From NCBI GenBank assembly GCA_947247005.1, contig OX365955.1, positions 15,047,322-15,111,321 of the forward strand: a stretch of 64,000 bases of DNA, in the 5' to 3' direction. The stretch comes from Spisula solida (lineage: Eukaryota > Mollusca > Bivalvia > Venerida > Mactridae). Positions 1 to 64,000 of the stretch are shown one piece after another (position 1 is the first letter of the stretch; the number at the start of each line of letters is the position of its first letter). The position numbers and the translations under genes were made by a program. The notes beneath the pieces were generated by a model. That model ran no database searches, was not told the origin of the DNA, and saw only the letters and a program-made list of their open reading frames with translations.

Positions 1-11
1 GCAGGTTCATC

Positions 12-111
12 ATGCGGCCGAAATATGCTTTGAAGATTGCCGGTGTGTCCATCGCCTGTTTTTGTGGTATTTATATAGGAATCATCATAGGAGTCTTACC
101 GAACACTAGGG
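12..111 (+). CDS. Carbohydrate sulfotransferase, exon 1 (signal anchor)
   Basis: The ATG at 12 opens 33 codons plus one base and ends at a GT donor (ggtaagt, intron from 112). The peptide starts with a short basic stretch (MRPKYALK) followed by about 20 hydrophobic residues (IAGVSIACFCGIYIGIIIGVL). This is the classic N-terminal layout of a Golgi type II membrane enzyme: short cytosolic tail, then signal anchor. The leftover base joins exactly in frame to the acceptor at 2229, giving Gly then LINN and the long catalytic exon. I infer this exon and 2229-3460 form one gene of 443 residues. The promoter lies left of the window or within the first few bases; a further 5' non-coding exon is possible because the bases just before (gcag) also look like an acceptor. 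Confidence 0.8.
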
Positions 112-816
112 GTAAGTCACTGACAGGTTGATGTTTTTAAAAACAAAATAGGTGACAATAAACGTATATAAATTACGTACATGTTTTATATTGGTTTAGC
201 AGATACATTTAAATGGTATTATCTCACCGGAAGTCATTGTTGGTCTCTTTCCGCCGTTTCCGGTCATCCACGAAGAATCGTGCAAAATATCTAAGGTTAA
301 AGCACCAGTTTTGTTTGTAATACAGCTGGATATACACATGTTCATGTAATGTTTTTCTACCATTTACAGTTATTCCTAAACTTGTTAGGACTTTATGACA
401 GCTAAAACTAGGCCTTTCAGCTGTTTATTGAAACTAAATCATTCGGCTTTTTATAGCTGAACTTAGATTATTCAATCTTTGACATTTAACCATTTTTGAA
501 AATTTGCAACATTATTACTACTTCTAGTTATTTTGAAGTTACCTGTCGCACGAGATCAGCAAACTATACCATACATGCTTTCCCCGTGCTGTACTATACT
601 TACTTTCTTTTAATTGCTTCTTGTGCAGTCCAGCATCAACGTTTTCCTTCTCAACTCAGGTTTTTATTTTAAACACACTTACTATTTCTCTAATACTAGT
701 CAATGAATGTGTCTTTGTCGTCGTTTTTAAAAACTAACCTTGCTGAGATTCTCACCTCAATACCATAGCTGTAAGTCTTATAATAAAGTTGCTGATATAC
801 CGTGGTATATAGAGGA

Positions 817-967
817 TATTTGTTTGTTTTGATTGAATATGGTTTATATCTCATCGTGTAGTGATAAAATTCAATATTTTCAAGAGCGCGTAGCGCGATC
901 GAAAATATTAAAATTTTATCACTACAAGATGAGATATTAACCATATTCAATCAAAACAAACAAATAT
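817..967. mobile_element. Short foldback MITE (150 bp)
   Basis: Arms 817-881 and 900-967 are near-perfect inverted copies. The left arm opens atatttgtttgttttgattg and the right arm closes with its complement. A GC-rich 18-bp loop (agagcgcgtagcgcgat) separates them. The whole unit would fold into a long hairpin, typical of a non-autonomous inverted-repeat element. No coding capacity. Confidence 0.75.
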
Positions 968-1959
968 TCTATTTATTTAATGCTTTTATGGTGTCAAAAC
1001 TGGTACTATTTATGCCAAATTACCACTGTGGTTAGGCTACGTATGAATATGTTATTCCATTCATATTTTTCACTTCAAAATCCGCCATCTTGGATTATGG
1101 TGAATAGCTATAGGTGAACACGACTTTTTTGAGAATTTTGCATTAAATCATACACCAACTTGTAGGAAATGGTCTAACTAAGAATAAAAAACCCCACATG
1201 ACATGTTTCCGTTCAGTAATAAAAAAGTTACAGACATTTTAGTGTTGAGATTTTGGTAAATTAAAGTAGTCCCTGTGAGGGGGCGGAGCTTATATCAGTC
1301 ACATTGTAGGTGATAACCAGTGACTGATATAGGTTTCATTTCACTGAATAGAACTCCATATCTCATCAGTTAGCATTTAATAAATCGTTGTATATTTTTT
1401 GGCTGTACACATGCCTGATGTGTTACACCGACACTGTGTATGAAAACTGTTGATACAATTTGAATATAAACAACATTAAAATATATTGACATGATCGGCA
1501 AACAAGTTGCCTTTGGCCATCTACAAACCTTAAAAACGATGACAAAGACATACTCAGTACACAAATAATTTTAGTCGTAATGATTTAATATTTGTATACA
1601 TTTTAATCTAGAAGATCCAAATAAGCGATACAACCAACATTCTTACAATGGAAATACGTGGTAATAAGTTGTAATATACACAAGAATTACTCTGAACAAC
1701 GGTTTATGATATCAGTGACAGGTTTTTTATTTTAAGTTTGCGAGATTTTGTTTTGCTGTCCGGAGGCAAAAATGAAAAATATAACAATACGGTCATTGGT
1801 AGCTCACCTACCGTAAACCTAAAATAAATTTAAAAAATCTGGCTTTAGGCTATTTCGCGATTAATTTCAAGGACATTCTCAAAGCCCTAATATAATTCGA
1901 TCTTGCGCGAGAATGGACAGATAAAATCGAATGCATGTTTGTTTCTTTGTGTTTAACGC

Positions 1960-2165
1960 CTCTTCTGGACAATATTTCTGTAATAACAGCGACCGATTCA
2001 CCTAACCAGTTTTCCCTGACTGTACTAACCCACCCTTCAACAAGGAAACAGCAACTTCTCCATAATTTATTATGTGGAGGAAAATCGACGTTGGTGTCAA
2101 TTTTTCATGGAAGGGTATGTCTTGTTGCGACTGGGAATCGAAACCGGATCGCAAGCTGATACAGT
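1960..2165 (-). mobile_element. tRNA-derived SINE copy (family A)
   Basis: Read on the minus strand it shows GGTTTCGATTCCCAGTCGC (a B-box-like run), then GTCGATTTTCCTCCACAT, then GAAAACTGGTTAGGTGAATC. The same blocks in the same order recur at about 55838-56090 (+) and, more decayed, at 48890-49105 (+). A B-box-like promoter segment plus dispersed copies indicates a SINE. Confidence 0.6.
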
Positions 2166-2228
2166 ATCAAAATATTTCTAGATCTTAAATAGACGGTTAT
2201 AGTTAAATATAGATTCTATTTTTTTTAG

Positions 2229-3460
2229 GTCTGATAAACAACATGAAGAATCATCGATCGTACATGGAGAGTATAAAGTATGCGTTACAAACAAAACTTT
2301 CAGAAGAATTGAATTCTACTCACAAAGACATAGACACACATACGCCTGTGTCCATACTTACAGACACGCCTAAACCTCTTGGTTATGAAAGAGCAGCATT
2401 TCTTCAACATGCATGCAGCAGTTATACCAAAACAAACACTCAAGGTGGAAGAGTTCGTGTTAGTTATGACCCAACGTTTAAAGTTCTATATTGTCCCCTG
2501 TGTAAAATAGCCTCAACCTTTTGGACTCGTGCTTTCAAAATGGCCAAACTAAACTCGGATGGAAGGTCTAAGAAAGTAGCAACACCATTTGGTGTGCCGA
2601 TTTCTCAAGCACCAAAGAGTACGTTGTATTATGATAAAAGATTAAAAACTGTAACTGGTTTTGGGGATGCAAGTAACGCCTTCAAATTCCTCGTAGTACG
2701 GAACCCTTTTGGAATGTTGTTTTCAGCATACGTTGATAAGATAGTGGGCCCTAATCCAGTGTTTTGGAAAGAATTTGGAAATCCGGCAGTTAGATTTGCC
2801 AGACATCGCCATAGTGATATGTGCGGAAGTGACGTCACGTTTGAGGAGTTCATACGCTATGTAGGATACGTTGGTAAATCAGGCAGGCTGGACTGTCATA
2901 TTGCTAAGTTTGATGCTTGTCAGCCATGCCAGATGAATTACACCTACGTGGCAACCATGGAGACATTCAAAGATGACACGATTCATATTCTTAAACTACT
3001 TAACCAGACGGAAACACTCACAGAATTTGAAAATACATTTTCTGATTTACATGCTAACGACGCTATCGATGACTCCGTTTCCGGCCCATTTTCTTGGAAA
3101 CCCCGTATTACCCAATGCATTTCATGGCATGAAGCTCTTCAAGGAATATGGCGGAAGCTTCAAATGCGAGGGGTTATTGCTAACCAAGAACCGTTCCCTT
3201 TAACTGAAGATGAATCGAAAAACGTTACACGTACGGAGTTTGTAAATGTCTTACAGACTGCAAGAAAAAGATCTACTGTGAATAATAATCAAAAGAGAGA
3301 AGCGTATTTGAAAGAATTCAGACAAGTACCAGTTGATGCTTTAGACGCTGTAAGAAAAGTGTACGAGCAAGAATTCAAACTGTTTAACTACGATGATCGT
3401 CCGAAGGAAATATTTGATCGCGACGAAACACGAAAGGCAGCTTTTGTGTATCATGTTTAA
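2229..3460 (+). CDS. Carbohydrate sulfotransferase, catalytic exon (HNK-1/CHST8-14 family)
   Basis: The exon follows a T-rich acceptor (ttttttttag) and codes about 410 residues to the TAA at 3458-3460; joined to 12-111 the protein is 443 residues. Family landmarks in order, numbered on the joined protein: the 5'-phosphosulfate-binding stretch YCPLCKIASTFW at about 121-132 (the family form is P-K-V-x-C-x-x-W); the 3'-phosphate-binding stretch FLVVRNPFGMLFSAY at about 187-201; and the C-x-P-C-x-x-x-Y...ET motif (CQPCQMNYTYVATMET) at about 264-279. These assign it to the Golgi sulfotransferases that move sulfate from PAPS to a sugar hydroxyl on glycoprotein or glycosaminoglycan chains. The acceptor sugar cannot be told from sequence. 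The usual Pro-Lys of the first motif is Cys-Pro-Leu-Cys-Lys here, so Lys is kept. The catalytic part is a single exon. There is no neighbouring paralogue in the window. Confidence 0.88.
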
Positions 3461-3533
3461 TCAGTATTCTGTTGTGCTATAGTTAACGTAGTATTTGTGT
3501 GATACAATGTGCTTTAAAAGCAGAACCACTGTG

Positions 3534-3705
3534 AAGGTGGATTAAACACAGCCGTCGTGTACACCCGGACTGATAAGCCTACCTGGCTGAATGTGGATTA
3601 AACACAGCCGTCGTGTACACCCGGACTGATAAGCCTACCTGGCTGAAGGTGGATTAAACACAGCCGTCGTGTACACCCGGGCTGATAAGCCTACCTGGCT
3701 GAAGG
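3534..3705. repeat. 56-bp tandem triplication
   Basis: Three nearly identical 56-bp units (anchor ggattaaacacagccgtcgt at about 3539, 3595 and 3651) lie some 75 bp past the sulfotransferase stop, so they should fall in its 3' untranslated region. Only two or three bases differ between copies, which suggests recent duplication. Confidence 0.85.
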
Positions 3706-3949
3706 CGAAGACACACAGTATATGATAGATTTTTTTCTACTGAAATTTTCTGAGACGTCATTATTTTGTTATTGACGTTTTCATGTTTTTCACTACGATA
3801 AAAAATTGAGATTTTTAAAATTTTCTTCATGAAAAATTACAGTAAAAACAGATACAAATGAATTATGCTAAAAACGTTTTTCTTAGAAAGTGTGTTGTCT
3901 TATACAAAATACTTACTGGAAGCTTGAATATAAGATACGTTCAAGGTGA

Positions 3950-3955
3950 AATAAA
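3950..3955 (+). terminator. Candidate poly(A) signal of the sulfotransferase
   Basis: AATAAA lies about 490 bp after the stop codon at 3460, in AT-rich sequence. It is the first canonical hexamer I see downstream of the stop; usage is not proven. Confidence 0.35.
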
Positions 3956-5013
3956 AAGTTTATAAGAAATTTGATATCTGTACCATAGGGTTGGTTTCAA
4001 AACAAGTTTCGTAACTAGTATGCATTGTATATTATGTATATATTAGAGAAGTATTTTAGTTACTGACTTGTTTGTATGTGATATTAAAGTCTTTAATATT
4101 TTGTAATATTTGCAACTTAATCATTTTTTTTTTAAATCAAATTCATATTAAAATATATGATACTAATATTTTTATACATGTATTTATTTGGCGATAAACT
4201 TATTCGTTTATGCCAATACTGAATAATTTGACTTGACTTGATAAACCACAGTAAATCATTATGGTGTGTATCCAGACCAAGCACCCGAAGCATCTCATAT
4301 AAAAACCCCGACCATGATCAAATAAGAAACTGAGTGTAGACCTTATATCAAGTTGGGGCCCTCGAAACTTTGCTTCCATAAACTCAGAACAATCTCTTCG
4401 TTACAATATTAGAGCTTAGAATTAACTGTTGACATTTACGACATTCCTAGACATTCGGATTTTGATCAGTAAAATGTCACATTTCCAGAAAGTTTTAAGA
4501 CATACTAAAAATTCCTTAATAAACCATTAGCTACGCAATGACATTGCAAAAATACAATAGCAAAAAAAACCAATGAATGTTTGAATAATTTAACGCCACA
4601 CAATGTTATTACCACTTTTCAGCTTACGACCAATTTAACGCATTAGGCCTCGGCAAATAAATAGTTCTATGATTTGAACAATATTACAAGCATGCAACAC
4701 AGGTTACACGTATCATTGGACCTGATTTGTTTACATTACCAACATTTACTTATATTAAGACCAACAATTTTATCAGACTTTTATTTTTAGAGGATTTTTA
4801 TAGCAAATCATTCCGCAACGGACTATATTTTTACTACCAACGAATGTTCTCACTGGTGGCGGGAATCTAATAGTTCCCACGGTTTTCAATCGTATACTGT
4901 AACGTATGTAAATCACTCCGCCGCTGCACATTGCAGACGATGACCTAATTATGTTGTATACAAACATTGATGCTATATATAGCTGGTGGGGGGAACTGAA
5001 ATAGTTCTACGTA
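3956..5013. other. Intergenic, no gene seen
   Basis: AT-rich sequence. At about 4180-4240 there is a segment (tttatttggcgataaac...tttgacttgacttg) that resembles the reverse complement of one near 37814-37850 (caagtcaagtcaaattatttattggcataaac), probably the 3' end of a shared retroelement. No coding motif found. Confidence 0.4.
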
Positions 5014-5410
5014 CATATCGATCGGCCGATTAACGATGTTATCGCGGTAAGCGTTAAACGCACTAGTCAATTTCTACCGTGCTTTATATAAGACCTCATA
5101 ATTTTCGTATCTATTATCCGATTTTGAATATTTAAAGCTTGTAATGAAGCAGAGATATATGTCTCTCTTTTAAACAACATTCAACACGATACCCTAATTA
5201 GTTAATCCACGGCGACGAGTAAGAATCCGTTCCGCGTAAAAGTAAGTTTAAAATATCCCGTTTTATACCAAATAAACGGTCGAAAATCATCAATTATTAA
5301 TTTAATATTCGATCGATTTTGTTCGTTAAAGCTGGTTTTAAAAGCTAATACTTAAAGGTTTTATAAAATGTAAAACTTGTTTTTAAAGCATTAATCGGCC
5401 GATCGATATG
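5014..5410. mobile_element. MITE with perfect 20-bp terminal inverted repeats
   Basis: The left end catatcgatcggccgattaa (5014-5033) and the right end ttaatcggccgatcgatatg (5391-5410) are exact reverse complements. The 397-bp interior is AT-rich and has no open frame. The GATCGGCCGAT core is itself palindromic. Confidence 0.75.
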
Positions 5411-7690
5411 TGGGAGCGACGCCATGTTTACACCTTTTACATACGTTAATATAGAGTGTCATTTAATTAACATGCGTGGTCATACGGAGAATAAACAGTC
5501 AGTTATCTTGACACTGGTCGAATTCTCCAAGTCGTTAAAAATGGTATTTGTAAATATCCCTTCATTGATGCTCAGCAGTTACTTAAGTAAGTTCCAGGTA
5601 ACTGCTGGTTCTCTTGGTGTCTTTAGCAGCACAAATGTTTGAGTAAGGGTGGGCTTATCAGAACTGTGACATTAAATTATGATACAACCTGGATTCGATA
5701 TTGGATTTAATGGCATCAGTACGCCGCACAGCAGTACTTTCAGTGCTTTGATTACATTTGTAAGCGACGAACGGACACAGGTTTCCAGAGTACTCTGGTT
5801 TTTCCTGGGCGAGTTGAATTGCAGTATCTCCTTTCATGCTGGCTTCCGTTTACCTATACGCATTGAAACTTTACAAAGATAGTTATGGAACAATATTTCA
5901 TATTAATGGTGTATGTTACTATTAACATTGAACATAATGTGTGTACATGTATGACATTTATTTGGTACGCTATTTATTATGTCATCGGTTCGTATTACAA
6001 CGACATCGCACGTTTATGTAATTTCATAAACTTATATACATGATATCTGTATTCACTAGTGTCTTCACCCAGCTGACTGAATAAACACAGGTCTGGTCAA
6101 GCAAATAGTGTTTTGTTTTATTATTTGAGTGTAGCATAGACCTTGTCTTGTTACATGTTTTAATAACTCCAAATGAACACTGAACAGCTTATACAGGTAC
6201 ATTGGAAAAGTTTTAAACACAACCTTATATTACTAAAGGATCAAATATGCGTTTTTTCTTACGACCTTGTAACACTACATGTGTATGATTTTACACTAAC
6301 CAGTCCCTGAACAATTGGCAAGTTAATGAAAAACGCTGTCATAATTATTTGTTACTTGGTCGATCCTAGTATGATTATGCTTAACGCACATGGTCATACA
6401 AATTACACAAAAGTACGTATAACCACGTGCGTAGCGTCCATGACAATGGAAACTTTTATATAAGGCTAGTCGAAATTGTGTTTAACTGAAATGCAACACC
6501 TTGGCATTCGCTGTAACTACCTTTGTGTGTGCACAGAAACATATACCATCGCATTTCATGCTGGTTGTAACTTTTGTTAAACTAACCCTAGACGTGCATT
6601 TGTATTCGATGTGCACCAGCGTTTAGTTTCTAAACACTAACTAGTACATTCGGCAATCATTGACCAGTGTTAATTAAACTTTGTCGTGAAACAGGTCAAT
6701 TACATAAATAAAATTATGTGAATACTTTAGCATGATTGTTAGATCAAGTTTGGAAGAAATTCATAGCATTCGACATTTCCAGTACTCGAACCGTGACATT
6801 GTTTCAGGTATAATGGAGCGCATATCAAAACACTACAAAGCTTAACAGCTTACATATTATGGCATTGTGGCATTTGCTTTCACTTTCAGTAATAGTGTAA
6901 CGATAAAATTATTCTAAAAATCTCATTAGCTTGGTAAATATTCGTCGTAAGTTTTTCAAGGGTATTTTTGGTTTACTTTCGAATAATTGACATGCATTTA
7001 TCTAACTATCAATCTTCCTCGTTATTTACTATATTTTGCTGAGAATCACAACGCCGTATTGGGACTATAACGAAGTGATTGGAACCACAAAGGTTAAAAA
7101 ATAGGACATACGTCATCACAATTAACCTTACAAATGTCTACATTTAGCATAAAACATTTAAATATCAATAGTTATCGTATACATGTACTATTATAACTTG
7201 TAGCTATAACATGCATAATCAGGAAAACTTAAAACATAAAATTCACATTTTGGTCTGATCAACACTCTGACTGCACTTTTTGTGCGAGCTGTAAAATATC
7301 AGATTCGGATTTTATTCTGAATATTGTGCTTTTACAACAAAGCCTGGACATATCTGCATAACACTACATTCCCCGATTTATAAAATTCGAGCTTAGATGT
7401 TTCTAGTGAAGAAAAACACTCACCATTGTCAACAATTTTTGCCGATTGGCCCTATAACGCAAGCCGCATTGGAACATTTTGTACACATAACGAAATGTGG
7501 TGATGCCAGTGATTACCAGGCGTGTAACAGTGCGTTTAATCACAATTATTGTCTGACGGAAACAAAAAAGGGCACTCTTTGTCCAAGTGTTTAAACAATG
7601 TGAGAAACATCAATTAGTATTAAATTTATTAATATAGAATATCAAACTAACCTGGCATAAGGCCACATGACTAGTATTGAGTAATAAAGT
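5411..7690. other. Intergenic, no gene seen
   Basis: AT-rich sequence with only short open frames (for example 5424-5642 and 7397-7594) that carry no recognised motif and no splice-consistent partner. No array or long inverted repeat noticed. Confidence 0.4.
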
Positions 7691-7705
7691 TACTGTGATT
7701 TTCAT

Positions 7706-7785
7706 CAGCCCGGGTGGCTCAGTTGGAAGAGCACCTGACTTGAAAGCGGGATGTCGCAGGTTCGAGCTCCGATCAGGGTAAATAA
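7706..7785 (+). mobile_element. tRNA-like SINE head (box A and box B)
   Basis: Box A TGGCTCAGTTGG (a perfect fit to TRGCNNAGYNGG) is followed 33 bases later by box B GGTTCGAGCTCC (one extra base). The anticodon stem does not pair, so it is a tRNA-derived SINE promoter or tRNA pseudogene rather than a working tRNA gene. Confidence 0.55.
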
Positions 7786-7894
7786 GATTTTACTAGATCT
7801 TACGATAGTGACGCCCAACGTGGAACTTAGGCAAATTTTGGCTAAGAACGCAAGTAGAAATCTGTCAACACAAAGTTAAATGCCGAGTATAGCC

Positions 7895-7985
7895 TTCATA
7901 TGAGCGCCCCCCCACCCGTATTTGAACCCGGATCACCAGATAAGACGGCAAGCGCACTAACCATTGAGCTACGGGAGCACACTCG
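7895..7985 (-). mobile_element. tRNA-like SINE head, minus strand
   Basis: Read on the minus strand: GCTCCCGTAGCTCAATGGTTAG (box A) and then GATCCGGGTTCAAATACGGG (box B). Spacing is a little long for a tRNA. It lies just right of a partial copy (about 7830-7870) of the element at 59687-59964. Confidence 0.5.
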
Positions 7986-8011
7986 ATCACATAATAGATC
8001 ATATTTAGATT

Positions 8012-8700
8012 ATATTCATTCCGTTGCTTACGGGGTTCAAAATGTTGCTTATGGGGTTTTACAAATAAAAAGGAAAAACAAAAGAAAACCCCACAATGTC
8101 AAGTCAGTGAGAACGTCCGTCCGTCTGTTTGTCAAAAATCTTCTTCCTGACATTACTTAAGCAGTTTCCAAGCCATGTTTATGACACGTGGTATGTTGAT
8201 AGGGGGCAATGAGGGAGTTATGCACGTCTAAACATATTTTGATGCGGACAAAAATTTGGTTGCTATGGCGACAGAAAGAGTGAAAATATGTCCAAAATCT
8301 GGATCCTGTGATAACTCAAACAGTTTCCAAGCGATTTTTATGAAACTTGGTATGTTGGTAGGTGTCAATAAGAAGATTATACAATATTTTGATTCTGACA
8401 AAAAATTTAGTTGCTATGGATACGGAAATACTTTAAAATGTGGGATCCTGTCATAACTCAAACAGTAAACAAGCTAGGGCTATGCAACTTGGTATATGTA
8501 AAGGATTTTATAAGGAGTTTGTGTACACTTAAATATTTTTTATTTGGTGGTTGCTATGGATGAAGAAATAGTTGAATTACTTCCCTTTAACTGGATCTTT
8601 GTAGAAACAAAACATTGGCAATGCTAGGTTGACAATTTATGGTCTGTGCATAGAGAGCAATGTTTAGATGACACCTTTTAATTAATGTTTCACTTAAACA
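8012..8700. repeat. Dispersed bivalve-type repeat with internal tandem units
   Basis: The first 135 bp (ttcattccgttgcttacgggg...aagtcagtgag) are nearly identical to 47150-47260. After it come two to three diverged units, each with a 'gtttccaagc...atgaaacttggtatgttg' core followed by 'ttggttgctatggcgaca'. Small open frames inside are by-products. Confidence 0.65.
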
Positions 8701-8935
8701 AACATTGTGGTTGCCATGGCAACAGAAGCATTCAAAATAATTTCAAGGTCATGGCTTCTCGCCTCTAGGGGACTTCTGTATTGCTGTAAAAATGTTTCCA
8801 TTCAAGTTTCATGACAGTAAGTACTTTATTTGTGAATAATTTAAACTAATATTTCGTCATTTTGCACAATTCGAGCCGTACATGAACGGACCAACGGGTT
8901 TAGATATAATAACTGAAAACATTTCAAAGCTGGTT

Positions 8936-8941
8936 TTTATT
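8936..8941 (-). terminator. Candidate poly(A) signal of the decarboxylase gene
   Basis: AATAAA on the minus strand, 39 bases after the TGA stop that ends at 8980. Position and sequence fit the 3' end of this gene. Confidence 0.5.
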
Positions 8942-8979
8942 TTCAACTTAATAATATGTACACAGTGAACCGTATCTTC

Positions 8980-9327
8980 TCATTCACCGATATTTGAATG
9001 TCTCTTTTCGTTTAGATGAATGCCATTCATTTCACCGATGATTGATTTTGTATCGATTTCCCCCGACGGCGAGTTCGGTTTTGGCGATATATCGATATCA
9101 ATCGTGGGTTTGTGGTTCAAGTCACTTTGACTGAGTGGTTCTGCCATCACTTTGTCTGCGCATGCCTGGACGACCAAGAACGAATATCGGATGTCCTCGG
9201 ATGTCGTCCGTTCTGCGCATATGGCCAGGCGCAGGAAGTAGATGTCACGTGCTATGGCGGGTATTAAATAAATTCGACCGTCGGCAACCAGTTCTTCGAG
9301 CAATTTTTCGCTCAAAACATTATCTCC
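8980..9327 (-). CDS. DDC: Decarboxylase exon 13 and C-terminal tail
   Basis: Residues 413-527, [20 protein letters not shown] onward to ...KRHSNIGE and TGA. The C-terminal domain ends near residue 480; the remaining 45 or so residues are polar and Ser/Asp-rich, without a motif I recognise. Tyrosine decarboxylases also tend to carry C-terminal extensions. Confidence 0.93.
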   Translation of the reverse strand, partial: GDNVLSEKLLEELVADGRIYLIPAIARDIYFLRLAICAERTTSEDIRYSFLVVQACADKVMAEPLSQSDLNHKPTIDIDISPKPNSPSGEIDTKSIIGEMNGIHLNEKRHSNIGE

Positions 9328-12300
9328 CTGAAAACGTAGCACATGATTAGTATTTAGTTTTTTAAAATTTATTTTCTCCTACAAGTTGTTAAAAACACCT
9401 ACCGACTACATAGGCGGTGTGTTTAGACCGTTCGCATCAAGGAACGGAAAATTAGATCCAAGGCCGCGCCAAAGTCGTGCAAAATGATACTGGTATTGCT
9501 CCATTGACGTTCTACCTAACAGCACATGTAACAGCTGTAGGGAATTTCTGCTTTGTCCGGTGTCAGGATAATGTGACGGGGTCGGTCGGTCGGTCGGTGA
9601 TAGCAAAAGGAATGCATGTTGGTTTTATCTAGTTTACGAACAGTATAATAATTGAAGGTTCATACATAATTTACAAAGACTCAAATTCTGTTTAGAGCTG
9701 TTTTCAGCAAATTCAAAGCCCCATATTCACTACAGTATATACTGATATCGGACCAGTAGCCGAACAGTACCAGTATCCGAACGATCGTTATTTCTCCTCT
9801 CCTGTATCTCTTCAGAAGAGGGTTACTTGTTTGTTTTGGAGCTCTAACACATGAGTATGCTTCGTGTAAAGTGTATTTACCTAAATAAAAGTATTAACAC
9901 AGAAATTTTACTTTCTTTATTACCCCACCCACTTTCTGTTTTATTTACATCTGAGGGATTCCGAACGACTCTCGTATGCGCGCACAAATCTTTCCCCATT
10001 GGCGCCTTTAAACCAGAGGACCTCTAAAAAGTTTCTTAAAATGTTTATTATGCATTAAAATAGCTTAATTGAAATAAATAAATCTTAAAAAATGGACAAA
10101 ACCAAGAAATTTTACCGTTTGAAACGTGTATCAGATCTGCGCCACATGTTTTAGTCAATCAAGGGAAATAATCCTAAAATTATAATTTGCAAATGGGTAG
10201 ATTAATCTCCCTTGATTAAAGAAAATTTTGTATTAGAGTGCCGTTATCATTTACGTGAATATAGTGAATATACATTGAGTAGCTGCTATGAATCTCATTT
10301 CATGATTATGAAAATTTACACTGATGATAAACTGTACCAAAGTGCTTCTCCGATGGATTGCACTATGTGTTAATTTAGTGCACGAGATGGTGTACGGTTC
10401 TAGTACGGTACGAGTCGGCAAATAGTCACACACATTTTGACAAGTGATGGGAAATCTAGTAAGGGTTATTTACATTCTTTAAAAAAATAGGTCATATTTT
10501 AGCTATAAATGTCGTTTAATCGGCCGATGAAGCATCTGTTCGGAAACTGGTACTGTAGACTAACCAATTAGCGCTAAATAGTGACCCCTTTGGAGTCCTT
10601 GTTTTAGGACGCATGCGCAGACGAGACTGGAGTTGTTTACATTTCTAGAAGGGGGAAAGGCTTAAGTTTATAAAATCGCCGATTATTTTTGTAAACAAAC
10701 AGTTTTTAGAGTAAATTCAGTGCAAACCTCCATTTTTGTTGGCTACTGGTCCGATACAAGTAGTGTAATTATAAACAGTCAAGCAATTTTCTTTATCGGC
10801 AGCTTTGTAGAAGTGTGCTACGCAGCATGTTTGCCTTCCCCATACCCCCGCCCTCGCTATCCTAGCCCCGTATCAAGCCTGTGCCTATCCTCCGAATTCG
10901 CTAATCTAAAAAAAATGTTAAAAAAATAGGTTTGATTCGCTCTAACTTCTCTATGTATGTACAAGACCTTACCTTAAGTCTGAAACAGACCAGACCCATG
11001 ATGACATCGGTCACAATTTCAAACCGACCATCGTCCAGCACCATTTGTTCAAACTCATGGGCCAATCGACAATGCTTAAATATAGAATAATTATATGCAG
11101 CAGATATCCTGTATTTTATCATGTACTTTTAGAACTTGTCAGAATACAATGAGATTATACTTATAAACATTGAGAATGAAATACTGTTGTGCGTTTTTAA
11201 ACGTACTGAGTATATACACCAACACTTACGTTACGAATGTATTTCTGTATTCCTTCCACACCGTATGATCTCAGCATGAACCACAATTTCAAAGAACGAA
11301 ACCTTCGTCCCAATGGAATCTGCCAATGCTATAAACACAGCAATACATTTTAGCTATGCATATATGACAATACCAATATAGATACTGTATAGCGGGTATA
11401 TTTCGCGGGGGTCTAATTTTCGCTATATTCGCGGTTTACATCGATAGCGCAAAATCTAAACCCAGCGAAATATTTACCTCGTAAATATACAAATTTTACA
11501 AAGGGAGACAAGTCATGATTAAAAACATTGAAGAAGCAACCAGAAAAAAAACTTGATGACTTTGCAATAAGTGCGTCGGTTAAGCAAAATAGGGTAAATA
11601 CGCCAATAAGACTAATAATAAATAACGAAATATAATTCGAAATTAAAATGTGTGTATACTCTTTGCATGTGTACGTACATCATGTTTTCTCAACGTTAAA
11701 GGTGTTAATTATAAGCAGGTGTATCAAACCTGTTGAATTTAACGATTTTATTTGCAAAACGTGTAAATGTTTGCCGAAAAGTATTTTGTCTGTGTACATT
11801 TTCTAATGATAGTTAACACGGCCATCGAACAAACCGTTCAGAATAACAGTATCTGCATATCTGAAGCGTTGATTTGATTTTGCGTGCATGAAAAATAATA
11901 ACATAGCGTATCGTCAATTATAAATTGTCGGACTTGTTTAATTAATTATTAATTATGGACTATGATAGCAATATGGGACTTGTGAAAACGTGCGTATATT
12001 CGCAATTAATCAACACTAATTGTCATTACGCCCGGTTTTCTTACAATATTGCATTTAAGTTTTAAGCTTTATAAATTGCCGTTTTCAGCAATCTTACCTT
12101 ACGTAAGATTGACCTCCAATTCCATGTTTACCAACCAGGTTTTAAATTCGCGGTCGAGGTAGTTTGCGCGAAATCAAGACACCGTGAATTCAAAAGGATC
12201 CAGATAACGCGAATAATGGACCCCGTGAAATATACCCGCTATACAGTAACTAGTTCATACATATTTTAACGTTTACTTATAATGATGCTGACCATAGTTC

Positions 12301-15300
12301 AACTAGAGATCGCTAAAACCTTCAATAGTTCAACTAGAGACCGCTAAAACCTTCAAGAGTTCAACTAGAGACCGCTAAAACCTTCAAGAGTTCAACTAGA
12401 GACCGCTAAAACCTTCAAGAGTTCAACTACAGACCGCTAAAACCTTCAAGAGTTCAACTAGAGACCGCTAAAACCTTCAAGAGTTCAACTAGAGACCGCT
12501 AAAACCTTCAAGAGTTCAACTAGAGACCGCTAAAACCTTCAAGAGTTCAACTAGAGACCGCTCAAACCTTCAAGAGTTCAACTAGAGACCGCTAAGACCT
12601 TCAAGAGTTCAACTAGAGACCGCTAAAACCTTCAATAGTTCAACTAGAGACCGCTAAAACCTTCAAGAGTTCAACTAGAGACCGCTAAAACCTTCAATAG
12701 TTCAACTAGAGACCGCTAAAACCTTCAATAGTTCAACTAGAGACCGCTAAAACCTTCAATAGTTCAAACTATGAACGAACCAACGCTAGATCGATTTTTC
12801 TCAAATTGATTCTTGAAACTACATAAATGCGAATTTTGTTTGACTACTGGAGAAAGCAGACATGGTGAGATAATCGAACCAGCACCATACTATAGTTAGC
12901 GATAACCCAGCAATAATGTATAATTGGGTTCGTGTCAGAGTTGATGTATAGTTCGAAGGTATTGACACGATCCTAACCTTTATGCATGAATATATTGCAA
13001 GGTTCTTGCGTTGAATATATCAATTTCCGCGAGCAAATCGTGCAATATCGGTCCTTAAGATTTGTGTTTGTAGTACACTTCGAGCGTCTTAATGATACTC
13101 AACAAGGAAATAATACGGGAAGGTCGAGGGTCGTGTCAAGTTCTTTGAACCATTCTAATACCCACCCTGTAGTCCGGGATGTTTCCCTCATTCTTATGTC
13201 GTAGATATATCGGGTCCACATTAAAGGCATCCACCAACAGTCGACTGTCTTGTATCCTAGAAATGTCATAAACTATTAGAGTGGTTGCAAAATAATCACC
13301 GCAACCTCCCTGTGCTCAATGAATAAGAAACAAACAACTTTTATATCTACATAATTATACCACCGAATACAAATTAAGGGCATTTTTAAATTGAATAAAT
13401 CGATTTGTTAAAACGCAAAAAGTGACCTAAATATACACATTAACGTAAAAACAACTCGTATAGTTGTGTATTTTTATTTCCACATGACAGGACACATTAA
13501 TTGCTTTGCATGTGCCACATGATCACTGCCGTTTAGAATTGTAATGAACTGAAGATCTCGTTGCATTTTGACTATTCTGCATTTGAATGTTTTTTTCTTT
13601 TCTGGTTTAAACAAAGAAATTTCATTTTAAGACTGCACTGACTTTGTTCTATGTGTAATATACATGTATTTGTCGAATGTTTATGCACTTTGTAACGTGC
13701 ACCTTTTATAAGGAGAATTTTAATGTGGGATAAGTCTGTAAACAATGGCTGTTGCCCAATCCTATTTCGTTAGAAATAAACTAGAACATTATATATTTAA
13801 ATCAAGATCCGCATGAGACCGTAGCTAAATGAAGGTTTGGAAAAAAAACCTACATGTCCGACCCTGTATTAGAATCACAGTATACATATCATATCATAGA
13901 ATAAGCAAGTACTATTTTCATATTTTCAGAAAAAACGTTTTCTATAAATATGATTATATACATCTTTCCATGAATGCTGAAAGCATAGGCGGTCAGTACT
14001 GCCCAGTTAGGATAAGAATAAAGTGGTGCAGTGGTCGAATCCACTATCACTGTGTAAAACCGTGTAAAACCAGTCACAAAGGCTAATCAAGACATCTGTA
14101 ATTTCAATGCTAAACTAAACTACTATATTCGCTTAACCTGTTCATACTACGTATATGGTTGTAATCTTATGTGTACACAGGAAGAGAAATGGCACTGTCA
14201 CATTATCCTAACTGGACAGTACGTAGCTAATATGGTCATAAAACACTTCTCACAGCAAATTCAATTTTACCATTTGTCTACTCAGACAGAACATGCTGTG
14301 AACTGATCAGTACACTTGTCTCTATCCCATATCAGATATCTGACAAACTGATTTTTTTAATTAGTCAAATGCAAAGTTCCATGTGGTGGACAAGTGGTCC
14401 AGTGGTAAGAGCTACTGACTGCTGATCCGAAGGTTGTGGGTACGTACGATACCGCCTCTAGCCAGATTAAAACAGAAACACTTTTCACTGATTTCCACCT
14501 TACACAACATAACTAACTTACAGTCTTTCGGACAACACGTTAAGCGAGGTACCGTGTATGATGCTTTACACCAGGCACGTAAAAGAACACGGGATGCTTC
14601 TGGAACTGAGGCATATTGTGCGTAATGCACTATCCCCCCAAAACTAGAGTGAATTACCCCTTCTGGGGACCTCGCCCTTATGGATTTCCGGTGGCGAGGA
14701 TAAATAAAAGCACATAAATCAAAAGTTCCAGGTACCAGTATGTAGCTTATACATTATACTAAGGGTAATATCACCAATGCAATCGTTACATACAATTGTT
14801 TCACAAGTCCGATTCATGACAAAAACACTAATTGCCAACCCAACCCATGTCTTTAGGTTGGGAGTGGTCGAGGGACACCACAGGTAGGACAGGTAGAAAT
14901 ATGTCCTTGCACAGATGAGTGTCCGGGTAAAGTTCTAGGAATTAAGGGTAGAAATATGTCCTTGCACAGATGAGTGTCCGGGTAAAGTCCTAGGAATTAA
15001 GGGTAGAAATATGTCCTTGCACAGATGGGTGTCCGGGTGAAGTCCTAGGAATTAAGGGTAGAAATATGTCCTTGCACAGATGGTTGTCCGGGTGAAGTCC
15101 TAGGAATTAAGGGTAGAAATATGTCCTTGCACAGATGGATGTCCGGGAATTAAAGGTGCTGCCTCATAGATCGGGCTAAAAATTTTGTATATCGTGATTT
15201 TTCAACCTTACCAAGTATTGATGTAATAGAAAGCCACTGACAATTGCTTAATGAAAGATTTGGTGCAAATAAGCAATTTTAACAACTCTCGAAATCGCCC

Positions 15301-18300
15301 ACCGAGTATTTTTTTCTTGAAAAAAGCGCTAAGTTTCCTTCCAACATGCTTTGTGAATTATGTAATTCACACGTGATCGAACTGTAACATCAACAAAATA
15401 CAGCGTAAACATCAGTGAGGTATTTGGTTCGATTTTCGATTCCTTTTCATCAAATGCGAACACTTTTCAGGCAATTTAAGTAATATTCTAACACGATCTG
15501 CGGATTAATCCATTAAACATAGAGCAGACAATGCCATGTATTATTACCGCAATAAAACATGGTATCAAATTGGCTGTTACTATTTACGCCCCGTATCACG
15601 TGACCTATTTATGAATGAATGAACGTAAACTTTATAGTAAATCTTTAACGGACCCGACTCCGACCGCGTGTTGCACAAGTATCCAGTGTTACAGCTACGA
15701 CGCATCTATTTTTAGAAACTCCAATAAACTCTCGAAATTAAGATTCATAAAAACTTCTGATAATCAATTCATTTATATTTTTCATTTCATGAAATAGATA
15801 CACTGCCCTACTCGTGTTATTAAAATTGTTTCAATGTTTAAAATGTGTTATTTCCTTTAGAAAATTACGAAGGTCGTTTTCATTAACGAGGGAGGTAATT
15901 GTACCAGCTAATAAGCCACTCAAGTTCACCGTGGAATTATGTTAAATGTCAAATGGGTGAAAATGCAATGCGCGCAGTTAAATACCGGGTAAAGTCTTAG
16001 GAATAAGGGTAGAAATATATCCTTGTACAGATGGGTGTCCGGGTAAAGTCCTAGGAATTAAGAGTATGTCATTGTACAGATGGGGTTCCGGGGATAATCC
16101 TAGGATCTCAGGGGGAGTATTATTTCCGATTAAAGAATGACACGTGTAAAGGTAAAATAAGATGTGGAAGGGGGTAATTTGAACATTGGCTTACCATAGT
16201 ACAGACAGGTCGAACGAAATCAGCATCCATTTATGTGGATTCATTGAAAATGTTTGTGCGTACTAAAACAAAACGTTAAATATGATAACTCCGTTGCCAT
16301 GGCAACAGCGTGATGACTATTCCAAATAAAGAAAATATCATAATTATAGTTACACGTTTTATTTAGGATAATGGAACATGTTACTAAATGAGAAGTCGTT
16401 AATCAACAAACAAGGCAATCATTCGTGAAGAGAAACGTAATATCTTCAATTCAGTTAACAATTTCCATAGTGAAACAATCCATCGATTTAAACAACTCCG
16501 CTGAATAATTATATAAACAATCTCCATGACAGCTGCTCATTAGTGTCTCTTCTATTAGATACACAGGGGCGTGGTACTATCTAGTAATTGAATGTCACTA
16601 CATTAACACTACGTTAATCACTGATCTTATCTATATAGTACGGAATTCGATTCAAGCCATCGCCTTAAAATTGTGGCAATCTATAACGCGAGATCAAAGA
16701 ACGTACGATGAGGAAACGAACACGACAGTATGATGACGGAAATTCGAAAGTAAGATGACGAAAGTACGATGACAAAAATACCAAAGTACGACGATGTTGA
16801 AAAAGCGAAAAAAGTACAATGGCGGAAAAACGAAAGTTCGATGACAGAAACACGAAAGTACGATGACGAAAACACCTTAGTACAGTGACGAAAACACCTA
16901 AGTACGGTGACGAAAACACCTAAGTACGGTGACGAAAACACCTAAGTACGGTGACAAAAACGCGAAAAAACGTAAGAACGATGATTTACTATCGTAGTAA
17001 ATTTGCATCATCGTACTCTCGCGTTTTCGTCATAGTAGTTTCTTATTCACGTTTTTCGTCATTGTACATTGTTGTTTTTATCATTGTACTTTGGTGATCT
17101 TGCGCTAAAGATTGACACATTCAAAGACGATAAGTACCTCTACTCCTTTCATATAATGCCTGAACTCAGGACAAACAAAAGCACTTCCGGCGTACGCAGC
17201 GTCTATATGTAGCCACATGTCGTTTTCTTTGCCTAGAAATATAGATTTGTATAGGCTATGTTTTGGCGCTTACTATAATCTGGTCTGGTTGGAATATCTG
17301 AGCATGTCTGGGGTCTACATACGGGTGTGTGAAGCTGGCAGTCCATTGTCAAATGTCCATTCTAGCTGTCCATCATTGAATTAGAGATTGTTCTCTAATT
17401 CATTATTGGACAACTGTCCACTGTTCATTCTAGCTGTCCATCTAATTAAATATGCTGGACAACCGTCCACTGTTCATTCTAGCTGTCCATCTAATTTATT
17501 ATGCTGGACAACTGTCCACTGTCAATTCTAGCTGTCCATCTAATTAAATATGCAGGACAACTGTCCAAAGTAGCTGTCCATTCTGAATGTCCATCCTGGC
17601 TGTCCATTCCTATATCTGTTCAACTGTCCATCTGTATTAGTCATCGCTGTATTTATATAAAAAATATACCAACTGGCCATTGTAGCTATCCCTTCTGAAT
17701 GTCCATTCTGGCTGTCCATTCCTATAATTGTTCAACTGGTCAACTTTGGTATTTGCTTTTATATCACAAATATACCAACTGTCCAATGCAGCTGTCCATT
17801 CTGGCTGTCCATTTTGGCTGTCCATTCTGAATGTCCATTCTGGCTGTCCATTCCTTTGATTGTTCAACTGGTCATCTTTGGAATTTGCTTTTATATCACA
17901 AATATACCAACTGTCCAATGCAGCTGTCCATTCTGGCTGTCCATTCTGGCTGTCCATTCTGAATGTCCATTCTAGCTGTCCATTCTGACTGTCCATTCTG
18001 GCTGTCCATTTTGGCTGTCCATTCTGGCTGTCCATTCTGAATGACAATTCTGGCTGTCCATTTTGGCTGTCCATTCTGGCTGTCCATTTTGACTGTCCAT
18101 TCTGAATGTCCATTCTAGCTGTCCATTCTGAATGTCCATTCTGGCTGTTCATTCTGGCTGTCTATTCTGAATGTCCATTCTGGCTGTCCATTCTGGCTGT
18201 CCATTCTGAATGTCCATTCTAACTGTCCATTCTGGCTGTCCATTCTGGCTGTCCATTTTGGCTGTCCATTCTGGCTGTCCATTCTGAATGACCATTCTGG

Positions 18301-21300
18301 CTGTCCATTTTGGCTGTCCATTCTGGCTGTCCATTTTGACTGTCCATTCTGATGTCCATTCTAGCTGTCCATTCTGGCTGTCCATTCTGAATGTCCATTC
18401 TGGCTGTTCATTCTGGCTGTCCATTCTGAATGTCCATTCTGAATGTCCATTCTGGCTGTTCATCTAATTAGATATGCTGGACAACTGTCCAAAGTAGCTG
18501 TCCATTCTGGCTGTCCAAACTGGCTGTCCATTCTGAATGTCCATTCTAGCTGTCCATTCTGGCTGTCCATTCTGGCTGTCCATTCTGGCTGTCCATCTAA
18601 TTAGATATGCTGGACAACTGTCCAAAGTAGCTGTCCATTCTGGCTGTCCAAACTGGCTGTCCATTCTGAATGTCCATTCTAGCTGTCCATTCTGGCTGTC
18701 CATTCTGGCTGTCCATTCTGGCTGTCCATTCTGGCTGTCCATTCTGAATGACCATTCTGGCTGTCCATTTTGGCTGTCCATTCTGGCTGTCCATTTTGAC
18801 TGTCCATTCTGAATGTCCATTCTAGCTGTCCATTCTGGCTGTCCATTCTGAATGTCCATTCCGGCTGCCCATTCTGAATGTCCATTCTGAATGTCCATTC
18901 TGGATGTTCATTCTGGCTGTCCATTCTTGCTGTCCATTCTGGCTGTCCATTCTGGCTGTCCATTCTGGCTGTCCATTCTGGCTGTCCATTCTGGCTGTCC
19001 ATCTAATTTATTATGCTGGAAACTGTCCACTGTCAATTCTAGCTGTCCATCTAATTAAATATGCTGGACAACTGTCCAAAGTAGCTGTCCATTATGAATG
19101 TCCATCCTGGCTGTCCATTCCTATATCTGTTCAACTGTCCATCTGTATTAGTCATCGCTGTATTTATATCAAAAATATACCAACTGGCCATTGTAGCTAT
19201 CCCTTCTGAATGTCCATTCTGGCTGTCCATTCCTATAATTGTTCAACTGGTCGTCTTTGGTATTTGCTTTTATATCACAAAAAAACCAACTGTCCAATGC
19301 CGCTGTCCATTCTGGCTGTCTATTTTGGCTGTTCATTCTGAATTTCCATTCTGGCTGTCCATTCCTTTGATTGTTCAACTGGTCATCTTTGGAATTTGCT
19401 TTTATATCACAAATATACCAACTGTCCAATGCAGCTGTCCATTCTGGCTGTCCATTCTGGCTGTCCATTATGGCTGTCCATTCTGAATGTCCATTCTAGC
19501 TGTCCATTATGACTGTCCATTCTGGCTGTCCATTCTGAATGACCATTCTGGCTGTCCATTTTGGCTGTCCATTCTGGCTGTCCGTTCTGAATGTCCATTC
19601 TGGCTGTTCATTCTGGCTGTCCATTCTGAATGTCCATTCCGACTGTCCATTCTGAATGTCTATTCTGAATGTCCATTCTGAATGTCCATTCTGTCTGTCC
19701 ATTCTGTCTGTCCATTCTGAATGACCATTCTGGCTGTCCATTTTGGCTGTCCATTCTGGCTGTCCATTCTGAATGTCCATTCTGGCTGTCCATTCTGAAT
19801 GTCCATTCCGGCTGTCCATTCTGAATGTCTATTCTGAATGTCCATTCTGAATGTCCATTCTGGCTGTCCATTCCGGCTGTTCATTCTGGCTGTCCATTCT
19901 GAATGTCCATTCTGGCTGTCCATTCTGGCTGTCCACTCTGGCTGTCCATTATTGCTGTTCATTCTAAATGACCATTCTGGCTGTCCATTTTGGCTGTCCA
20001 TTCTGGCTGTCCATTCTGGCTGTCCATTCAGAATGACGGCCAGAATGGACATTCAGAATAGACAGCCAGAATGGACAGCCAGAATGGACAGCCAGAATGG
20101 ACAGCCAGAATGGACAGCCAGAATGGACAGCCAGAATGGACAGCAAGAATGGACAAAATGGACAGCTAGAATGGACATTCAGAATGGAAAGCCAGAATGG
20201 ACCGCCAGAATGGACATTCAGAATGGACAGCCAGAATGGACATTCGGAATGGACATATAAAATGAACATTCAGAATGGACATTCAGAATGGTCAGCCAGA
20301 ATGAACAGCCGGAATGGACATTCAGAATGGACAGCCAAAATGGACAGACAGAATGGACAGCCAGAATGGACAGCCAGAATGGTCATTCAGAATGGACAAT
20401 CAGAATGGACAGCCAGAATGGACATTCTGAATGGACAGCCAAAATGGACAGCCGGAATGGACAGCCAGAATATGCATTCAGAATGGACAGCCAGAATGGA
20501 CAGCCAGAATGGTCATCCAGAATCGACAGCCAGAATGGACATTCAGAATGGACATTCAGAATGGACATTCTGAATGGACAGCCAGAATGGACATTCTGAA
20601 TGGACAGCCAAAATGGACAGCCAGAATGGACATTCAGAATGGACAGCCAGAATGGACAGCCAAAATGGACAGCCAGAATGGACAGCCAGAATGGACATTC
20701 AGAATGGACAGCCATAATGGACATTCAAAATGGACATTCAGAATGGACAGCCAGAATGGACAGCAAAAATTGACAGCCAGAATGGACAGTTGCATTGGAC
20801 AGTTGGTATATTTGTGATATAAAAGCAAATACCAAAGATGACCAGTTGAACAATCATAGGAATGGACAGCCAGAATGGACATTCAGCATGGATAGCTACA
20901 ATGGACAGTTGGTATATTTTTTATATAAATACAGCGATGACTAATACAGATGGACAGTTGAACAGATATATGAATGGACAGCCAGGATGGGCATTCAGAA
21001 TGGACAGCTACTTTGGACAGTTGTCCAGCATATTTAATTAGATGGACAGCTAGAATTGACAGTGGACAGTTGTCCAGCATAATAAATTAGATGGACAGCT
21101 AGAATGAACAGTGGACGGTTGTCCAATAATGAATTAGAGAACAATCTCTAATTCTAATTCAATAATGGACAGCTAGAATGGACATTAAACAATGGACTGC
21201 CAGCTTCACACACCCTCTACATACACTAAAACACATATTAGCGTCTGCGTAGTTTCAAGATGGCTCAGATTAAACGAGAACAAAAGTTGTTTCGACCATA

Positions 21301-24300
21301 ACTTAACCACGGACAGTTTTCGCAGTCACTAAATGATCTATTGTGACTATGGTTAGCGCCAAAACCCAGCCATATTAAGCTGCATTCGTTTGATTTTTTT
21401 GTAAACACATTTGTACATGTAGTATACTCAGCCACTGGGGTATAGAACAGAGCTATTGGAATGTTAGACATACTGTTGTTTATTTCATTACGTCGTTAAG
21501 CTTATCGCAATTCAAGAACTCGCTAGACGTGTTGAGTTGAAGTGTGATGTGTATTCCTACAATAACATTGTCTTGATTCACCTACATACTCAATTTTATT
21601 TAAAACATGATTACACTTGCAACGTTGACGTTTTTTATGGGTGGCAATCGAAATCAGGTATTTATTTTTAAAAACGACAAAATCAAAAACATAACAAACA
21701 CATTTCAGGAAAAAGAGCATCTTTAATTCAAAAATCAAATTAGTCACTGAAGCAGTTACAAGACATTGCATTCGTACCATCCCTCTTACCAAAATAATCA
21801 GTAACGCAACCTTATGCTTTTAACATTGATAAAATGTCAATATAAGATCGCATGCCATACAAGGTAAGTATGTATGTGTCCAGAAAATAATAATTTGTAA
21901 TGTATAACTAGCGATAATAAAATTGGTTATCTGATTTCTAAATAATTAGTAAATTATTCTGTAGCTGTGATATCATTTTGGCTGAAGAAAGACAACTGCG
22001 TTACACTTTAACGTTCGGCTAAAATCTGATTACCTCCCTTACTACCACATACTTCATCCCTGGACCCATGGAGGCAGCTTTTCTTATTGAGACGGATAAA
22101 GAGCAAACTTCTTGAAAGATGAAGTATATTAACTATGCAACTTACATATAGGACCAAGCTCATCTAGATTATCGAAGGCACATGACCCAGTCGTTCCAAG
22201 CGAGGCACATAACTATCAAACAATAAGAATATGTCATGGTTTGTAAACATTTGTGATTCTTGTTGCATATGTGTATGTCACAACTTCAACGGATCTCGAC
22301 GTCAGAACAATCCGATTACCGAGCTGCTCTGTGCTGATATTTATTACGCATCTTAGTGGACAAGTTAAAATTTTTGACTTAGGTAAAACAAATTCCGATG
22401 TGCTTATTTTCCACATATTGAAGACCATGTTTTCTCAATAGTTATAGTATCTCTCTAAACAATGCATAAACACTATGTAAGAAATTAATATTCTTAATTG
22501 TATGACATGTATTTAGCAGACACACATTAAAAAAAAAAAGTCTTAGTTTTCTAATGTTTTATAAATACCGATCCTGATATCATGGTCACGAGCAGTTTGG
22601 ATAGTTTCATGACGTAAACTATTCCGACAAGAAACCAATACTATGTACATAATCTCCAAAATGGCCATTTGGCAATAAATTAATGAATCGAAATGTATGA
22701 AGATAAGGTCGGTGCGTACAAAAGCGTATGAAGATGAGGTCGGTGCGTACAAAAGCGTATGAAGATGAGGTCGGTGCGTACAAATGCGTATGAAGATAAG
22801 GTCGGTGCGTACAAATGCGTATGAAGGTGAGGTCGGTGCGTACAAGAGCGTATGGAGATGAGGTCGGTGCGTACAAATGCGTATGAAGATGAGGTCGGTG
22901 CGTACAAATGCGTATGAAGATGAGGTCGGTGCGTACAAATGCGTATGAAGGTGAGGTCGGTGCGTACAAGAGCGTATGGAGATGAGGTCGGTGCGTACAA
23001 ATGCGTATGAAGATGAGGTCGGTGCGTACAAATGCGTATGATGATGAAGTCGGTGCGTACAAAAGCGTATGAAGATGAGGTCGGTGCGTACAAATGCGTA
23101 TGAAGATGAGGTCGGTGCGTACACATGCGTATGAAGATGAGGTCGGTGCGTACAAATGCGTATGGAGATGAGGTCGGTGCGTACAAATGCGTATGAAGGT
23201 GAGGTCGGTGCGTACAAGAGCGTATGGAGATGAGGTCGGTGCGAACAAATGCGTATGAAGATGAAGTCGGTGCGGACAAAAGCGTATGAAGATGAGGTCG
23301 GTGCGAACAAAAGCGTATGAAGATCAGGTCGGTGCGTACAAAAGCGTATCAATACAGTACATGGTTAATCGAAATTTTACGAATATTAAAACGAACAGCT
23401 TAATGTACACTAAACAAAACCAAACAACAATCTTACGAAGAACGGGATTTTTCCAGCCGCCTTGTCTTTTTCTACAGCTTCCCTGAGTGTTTCTGCTTGA
23501 AGACTAAACTTCTCATCTGTAGGTAGTTTCACCATAGAAACGGAACCTAGTAATCCTGATCGATGAACTGAAGAATTGCCCTGAATATGCGATCAATACT
23601 CCTTAGAATAATAAGGTTCTAACTACAAAATTGAATCTGAGAAAAAAACTTTTAAAAAAGCAAACGCTGTCGGAAAACTTCTATTTTCTTTGCGACGAAA
23701 AACTGTCTCTTCATATTTTCAAAATAGGTTTATTGAAAGCGCATTGTATTGCAGATATGTTCTGATGTATAGGTCCTGTAAGGTACATGTAGTAAGTCAT
23801 TGTGTTCGTTCTTGCCATATGTATATATTATTTTGTAAATCTGCCATATTTATATGTTATTTGTAAATGACCTAAGGTAATAATGTTCTTACCTTTTATG
23901 CCATTACACTTTGAACTGGTAAATCATTAAGAAAACCAGGTAAAAGTCCTTAATTTGAATAATATCATTCTTGTTTTACAACTAAATCATATCAGTTGTG
24001 ATGTTACTTGTAAATCCCTCACTACACACATATCGAACCTTGCAAAAATGACCTTACCTGATCGGAACAGTATCCAACAAGTTTAGACAAGATGGTCACT
24101 TCATCAAGCTCTGAGTATTGTTGTTTTAGTTTAGTCACCATTTTAGTTCTGGCAGCCATCAGACACAACAGAACTGATTCGCTTGCAGTTGTCTGTAAAT
24201 AATTGAGAATAAATCATAACTTACATCGGGTATAGCATAAGTATTATCTAATTTGGATAACAGTTTCTGTTGAACCATAAACAGAGCGGGCAAACATTAT

Positions 24301-27300
24301 CTGGTATGATGAAACAGCTTATGACGCAGTTAGTTTATAATAATATATTTCAGGTCGAATTTGAAAAAAGTTTGTCTAACTTATATTAATGACTATCGAC
24401 ACTTCATATCCATCGCCACAGGGGTATGAGAGGATAGAGGCCAGTTTCCAGCTTATGATGAACGGCTTACAAGGGTATCCCTGGTATCAATTACATTCCG
24501 CATTTGAAGCGGACGCTCTACCACTAGGCTATCGAGGAGGCGGTATGAAGCAGTTGGTTTAGTGCTAAACACTTTCGTTGTCATATAGGGACCACACGAG
24601 CACATCCACTTATTTGTTGCCTAGATACAGTCACTGTTGTAAACTGGTATAAAACTAATTCAGAATGGTTTAGGTAATAAAATTATGTTATTCATAAAAA
24701 AAATGCCATGACACAATATGATTATAATATATAACATAATTATGCATTACCGATTTCACGACATAATCAGAATGAATGTACGTTTAAACACTGGCACTCA
24801 ACCAGAGAAACAATTTTATAAATAGCTCAAGCCTATAATCATATTTATAGCGGACAATACGCAGGCCGCAAGGCCTGCGGATGTCGTTCCGCTTTACGAT
24901 AACACGTGTGCACGTGGTTTGGTCAGAGTTTGAATTTACTAATGGATCTAAAAAGTTGTCTTAAAATCCCGCACTGAAGCAAAGATACTAGAAAATGGCT
25001 ACTAATAGAATAACAAAAAAATTAAAATGCGATATTCGGCAGCTCATAAATTTTCTTTTATTTTTTAATGATGTTTAAAAATATTCCAAAAACTAGCGTA
25101 GGTCCCTGTCTAGAAAAGAAAAGATAATAATTATCAGTCTTCCATGGTTGCTATGCAACCAATCTTTTTATATGGGGAGGGCTATTTCCTAATATTTGGA
25201 CACAAAAAAGGCAGCCATTTTTTTGCCCACTTCGGAAGGAAATTTTAACATTTTCAGTGCATAAACGATGCTACAAACTGTTATGAGACACATGATTACT
25301 CTGAGATAACGAAGTAAGCCGAGCGGGAAATGTTCATATGCGCGAAATATCAACCAATCTTAAGAAAATCTAATGAAAAAGACACAAGTTTCGGATATTT
25401 CCCATCGCAAAGTTTGCAATACAATTAATTAATTAAAGTCCGTTTCGGGTATTTACGTATCTAGACCGGACGGTGATAATCCCCATCGTAGTTGTAGGTT
25501 ATTGTAAAGAAAGTAAAACAAATGCATTTTCGTAATTCCTCACCGAGATGTAATTAAAAAATCCCTCCAAAATCGTCAAAAAATATTCGCAGGATGAAGG
25601 TCGCGAAAACTAATTACATGTTGTTGTTGTCGTTATTGGATACAATAAAACCCGTAATTTTCCGTCCAAATCTCTTTTATGTTGTGACGATTTGCAGGGT
25701 TTATTTAACGAAAAAAGGTGATTAAGATTAAAGATGTTTGATATTTAATCGTAATATGATTAATTGAAATGAAAATAGACTTTTCTTTTGAACAAAAGTA
25801 CTATCTGATATGCTCATGCAACCCACTAAAAAAAGATAAAATATCAAATAAGTCCTAGAAATCAGTTGTTATCTGTGTTTGTATCTAATTATTCATTTTT
25901 AAATTAGTTACCCCTGAATTAAGTAGACCTAGAATTAAACAAATTCAAAAACGTGTATTATTCGTGTTCATTCGGACTGACAAACGATAGCAGGTTTGTA
26001 TCGTCTTTCGTTACTTTGTACCCAATATTTCGTATCAAACCGCTATCGCGCGCTTTCTTGTGCAACAAACCGCTTCGATAGGTTGCATAGACGTAGGAAA
26101 GCGCTCGGTAGCGCCTTTTGGAAACGGCTTGCTCCAGATTCGTAACTTCGTAACAATTTTTTGTGAAGTTATGCATCACCAAAAAATCCAGTACTAGATG
26201 AGCATGTTACAAATAATGTAGGACAACTGACATCGTCCGCTACATATGCTGTGCATTAGTTCATATTAGAATAGATTATAGGCCACAGCTATTAAGAGAG
26301 TGTCTAGTCAAGTGCCAGTGGTTCAAAACATACATTTATGAGCGGCATCCACTATAGCATATACCTCTGTTCAACAACACAATGTATTATCCTATAATAG
26401 TCAATACTAATATTTCTACACAGTAGAGCTTTAACCTCTCGATCTCATCCTTCATTTGCACATACACAGCGATGTATCTTTAAACAGGTTGCATTTTATG
26501 TGAGAACATGTACCTGAATAACGCCCCCGCCTTTGCCTTGTTGTTGATGGAGAAATTGTTTCGGCAGTCCAATCATCTTGCCCAACCAGTTTGTAGTGAT
26601 CATTTCTAGCTCCGTACATGCCGGACTTGCAGCCTAGTGAAAGCAACAACATGTTTACTTATGTAATAAGAAGCTGTGTGTATGCTCTTCGCCGGAATTT
26701 AGTTTCTACTTTGAAGAAACAAGTACTGTAGCTTTGATTCGGACAACTTTAACTGTAACGAAACATATCGAATCATCTTCTTAAAGCATTTTTCAGAAGA
26801 CAACAGTCAGAGTTAATCACATTGCCTTGAACTGGATTTTGCTAAACTAGTTTACTTCTGGTGGGTACATAGATTCAAGAATATAACTGCATTGTGGAGT
26901 CACAAGCTGATTGATTGTCCCGAATCCAATATGTAAATGGTCATTATGTTGGCTTTAACCAATAGCTAGTTACAAGGGAAAGACATTTAAAAACTCAATA
27001 AACAAAGGAAAACTGTAACTCTAAGTATTACCCAAGAAAATCCTATGCACCCAATGGCGTCAGACAACATGTCACCAAGAATGGATGGAAAGGAATTTCC
27101 GGCAGCATAGTAACCATGAAAATGTGGGCTGTGCCAATGTGTTATCTGAAAAATATATATATTTAATAATGTATCATTGTCCGGGCTTTGTAAAGATGCT
27201 GTAGACAGTTATCGTCCGTCTAACATTGACCACATGTCATTTCTATCGGCGGTGGTTCAACTGGACGACTTGCATAGACAATGCTGAATATTTTACCTAG

Positions 27301-28316
27301 TATGCCAATATCGACTTGATGCCCACCGGTCCTGCTTAATAAACCTTGTACACTTGTAAATCGTACGCTATTAAAGGAACGTGGTTTATACCACGTAAAG
27401 GAAGCAACTAGGGTAATACTTTACGCACGCAGTGAACAATTTTCCTTCTAACCGAATCTGATGACAAACGTTTTTTAGCTTCGCTATTTTCAATAGGTAC
27501 ATGACCACTTGTTACGTTTGAAAAAATATACTTTGCTACAATTATGATAATGGCAGTATTATAAAGTATAAACAGGTACATACCCCTGGCATAATGACTC
27601 GTTCAATATCCTTCATAACTTCTGAGAAATCCTCAGCTTTTTCTGGTGCTTCTTGTGGTATCAAATCCTGGAAATATGCATAGAAATAATATCTTGTTTT
27701 GACAATGTTCATACCTTCAATGTCTCCCCTCCCTACAAAATACTTGCCAATGACCAAGGGACCAGTAATAGCATACTCTTCAGCAGTAAGTTGAGAACCT
27801 CTCTACATGTGAAGGATATAATCGTATCGTGTGACACAGACCTGTCAAACCCGAGAATCAACCCGAATATTAGGGTGATAATAAGGAGTCCTACTAGTTC
27901 GCTAGCAGTGCTTTTGTGGAGACTGCATGCTACCAGAACTAGTGTCTTGTACCAGAACCGCATGAGGTTACAATATAATTACAATCCAGTCTGTGTTAAC
28001 GATCACCGGCAAAGAAAGGGATTCATAAAGTCATGCATGCATTTAACTTTCAAAGACAATGAGTGTTATCTCACTTTTCAGACCATACGTTTATAAATGA
28101 TATTATCCTGCTAAGAGGGGCCACCTGTCGACACGACATGTTGTCCTGTTTCCACCGGTGGTCGTTACAGACAGGGGTGATTGTGTACTCCGTAGTTACC
28201 TGTAAATATCCTGGCTGCACTCTATGCACAACCGGTCTGTTACGAAGAGTTTCCAGGTAATCTGCAATATAGTCTACCATCTGCCGACCGTACGTTCGAA
28301 ATTCATCGGCGTCCAT
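8980..28316 (-). CDS. DDC: Aromatic-L-amino-acid decarboxylase family gene, 13 exons, 527 codons (Asn192 variant)
   Basis: Minus-strand join, 5' to 3': 28316-28200, 27667-27584, 27145-27032, 26633-26514, 24192-24058, 23580-23437, 22212-22146, 17232-17138, 16262-16195, 13256-13166, 11328-11230, 11074-10973, 9327-8980. Every junction is GT-AG and every phase closes; the sum is 1584 bases. The product is a PLP-dependent group II decarboxylase of the DDC/tyrosine decarboxylase branch, cytosolic and normally a homodimer making dopamine, serotonin or tyramine. Numbering runs colinear with human DDC: Trp71, Tyr79, Ala148-Ser149, Thr246, His269, Asp271, His302-Lys303 (Schiff-base lysine) and Tyr332 in the catalytic loop are all present. 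The ring-stacking His192 is Asn (GNSS in place of AHSS) and position 80 is Tyr rather than Phe. The C-terminus runs about 45 residues past the usual 480. Asn192 with Tyr332 kept is the pattern of insect aromatic acetaldehyde synthases, so the product may make aldehyde rather than amine; that is inference. Exact paralogue (DDC or TDC) is open. Confidence 0.95.
9740..10762. mobile_element. TIR element family B, copy 1 (1.02 kb, non-autonomous)
   Basis: Left end TACTGATATCGGACCAGTA at 9740, right end TACTGGTCCGATACAAGTA at 10744-10762. Inside are subterminal repeats (gtaccagtatccgaac). Copy 2 at 32013-33042 is the same element in the opposite orientation. No transposase frame. It occupies most of the last decarboxylase intron. 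TA at both edges fits a TA target duplication. Confidence 0.82.
10973..11074 (-). CDS. DDC: Decarboxylase exon 12
   Basis: Residues 379-412, [20 protein letters not shown] then [14 protein letters not shown]. Acceptor TTTAAG, donor GTAAGG, phase 0. Confidence 0.94.
11230..11328 (-). CDS. DDC: Decarboxylase exon 11
   Basis: Residues 346-378, [20 protein letters not shown] then [13 protein letters not shown], a highly conserved family block. Acceptor TTTATAG, donor GTAAGT, phase 0. Confidence 0.94.
11383..12248. mobile_element. TIR element (866 bp), TACTGTATAGCGGG ends
   Basis: The left end tactgtatagcgggtatatt and the right end aatatacccgctatacagta are exact inverted repeats over at least 22 bp, with 'ggaccccgtga' and 'cgcgggggtc' continuing the match. 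No coding capacity. It lies in decarboxylase intron 10. Confidence 0.82.
12296..12769. repeat. 31-bp minisatellite, about 15 units
   Basis: Unit agttcaactagagaccgcta plus aaaccttcaag repeats about 15 times with very few changes (two variants, caag and caat, before each unit). In decarboxylase intron 10. Confidence 0.95.
13166..13256 (-). CDS. DDC: Decarboxylase exon 10 (catalytic loop, Tyr332)
   Basis: Residues 315-345, W then [20 protein letters not shown] and [17 protein letters not shown] is the mobile catalytic loop and Tyr332 is present. Donor GTGGGT is weaker than the others. Confidence 0.9.
13997..14221. mobile_element. MITE family C, copy 1 (225 bp)
   Basis: Ends tactgcccagttaggataag and tatcctaactggacagta are inverted repeats. 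The interior holds gtggtcgaatccactat. Family members lie at 42717-42914 and, truncated and inverted, at about 35848-35956. Confidence 0.8.
14381..14715 (+). mobile_element. tRNA-derived SINE family D, copy 1
   Basis: A tRNA-like head (gtggtccagtggtaagagct ... aaggttgtgggta) is followed by a body (cagtctttcggacaacacgt..., ttctggaactgaggc) and an end in 'cggtggcgaggataaataaaagca'. The same unit, inverted, fills 44865-45198. Apparent open frames on both strands are by-products. Confidence 0.78.
14892..15148. repeat. 55-bp minisatellite, 4.7 units
   Basis: Unit ggtagaaatatgtccttgca plus cagatgagtgtccgggtaaa and gtcctaggaattaag repeats every 55 bp at 14892, 14947, 15002, 15057 and 15112. Related units reappear at about 15985-16110. 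Confidence 0.93.
15985..16110. repeat. Outlying units of the 55-bp minisatellite
   Basis: Two to three diverged units (accgggtaaagtcttaggaa, gggtagaaatatatccttg) match the array at 14892-15148, about 840 bp away in the same intron. Confidence 0.8.
16195..16262 (-). CDS. DDC: Decarboxylase exon 9 (Schiff-base Lys303)
   Basis: Residues 293-314 plus two bases: [20 protein letters not shown] then VL. NPHKW holds His302-Lys303. Family members usually have ADSFNFNPHKW, so the AQTFSM wording is unusual. Donor GTAAGC, phase 2, closed by G of exon 10 to give Trp315. Confidence 0.92.
16690..17095. repeat. Degenerate 22-bp repeats in inverted arrangement
   Basis: From 16690 to 16985 a unit like aagtacgatgacgaaaacac repeats imperfectly. 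From 16990 to 17095 the complement appears (tcgcgttttcgtcatagtag, ttttcgtcattgtac). A hairpin (acgatgatttacta ... tagtaaatttgcatcatcgt) marks the turn near 16997. It lies 42 bp downstream (in gene sense) of exon 8. Confidence 0.75.
17138..17232 (-). CDS. DDC: Decarboxylase exon 8 (PLP-binding Asp271)
   Basis: Residues 261-292, [20 protein letters not shown] then [20 protein letters not shown] carries His269 and the pyridine-nitrogen-binding Asp271. The exon sits between two inverted-repeat structures: 42 bp from the one ending near 17095 and 90 bp from the foldback element starting at 17323. Confidence 0.93.
17314..17322. repeat. Left target-site duplication TCTACATAC
   Basis: Nine bases directly before the left terminus of the foldback element, identical to 21216-21224. 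Confidence 0.9.
17323..21215. mobile_element. Foldback transposon, 3.9 kb, 13-bp repeats, 9-bp target duplication
   Basis: Termini gggtgtgtgaagctggcagt (left) and its complement actgccagcttcacacaccc (right) are exact. Flanks are a perfect 9-bp direct repeat TCTACATAC at 17314-17322 and 21216-21224. The interior is almost wholly a 13-bp unit, ctgtccattctgg, in the left arm (to about 20034), then its complement cagaatggacagc in the right arm. The outer 150 bp of both arms match closely. The left arm carries an internal duplication of about 1.5 kb (17490 onward repeated at about 18993). No transposase. It lies in decarboxylase intron 7. The architecture resembles Drosophila FB elements or foldback Mutator-like elements; superfamily is inference. 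Confidence 0.92.
21216..21224. repeat. Right target-site duplication TCTACATAC
   Basis: Nine bases directly after the right terminus of the foldback element, identical to 17314-17322. Confidence 0.9.
22146..22212 (-). CDS. DDC: Decarboxylase exon 7
   Basis: Residues 239-260 plus one base: [20 protein letters not shown] then [14 protein letters not shown] is the family block containing Thr246. Acceptor TGATAG, donor GTAAGT; phase 1, closed by GC of exon 8 to give Cys. Confidence 0.92.
22694..23350. repeat. 31-bp minisatellite, about 21 units
   Basis: Unit gcgtatgaagatgaggtcgg plus tgcgtacaaat, 31 bp, with a few recurrent variants (aaggtg, tggaga, gagcg). Because 31 is not a multiple of three, all three minus frames stay open and give long false proteins. 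It lies in decarboxylase intron 6, about 86 bp from exon 6. Confidence 0.95.
23437..23580 (-). CDS. DDC: Decarboxylase exon 6 (carries Asn192)
   Basis: Residues 191-238, [20 protein letters not shown] through [11 protein letters not shown]. Asn192 replaces the His that stacks on the PLP ring in decarboxylases. The AAT codon is at 23576-23578 on the plus strand as att. Acceptor TTCAG, donor GTAAGA. Confidence 0.92.
24058..24192 (-). CDS. DDC: Decarboxylase exon 5
   Basis: Residues 146-190, [20 protein letters not shown] through VGYCSDQ. Ala148-Ser149 bind the PLP phosphate. Acceptor TTTACAG, donor GTAAGG, phase 0. Confidence 0.92.
24470..24545 (-). mobile_element. tRNA-like fragment, minus strand
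   Basis: On the minus strand: GATAGCCTAGTGGTAGAGCG (box A-like) and CCGCTTCAAATGCGG, a paired stem and loop. Box B is poor. Likely a SINE remnant in decarboxylase intron 4. Confidence 0.4.
24850..26275. mobile_element. Dispersed element family E, long copy
   Basis: Blocks cacgtggtttggtcagagtt, agctcataaattttctttta, aggtttgtatcgtctttcgt and ttagttcatattag occur in the same order at 56840-57445, where the middle is missing. The left end has a hairpin (gcaggccgcaaggcctgc). Fills most of decarboxylase intron 4. Confidence 0.65.
26514..26633 (-). CDS. DDC: Decarboxylase exon 4
   Basis: Residues 106-145, [20 protein letters not shown] then [29 protein letters not shown] and GGGVIQ are invariant family blocks. 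The reading frame lies in a different frame from the longest open frame over this stretch. Confidence 0.93.
27032..27145 (-). CDS. DDC: Decarboxylase exon 3 (substrate pocket)
   Basis: Residues 68-105, [20 protein letters not shown] then [18 protein letters not shown]. Trp71, Tyr79 and Phe103 of the pocket are kept; position 80 is Tyr where DDC has Phe. The [15 protein letters not shown] wording is closer to tyrosine decarboxylases than to vertebrate DDC. Confidence 0.93.
27584..27667 (-). CDS. DDC: Decarboxylase exon 2
   Basis: Residues 40-67, [20 protein letters not shown] then IERVIMPG. Acceptor after TTTCCAG, donor GTATGT, phase 0 both sides. IERVIMPG is a family hallmark before the substrate-pocket exon. 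Confidence 0.93.
28200..28316 (-). CDS. DDC: Decarboxylase exon 1
   Basis: Residues 1-39, [20 protein letters not shown] onward to QPGYLQ, the family's N-terminal helix. The ATG sits in ACAATGG, a good Kozak context. Donor GTAACT; phase 0. Confidence 0.93.
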
Positions 28317-29231
28317 TGTAGATCTTAAGATAAACGCAACTTATCACACACGCATTATTAAGATATCTGTTCCACTAATTTGACTCATGCAGCATGAAGA
28401 ATGATGTTTGTATTTGTGTTATTACCCTAGGACCACAACGCTGTTTACATTCAATATCAAGTTAATACTCAATCATCGAACTAATAAAGTAAAACGTTTT
28501 AGATGACTGTTTTAAATTTAAATTCTGGTGTTCTTATAACAATTTTAATCCATATTTATTCAATTCTGCAGACATTTCTTTACCCATACCCTTTTCAATA
28601 GTTTCCGGTAATAAATAACTCTTTCTTTTCTACTCATTAACGGGCAATGCATTGCCATTGCAAGCGTATTAATCAAAAATTGATTGATGCAAATTAACAA
28701 GTTTTAATGCTTGAACTGATATTTTGATAGAATAAATGGTACATACGAATATAGCTGTCGATGAGGTTGTAATACAAAAATTATAACCAGGTAATACAAA
28801 CACTATACAATTTAACAGGTACAATTTATATAATATAAAGTTCAGCTAGAATCTGTTCTGTGACCATCTATATGCGTCTCACCAGTTTGGCCGAACTTAA
28901 TGTCCAAGTACAGATAGTTCTAAATAGTTATCAATACATGTAGAACATTTCTAGTTTATCTTAGTTTGTCCAGATAAGTAAATGGTCACGTGACCTCCAT
29001 GTTATCCAATCCCAGAAAATAATTGACTGTCTTTTCGGGTCGTCAACATGAAGTAGATAGTATTAAAGTACTAGCATGTACATTGGTATTTATAAAGCTT
29101 ACACTCGAAATTTAACAAATGAAAATTGCAAATACTAAGAAATGGGATCGATGAAATTAAGTAATACAAATTGTACCCTTGAATACGCAAAAGGGTAACT
29201 TTGAAAGTCAGATAAAAATAAAGCAAAATTA

Positions 29232-29475
29232 CGAAGAGCGAACCATCCATATCCCAAAAAATGGATATTTCAAGCAAGCCTATATATTCACCCCGCAATG
29301 AATGGCATGCTGTGAACTGTGGATTTCGTTCATATAGGCAATATATCCCTTAACTTCCATGTACTTTGGTTCTACAATCGGAATGTTTTTATGTTTTTTT
29401 GTCCCATTGCGGGGTAGAGTAATAGGCTTGCTAGAAATATCCATTTTTGGGGATATGGATGGTTCGCTTTATGTG
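29232..29475. mobile_element. Inverted-repeat element (about 240 bp)
   Basis: Left arm (aagagcgaaccatccatatc ... caccccgcaatg, 29235-29301) and right arm (cattgcggggtagag ... atatggatggttcgct, 29403-29469) are inverted copies. The right side and its continuation to about 29560 resemble 56558-56715. Confidence 0.72.
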
Positions 29476-29782
29476 TGTGGCAAGGCGTGGCGCCGTTTTT
29501 GTGCGGCTTTGGATTGTCTGTGCGCCACCGTATTTAAATTATTTAATACAGTCAGTCCGTTTAGTTTTGTGATAAGGGTTTGCTTTGATTACTGAACAGA
29601 TGCGAAAATCCCAGATTTTCTGAGACATCTGACATTTTAATCAGAAATGTTTATCACAACGTCGTAAGCTGTCTCTGCTCGTATATCTATTAATGTGGGT
29701 CAAAATGTCTATAGTAATATACGACGACATATCTCACCTAACCAGATTTCCTGAACTATATCCTAACTATAGTGTATCACAT

Positions 29783-30788
29783 AGGCGGTTCCAAGGGGGG
29801 GGGGGGGGCGGACCCGGCGTACGCCCCCCCCCCTAAAATCGCCGGAGCCTAGGTAATTTATCATATTTAGTATGTAAGAACAATATAGATATTCATTTTT
29901 TTTCGCTCGCTACGCTCGCGTCAATAAAACAATAGTTAATTCATGGATTATGGATTATTCACAAGATATGGGACTGATTGGTAGCATGGTGCCAAACATC
30001 GGCTGCAAAGATCCCGAGATTCTTGCACATTAAAAATGTCTGATAAATCATAAAAGATTAGTACAGCTGACGAATTCCGTGGTACTTTTAAAGAAAGTCA
30101 CGAGGCAGAAAGCCACTGGACCCCTTAGTCGCCGGATTCCATGTATTTGACATTTCCACTTAAACAAAAACTGACGTCCTGGAGTTCGCAGGGTATGCTG
30201 CTCAGATAGACATTATTTTTTTTTCTTCGTGACGTATTCACAGCAGCTTTATATCTGTGAATATTATCCAGTCGAGTATCGTAAGTCCTGGCTATGCTGC
30301 TCATATAAACAACGATTTTTCTTGCTCGCTTCGCTCGCTATAGAACTACGTAAATTCAAAGACATTTTTCGATTTACCAATGAGTTTGTTAAACACTGAT
30401 TTTTTTCCAATTCTTACAATTACTAACGTTATATCATTGAATATTACCAAGTAATAAGGTTGTTGTGTATGCTGCTGAAATAGATAATTGCATTTTTTCT
30501 TATTCGCTGCGCTCGCACAACCATTATCAGTTAACTTTGTCAAGTAGGGAATGAGTATGAGGGATATGCTGCTCAAATAATTAATGCATATATTTTTGCT
30601 CGCCTTGCTGTCACATTAACTTTATAAATGAATTTTATAAGATAAAGAACGAAATTGTGTGGAATACTTCTCAAAGATACTTTTTTTCTAGCGCGCTTCG
30701 CTCGCACATTTTTTTGAGGGGGGATATCAATACATGAATGTACGCCACCCCCCCCCCCCCCTAACGCAAAATCCTGGATTCGCCCCTG
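29783..30788. mobile_element. hAT-like non-autonomous element with target duplication
   Basis: Flanked by TATCACAT at 29775-29782 and 30789-30796 (8 bp; the match extends to 10 with TG). The right end ggattcgcccctg and the left aggcggttccaagg recall CAGGGGCG-type hAT ends. Inside are G/C homopolymer runs and about five diverged units of roughly 150 bp, each holding 'tatgctgctcaaata' and a 'cgctcgcttcgctcgc'-like run. No transposase. Confidence 0.75.
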
Positions 30789-31256
30789 TATCACATTCAT
30801 ATAGCACATGTCACGGGATTCATTACTTGGTATCTAAGTGTAGTTACATTCTTGATCCCATCTCAGTATGTTTGGTACGAATTCATCGGTCGTTTACCAC
30901 TTATAGTTGATCATGTATAGTTGATTCACTTTTCAAAATTGTGCCGAATGTTCCAATCTTGCGCTCACGGAATAGTTGTCACATGACTACACGTCACAAC
31001 TACGTCATTAGTACCAAAGAGGCGTTCTTGTTTGAATCAGCTATTGTAGAAGATCATTATTACACTTTACTTTCAGTTTGTTACATACAATTTATTGTTG
31101 TTTGTATTTTTCTTAAGCTTCTTGTATTAATGTATTGCCTATTTGATCGCATGCTTTTCTGTGTATGTGCACAGTACCTAATAGTTAAGGCGACGAACAG
31201 ATCATATTCATTATGCTAATAAACTAAATTGAAACTACAAAATGTATAAAAGTATG

Positions 31257-31807
31257 TACAGGATGATCCATTAATTCCACACATTATTACACGATTATAA
31301 CTTTAACATCTTTAAAGTTATTATATTAAAGAAAACATGTAATTGCAGAGTATATGTGTAAATTTCGTTCTGATCTAAAACGAATGTTCAACAATAATAT
31401 CCTTATCTAAAGCAAATGCTCAATGTGACCATTTTCTCTGAATTGCGTTTCAATCTGTACATAACGTTGTTGCATGCAGCTTAGGTTGAACCCGTCTCTT
31501 TTCCCGACCAATCGAATGTTTCATTTCATTTGACTTATCAAACAATATTCCTTCTTGAAAACAGTATTAGGACACACTTAGCAATTATTTTAAAAATTAA
31601 ATCGCAGCTTTTCCTGATTCATAATAAAGTTTTATGATTTCTGAGTTTCGGACATCTTGGAAATACTAAAGTTATATGACGCAATGTAAATTACTTTTTC
31701 ATTTAAGCAAAACTATGTATTTATTACCTTTCCAACAATACCAAATTTATACGTTTAAGTATAAAATATTGAAATACTAATGTGCGGAATAATTGGATCA
31801 CCCTGTA
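31257..31807. mobile_element. Mariner-like MITE (551 bp)
   Basis: Left end tacaggatgatccattaatt and the complement of the right end, tacagggtgatccaattatt, match at most of about 30 positions (followed by ccacacatta / ccgcacatta). TACAGG-type ends are usual for mariner relatives. The interior is AT-rich and non-coding. Confidence 0.75.
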
Positions 31808-32012
31808 TGATGTAATTATATAGTCACAAGCATGTCACATGTGAATATCTATTAAAATGATGCAAACAAGTACGTTCGCGTGATTGTTGTGTAGTTTATT
31901 CTTAAATTCTCATCCTTTGATTTGTTGAATCTGTGCTAGAATGACCAATCACACGGCTTGTTTATAAGAATGTTAACCAATAGCATACATTCTGTATGGT
32001 CACTATGTCCAC

Positions 32013-33042
32013 TACTGGTATCGGACCAGTAGCCGAACAAAAATGGAGTTTTCTCTGAATTTGCCTCTTAAAACTATGTGTTTACAAAAATGATCGGCAA
32101 GTTCTATACTTAAGCCTTTCCCTCCTTCTAGAAATGTAAACAACTCCAGCCTCGTCTGCGCATGTGTCCTAAAACAGGGTCTCCAAAAGGGTCACTATTT
32201 AGCGCTAATTGGTTAGTCTACAGTACCAGTATCCGAACAGATGGCTTCATTGGCCGATTTAACGACTTTTATAACTCAAACATTAATAATTTTTATTTTA
32301 ATGAATGTAAACAACCTTTACAAGATTTCCCGTCATTCGTCAACATGATTGTGTGTGGCTATCCGTCGACTCGTACCGTACTAAAACCGTACACCATCTC
32401 GTGCACTCAATTATCACATAGTGCAACGCATCTGGGAAGCACTTTGGTACAGTTTTTCATCAGAATAAATGTTCATAATCATGAAATGAGAGTCATATCA
32501 GCTACATTTCTTAATCAGGTTAATGATTACAGCGTTTTAAAACGATTTTGAAATCATGTGAGAATAATCTTACTATTTTTGTTGTAAATTATGATTGCAT
32601 GAATTATTTTCCTTGTTTGACTAAAAATGGCGCGAATCTGATACACGTTTCTAAAGGTAAAATTTCATGGTTTTGCGCATTTTTTAAGATTTCTTTATTT
32701 CAATTAAGCTATTTTAATGCATGTTAAAGATATTTTATATTTTAAGACACCTTTTAGAGGCCGTTTGGTTTGAAGGCGCCAAATGAGGGAAGATTTGTGC
32801 GCGCATACGAGAGTCGTTCGGAATTCCTCAGATGTAAACAAAACTGATAATAGGTGGGGTAATTAAGAAAGTCGAATTCCTGTGTTTAATACTTTTATTC
32901 AGGTAAAGAAACTTTACATGAAGCTTACTAATGTGATAGAGCTCCAAAACAAACAGTACTTCCCTTCTGAAGAGATACAGGAGAGGAGAAATAACGATCG
33001 TTCGGATACTGGTACTGTTCGGCTACTGGTCCGATACCAGTA
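32013..33042. mobile_element. TIR element family B, copy 2 (1.03 kb, inverted relative to copy 1)
   Basis: Both ends carry the exact terminus TACTGGTATCGGACCAGTA followed by GCCGAAC. The first 19 bases are themselves a palindrome around ATCGG. The right subterminal run (gatcgttcggatactggtac) equals the left subterminal of copy 1 in reverse. The longest open frame inside (32162-32551) has no transposase motif and is not shared as a frame with copy 1. Confidence 0.85.
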
Positions 33043-35847
33043 TGCTGTTTGCCTTTGGCATGTTCAAGTGGTCAAAGTAGATCGTGTACACACTTCGACG
33101 AATTTCTAATCGGCCAACCTATAAAATATAATAATACGCAATATATTCAATCAATAACTATACAGTTGTGTTCATTTTTCATTCCACGCACTTATCGATC
33201 GATTTCCTGGAAGAAATCACCTAAGCATGTACAAAATCAGCCATGCGAAACGGTTGGTGCGAAATGGCTTATGTGCACGTGATCCTCGTACAAGTCATGG
33301 GTTGCGTTTGTAATTGGTAGGAATGTGTTCTCCGTGGACTTCCTTTATGAAAAACTATTAAACTGACGAGAATAAGTATTGCGGAGGGCGTTCAAGCCCT
33401 CGGAATGTTGAGTGCCGACATCAAAACCAGACAAGTGCGACGCACGTCGACTTAAACATTACGGTATTTTTTAAGTATTTGTGTTGAGCGCATAATACTT
33501 TATCATGAAACATCTTTTCCTATCAATATACACAAATTTGATGCCATAATTTTACGTTATTGGCGTCGTATAGCCAATTCGCATGTCAGCATTGGTTTCA
33601 CACGGCTACATTTAGCATGTACCAAACAGACACCTGTTTTGTATGCTATTACATTGTCGTTGCATTGTGCACTATTGTCATTAGTATGTTATGAACTTTC
33701 ATTTGAAACAATACTTTTCATAGCCAATTTCTGTATCGCACTAATTTTCTGACAACGACTTCGAAGCAAATAGTTCTAAAATGTATTTTTGAAATCGTGA
33801 ATGTCATGTTACATCAATTCATATTCCAAACCCACCCTTTAGAAAATTACAATTTCCCTGAATATGCTTTACACCAACAGTAAACAACACTGAATAAATC
33901 TTTTAGCATTTATTGGTATTTGTGTCTATGTCAACCAACTGTGAATACTATTATATGATCATATAATCATACCATACAAATACATACATGAGACTCAAAT
34001 AAAGAATATATATTACATGCATAACATGCATTAAACCACTGTAAACATATCATGTATATATTTCATTTCAATCCAACACATCAATGTGATCAGATGTAAG
34101 TTGTTCAATTCAAACAAATATTCATATAAATATATACATTAAGTTAGGTAGCTCACTCTTTGTAATTAAATTAGTAACTTTCCGCATGAATATCATCTTT
34201 CAATAATTTAAATAAAATCGTGATGTTTCTTGGTTTGACATACAACGCTGAATGAAAACTGGCGCGGATACTCACGTGACTTTACGAGATCACCACTCCA
34301 CCTGTTGGCTAAACAGGTTCAAGGGAAAGTAATTTTCATCTTATTCTCTCCCTTTCAAACAATGAAAATTATATATTACAAACGCACGAATGATACGTCA
34401 TCGTTTGCTACGTTCAACGTTGAACGATACGAAAATTTGGGGCCCATAACGTCGAGTGACGTTGCCATAGGGAACTGTGTTTTGTTCTGACTTTGGTTAA
34501 TATTGATGATCAGCTGTGAATCAATTTAAAATAAATTTATCTTCATGTTTAGAAAATATCAAATACTTACAATGACAAATGAAGATATTAGGGCTTTTCC
34601 TCGTATTTGTTGGTCACCCCTCGTATATAAGTTGGTATTTGCTGATATTGGAATAACAGTACAATTGAGAGGATAGGCAAGTCTAGTTTTCCATATATGG
34701 AAACAGCCAAATTGTCCTAATAAATGGATTTACTTCATGAACCACTTACTAGATATTGTGCCCATTGCAAAAATGAATGGATTAGAGGTCCAAAATTGGA
34801 ACATACCTGGCTTTTGATTGGAAAAAGAAGTAGGATAAACGTGTGTCCTACCACTGAGCCACGACAGAAGCATACGCTGTATATTAAGATATAAAGTCTT
34901 ATTCATTTATGGTATCCTATGTTTTGTATTGGACTAATCTTTTGCTATAAATATACATGTTTGTAAAAAATATAATAAGTAATATTCCTTTTATTATATA
35001 CCTACACACGTTAAAAAGCGCTTTTACATTCACAAAAAGGTAAATGTTTACGGTGTGACGTCATTGACGTTGACATATGTTCGGCATATAACACGTCAGA
35101 CAGGCATGATTCAGATTTGGAAAACTAGACATGTATGATACGGAAAATGTGATCCGTGGCGTTGTATTCCACCGTGCAATTTTGTATGTATTCGTGAAAA
35201 TACAGTGTTAGGTATATAATAAAAGTGGATATCATAAGGTTTGATATCTGACGGCTTGTGTGCTACACATTCTCGTTTAATGTTTTTCATAAAAGGCAAC
35301 CAACGAAGAATAACGTAATAATCACTAAGTTGTGCTCCGTTTGTAATCATTCCTGAACGCTGAATTAAGTTAATCAAAGTTTGCTTAAGTTAAACTCGGT
35401 TGGCAAACGACTGCTGAAACACTGATGGTGTCAATGAATTGAGTCTAACATTTATCTAGCGGAGACTAACGGGTATTCAACCCAAGTAACGCAAGGGCTG
35501 GTGTACGCGAACGTTCCCCAGCGCAAATGAACGTCTGTCCTACGTAGGCAAACGGGTATCAGACGCAAAGAACGCGATAACAACGCAAGTTGTTAACGCA
35601 GTCGAACTATCCACAACGTTCAGTACCTTAATTAGGTAAACTTTGTACAACGTATCCTGGCGTTTAGCAACTCGTTCGGATTAAGTTAGGGACCGCTACA
35701 CATCCGCTAACCTGCTTTTGCAAAAGTTCACATGCGCTGGTAAACGTTATTAACGAGCGTAATTTCACCGACGTTTTGGTTCATTGTGTCGACTGTTGAA
35801 ACGCTGACGAACGCTAGTCTTAACGTTCATAGTGTGAACCCTGCTTT
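33043..35847. other. No gene seen; small repeat remnants
   Basis: AT-rich. A tRNA-like remnant lies at about 34835-34870 on the minus strand (tcgtggctcagtggtagg). From 35460 to 35840 composition shifts to many 'aacg' and 'cgtt' motifs, probably an old element. No exon candidate with splice sites was found. Confidence 0.4.
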
Positions 35848-35956
35848 AGTTTAGCATTGAAATTATGGCTGTCTGTATAAGCCTTTATAATTGGTTTCAC
35901 ACCGTAAAAGTGGACTCTACCGCTGCGTCACTCTATTCTTACCCTGACTGGACTAT
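35848..35956 (-). mobile_element. MITE family C, truncated copy
   Basis: Read on the minus strand it matches 42717-42830: tagtccagtcagggtaagaa, gtgacgcag, ttacggtgtg, ccaattataaaggctta. The second end is missing. Confidence 0.65.
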
Positions 35957-37279
35957 ACCAACAATCAGTGCGTCTTTGTTTGTTTTGAATCCACCTCGAG
36001 TGTTTTACCTTGGGTATATCGACTCATTAAGTTTACTGTCAACATCAGTGTAAGCACGATGTAAGGAACAATCATATTCAACCAGTTGACAGCAATACAA
36101 TATTTACTTTAGAAAGAAAAACAGCTCAATTACTTCTAAGTAAAATCAATCGTCTACCCAGCAAGCCAATAATTGCGACAATATCCGATAATACGTATAG
36201 CCGAGAACTATTGTACTTGTCAACAATAAAACACAATAAAACCCGACATGCTGCCGGTCTTAGTCAAAGAAAATTTCTGAAAACATTCTTGGACAACTCG
36301 GTGTTATAACATTAAGATCACGTGATGTTGTAAAACGTGTATAAGGTTTTGAAATTTATTTGTGCTGTGTATATTCAAAGTTGTCTTATTCGGTTGACGA
36401 TTTGTTGTTTTTATGTCCTTAATAAAATATTTTAATAAATTTTAAAAAAAATAACTAACGGACATATAAACTAATTGCGAAGGATACTTTGCTCGGTTTG
36501 GTGAATTGTTGTGTAATTTTCAATCTATTTGTTAATGAAATGATTGAACAAGTCATTGTTTGTGCTAAGGAAATGAGGCCATTGACCGAAAAGGACCATG
36601 GAATTAGTGAATATTGACTAAAAGGTGAATATCAGCTTGAATTGTACACTAGTTGTAAAATTAAGTCCTAGAAGACTGGTTTTGAGACAATATAACAACC
36701 CGTAAATGTTAGGACACGTGATATAGTGCAATGACTTTAAGTACGGAATAGTTTTTATTACAGGAAAACATTTGAACATTGCAAATATATATCATCAGTG
36801 AAACATCGTTTAGTAGAATGATTAATATTACGGGGACAAAGGAAATATATGCTAACAGTGAAAACTCTTTTAGTATGATTCATATTACAGGAAAATGTTT
36901 GGACATTGGAAATATATTATTAGAGTGAAACATCTTTATTATTTGGTTTATTATTACATGAACATCGCTTGTTAATGATTGTTGCTTTCAGAGATATATT
37001 GATACTGTTGTTGACATGAGAGAGGGCCACATGGTAGAAGTAAAATAAACAGTGTATATAATTGATAAATATTGCTACTCATCAGTGACGCTGTCTGTTG
37101 TCTTTTACGGTCATTCAATGAGTCCATGACGTCAAGAATGACGTGACCACAGAATTGTAAAAACGACACCATGAAGTGTTAACGTATGAAATTACTTCAG
37201 TAGAACGAATGATGATATTTATATAATAAACAGACGTTTACGAGATTACGGATAGTATATTTTGGAGCTGGATGACGTC

Positions 37280-37366
37280 ATGGCTGGTTACGCACGTCAA
37301 GAATATTACAACGTCGACTACCAACATAGAGCAGTCATCATGAGAAGGCAGCTTCTTGAAAGAAGG
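37280..37366 (+). CDS. Small coiled-coil protein gene, exon 1
   Basis: ATG at 37280 gives MAGYARQEYYNVDYQHRAVI then MRRQLLERR, ending at donor GTAAGA in phase 0. The A of the ATG is the last base of a perfect TGACGTCA palindrome (37273-37280), a CRE-like site that may or may not matter. This exon is joined by inference to 43938 and 45735 because phases and the charged composition continue. I do not recognise the family. Confidence 0.6.
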
Positions 37367-39299
37367 GTAAGATTTCGAATTATTGCATTTTCTGAATTTA
37401 TTGTTTTCTGATTCTAGTAATAATGGAGAAATTAGACAAGCAACTTTATTCTTGATTTTAACCTTCCCCACATATTTTCACATAAAGGCTAATCTTCTAG
37501 GGTTGCCTACAGGGTTAATTGCGTTTCAAATTGCCGTTGATGACGTCATAAAACACGACATTATAAAGGAAAAGATGACTTATATTGTATGATATAATGT
37601 ACAACACAATTAAACCTGTGGTCAAACAAACCATATTGTTAGGGTCATTGTAAAGGTCAGCTGCACGAATTTGCTCCCGACCATTCGAAGTATCTCAGTC
37701 TGTGTTAAATCTCAGCTGAATTATTATCTCATGTTCTTTGAATTTTTCTTTTTTTTAAGTGAATCCCCATACCAAATCTGACTCAAGCTTGATAATTATG
37801 AATGAAAACATTGAGCCAAGTCAAGTCAAATTATTTATTGGCATAAACAACAAAGTCCATCGCAAAGTAAACATATATGCAAATCAAACTTTATAACAGC
37901 AAATTTCTAGAGCTCAAAATTGAGATTTGGCTTACGTCCAGACTCTGGTTTTAGCAAAAACCCAATTTGAGCTGAGATATATCCTTGAGATGCGTCTGAA
38001 GATCAGGGCAATGCCCCATGATTATAAAGTTTTTTATGGTCGATCCTATTTTGGGCTCAAACTTTAAATGTTTCAAACGTGAAATGTCTCATAATTTACT
38101 GAAACTTTTATATCACATTGATTGTCATAAAGAAACAGAGTAGCATTTTCTCAGGTACAGTAAAGATTATTTAATTCATGATAGGACTTTCTAGGAGCTA
38201 GGGTCATAAGTTACTCCAGTTGAATCAAACTTGAAAAACCCTTTATAATCACGAGGCTTAAAATGTGTGCAGGCATTTTCTCTGTACCAAGCATTGAGTA
38301 TTTTAAAGCATTTCAAAATCATGAACAAATAAGAAAGCGCAAACCCTGTGACATGCTGCCCTGTTGCTCGACTGAAGTTAAATCGTTTAAAAACTAGGAC
38401 GTTCTCGTAAACTTCAATTCCTTTTCTCTCTACCATTGTGTAAGAAATGAAAACGAACCATTTTAGACTTCGTTAAATCGATTTTAGGACATGGTTAAGT
38501 AAAACCACAAATACTAGAGCATCGAATAACACAATTTCATTTTCACAGTCAATAGAGAACTGCGCTAAACTTCAACGAAATTGATTACAATCAACAGTAT
38601 TGTGTTGACTTTTATGCACCGACAGGAAATTGGGTGGTGGTAAATGTATTTAGTTTCCCTACAGTTCAATTAATACAAACATCAGTATGTTCGCTTGTAG
38701 TTTAGTTGAATGTTCAGAATTGTGTCAGGTTCCTACTTTGTAATACAATACATACATTGTCGATTTACAACATTAATGAAAAAAGCTACATTTCCCTTTT
38801 TCATTTATAAAACCACATTTCAAAACAGAAATTTCAATATACGTAATCATACTCAAAAGTTAATACACACATGATTCAAACGCTGTCATCAGATTGTATC
38901 ATTGTACGTGCCAGTATAATTAATCTCGCTAAAAACCATAGTGTAAAATCATCATTTTTCGAGGGGTTTGAATGCTCGTTGATGTCGTTGTTTTTATGCG
39001 AACACACGTTCAAAGGCACTTTACATTATAGTGTTGCTATACTACAAGGGCGCAGGTACATCCTCTACCAGAGCAGATACATCATTATCTGCCCAGAGGG
39101 ACAGACTGAGAGAAAGCCCCTGAATTAAGAGAGAGGCGTTAGATACAGGCATGTCTGGAGCTGCAAAAGTGCGCCTAGCTCTTATTTCGAATAGACAGCC
39201 TGGTTCGTTAATGTGCCCGATGTATAACACCGATACACAGTGAACCATATCGAAAATTGATATTGCTGTCAAATATGTAATCCACAATAAATAAAGACG

Positions 39300-39366
39300 T
39301 TATAATTATAATAATAATAATAATAATACATGTAATAATAAAATAATAATAATTATTATTATTATA
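39300..39366. repeat. (TAA)n / (ATT)n microsatellite hairpin
   Basis: A run of ataataataataata followed by ttattattattata, interrupted by acatgtaa. Self-complementary. Confidence 0.85.
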
Positions 39367-39454
39367 CACAGCTTCCTGGCACCTCATACTCATATACTTT
39401 GCATTACAATCAAATACAGCGGGAAATATTATAAATATTTCCGAAAAGTCCAGT

Positions 39455-39530
39455 TACCATGCCGGGGATTGAACACACGACCTCTGGATTGAGAGCCCCA
39501 GTGCGTTACCACTGAGCTTTCGCCGCTATA
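39455..39530 (-). mobile_element. tRNA-like remnant, minus strand
   Basis: On the minus strand: GCGGCGAAAGCTCAGTGGTA (box A-like) and GTGTGTTCAATCCCCGGCAT (box B-like). The acceptor ends do not pair well, so it is more likely a SINE or pseudo-tRNA than a working gene. Confidence 0.5.
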
Positions 39531-41214
39531 TCATAGTTTGATTAAAACAGAAAGTGGAGGGTGTTGTAATAAAATCGCACACTCAACTTGCAAGTTTGCA
39601 GATATCGCACTTTTTCCAGAATAGCGCTACAGTTATTGCTCTCGCGTAATGCACATAATAAGAAGCAGTTCTCTATCTATATATGTATGATTGTGTTATT
39701 ACGTAATAATGAAAATATATGCTATGTTATTCTGTTCCAAAGTTTGTTTAAAGCAGTGTTATACTAAAAATTAAAATATACCAATATATCATAGTATTAC
39801 ATAAATATAAAAAATATGTTCAAGTAAACAGCGACACAGAAACAATGACCAATGCTTTATGTCAAGGGCCAGTGAAAATTATTATTTTACACATGCAAAC
39901 TAGCACTATTTAGAGTTTTGTTCGTATATATAGCTGTAAAACTCCGTTCGAAATATAAAAACAACATAAAAACGTGGGCTATTAAATAAATATCCATTTT
40001 GACGCTGGAGTCAAAGGTTTACATGTCAGTTGAGAATAAAAAATCAAATTCATGCCTTCGTGTCAAAATAAATACATACATTTGTAGAATTAGCATAATT
40101 AAAAAGGATATTTCGTATAAATTAAAAATCCTTTACGCATGATTTGAAATCTATCCATTAATAAGAATGGTATCGAATTTAACTGTCATTTCATTGAAGT
40201 TTTATACACGAGTTAAAATACAGACTTAAGATTAGCACAGGAATTGATAGACATATTTAAGTAATTATACCCGATTTTCAAGTGCTTAAGGAATATAAGT
40301 AACAAGAGCGTGCCTCTAATTATTTTGACTGATAGATTAGTTAGGGATTATACATGTATATAATATTATTTGATTGTAGTTTTTGATTTCATTGTGTGTC
40401 AAAGTTAAGACTGCATATCCAGTACCTTATAAATAACAGGTGCGAGAGAGAATGTTAAACTGTATATAATACTTGAAACTTGTGCGTATTTGTACAAAAG
40501 TTTAAGGTTTTGTTCGCATTGAATTATATATGAACTCCCAAGGACTTTGATTTAAAATATACATTTCATAGTAAGTACGTTTCCTTGTTTCACGTTTTTA
40601 CGAGTCTCGTTATTTTATATAGAAGATATCATCTCATAATAGTACTTTTTACCAGTTTTCTAAACCGTCTTTCCATATTTCGACAAAATAAAAAGTTTTG
40701 GAACCTTATAATAGGCATCATATTGTATTATTACAGTCTTCTTTCAATTACGCAGTTTTGTTAACCGAATCGGATCGTTTCACACGGCAACTGACTTCTT
40801 AACATTTGTAGACCATGGCTATAGCTAATATCACAGAGGAACGTACTCTACCCACATTCGGTAATTTCAAAGGAAACGAAAACATAAGAATTATATTTAT
40901 TGCTGTATAACTTAATCACATCGTTTGTGCTCTATGTCGCTTCTCGACATCCCCCTATAACAGTGGTCAGTCAAGTTCCTACACACTGACTCTGGTGTCA
41001 GAAGAATACGTATGGACAACTCGGAATACTTCTTGACATTTCATTTATATAGTAACTGTTGGCTATAACTAAATAGTGCTTCATTCTGGGCTACTATCCA
41101 TGTACCTTCCTCCTAAAGGCAACTGATGGTTTCTTCATAAGTCAGGCTGTAGATTGTGAGCACTAAATATAATGCCTTTTAGATGTACATTTGTATTTTT
41201 ATTCAGTTGTATTG

Positions 41215-41605
41215 TCAAGAGCGACCATGCGTCTGGCCTATGTTTCCAAGCCACGACCTCATACGACATGACCTTACGGAATGAGTTACAGTCGTAGTGA
41301 GTGACCATTTGGTTTTATCCCTGCCTAATTTGCTAATGACCTCCGACGAGGGAAAACCATAGGCACAAAGGGGACCAAGAGCAAGTAAAAGAGCTTTCCT
41401 CTGGCTATCTTTCAAAACTCTCCAAATACAAGGTCGAGCCGATTTCTCTATTGTACGTCTCCAAGATGTTTTGTAGCCTCCTCCTTATCCTTTCGTTCAC
41501 GTGTCCATCGAGCAACATTTGCTATGTTGTCTTGGGGTTTGCGTAGAACATGTCCAAACAAACGCCAGCGTTTTCTTTTGAGAATTGTACTCATTTCGAC
41601 GGCTG
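41215..41605 (-). pseudogene. Decayed LINE 3' coding fragment
   Basis: The minus strand reads KRKRWRLFGHVLRKPQDNIA then NVARWTRERKD, the GHVLR block typical of the C-terminus of endonuclease-reverse transcriptases of RTE/Jockey-like LINEs. A stop and frame breaks follow (the next part reads RTIEK in another frame). No RT core is left. Confidence 0.55.
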
Positions 41606-41875
41606 CTTAGTTTGCTCAAGCAGGTCTTTATTTGATGTTTTTGTAGGCCAGAAAATTGTTAGGATCTCCCTGAGACAGCCGTTATGAAAGCTGGGTAGTC
41701 TGTTTCATTTTCAGACAATAGAAACTTGACAATATTCCATAGGATCCTCAACAATGAACAATCGAACCTGAATTTTGTCTAAGCAAAGAAAATATTAAGT
41801 GACGTTTTGGCTCATAGGATGTCTCACAATATAGGTTTAATTATGGATATTCAAAGAAAGCGTTATTACAGTTAC

Positions 41876-42092
41876 CGTAAATCATTATTTTTCGAGGGAG
41901 ATAAATGTTCATTGACTTCTTTGTTGAACTCGGCCACGAAATGTAACTCCCACGAATAATCGACTTTCAAAATATGGAACAAAAATATTACTCTTCAGTA
42001 TTTTGTAATTCGCGAATTTACGACCACAAACAACGTATTTTGATCAAAGCCACGACCTTTGATACCCACGAAAATATGTGATTTTACAGTGT
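41876..42092. mobile_element. Inverted-repeat MITE (about 217 bp)
   Basis: Left accgtaaatcattatttttc and right atatgtgattttacagt are partly complementary, and the interior is full of 'cgaat/acgaa' motifs. A partial relative of the left end is at about 38930-39000 (gtaaaatcatcatttttcga), and 55490-55715 has the same style of ends (gattttacagtag). Weak but recurrent. Confidence 0.45.
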
Positions 42093-42716
42093 GAGAAAAC
42101 TAACTTGTGTTTTACTTTCCTATCTTTGTAAAGCATTCTAAGGTTTCTGAATCAGAATGACAATTTATCATTCGAATTATTGTCCAAGACCCGTGAAAAT
42201 GGTTTAAACAACTGTGTATTAAACGAACCAGGCATAATATGGGAGATATCAAATTTATACTTAATGAATTACGTGACAAGTAATACACCATTTGTAAACA
42301 CGAATGTCTGGTTTCTCATTGTACGAGTATAATCTATTTAGCACATCTTACTGAAACTTGAAGAGCATTTTAAAAAAGTAAAAGTTGGTATGGTACGCAT
42401 TGTATAACTGTTTGTATTTACTGGTTATAGATGCGTTGAGTATAGTAATTCTCACCAATTCTTTTAAGATTTATGCATTTTCGGGTGAAATTTGAAATAT
42501 GAGTAAAGTATCAAAGAAAATGTATGTTTCGAACTTCTTTAATTTTCAATGTTTACAAATTTTTCCTTCTTTAAATTGCAATTTTACGACAAAAAAGATC
42601 CCGACTAATGCCTTTAAATGCCAACTTTTGTCATCAATACTATAAACTATTGTTTAACTGTTAATAAACAATCCAAAACACATTTACAAAACATGAACAT
42701 ACGAGGTAGTCCAGTC

Positions 42717-42914
42717 AGGGTAAGAATACAGTGACGCAGTGGTCGAGTCCACTAATTACGGTGTGCAACCAATTATAAAGGCTTAACCAGGCAGCTATAA
42801 TGTCAATGCTAAACTAACATACTATATTTGCTCTACCTGTTCAGACAAAGGTTGTAATATTTTGTGTACACATAAACGAATACGTCACTGTCACAGTATC
42901 CTAACTGGACGGTA
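42717..42914. mobile_element. MITE family C, copy 2
   Basis: Ends tagtccagtcagggtaagaa and tatcctaactggacggta are inverted repeats; internal gtggtcgagtccacta and the body match 13997-14221 along the whole length. Confidence 0.78.
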
Positions 42915-43937
42915 TAAATCGTTAATTTAGGTCAGTAAACATTGCATTTTCCTTTATCAGTGTCTTCTTTTCGCAGTTAATGTACGTATAAATGGATTAA
43001 TCAGGTCGGTCACTTGAATACATAACAATGTTTATATAAACATTGCAAATTCTCGTATTAATGTATTATTTTAATATATAGTTTGTGTATTAGTATACGG
43101 CTTTATGAATAAGGTATTGATTTTCACTGTCCTTTTCTCAAAATAAAATGTTTAGAACTATAAAATGCCTTAAAAGGACAATGTTATTATATTATATATT
43201 ACAGTGTCTGTATACAAGTGACAGATCTGATTAAACGGACTATATGTATGAGCATGTTTCTTATTGAATAATGTATTGATTTGCTCTGCCTGTGTAAGTC
43301 TCCCATTGACTGTTGGAAACAATAATGCAGGTGTATTTTGAAATCAAATGTTTTCTCTGCACAAAGTATAATTTACGGGGTGATTCATAATATCTGTCAC
43401 ACTTTTCAAGTAGACGGTTTTGATATGTCTGAGTATTACCACAAAAGGGTAATTAATCCAAAACGCATGTATGACGTCATGGTGTCAACATCGTTCCTGT
43501 ATCATATTTACATTATATAAAGCTTTCATGTGATATATGATACATACATTCAGTTTATTCAGATCTGTCACTTGTATACACACATTGCAATATTGTAACA
43601 TTGTTTTTTTATGGTTTTAAACATTTTGTTTGGAGAAAAAGCAGTAAGAAGCAATACATTATTCACTAAGCCACACACTAAGCCACACACTAAAACATAT
43701 ACTCGTATATTAATGTTATAATGTATATTACAACAAAACATTAAAAAGAGAAAATATGTTGTTTATATACACAATGTTATGTTAGCACTGGCTACGGAAT
43801 TCCATTTTAAAGGGGTAATGTGTTGCATTCCTTCAGTATAATAATGTATAGAGCGATTTTGAATGGATCGACTGCTATGGTACTTAATGGGTAAAACTTT
43901 AAATTCCTGTAATTTAATACACATATTATCAATGCAG

Positions 43938-44110
43938 GTTTTGTATGACATGGCGGGAATGTACAAGAAACAGTTACCAACCTGGACAGAATTAAAACAC
44001 ACACAATTACTGGATGAGAAACAGAAAGTAGAAGAACAAAAATGGGACCAGGAATTCATACGTCGACAACATGAGCTTGAGAAACAGAGACAAATGTCAG
44101 ACCAACGAAG
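43938..44110 (+). CDS. Small coiled-coil protein gene, exon 2
   Basis: Acceptor aatgcag, then VLYDMAGMYKKQLPTWTELK and a run rich in Glu, Gln and Lys (DEKQKVEEQKWDQEF...ELEKQRQMSDQRR), ending in two bases before donor GTATAC. The composition is strongly helical and coiled-coil like. The 5' intron (37367-43937) is 6.6 kb; the 3' intron (44111-45734) contains the SINE at 44865-45198. Confidence 0.65.
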
Positions 44111-44864
44111 GTATACCGTAAAACTCTCATAATATGACCATCATTTTTATCCTTACAAAGTAAAGTAAAGTAACTAGCTAAAGTCTATTTCAGTCACTTT
44201 TCAGACATGCCTTCTTTCAGCCTACAGCACATTTATCCCCCATACTATTGAGTCGCAAGCCGACTTGATCCTTGATGATCAGGTCTCATTATTGTGTTGG
44301 TCATTATATTGCTATTTTAAAAAAGAGTAAAATGGTGGAAACCAAGAAAAGTGTCGTCTAAATTTTGAGGTGGTCTTAATATTGAGGGAAACAATATATA
44401 GCAAAACAGTGCAAGTAGACCTGGAAATGGTGGCCATACAATAGCATTTAAGTATTTTGTGCTGGTGTTATCTGAAATATATTCGAACAGGGATAAAACG
44501 ATTAGGTGACGGTTTAATGATGGATTAACGTATTAACAATCAATTGATTGTGGTTTACACTTCATTGTTCAAGTACGCCAAAATAATTTTGCCGTCAGTT
44601 TAAGGTTATTACCCTGTTTTGTATTAATGTCTGAAAATAGTAACCGGAACCTGACCTTTATGCATACATACATCACAAGGGTCCTATGAGGAATATGCGT
44701 GCATGTATCATCAGAGTTCTCGAGAAAGTAGTGCCTTCTTGTCCTTTGAATGAGAGGTAATCGGCGACACCCCAGATGGAGTGTCACCATAGTTTGTGTC
44801 GTATTATTATGCTTATATTAAAAATGTTTATATGCTTTCGTCTGAGTTAGTCATTGATTTATAT

Positions 44865-45198
44865 GCTTTTATTTAACCTCGCCACCGGAAATCCACATGC
44901 CCCCCCCCCCCCCTGAAGCTGTAAGTCACTTTAGCTCTTGGGGGATAGTGCATGATAAAGAAGATGCCCCTGTTCCAGAAGCATCCCTGGTTCTTTTACG
45001 TGCAGATGTAAAGCATCATGCATGGGACCTCGCTAAACGTGTCGTCCGAAAGACTTAGTAATTTTTGTTATGTTAGGTGGGAAACACTGAAACGCATTTC
45101 TGTTTTTGATCTGGCTGGAGTAGGGATCGAACCCACAACCTTCATATCCGCAGAAGGTAGCCCTTACTACTGTACCACTTGTCCTTTTAGTGTGGCTG
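44865..45198 (-). mobile_element. tRNA-derived SINE family D, copy 2
   Basis: Reverse orientation copy of 14381-14715: the tail 'tgcttttatttaacctcgcc', the body 'gttccagaagcatccctggt', 'gtcgtccgaaagactta' and the tRNA-like head 'gggatcgaacccacaacctt' all match. A 13-base or so C-run interrupts it at about 44901. Confidence 0.78.
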
Positions 45199-45269
45199 CC
45201 ATTGTATAGCTTATTTTTTACAAGTATGCGCATGCGCAACTATAAATGCCTTTGGGAAGTTATGTATTT

Positions 45270-45690
45270 TTATGCCCCCGTATTGATAGATCGGGAGACA
45301 TATATTGATTCACCTGTACGTCCGTTTGTTCGACGTTCGTCCGTCTGGTTAACCCAAATTGACCGTTTCTTCTAGCATCATTATGGCTTGCTATAAAGCA
45401 TCCATACTTGCATGGATGTTATATAAGAACACTCTCCACATGCCTGTATCACCTGACCCCATTCTGACCTTCACCTTGACCTAATTTTGGACTTAGACTT
45501 ACTGAAAGTTAACCCAAATTGACCGTTTCTTCTAGCATTAAATGGCTTGCTACAAAGCTTTCATACTTGCATGGATGTTGTATATGAACACTCTCCACAC
45601 GCCCGTTTCACCTAACCCCATTTTGACCTTCACCTTGACCTGATTTTTGACTAATTATGGGCAAGGCTTTCACAGGGGGCATAAGCGTTT
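45270..45690. repeat. Dispersed repeat with two tandem units
   Basis: Opens with tatgcccccgtattgatagatc and closes with cacagggggcataag, a weak terminal inverted match. Between are two similar units beginning gttaacccaaattgaccgtt (about 45347 and 45506). Common style in bivalve genomes. It ends about 45 bp before exon 3 of the small gene. Confidence 0.65.
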
Positions 45691-45734
45691 ATTGAACGCA
45701 GTCTTGTTTAATTCAGCGTTTTATCTGTTTTCAG

Positions 45735-45900
45735 AACGAGAAGCTCTGCTAAACTATCGGATCTGTCCGCTAGATGGCGCCATCTTGAACGAAAACGTGT
45801 TGAAAAGAGTGCATGTTATCTGGAACGATTGAGAACGAATCTAAGTATAACTCTGCGTGCAGAATCAATGTCATCAGGATCGCCATTCTCTGAAAGATGA
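45735..45900 (+). CDS. Small coiled-coil protein gene, exon 3
   Basis: Acceptor ttttcag; the first base completes Arg, then TRSSAKLSDLSARWRHLERK and RVEKSACYLERLRTNLSITL through SGSPFSER and TGA. Total protein is 141 residues. Phase 2 of exon 2 meets phase 2 here exactly; the competing frame gives a shorter tail. A candidate AATAAA lies at 46522-46527. Function unknown; short charged helical proteins of this kind are often ciliary or cytoskeletal, but nothing here proves that. Confidence 0.6.
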
Positions 45901-46891
45901 CGTCATTAATGACGTAGAATTTGGCAAGATTCGTGATTCCCTTATTGATGGATATCTTCGTTATTTTCCGGACAATTAACGGATTGATGTAGATATACCT
46001 CTATATGTGTGCCACTGGATTTAAGTGAACTGTTACTGCTAGCTTACTATATACAAGAAAGCTACACAGAAGGTCAACAACTCGGACATTATATTTTCAG
46101 ATGACTTTATATTGTTATACAATCACGGTTTGGCATTATGTATCTGTATTATATATCATTGTGTTCTTTCAAATCGTTCTTAGCTCCATATTCACAACAT
46201 ATCTCAATTTCAGCAATTTCTTGTAATCTTACGCCAAAGGTTTCGTTCAAACCTGTGTAATTCGTTGCATTCTTATTTGTTATAATCGCAGTTTAGACAA
46301 ATCCAATGCACTATACGCTATGTACATTTCAAATACCTCGTATATACGTTTGTGTCTTTGTTCCCGACCTGTTCGAAATTTTGGAAAACTTTTTACACAC
46401 TTTTGACTTGAGATATTTTGTGAATCCGGGACGGAAAATTCGTGACAGCTCGTCCCAGCGTTGTCCATGTACATATAATGTCGCTTTCATTCAGAAATCA
46501 ATGTATAAATATATTTTATTGTAATAAAATGTGTATACCCAGTTTGCCTTGGATTTTATTACCGTTATAACTGCAATATGGCTTTGCACACTTTTAAATA
46601 TGGGTGCTCAAAAGAAATTGTCGTTTACCGAATGTTTCTATATTACAACAACGACCATGGAATATACTCCTATATACAATTACACATGATAAACACACAA
46701 CACATGTCCCATCGCTGATGCCAACAGGTTACTTCTATACGAAGTATGTGCTGTCACCCTGCTAATGTCTGGGTATGCACCTTGTAGTCTCAGCACAATC
46801 GTTGTACTTGTTCACATCTCGTACAGGACATATGTATGGATGTCGTAAGCAAGACGGGCTTTTTGTATCATCATATAAAGGAATCATATGC

Positions 46892-48085
46892 GTGAGGATG
46901 GCAGGCTAGCGGCGTGAAGTTTGCAGCCTGGTGGCCTAGCTGCCAACTTCACGCTGATAGACTGCTAGACTGTCAACTTCAAGTATATACATGCATCTTT
47001 CGATATAACAGGACGATGTGTCCTTGATCATTTTTATGGATGTCCAAACCAAGTAATTGGGGGCAAATATATTTGCCCGTGTTGGTCCGTCCTGTCGTGC
47101 GCACCCACATGTAGGTGAGGGGTGTGGAACAATAGGCTATATTTGGATTCTATTCATTCCGTTGCTTACGGGGTGCAAAATGTTGCTTATGGGGTTTTAC
47201 AAACAAAAGAAAGAACAAAAGAAAACCCCACAACGTCAAGTCAGTGAGCCCGTCCGTCCGTCCGTCCGTCCGTCCGTCCGACCGTCCAAAAATGTAGCAT
47301 CGTTTGTAACCAGACCACAAAGTATGCTTCCTAGGTATTTTAATCAGCATGAGTTGTTGTACACCTATACATATTTACGGTTCCGACAAGTATTAGCTGT
47401 GTTATATTGTCCTAGAAATGATGCGCAATTTTGCCTGCAACTTGAAACCTAATTGTACTACGGACTTCAAACATCACATGAATAGTAGTCACCCTCAGCT
47501 TATGTTCACCAACATATCTCTATTCTGATCCAACAGTATTAGCAGAGTTATGGCCCTTGTCCAAAAAAGAAAGTTTACAGAAAATTTGCGCGTGTATAGA
47601 CGAAAGTCGTAAGTTTCTTCTGTGACGAATTTCAAGATTTTAACTTTAATTGCATTATTTTGCCCGTGATGCCTATTCGTAGTAAAAACGACGTTTTCAC
47701 GATGTCTGCCCTTCTGACGTTTCCCGTCTTGCACCCTTTCTTTGAAACTATTGATTACATTTGCCAATGTGTCTTAAACGATATCCATACCTTCTCTTTT
47801 GGTGTTCCTTACGAGCATAGACGTGTATGTTGGCTTACGATTGTACACTAGCGATTCAGAAAGCACATATACTCAATCCGTTACTTGCCTATGTTAAACA
47901 AGTTCATTCCTAGGTGAATTCCGCAGATGATTTATTGTTTTCAATGATGCATTGTTCATGCAAGATGTGCCAGGTATGTGTTTGAAGTTGGCAGCCTAGC
48001 AGCCCAGCAGCCCAGCAGCCCAGCAGCCCAGTAGCCTAGCAGCCTAGCAGCCTAGCAGCGTGAAGTAGGAAGCCTAGCAGCATGT
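46892..48085. repeat. Repeat region bounded by cross-related 'agcctagcagc' segments
   Basis: 46892-46985 is a hairpin-forming segment (agcggcgtgaagtttgcagc ... gctgccaacttcacgct). 47979-48085 holds a 9-bp tandem (cagcccag/cagcctag) with the same gcgtgaagt and gaagttggcagcctag words. Between them lies a copy of the 8012 repeat (47150-47260) with a (CCGT)n tract at about 47250-47287. Confidence 0.55.
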
Positions 48086-48889
48086 GCAAGGGCCACACAT
48101 TTTTCTAAAGGGGTTGGATGAATTACATGAAACAATTGATAACCACTGCTAAGTGACATGGCCCATCACAGTTTGGACCTATATCATTGCGAATTATTTG
48201 TAGGGGCTATATGAATTCGCTAGAAATCAAGCCCAAAGACAACAGACACGTCTATGCTCATGATGAACATCAAAAGGGAATGTAACAATATCAGTTTTGA
48301 CCCATATGCAAATTAAGTAATCAATAGTTTCAAAGAACGAGTGTAATTAGGGAATTGACAGAAGGGAATAAATCTTGAGAACGTCATAAATTACTGAATT
48401 GACGTCACGGGCAAAATAAGGTAATTTAAGTAAATTGGCGTTTTTCTAAAAAAAATATCCAAGTTATTATCTTAACACTAGCACTAGAAAAAAACTATTT
48501 TGTGTACACATGTGCAAATTTTCGTTGCAATATCAGAATAAAGATATTAGATATATAGACACTGAAACTGAATACTTTTTTTTGACACCCTGATTATGTG
48601 TAGTTCCCTATCTTAATACTTTAATTTGGATCTGACCTGTATAAGCAGAAGAGTTATGGTCCTTGAAATGATTAAACTTTTATTGCTCATTACTCTATAT
48701 ATATAAGTATGTGTGCTATAGTCGTAATCAAAACTTTATAGAAATATCAGCCAACGTGTGCAATTGGGCTACGTCCATTGACATAGTCCAATGACAAGTG
48801 GGGGCATCAATGTCCTATGGACACATTTCTAGTTGTGACTGTCATTGTGGCTCTAGCTTGTACTTGTGATATCTGATTTATCTCAGATA

Positions 48890-49105
48890 GTTTGTCCCTT
48901 TGGTCAATTCGTGCCCATCGCGCTTATTTGTTTCTATTAAGTGCTGCCTTCCCTGTCTGATGTGTCATTAGTACGAAGTTACTGGTTTCTTGTGGTCAGG
49001 TAAGTTGTATTGGAGTTAGAATACAGTTAAGGAAAATTGGTTAGGTGAATCCACCGTCATACATATAACTGAACAATTGTTGGTAAATGCGTTAATGCAT
49101 GTAAC
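48890..49105 (+). mobile_element. SINE family A, decayed copy
   Basis: Contains gaagttactggtttcttgtg and aaaattggttaggtgaatcc in the same order as the copy at 55838-56090. Confidence 0.5.
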
Positions 49106-50607
49106 TCTGAAAACATAAACATACATTATAACAGAACCACACTAAATGGTGTGTTCCATTAAATTGTTATTCATTCTGCAAAGGGAATTTACTCGGTTGC
49201 ACATTTGCTATTTTAACTCCATCTATTATCTCCCTTGAAATCTCATTCTAGGGTTACTATCAATTTTCAAACTTTACACCTAAAATAGTCGCAAATTCTT
49301 TATGGGCGCATATAAAATAAGCAGATATAATTAGGATAAAGTTTAGGCGCATATCGAAAATAAGCTCATAAAAGCGTCGCTAAAATTATTGTAAGCGTAT
49401 TTTTAAGATTCTACAGTAACGTAAAAACCACTGCGAAAACATACATGCATAAACGACAGATGTATAATTCAATTTGATAAGGGGCGTCTTGTAACGTTGA
49501 TCTTTAGTTGTTATTTATGCACGACTTCTGCCACGACCTTGATAATTATAATGGGAACGTACAGGAATGTAGTTTTAAACATATTGTCAGCAATTTGCGC
49601 TAAATCATGAACGAAAGTTCAAACAGATTGTCAGCATTTTGCGCTAAATCATGAACGGAATTAAAACAGATTGTCAGCATTTATCTGATATTGGTCCGAA
49701 AACCACAGTGCGTGCTCAGACGTTTATGTACACATTGATGAACAATGTTTGAACAATTACAATATTCATTAGTAATAAAAGTTTGCGTGACACATGTTTA
49801 AAACGGAATGCAAACAATATGCTTAGCCTAGTTAAAATGATAGCGCAATGTCAGACTTTACGCACTTTGTGACATCCTGTTCTTGAATACATAGGTTAAA
49901 ACACTTTTAAATTCGTGGAAATATTTCATTTTTACTGGGGTGGGGGGTTCGTATTACATACCATCTCAGAAATCACTACGATTTTAACTTTGTAATTTCT
50001 CCACAACCAATTCATCCGAGCAAGAAACAAGTGCCAGCAAAAATCTCAACAAATATCGTAATTTTCAACCAATTTTAAGAAAATTTGTTTATAACTATTG
50101 AATTATCTTTTATTTGTTTGTATTTAGTGAACGTTTTGAAAGTTTTTATCGATGAATAAATGTATTTGTGCAAATAAATTCTTACGCGCTGTAAAATGAC
50201 TAATGATTTTTGAAGATCGATCGAAATGTCACTGTTAAAGGAACCCGTTGGGCAGACGAACTTTACATAATTCATGGTTTTAACATTCATTTAGTTTAGC
50301 TAGAAACTCCTAATCTAACGTGTGCTTTTTTCATTATTTACAATATTTTGCATTTGTTGATAGTATTGTTCACATTTCTATTAACTTACAAGAGATCTTC
50401 AGCTGAATATTTTGGGTCTACCGTTAGAACGACCCTTTCCCAGCGCTGTTATATATATAATTTTTTTCCGCCAAAAGTCGAGACCATATCAGTTATTTGT
50501 GTTTCGCCCCCATCGGATTTGTTCGGGCTATTCGTACTTTATCCAGTTCGTATGCGGGTAGAGTTATGGAAAAAAGACTCTGTGTAGTTTTCAGTTTATA
50601 GTTGTTT

Positions 50608-51421
50608 AGTTCACCTGTCACAAAGTGACAGAGTGAGCTTTTGTAATCACTCTTCGTCCGTCGTCCGTCCGTAAACAATTTTCTTCTGTAGACACTAGAG
50701 GTCACACTTTTAGCCTAATATTTATGAAACGTGATCACAATGATCATCTCAACAAAATCTAGGTCAAGATCGATATTGGGTAATTTGGGGTTAAAAACTG
50801 GGTCACAAGGTCAAATTAAAAAAAACCTTGTATAGTCACTAGAAGTCATAATTTTGGCATAATCTTTATGAAACTTAATCTCAACAAAATTTAAGTAAAG
50901 TTCGATATTGGGTCATGTGGGGTCAAAAACTAGGTCACACAGTCAAATCATAGAAAAACCTTGTGTAGTCACTAGAGGTCACAATTTTGACCTAATCTTT
51001 ATGAAACTTGGTCACAATGATCATCTCAACAAAATCTAAGTCAAATGTGATATTGGGTCATACGGGGTCAAAAACTAGGTCATAAGGTCAAATCATAGAA
51101 AACCCTTGTGTAGTCACTAGAGGTCATAAGTTTGACATAATCTTTTTGAAAGTGGGTCACAATGATCATCTCAGCATGACCTAGGTCAAGATGTATATTT
51201 GGTCATCCGAGGTCAAATACTAGGTCACAAGATCAAAACATTGAAAAACCTTGTATAGTCAGTAGAAGTCACAATTTTGGCCTAATCATTATGAAATTTG
51301 GTCACAATGATTATCTCAAAACAATCTTGGTCAAGTGTGAGATCACTAGGTCAAATCACATGGCTTGCATGCATTATTACAACAGGTGAGCGACCTAGTG
51401 CCATTTGGGCCCTCTTGTTTA
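50608..51421. mobile_element. Dispersed element with hairpin start and internal tandem units
   Basis: Begins with tagttcacctgtcacaaagt then gacagagtgagctttt, a near-perfect hairpin, and ends gtgccatttgggccctcttg. Inside are four to five diverged units of about 130-150 bp with 'gtcactagaggtcacaattt' and 'gtcacaatgatcatctcaac'. This design recurs in bivalve genomes. No coding frame. Confidence 0.7.
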
Positions 51422-53040
51422 TTTTATGCGCCGAATGTCGAGACCATTCGTGCATTTGGGGTTCGACCCCTATTTTGTTCGTTCTCGCTGATCATATCCT
51501 ATACAGGTGGTTTATAATTTAGATATGCAACTGAAGAATTGTGGGATTAGAATTTTTGTAGTTTTTAGACGCTGGAATTTTTATTTTTTTCTTGCGCCCA
51601 TTCATAGCCTATCCGATTTCTTATATTATTTAGGTTAACTACTAAATAATTAGCGCGGAAACGTTATGTTTTTATTCTATTTATTACGTGAGTTTGACCT
51701 GCAATACTGTATACCAGGACTGGTATGTGTATGTGGTAGGTGTATTGCCTTCATGAGCTCGGTTTTTATAATGGGTCCGTTGTGGTGTGATTTAAATCAG
51801 TCAGCTGCTATCGCGTCTCTGAGACTTTGTCACAATATTTACTTTTTTTTGAATCCATTACCATTAAAGATGGAATCCAATATTACCAAGAATAGTGATT
51901 CCACCCCCCCCCCCCCAGTAACAATACTTCAGTACTTTGATTATATTGATTTATATCGTGTTTGTATTAGATTGTTATGGTGGCTAAGAGTGCAATAACT
52001 GCAATACTGCACTGGAGACGAGTCTGTGATAATTCAAAAACTGTAAACACGTTCAGTCTTCTTCTACGGTAGCCTGAAAGTTCCATTCCGCTTATATACG
52101 TACGTAACATGTGTGCAAAGGATACTACTGCGACTATTTGATCTAAAAGTCCATTTATCACGAATCATTAATCACAAGATCTAGTACCATCTTGACTGAC
52201 TACTTCTCTTCAAATGGAAAACTTCGCTGTAGTCATGGTCACAAAAGAACATAACCTACCCGACCAAGTATTCGTACGCGGGTCGCTACGGTTGATAAAC
52301 GAGTGCTCGAAATTGTTCAAGGTAAAATTACCATGTTTCGAGGACCGCTTGAAAAAATCAGCAAGCCAACCGTTCAGCCAGCTTTTGACATTTATCCCCC
52401 GGTCATTAGACAACCTAAGGAAACCTGCGTTCGAATCTCCCTGGGGAGACTATTTATCTCCTGGTTTGTGTGCAGCCAACATTGAGATACGACCCCCAGA
52501 AAAATCGAACATAATTCAGACATGGCCCTCACAGGTATCAATTCATACCTCGGTAGAGTAGAGCATTGTGGGTTATTTTTGCTCAGAGTTAATGTTATGC
52601 TAAGCATTTAAAAAGTTTGGTAAAAATTAGGTAAACGAAAGCCATGATTTTTAATGTCACAAAATTAAAAGCATGGTGTACTGTTTAGCCGAATAGATGT
52701 GTTATAGTTTTGAACTTGTCCATGAACATTCGTTTACTTTCGTTTAAAGGTCATTCAGAATAACAACTTTTAGTTGTCTGTCAGATTGAAATTATAATGT
52801 ATCATGTCATATTTGGCATTGGTTCAGTGACATATGCTTGGAGTACATTGATATTCTGAACCCACTTTAAACAAAATTATTTCACGCTAAGCGATATATA
52901 TAAATACACAAATAATGGTGAAAGTACTTGAACAGAACGCACTTAGTGTCAGGAGTACATGCATTGTCCATTTATTTGTCCTGTACTTGAATTTGAGTAA
53001 TGTTAGGATTCTCTATTAGTTAAATACGATGATATGAAAA
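51422..53040. other. No supported gene
   Basis: A 115-codon open frame at 52214-52561 (+) lies here but has no motif I know. Part of it overlaps a box-B-like run (gcgttcgaatctccctgg at 52429), so a SINE remnant is as likely. C-run at 51904-51916. Confidence 0.35.
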
Positions 53041-53057
53041 CTTTGTTCTACCATTGG

Positions 53058-55187
53058 GGCTACATAACGACAGAACACCAATACGTGGGCACCATAACGG
53101 CAGAACACCAATACGTGGGCACCATAACGACAGAACACCAATACGCGGGCACCATAACGACAGAACACAAATACGTGGGCACCATAACGACAGAACACCA
53201 ATACGCGAGCTACATAACGACAGAACACCAATACGCGGGCTACATGACGACAGAACACCAATACGCGGGCTACATAACGACAGAACACCAATACGCGGGC
53301 TACATAACGACAGAACACCAATAGGCAAGCACAATAACGACAGAACACCAATACGCGGGCACCATAACGACAGCACACCAAAACGCGGGCACCATAACGA
53401 CAGAACACCAATACGCGGGCACCATAAAGACAGAACACCAATACGCGGGCACCATAACGACAGAACACCAATACGTGGGCACCATAACGACAGAACACCA
53501 ATACGCGGGCTACATAACGACAGAACACCAATTCGCGGGCTACATAACGACAGAACACCAATACGCGCGCTACATAACGAAAGAACACCAATACGCGGGC
53601 TACATAACGACAGAACACCAATACGCAAGCACAATAACGACAGAACACCAATACGCGGGCACCATAACGACAGCACACAAATACGCGGGCACCATAACGA
53701 CAGAACACCAATACGCGGGCACCATAACGACAGAACACCAATATGCGGGCACCATAACGACAGAACACCAATACGTGGGCTACATAACGACAGAACACCA
53801 ATACGCGGGCACCATAACGACAGAACACCAATACGCGGGCTACATAACGACAGAACACCAATACGTTGGCACCATAACGACAGAACACCAATACGTGGGC
53901 ACCATAACGACAAAATACCAATACGCGGGCACCATAACTACAGAACACCAATACGCGGGCTACATAACGACAAAACACCAATACGTGGGCACCATAACGA
54001 CAGAACACCAATACGTGGGCACCATATCGACAGAACACCAATACGCGGGCACCATAACGACAGAACACCAATACGCGGGATACATAACGACAGAACATCA
54101 ATACGTGGGCACCATAACGACAGAACACCAATACGTGGGCACCATAACGACAGAACACCAATACGTGGGCACCATAACGACAGAACACTAATACGCGGAC
54201 ACAATTACGACAGAACACCAATACGCGGGCACCATAACGACAGAACACCAATACGTGGGCACCATAACGACAGAACACCAATACGTGGGCACCATATCGA
54301 CAGAACACCCATACGCGGGCACCATAACGACAGAACACTAATACGTGGGCACCATAACGACAGAACACCAATACGCGGTCTACATAACGACAGAACACAA
54401 ATACGCGGGCTACATAACGACAGAACACCAATACGCATTTACACCATAACGACAGAACACCAATACGCGGGCTACATAACGACATAACACCAATACGCGG
54501 GCTACATAACGACAGAACACCAATACGCGGGCTACATAACGACAGAACACCAATACGCATCCACACCATAACGACAGAACACCAATACGCGGGCTACATA
54601 ACGTCAGAACACCAATACGCGGGCTACATAACGACAGAACACCAATACGCAAGCACAATAACGACAGAACACCAATACGCGGGCACCATAACGACAGCAC
54701 ACCAATACGCGGGCACCATAACGACAGAACACCAATACGTGGGCAACATAACGACAGAACACCAATACGCGGGCTACATAACGACAGAACACCAATACGC
54801 GGGCTACATAACGACAGAACACCAATACGTGGGCACCATAACGATAGAACACCAATACGCGGGCTACATAACGACAGAACACCAATACGTGGGCACCATA
54901 ACGACAGAACACCAATACGTGGGCACCATAACGACAGAACACCAATACGCGGGCTACATAACGAGAGAACACCAATACGTAGGCACCATAACGACAGAAC
55001 ACCAATACGCGGGCACCATAACGACAGAACACCAATACGCGGGCACCATAACGACAGAACACCAATACGTGGGCACCATAACGACAGAACACCAATACGC
55101 GGGCTACATAACGACAGAACACCAATACGTGGGCTACATAACGACAGAACACCAATACGTGGGCAGCATAACGACAGAACACTAACC
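53058..55187. repeat. 30-bp minisatellite, about 71 units
   Basis: Unit cagaacaccaatacgcgggc plus accataacga repeats with a strict 30-bp step, with two main variants (acc or tac before ataacga; cgcggg or cgtggg). At about 54431 and 54560 slightly longer units (catttaca, catccaca) shift the phase. A higher-order period of 300 bp is visible (gcaagcacaataacg at about 53324 and 53624). Because 30 is a multiple of three, several frames on both strands stay open for 200-500 codons; these are not genes in my judgement. Confidence 0.96.
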
Positions 55188-55837
55188 TCGCGCCTACATC
55201 ATTTCACGTGACACTTTATTATGCATGGACATTTTTCATTATGTTCCCTTGCACAAAGGGAACCATCCACAGACAAACATAGTACAGTCCTACTCAATAT
55301 CACCTGTTTGTACCTGAGGTTAGACATACCGCCCCTGACCAACAGCATTGTCAACTCTTAACATCCACATTATACTCAGAATATTGTATAAATCACACCC
55401 TTGGGCATTGTTAACAGTTCAACCCCCTGACATTTGTGTATCAGCTACATTATTTATAATCAATACATTCCTAATTAAATTAGATAATTATGATAATGTA
55501 AAACTATTAATATTTGCGGCAAATTAATTCTCGTTCATTTCGCGGATGACCAAGATTGCAAAATTTAATCCCCTCGAATAATTGACATCAATTGTACGTA
55601 ACAAGAGAGGTTCCTTTCAATTTTTTAAATCCACAAATTAAAAAAAACACAAAATTATCATTTTACCATATTACGCGAAGTTTAATACCCGCAAAAATTA
55701 ATGATTTTACAGTAGTTAGAATAGTTCGTGTTAACAGGTGCTGAACTTCAGACGACCATCAATGATTATAATTACGAACTATTTTAATATCACTGTCATT
55801 GTTTCTACAATAGTCAGGATAATGTTAATGTACTTGA

Positions 55838-56090
55838 TGATTCTGAAGCCGCGGTCGTGCTTCAACTGGGTTTGTTTCCCGACAATTTGGGTTCGACTTT
55901 CGGTCGCATCGGTCATACTCTTTCATAAAAATGACACAAAGTTGACCTTCCTCCACATGTAGCCATTGTGAAGTTGCTGGATCTTTGTGAAAGGGTAAGT
56001 TAGCACTGGTTAGGGTACACTCCAGGAAAACTGGTTAGGTGAATCGGCCGCCGTCTACAACTGAAAAACTGTAAACTTGAATAAAAAAGC
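55838..56090 (+). mobile_element. SINE family A, copy 3
   Basis: Box-B-like gggttcgactttcggtcgca, then gaccttcctccacatgtagc, gtgaagttgctgg and gaaaactggttaggtgaatc. The order matches the minus-strand copy in the sulfotransferase intron. Confidence 0.6.
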
Positions 56091-56839
56091 TACAAATGAT
56101 TCTTCCGTATTGCCAGTAGTGTAATTACCAATAGCCCCGTAAAAAGTGCGTACCCTCCAAGAAAAAGAACCTACCTGAGTCTACCGACCAGATAAAATTG
56201 TGACCTGTCATCACATATTTTGACATACATGTACGTACATTTGCCTGACAATTGAGACTTAAATCGTGTTTCGGTAATAATTTGTTATCTGAAAATTCTT
56301 CAGACCATTTGCAATTGTTTTAAAATAGTTCTTATTATCGGACGGTTATATGGGAGTTCGTCAACATACCAATGATTTCATAAGTATCAGAAATTGCTCA
56401 GCGCGTCAACGTTTATAGTTCAAGAAATATTATTGGCATAAAACATAATATTTAAATAACACACATACATTATTTACAAACAAAGCATGGCAAGTTTTAA
56501 ATTACCTCCCGTTATGATTAATTATGTACGCAATTCGAGTTTCACAGTATGTAATTCATTGCGGGTGAGTATATGAGTTAGCTTGAACTATCCTTTTGGG
56601 GGATATGAACGTTTCGTTCTATGTCGGACTCTTTCCTGGGTGGCTAGGCGCTTCCCCCGTTTCTGTGATTTCTGTGTGGCTTTTGGTTGTCTGTGGGCTA
56701 CAGTATTTTAGTAGAAATCCAAATGATATTTTGATGTGTTTTTACTATTAAACAGAGACAGACTGATGTACCCATGCAATATTGTGTAACAAAATAAACA
56801 TATACAATTTGCATGGTATTAGGAAACTCCTACTAATAG

Positions 56840-57445
56840 CGAATAAAATTCGCATTAAGTCAACGTGTCACGTGGTTTGGTCAGAGTTCGAATTCACTAA
56901 TGGATCTGAAAATTTGTGTTACAGTCTCGCAGTCATAGAAAGATACTGAAAAATGACCGCCAATAGAATAACAAAGGTTACCTAAAATGCGTTATTCTCT
57001 AGCTCATAAATTTTCTTTTATATAGTATCACATTGATAAGGGAGATATATAGAGCTCTACTCTTTCGCTTCGTATAGCACTTTGATCGACCGCCATCTTG
57101 GAATAGGAACGCTTGGAAAACATATATATAGAGAAAACACAGAACGTGACAGCCAGCATATAATCAGTTATTGATAAATGATTACGCCATGAAAGTACTT
57201 GTTTTAAACAAGGAAAGTCGTATTTTTATACACATAATCAACAAAGTGCACTTAAAAACGAAAGCAGGTTCGTATCGTCCTTCGTTACTTCGTACCCAAA
57301 AATGTCACAAATTTTCTACTGACTGTACATTTATGAATCATATGATCAGCAATCATTCTGTACTGGATGATCATGACGTTACTAGCTATTCTTTAATATT
57401 TAAGTAATAATTCGCTAGAATAGGCTGCGCCTTAGTTCATATTAG
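56840..57445. mobile_element. Dispersed element family E, internally deleted copy
   Basis: Shares cacgtggtttggtcagagtt, agctcataaattttctttta, gcaggttcgtatcgtccttc and ttagttcatattag with 24850-26275. The two agree at both ends but about 800 bp of the middle is absent or replaced here. Confidence 0.65.
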
Positions 57446-58118
57446 GGGTATTTTGTGTTTTGTATAATAATTGTCTACATTGTAGTTATAAAGTAAATGG
57501 TCGCTGTTCTATATTTGGCCAATGCTCATTGTAAATAAAATATTGCCGTCAGTTCTTAATTGGTGCTGTCCAGATTGATGAATATTTAAAACAAGATGAT
57601 TAAAACAAGGTGTGGCTCTGATAGAAATGTAGTAAACAAAACGTGTCAAATCGATGACCATGTATCAACTCTACCACGGATCATTCCATAGTTACGGACA
57701 ATTTTATTACATGCATCTCCCATGTGTATAATGCATTTGTTATTGATGTATTTCCCGTATTGTCTATATTGCCTGTATTGTCTGTATTTAAATTGTACTA
57801 TATTCGGATAGGACAATGTTCGATGATGTACTCCCGATTAAAATTAATGAGCTATCACGACATCTGGAACAGATACCTCGTTGTCTAGTGGAAGTGTCGG
57901 GAAAATCATGAAACAGTTTGTGATAAAGGAAGGAATTGTGATGATTCGTGTGGTATCGGAAGAAATCGGGAGAACATCACCGATGTGGAATTCCTCAGTG
58001 GGGCTTAATAATGTACCAAGCATATTATTAATAGTGACACGCATACAAACATAAGTATACACTCATGGGTACATGTGTACAGTACATATAGCTAAGAAAT
58101 AAAATATGAAAACCCGTA
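57446..58118. other. No gene seen
   Basis: AT-rich. A 72-codon minus frame at 57844-58062 has balanced composition and could be an exon scrap, but I recognise no motif and no convincing splice pair. Confidence 0.35.
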
Positions 58119-58120
58119 GT

Positions 58121-58278
58121 ATATGTCTTTTAAGAATAGCTTTGAAGAACAGCTTTGTAATTTGGAGTTCTGACGACAGGAATAAAGCATTACGGCCGTA
58201 GGCCTGAGTGGTTAATCACAAGCGTCAGAAACGTCAAAGTACAAAGCTGTTCTTCAAAGCCATTCTTAAAAGACATAT
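58121..58278. mobile_element. Foldback MITE with tRNA-like A box (158 bp)
   Basis: Arms atatgtcttttaagaatagc (58121, through about 58159) and its near-exact complement (58240-58278). Between them taggcctgagtggttaatca fits an A box of the Ser/Leu type; no B box is seen. Confidence 0.78.
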
Positions 58279-58848
58279 ATAAGAATATCTATAATACCGC
58301 ATGTTTCTTTATTCGTTTTGCCAAATGTATATATATGGGGGTAACATTTCATACGTATAAAAAAACAATAAAACGATTAATACATCTCCCACAATGTATT
58401 GTACTTAGCTTATCGTCATGAATTATTATGTAATAAAATGTACGAGGAGTCGTTAAACATTCATTATAACTTTTTATTATTATTTTATTGCACTGTAGGA
58501 GGATATGCGCTCATAAATTTCTTAATAATCATAATTTATATTATTATTGTATAAGTAACCTATTAAACGCCTTTCTTAAAATAAATATGTATACGCTTTG
58601 TTTTTCTTTGTATTATGTTTTAACGTATATGTATACGGGTACACATCGAATGATTCAATAGACCAGGTATGTCTCTTTGGTTGGGTGGAGGGACTAGAAT
58701 GGAAAGCTCCATCCGAATCATGAGTGCATCCTATAAGCCGAGTATCTGCGTAAGAACACTTAAAAGTGTAAGTACTGACGTCATTAGTTTGTTTTAACGT
58801 CTACACTTTATCCCCATGGAGCCGGACTCATGTCTCCAGTCTGGCACC

Positions 58849-59097
58849 ATATCACTGGCTTAGAATGATAAGGTCGTAAGTGCTACTTACGCCCTTAAAA
58901 GACCAATACATATTTAAAACCTGCATCACTATGCGCTTCTTATGAGCCTATTCTCATGAAAATCGGACCAGGTCATGTTGACCAAACTGAAGTTGAAAAA
59001 GCTTGTTTTGCCGTAAGTAAAGAGTAGTTTTCTGAAAACGTTTTCTTCTCAAAAGCCTTTTTGTACTTACGACCTTCTCATTCTAAGTCAGCGATAT
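58849..59097. mobile_element. Inverted-repeat MITE (249 bp)
   Basis: Left atatcactggcttagaatga (then taaggtcgtaagt) and right acttacgaccttctcattct (then aagtcagcgatat) are about 33-bp inverted repeats with three mismatches. No coding frame. Confidence 0.78.
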
Positions 59098-59686
59098 AAC
59101 CTATACTATACTGACACAAACTATACCATATCTGAAACATCATGTACAGTGATGTTATATGTTCTGTTCCGAACCACCAGACTTCTCGACCTCTACACGC
59201 ATGTTTGCCAGTCAAACACTTCCGAGTAGACATATCGACCGAAACGACCAAAGTAGACTTCTCCCGACCAAACAAGTCAATCGGAACGGTCCGTTCGGCA
59301 TTTATCGCTTCCTGACGTCGCCAGATTGACTGGTACCACGTGTCTCATTTTCCGACTACGTCATACTTCGTCTACGTAGACAGTGTGGTTTATAAGCCGT
59401 TAAGTTAGATTAGAATATGCTTAACACAACCCGGTTCATCCAAACTTTTGTAAATATTAATCAATAGCAAATTAAAGTAGAAATACGTACACAGATATGA
59501 CATTCGGCAGCTGCAAAATGAATATTGTTATTCATGAATGATTGTGTATATTATACAACTTGCAACAATACAGCTGCGTTCGAGGGTTTGTTCAACAGAC
59601 AATAAAAATATTTTTAAAATATTTAATTTTCCCAAACAAGTAAAACCAAGCATTTATAATTTAACTATAACAGCGTGGGCATTACA

Positions 59687-59964
59687 CGTAGTTTGTGACA
59701 TACGTTTTAGCTAAGAACGCAAGTAAAAATTTGTCAACACAAAGATAAAAACGTTGGTAAGTACTTTATTTAGTAGTTGAGACGGTTTCGGGCAAAACTG
59801 TGACGTATATTACGTTGGGTGGATACTGTACATATGCTCGGTGTGAGCGTCGATGAAGTCTCAATAAAATCGGTCAAAGAATAAAATACTTACCGTTGTT
59901 TTTTACTTCATGTTGGTAGCTTTTTACTTGCGTTCTTGGCCAAAACATTACGTCACAAACCACG
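59687..59964. mobile_element. Inverted-repeat MITE (278 bp)
   Basis: Left cgtagtttgtgacatacgtt then ttagctaagaacgcaagtaa; the right end is the complement with a few changes. A fragment of the same end is at about 7830-7870 (ggctaagaacgcaagtagaa). Confidence 0.78.
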
Positions 59965-60163
59965 AGTTTGTTCAAACTGCATACGTTTACACAAAATCAT
60001 CTTGATTTACTTCATTTTCAAAGCAAGTGGTGCAATAACTTGTGCGGTATATTAGTACATATTAACGCTAAATGTCGCAATCCTTTATAAACACTCATTT
60101 GTAGTATTACTGTTCTAGTTTTAGTCCAGACGTATCCACAGTTATTAGGGGTTTGCCCAAAGG

Positions 60164-60331
60164 GGTTCGACACATAAGCATTTAGTGATAAAAAACCGTT
60201 TTCAAAAAAAAAAAATTTTTACTTCTACAATGTAAATGTATATTGTATGAAATATCACACACGGTAGAAATAAAAAAAATATTTTTTGAAAAAAAAAACT
60301 AATCACTGCAGGTTCATGACTGTGTCGAACT
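60164..60331. repeat. Imperfect inverted repeat with A/T runs
   Basis: ggttcgacacataagcattt at the left and the complement of catgactgtgtcgaac at the right, with gtagaaata/ttacttctac arms inside. Possible small MITE. Confidence 0.5.
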
Positions 60332-60362
60332 TGTAAATATGCCGTACGGACCATTCGGATTG

Positions 60363-60364
<2 letters not shown>

Positions 60365-60395
<31 letters not shown>
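60365..60395 (-). repeat. Poly(A) tail of the LINE (poly-T on the plus strand)
   Basis: About 31 T in a row on the plus strand, 353 bp past the LINE stop codon. It marks the 3' end of the insertion. A (CATT)n-like tract at 60515-60545 lies in its 3' untranslated part. Confidence 0.8.
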
Positions 60396-60398
<3 letters not shown>

Positions 60399-60747
60399 GG
60401 GGAGATAATTTTATTTTCCTCGTCAATAGGTAGATGTGGGTCGAGGGCATCCCACATACTACCGTACAACATGTAGTATAATTGTAAATGAATCATACAA
60501 TAGTATAATATACATACATTCATTCATTCATACATACATTCATGTTTACAAGTGTTGCAACTTATGTACATGCTTACACATATAGCATTTCAAAAATCCC
60601 CTGTTTGTTTGTTTTTGGTGGGTACAGGTACTTTTTTATGTTTCAATTCCGTCGGTGGTTCCTTTCTTTTATATATGATACTAAAAGCTAGAATTTCTCT
60701 GGGCTGAAAGTGCAGTACATTTGAAATATTTTTTTTTATTTCTTGAA
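60396..60747 (-). other. LINE 3' untranslated region
   Basis: About 350 bp between the ORF stop and the poly(A) tract, with no reading frame of note. Confidence 0.65.
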
Positions 60748-63700
60748 TTATTGGAAAACATTTAAGTACATATTCCAAGTTGCATTAAAGGAGTCCAAAC
60801 TATTCAATTTAACCGCAACCCCTTTTTGTACCTTATATTGATAATTGACATAATGTTTTGCTCGATTTAGGGTCGGATTAATTTCTTGAACTTTACAGTT
60901 GTAAATATATCTTTTAAGGTATGTGAACATAAGGTTAAGTACAGCTTGCTTATGATCTCTGATTCCTAATATAAAATTTTCACAATTGAGAAATGTTTTT
61001 ATTACTTCATGATTTCCAAAGAAATTTAAAATCAGTTGCTTTATTTTATGACAATCCCAAAATAAATGTTTGATTGTTTCGGTCATAGTTTTACAGAAAG
61101 AACAGTTTGCATTATCTATGAAGTTAATTCTAAATAAGAAAGATTTTGTTCCAATAATTCTATGTATAATTCTGTATTGAAACCATTGCAAGTTTGAATC
61201 TGTTGTTATTTCGAAAGGAGTTGAAAATATGATATTCCAGTCTTTATCTGTTAATTGCAAGCCTAAATCCTCGTTCCATTTTGATACACAAGCTGGTTTG
61301 ACTTCTGTTTTTATCAGAATATTATACATTGGTTGAGTTCCTTGTTTAAATTTTAGAATATTTTTAAAAAGTGTTGGAATGTATGGTCTGGTTATTTTGT
61401 CTTTACTATGGCAATCATTCTGTTTCAAGAAATCAGATATAGACCTTATTACACCTTGATATTGAATATAGTTGGTTATGAGATTATTATTTTCTTTAAA
61501 ATGTTCGAAGCTGTAAAAGTTGCCTTTATTGTCTAACAGGTCTTCGATATTTTGCACACCCGATTTGAACCATGAGTTGTAAAAAATGGGGTTATTATTT
61601 ATAAGGATATTAGGATTGTAGAAGATGGGTTGTGCTATTAATTCTGTTTCAGTGATTTCTTGTTTTTTACACAATGTTACAAAAGCATTTAATGCATCTC
61701 TCCAATAATTATTTTTAATTCCATTTGCAATTAATTCTGGGTAGTAATAGCTACATTGTAATAATTTTTGTATGTCAATCATAGTTTTTGCTACGTTTGT
61801 CCATTTTCCACTACTCATTACCATTCTTCTGATACATGTCAACTTTAAGGAATGTATAAATGTATTTATGTCTGTTATTCCTAAACCTCCTTTATGTTTG
61901 TGTTGTGTCAGAACACTCTTCTTAATTCTTGCATTTCCTTCCCATATAAATTCAGTTAATGAGTCAGACAATATTTTAATCATATCTTGCGTTGGGTTAG
62001 GTAGAGATGTGAATAAATGTATTAATGTAGATAATATAATTGTTTTTATCACTTGTATTCTTCCGATTGGTGTTAAAATTCGTCGTTTCCAGTTAAGTAG
62101 CATTTTTTTAATTTTTAGTAGTTTATCATTGTAGTTTAATTCTATCATTTTTTCAAGATCAACGTGAAATGTAATACCAAGCATATCAAAATGTGTTTGG
62201 TTCCATTGAAGTTTCCATTTAGTTTTAATGCTATTGGCACTGTACTTTTGTTTTCCAATCCAAACTACTTTAGTTTTGTCAAAGTTCACCCTCAGCCCAG
62301 AGAGTGAAGTATATTCAGTTAGTACTTTTAGTGTTTCATTGAGAGACTCAGTAGAGCCATCAAGGACTATTGTTGTATCGTCTGCAAACTGTGACAATTT
62401 ATGTTCAATCGCATTTACTTTTATTCCTTTTATAGCTTTAGTCTGTCTAATCTTAAGAGATAAAATTTCTGCACACAGTATAAAAATATAACAACTTAAA
62501 GGATCACCCTGTCGACAGCCTCTCTGAATATTAAAAAAGTCCGATAAAAAGCCACATTGTGTAACAGCCGATACACTGTCTTTGTAGAAAATATTGAACC
62601 AGCGTTTTATATCCTCGCCAAAATTGAATACCGTAAGTGTCTTTCGAACAAAACTCCAAGATAATGAATCGAAAGCTTTTTCAAAATCTATAAGCAGAAG
62701 TAGGCCTGGAATATTATTAACTTCTGTATATTTCATTAAATCGTAAATAAGTCTTACATTTTCTCCGATAAATCTGTCTTTTATAAATCCCGTTTGGTCA
62801 CTATTTATAAGTTTATCTAAATATTTTTTAAACCTATTTGCAATACACCCAGAGCCAATTTTGTATATGCAGTTCAACAACGTGATTGGTCTCCAATTTT
62901 TTAAGTATTGTTTCGGCTTATCGCCTTTTGGAATGCATGTTATTATTCCCTGAGTTTGTGTAATTGTTAGATTGCCTGTTATAAATGCTTCATTAAGTGC
63001 TCTACATACGAAAATACCAATTTTCTTCCAGAATACTTTATAAAAGTCAGCACTAAAACCAGATGTCCCAGGACTTTTATCATTTGCCATATTTTTTAAA
63101 ACCCTTGTTGCTTCGTCGATGTGTATTAGACCTTCTAATGAATTTGACTCTTCTGTCGTTAGTTTTGGAATTTCTATATCATTTATGAACTTGTTGAAAT
63201 TCTCTGAGTTATTGTTCGTTTCGTTTTGCGAATATAGCGTCTTATAAAATCTGGATGTTTCATTTAGAATGTCATTTTGATCGTTTAGTTCAGAACCATC
63301 TTCGATTAATAATTTGCTTATTGTTTTCGTTGTGTAATTATATTTCTCTAAATTACAGAATAATTTACTTGGCTTTTCGCCATTTATAACCCAGTCTACC
63401 TTGGATCGTACTATATTACCTTTTAGCTTATTTTCGTGTATAGATTTCAATTCATCCTTAAGGAGTTTTAAAGTATCTGTGTTGTCTTCCGTGAGTGAAT
63501 TTTCTATTGTTTCTATATCTTTAATTATTTTTATTTCTCGTTCTGTTGTGGTTTTCTTTTTGTATGAGCTATAGGAAATTGATTTTCCACGGATTTCCAT
63601 CATCAGTGTTTCTAAAAATAACTGGTCGTTTATTGTTAGTTGTAGTTCTGAAATTGGAATTTCATGTATTTTTTCTAAGTTGTAAATAGGTAAAGCATAT

Positions 63701-63999
63701 TGTATTTTGATATCTTCTATTGCTTTATTTATCAAATCTAAGTATTCTTTGTCTTTTAACAGAGAATTATTGTGTTTCCACAAGCCTTTCCCGTGTTTAA
63801 AATCGGTAAAATTTAATTTCAGAATAACCATTGAATGATCAGACTGATAGCTTGGTTTAATCGCTATGTCTGATATATTCAATTGAAATATTGGGGACAT
63901 TAAAAAGAAATCAAGTCTTGCTTGTTGCAGAGGATTAGATCTACGCCAAGTATAACGTCTGGTTGTTGGATAGAGATGCCTGAAAGGGTCTATCAGTGC
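60748..63999 (-). CDS. LINE ORF2-type endonuclease/reverse transcriptase (L1/Tx1-like), 5' end off window
   Basis: Open without a break for 1083 codons, from the window edge to the stop at 60748; an internal Met (63900) is not the real start. The first 33 codons read as the tail of an apurinic-type endonuclease (YTWRRSNPLQQARLDFF), followed by its last motif SDHSMVIL. Counting from Met 63900: RT fingers NDKSPGTSGFSADFY (about 274-288), catalytic DFEKAFDS (405-412), RGCRQGDP (460-467) and FADD (505-508, the second catalytic aspartates). A Cys-rich end CSFCKTMTETIKHLFWDC near 950 is the zf-RVT type found at LINE C-termini. It copies its RNA into DNA at a nicked target in the nucleus. The intact frame and long poly(A) suggest a young, perhaps active copy. 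ORF1 and the 5' UTR lie beyond the window. Confidence 0.93.
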   Translation of the reverse strand, partial: ALIDPFRHLYPTTRRYTWRRSNPLQQARLDFFLMSPIFQLNISDIAIKPSYQSDHSMVILKLNFTDFKHGKGLWKHNNSLLKDKEYLDLINKAIEDIKIQYALPIYNLEKIHEIPISELQLTINDQLFLETLMMEIRGKSISYSSYKKKTTTEREIKIIKDIETIENSLTEDNTDTLKLLKDELKSIHENKLKGNIVRSKVDWVINGEKPSKLFCNLEKYNYTTKTISKLLIEDGSELNDQNDILNETSRFYKTLYSQNETNNNSENFNKFINDIEIPKLTTEESNSLEGLIHIDEATRVLKNMANDKSPGTSGFSADFYKVFWKKIGIFVCRALNEAFITGNLTITQTQGIITCIPKGDKPKQYLKNWRPITLLNCIYKIGSGCIANRFKKYLDKLINSDQTGFIKDRFIGENVRLIYDLMKYTEVNNIPGLLLLIDFEKAFDSLSWSFVRKTLTVFNFGEDIKRWFNIFYKDSVSAVTQCGFLSDFFNIQRGCRQGDPLSCYIFILCAEILSLKIRQTKAIKGIKVNAIEHKLSQFADDTTIVLDGSTESLNETLKVLTEYTSLSGLRVNFDKTKVVWIGKQKYSANSIKTKWKLQWNQTHFDMLGITFHVDLEKMIELNYNDKLLKIKKMLLNWKRRILTPIGRIQVIKTIILSTLIHLFTSLPNPTQDMIKILSDSLTEFIWEGNARIKKSVLTQHKHKGGLGITDINTFIHSLKLTCIRRMVMSSGKWTNVAKTMIDIQKLLQCSYYYPELIANGIKNNYWRDALNAFVTLCKKQEITETELIAQPIFYNPNILINNNPIFYNSWFKSGVQNIEDLLDNKGNFYSFEHFKENNNLITNYIQYQGVIRSISDFLKQNDCHSKDKITRPYIPTLFKNILKFKQGTQPMYNILIKTEVKPACVSKWNEDLGLQLTDKDWNIIFSTPFEITTDSNLQWFQYRIIHRIIGTKSFLFRINFIDNANCSFCKTMTETIKHLFWDCHKIKQLILNFFGNHEVIKTFLNCENFILGIRDHKQAVLNLMFTYLKRYIYNCKVQEINPTLNRAKHYVNYQYKVQKGVAVKLNSLDSFNATWNMYLNVFQ

Positions 64000-64000
64000 T

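Follow-up and report, generated by a model that had tools for sequence, protein, structure and literature searches.

The FB and FB-NOF elements of Drosophila have long arms of short tandem repeats and 9-bp target-site duplications, and their copies are of very different sizes, some being without a middle part. The family described here shares these features, whereas the Drosophila units are of 10, 20 and 31 bp and are different in sequence. The NOF transposase is known for some FB elements. In build, the closest known system is Tm1 of root-knot nematodes. According to the Tm1 report (PMC3169594), the inverted arms are composites of a 13–15 bp (mostly 14 bp) tandem motif, arm length differs between and within elements, two differing short terminal motifs are present, one per end, and the copies are mostly non-autonomous, all of which resembles the present family. 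Duplications of 8–10 bp (mostly 9 bp) are given there in 45 of 53 cases, and empty sites are demonstrated. However, the Tm1 motif CGATTCAGTATCCGC is unrelated to the 13-mer found here, each arm has 1–9 units as against up to 112 in one arm here, and a Phantom-type MULE transposase is known, whereas we found none, and no middle part, in the copies examined. Judged by eye, the published Motif C (CGATTCAGTATCCGC) and the terminal CGGTTAA and CCTACCC do not correspond to the ends and units of the present family, which is not Tm1.

Tetris of Drosophila virilis (PMC4079207) is also apparently non-autonomous, with tandem repeats within the arms, 8–10 bp duplications, allelic copies one unit apart and repeats related to the outer arm. 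It gives rise to satellite arrays, and its autonomous copy was not found either. Its units are of 220 bp instead of 13 bp, a middle domain is present, and longer satellite arrays are shown. Galileo of Drosophila (PMC3573991, PMC3688188) has long, internally repetitive arms whose length varies with unit number, and additional binding sites for the transposase are present in some of its tandem repeats; it differs in its P-type transposase, units of ~210 bp and arms of 18 to ~1250 bp. The Rehavkus (9 bp) and Phantom (8–10 bp) MULEs agree in duplication length and have minisatellites among their features, but in the sections concerned (PMC6446971) the minisatellite lies beside or in the transposase part and does not make up whole arms. 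The element described below belongs, with high confidence, to a family of non-autonomous foldback transposons with satellite arms that is dispersed in the genome of a bivalve, Spisula solida. This family with minisatellite arms is new within a known kind; its arrays are unusually long and its centres heterogeneous.

Structure and position of the element

The window, the whole stretch of 64,000 nucleotides analysed, contains the element at 17323–21215 (3893 bp), with two inverted arms and no coding middle part. The original observation of exact inverted termini with a perfect 9-bp repeat outside them was confirmed at 17314–21224. The left end (17323–17349, + strand) and the right end (21189–21215, − strand) are identical over 27 bp by alignment, and the target-site duplication TCTACATAC is present as a perfect 9-bp pair at 17314–17322 and 21216–21224. 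The end sequence GGGTGTGTGAAGCTGGCAGT occurs exactly at 17323–17342 (+) and 21196–21215 (−), and these are the only two matches in the window at up to 3 mismatches (shuffled mean 0.00). A further scan of the window sought inverted ends that are 11 bp or longer, lie 80–9000 bp apart and are flanked by a direct repeat of 7–11 bp. The scan detected the pair of the element and many pairs inside its arms. Two other pairs in the window are located at 43217–43572, with a self-complementary 8-mer, and at 46941–47993, with a 7-mer.

Helitrons are not known to have inverted ends or to make target duplications. Satellite-like arrays are reported on Helentron elements of the Pacific oyster (PMC7492417), and a non-autonomous element of Helitron type with tandem core repeats would be comparable in that respect. 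Since inverted ends and 9-bp duplications are observed here, membership in the Helitrons or Helentrons is rejected, and this reading is extremely improbable.

The arms were delimited by the strand split of k-mers, and they are unequal. The left arm (17323–20033, +) is ~2711 bp long and the right arm (20034–21215, −) ~1.18 kb. In a count with an 11-bp core and up to 1 mismatch, the left arm has 131 units of 13 bp, all on the + strand (0 on −), and the right arm has 58, all on the − strand (0 on +). Each arm opens with a ~430-bp head in which 49-bp and 112/132-bp repeats are found. In the left head, TRF places 3.3 copies of the 49-bp repeat at 17407–17567 (+) and the 112/132-bp repeats at 17558–17985 (+). 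The left 13-bp array (17923–20029, +; TRF) is broken by an inner second copy of the head, a duplication within the left arm located by self-alignment at approximately 18990–19500 (+). The right array occupies 20029–20789 (−; TRF), and the right head, aligned to the left one, occupies 20790–21215 (−). Two variants of the 13-mer predominate, GCTGTCCATTCTG and AATGTCCATTCTG, and the arms join in a short near-palindrome. The originally noted strand switch of the array near 20034 was borne out: it lies within ~20027–20034, with + on the left and − on the right. The interior had been described as one 13-bp unit. This holds for the strand-fixed arrays, but not for the ~430-bp heads with their 49-bp and 112/132-bp repeats, nor for the unit itself, which has two forms.

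The element sits in an intron of a gene resembling aromatic-amino-acid and histidine decarboxylases, and its predicted intronic position is supported by decarboxylase exons on either side. The exon at 17138–17232 (−), with a stretch of 16 protein letters, matches positions 225–255 of the Pyridoxal_deC profile (1.6e-13, 3.9e-13), and, with its 3' splice site assigned by eye, 81 bp of intron separate it from the left duplication. A piece of an upstream exon (ASPACTELE) is located at 26550–26633 (−; profile positions 73–99; 8.9e-7). An open frame at 8980–9378 (−) with the C-terminal exon matches aromatic-L-amino-acid decarboxylase (3.8e-12); this frame reached no Pfam family.

Dispersed copies and their target sites

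The ends were searched in the whole genome (932 Mb) at up to 3 mismatches. This gave 397 matches (199 forward and 198 reverse), part of which may come from related families; the reversed control pattern gave 15 (8 and 7) in the same genome. Among the matches listed, 42 of 100 are exact. The copies studied are the best-scoring matches, a choice biased toward young and intact ones. Other copies carry the same ends, and 20 of 24 end pairs are flanked by a perfect 9-bp duplication, with 17 different 9-mers; of the remaining four, one agrees at 8/9 positions, one at 7/9, and two show no duplication. Four of the 20 perfect duplications trace to one insertion multiplied along with its host repeat. 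When pairs of positions were drawn at random within the same locus, 745 of 2,000,000 draws gave a shared 9-mer. Among 20 loci taken whole, five (L011, L018, L020, L021 and L025) have a single recognisable end. In L025, a 10/54-bp satellite at 1411–4103 also has the + then − polarity; a duplication was not seen there.

A single strand switch, + then −, was observed in all 14 paired elements, as in the window element. In a permissive BLAST comparison of 15 elements, with a library that included pieces of two of them, every element consisted to at least 99.2% of arm sequence. The 100-bp heads at the ends are 0–5% from the consensus in 35 of 36 cases, and the remaining one, cut by the junction, is 14.7% away. 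GTCCA repeats begin ~19 bp inside each end. Copy sizes range from 364 to 4756 bp, and arm lengths vary between copies; the shortest (364–456 bp) consist of heads alone with few 13-mers, and up to 112 units of 13 bp are present in one arm of the paired elements. No two among 20 independent insertions have both arm lengths in common. Long inverted arms mainly of short tandem repeats, ~9-bp target duplications at dispersed sites (20/24 perfect, 17 different) and size heterogeneity through the arms place the family in the foldback (FB-type) structural class.

Four complete copies (L010, L012, L022 and L024) are located at one site inside another dispersed repeat. Together with L011 they occupy the same site in this larger repeat, and the matching flank pieces are 93–100% identical. 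An empty-site query of 111 nt with one 9-mer gave 40 scored places among 148 candidates, 35 of which span bases 1–111 and five of which span base 2 or 3 to 111. All 12 empty repeat copies examined read flank-AAAATAAAC-flank, with the 9-mer once, whereas the filled counterparts carry AAAATAAAC on both sides (three set beside empty copies, and also L010). The empty sites are paralogous copies of the repeat that hosts sister elements, and the result refers to these and not to the site of the window element itself. Copies share matching inverted ends, most pairs are flanked by 9-bp duplications that differ from site to site, and in one host repeat the unoccupied sites have a single 9-mer; therefore, the family inserted through staggered-cut transposition. 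The original proposal of a mobile, non-autonomous element is supported by the dispersed ends, the duplications and the sister-copy empty sites, and the two checks named with it as possible refutations came out in its favour, the empty-site check on sister copies.

If an ordinary 13-bp minisatellite had been duplicated locally in inverted orientation, without transposition, this would fit the single copy within the window and the near-palindromic junction. Against this stand the 397 ends genome-wide, the 17 different perfect duplications and the single-9-mer empty sites. For the family, such an origin is ruled out by the dispersed copies and the sister-copy empty sites, and for the locus it has a negligible probability. 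The copies might also have spread chiefly by duplication of the carrier DNA, as the five loci at one site in a larger repeat suggest. However, comparison of 900-bp flanks per side in 14 paired loci and the window, with eight later pairs left outside it, revealed no other common insertion site and just scattered repeats. The target duplications are of 17 kinds, and among the loci compared the effect is confined to this one group of five. Spread mainly by carrier duplication is thus very unlikely, and we retain transposition of the element itself.

The four same-site copies are 96.6–98.6% identical in aligned columns. In the six comparisons between them, gaps of at least 5 bp that are multiples of 13 bp number 8/11, 8/10, 7/10, 10/19, 13/17 and 6/9. 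As the same-site copies differ mostly by 13-bp multiples, array length changes in place through gain and loss of units, and the predicted growth of the arms as satellite is upheld. Each arm consists of a ~430-bp head and, in longer copies, a strand-fixed 13-bp array with minisatellite-like turnover in place.

Source of the transposase and proposed mechanism

Merlin elements have an IS1595-type transposase and duplications of 8–9 bp, and hAT duplications are of 8 bp. The MULE superfamily is defined with an 8–11 bp target duplication in the relevant passage of PMC6446971; the 9-bp duplications and long terminal inverted repeats observed here agree with this superfamily. Judging from the duplication length and by analogy, a Mutator-like (MULE) element would provide the transposase in trans. 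A 9-bp duplication by itself is compatible with other superfamilies as well.

In the whole genome, 14 MULE-domain matches were above the cut-off. Within the 4–5 kb read at each of four of these (L066–L069), a span that would miss ends lying further out, there are no 13-mers and no convincing family ends; five scattered 14-mers within 3 mismatches of the end core were detected in them, none exact. A transposase was recognised in none of the family copies read. Two candidates for an autonomous copy were rejected. The copy at C3:46048399–46054204, whose duplication ACTGAGAAC is intact, has an interior that by eye is a nested LINE, with a 2A-like motif and an endonuclease-like frame. The extra middle of ~0.95 kb in L062 has, also by eye, its own inverted ends ACGAGGGATG.

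The mover may instead be a transposase of another superfamily with ~8–9 bp duplications (Merlin, P/Galileo-type or hAT-type). This would accord with the failure to find an autonomous copy of the family, with the four MULE loci just described, and with the occurrence of the foldback build in unrelated superfamilies, Galileo having a P-type transposase (PMC3573991, PMC3169594). On the other hand, all 20 perfect duplications are of 9 bp, and MULEs or their outgroup include both Tm1, which is closest in build, and the Rehavkus group with its 9-bp duplications. We regard a non-MULE transposase as unlikely, though it deserves consideration, and favour the MULE assignment.

The 13-mer and GTCCA repeats would be repeated putative transposase-binding sites. 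Each copy may have lost its central part on its own, either when the long palindrome broke or through a template switch at short homologies. Such separate loss would leave nearly each insertion with its own arm lengths and junction. We tentatively extend this proposal: one transposase lineage might drive several foldback families that share the end motif TGTGTGAAGYTGGC and have arms of unrelated short satellites, namely the present 13-bp family and a second one represented by the 10/54-bp satellite of L025, the arrays being expanded putative binding sites and the centre being remade at each insertion. If so, the genome would contain a source of satellites, dispersed and ordered by strand, that renews itself.

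Precedents and significance

A clam study that reportedly describes MITEs with tandem repeats may be a precedent. Among the top-ranked literature matches, at the level of titles and the beginnings of abstracts, there was no report of a foldback, MULE or satellite element of such build in molluscs, and the main text of a bivalve transposon study (PMC10294476) does not contain the word foldback. Six unit or end strings were absent from paper texts in a text search. The end and the two 13-mer units gave 0 and 0 matches in viral contigs, and no match was obtained in a plasmid collection. A protein search with the satellite frame gave three matches. One of them, P0001, from a metagenome contig of 1767 bp, decodes to the 13-bp unit CAGAATGGGCATT, one base off the family unit, and a search with P0001 as the query returned itself alone. 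The other two (28% identity) are not array-like.

How satellite DNA reaches many places in a genome is an old question that can be tested cleanly on the present family: a single short unit is involved, each arm keeps to one strand, target duplications can be read at many insertions, and paralogous empty sites exist. The four same-site copies record array growth, unit after unit. Copies that closely resemble one another elsewhere differ at their centres, so that the instability of palindromes can be counted directly in an animal genome. The family extends the Tm1-type build of nematodes to a bivalve, with up to ~12 times as many units per arm.

The element in the window and its host gene

The window copy spans 17323–21215, with TCTACATAC on either flank as a 9-bp target duplication. 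The 20-bp end matches exactly at both termini and was found nowhere else in the window at three or fewer mismatches. According to the alignment, the left and right ends are identical over 27 bp. Exact inverted ends with a perfect 9-bp repeat outside them, as originally predicted, are thus confirmed. The left arm holds 131 plus and no minus 13-bp units, and the right arm holds no plus and 58 minus units. The predicted strand-switching array is therefore present, but the interior is not made of one unit only, as a head of about 430 bp, built of 49-bp and 112/132-bp repeats, opens each arm. An extra head lies within the left arm. Because it has several letters and one extra block in common with the left head, as against the right head (alignments, by eye), it probably arose by duplication inside the left arm.

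Pieces of a decarboxylase are present on the minus strand on both sides of the element. Those near 26.6 and 17.2 kb correspond to residues 73–99 and 225–255 of the pyridoxal-dependent decarboxylase profile. The piece near 28.3 kb was seen by eye only, and the profile search gave no decarboxylase match there; that near 16.2 kb carries NPHKW, a decarboxylase motif. The AG acceptor (17233–17234, by eye) of the exon 17138–17232 is separated from the duplication by 81 bp. Because of these pieces and this spacing, the window copy is placed in an intron of a decarboxylase gene, in agreement with the original prediction. Exons covering profile residues 100–224 were not located, and hence the far boundary of the intron is not fixed. 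The minus strand of 8980–9378 matches aromatic-L-amino-acid decarboxylase (3.8e-12) and gave no match against Pfam.

Several other features surround the element. The frame at 2213–3460 encodes a carbohydrate sulfotransferase (Sulfotransfer_2, 2.9e-28), and its closest named relatives are from the heterodont clams Mactra (62%) and Mercenaria (54%), which makes a heterodont clam the probable host. A weak tRNA-like match is located at 7708–7780 (30.3 bits against the Rfam threshold of 29). Three minisatellites with differing 30–31-bp units occupy 12296–12767, 22695–23349 and 53063–55182, with about 70 copies in the last. The short element at 43209–43580, with 22-bp inverted ends TGTATACAAGTGACAGATCTGA (extension by eye), is probably a MITE. 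Within 46940–48080, GTGAAGTTGGCAG or near forms, resembling the end of the 13-bp family, occur near 46955 (minus) and 47979 (plus), and beside an 8-bp array (GCAGCCCA, 47991–48059).

Transposition of the family

The 932-Mb assembly, in which the window lies on C13, was searched with a 121-base query that covers element bases 1–98; 40 of 153 candidates were scored, and every scored one was significant. With up to three mismatches the end pattern occurs at 397 places, some of which may lie outside this family, against 15 for the reversed control pattern. Exact ends were observed at 42 of the 100 places listed. Among 20 loci fetched whole, 14 have both ends and five only one; L009 is a fifteenth paired locus, whose right end lies further on, in L029. 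It contains LINE-like frames and a 2A-like peptide, GDVESNPGP (by eye), inside a copy of the element (L009:5535–7868). Eight more pairs were tested in two steps, with the ends retrieved before the elements.

As the original prediction had proposed, the 9-mers flanking these ends were compared. With the window copy counted, the duplication is perfect in 20 of 24 end pairs, imperfect in L013 (8/9) and L060 (7/9), and absent from the pairs of L064 and L065. The perfect duplications comprise 17 different 9-mers (25% G+C). In the chance control, two random places of one locus had a 9-mer in common in 745 of 2,000,000 draws. The terminal letters are GGG at both ends in 12 pairs, GGG with AGC in 10, AGG/GGG in one and AGC/ATG in one.

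L010, L011, L012, L022 and L024 carry the element at one identical position in a larger dispersed repeat, which is filled in these five fetched copies and empty in 12 (L046–L057). A 157-bp piece of the window (12943–13099) is 86–87% identical to this repeat. The empty-site query fused both flanks at a single AAAATAAAC; 40 of 148 candidates were scored, 35 matching bases 1–111 and five matching from base 2 or 3 to 111. The 9-mer is single in all 12 empty places fetched and lies on both sides of filled copies. This is the classic insertion signature, obtained from sister copies of the window copy, and for these copies the empty-site check came out as predicted. Staggered-cut transposition of the family is shown.

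Turnover of the arms and centres

The paired elements, with arms of MINISATELLITE, vary in length between 364 and 4756 bp and in unit number between 2 and 184, with plus units preceding minus units in 14 of 14. Four complete copies occupy the shared site (2944, 3155, 3297 and 4756 bp) and stem from one insertion. In their six pairwise comparisons, which are not independent, gaps of at least 5 bp are multiples of 13 in 8/11, 8/10, 7/10, 10/19, 13/17 and 6/9 cases, where chance predicts one in 13. Because the gaps are mostly multiples of 13, the arms gain and lose length in place, and their predicted growth as satellite holds.

Permissive BLAST against an arm library that took in parts of both the window copy and L023 found no stretch of at least 20 bp lacking an arm match in 15 of 15 elements. 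At the centre of the L010 group, however, some 40 bp look different from the arms. Arm lengths were determined with strand-specific 10-mers for 23 elements, which represent 20 independent insertions; the splits of L062 and L065 are unsure (consistency 0.60 and 0.45) because of a nested insert and divergence, respectively. No two of the 20 insertions have both arm lengths in common. Array turnover cannot account for the breaks inside the head of several elements (e.g. 264/101, 394/70, 94/307 and 283/710). Junctions are frequently short dyads, e.g. TGTCCATGGACA (L014, L063). The junction CTGTCCATTCAGAATG is common to the window copy and L058, which are indistinguishable by it; this is a point against every junction being private, and in a sample of 20 insertions of perhaps 200 repeated junctions could be missed. 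Each copy may have lost or remade its own centre.

Candidate transposase and relatives

The 9-bp duplications and long arms fit Mutator-like elements (MULEs) as defined in PMC6446971, suggesting a MULE-type enzyme. Above the cut-off, the genome gave 14 MULE-domain matches, the best at 3.3e-7; two of them have open frames, L066 (contig C11) with 526 codons and L067 (contig C2) with 776. Four of the 14 loci (4–5 kb fetched) lack 13-mers altogether, and the end core does not occur there in exact form; five scattered 14-mers resemble it at three or fewer mismatches. In 5 kb, L066 and L067 have no inverted ends of at least 16 bp and none with a duplication. In the consensus end, GTCCA starts at bases 19, 26, 33 and 46 (by eye), a spacing of 7, 7 and 13 bp; thus array-like units start near the end. 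Arm repeats of Galileo contain extra binding sites, according to PMC3573991 and PMC3688188, and by analogy we speculate that the 13-bp repeats might act likewise.

By build, Tm1 of root-knot nematodes is closest, ahead of Tetris and Galileo. The unlike ends within pairs recall the A1/A2 motifs of Tm1. The sequence motifs of these relatives differ from those of the 13-bp family. A second inverted-arm family (L025:1411–4103) has ends AGCTGTGTGAAGTTGGC and one strand switch, and its arms consist of a 10/54-bp satellite (CGACATTGGA); no 9-bp duplication was seen at its flanks. Its partial copy, L019:7932–9901, shows mixed strands near the end, and the middle of this family is about 1.1 kb. Tandem arrays of about 38 bp (L012:7445–8785) and 30 bp (L016:3682–4316) have units with GTGTGATGTTGGCAG or GTGAAGTTGGCAG-like forms, which likewise resemble the end motif of the 13-bp family. 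One peptide of metagenomic origin translates back to a 13-bp unit that differs from that of the 13-bp family by one base.

Overall, the predicted observation and its chief inference are upheld. The window copy belongs to a new family within a known kind of element, and this family stands out in array length, its record of in-place growth and its heterogeneous centres.
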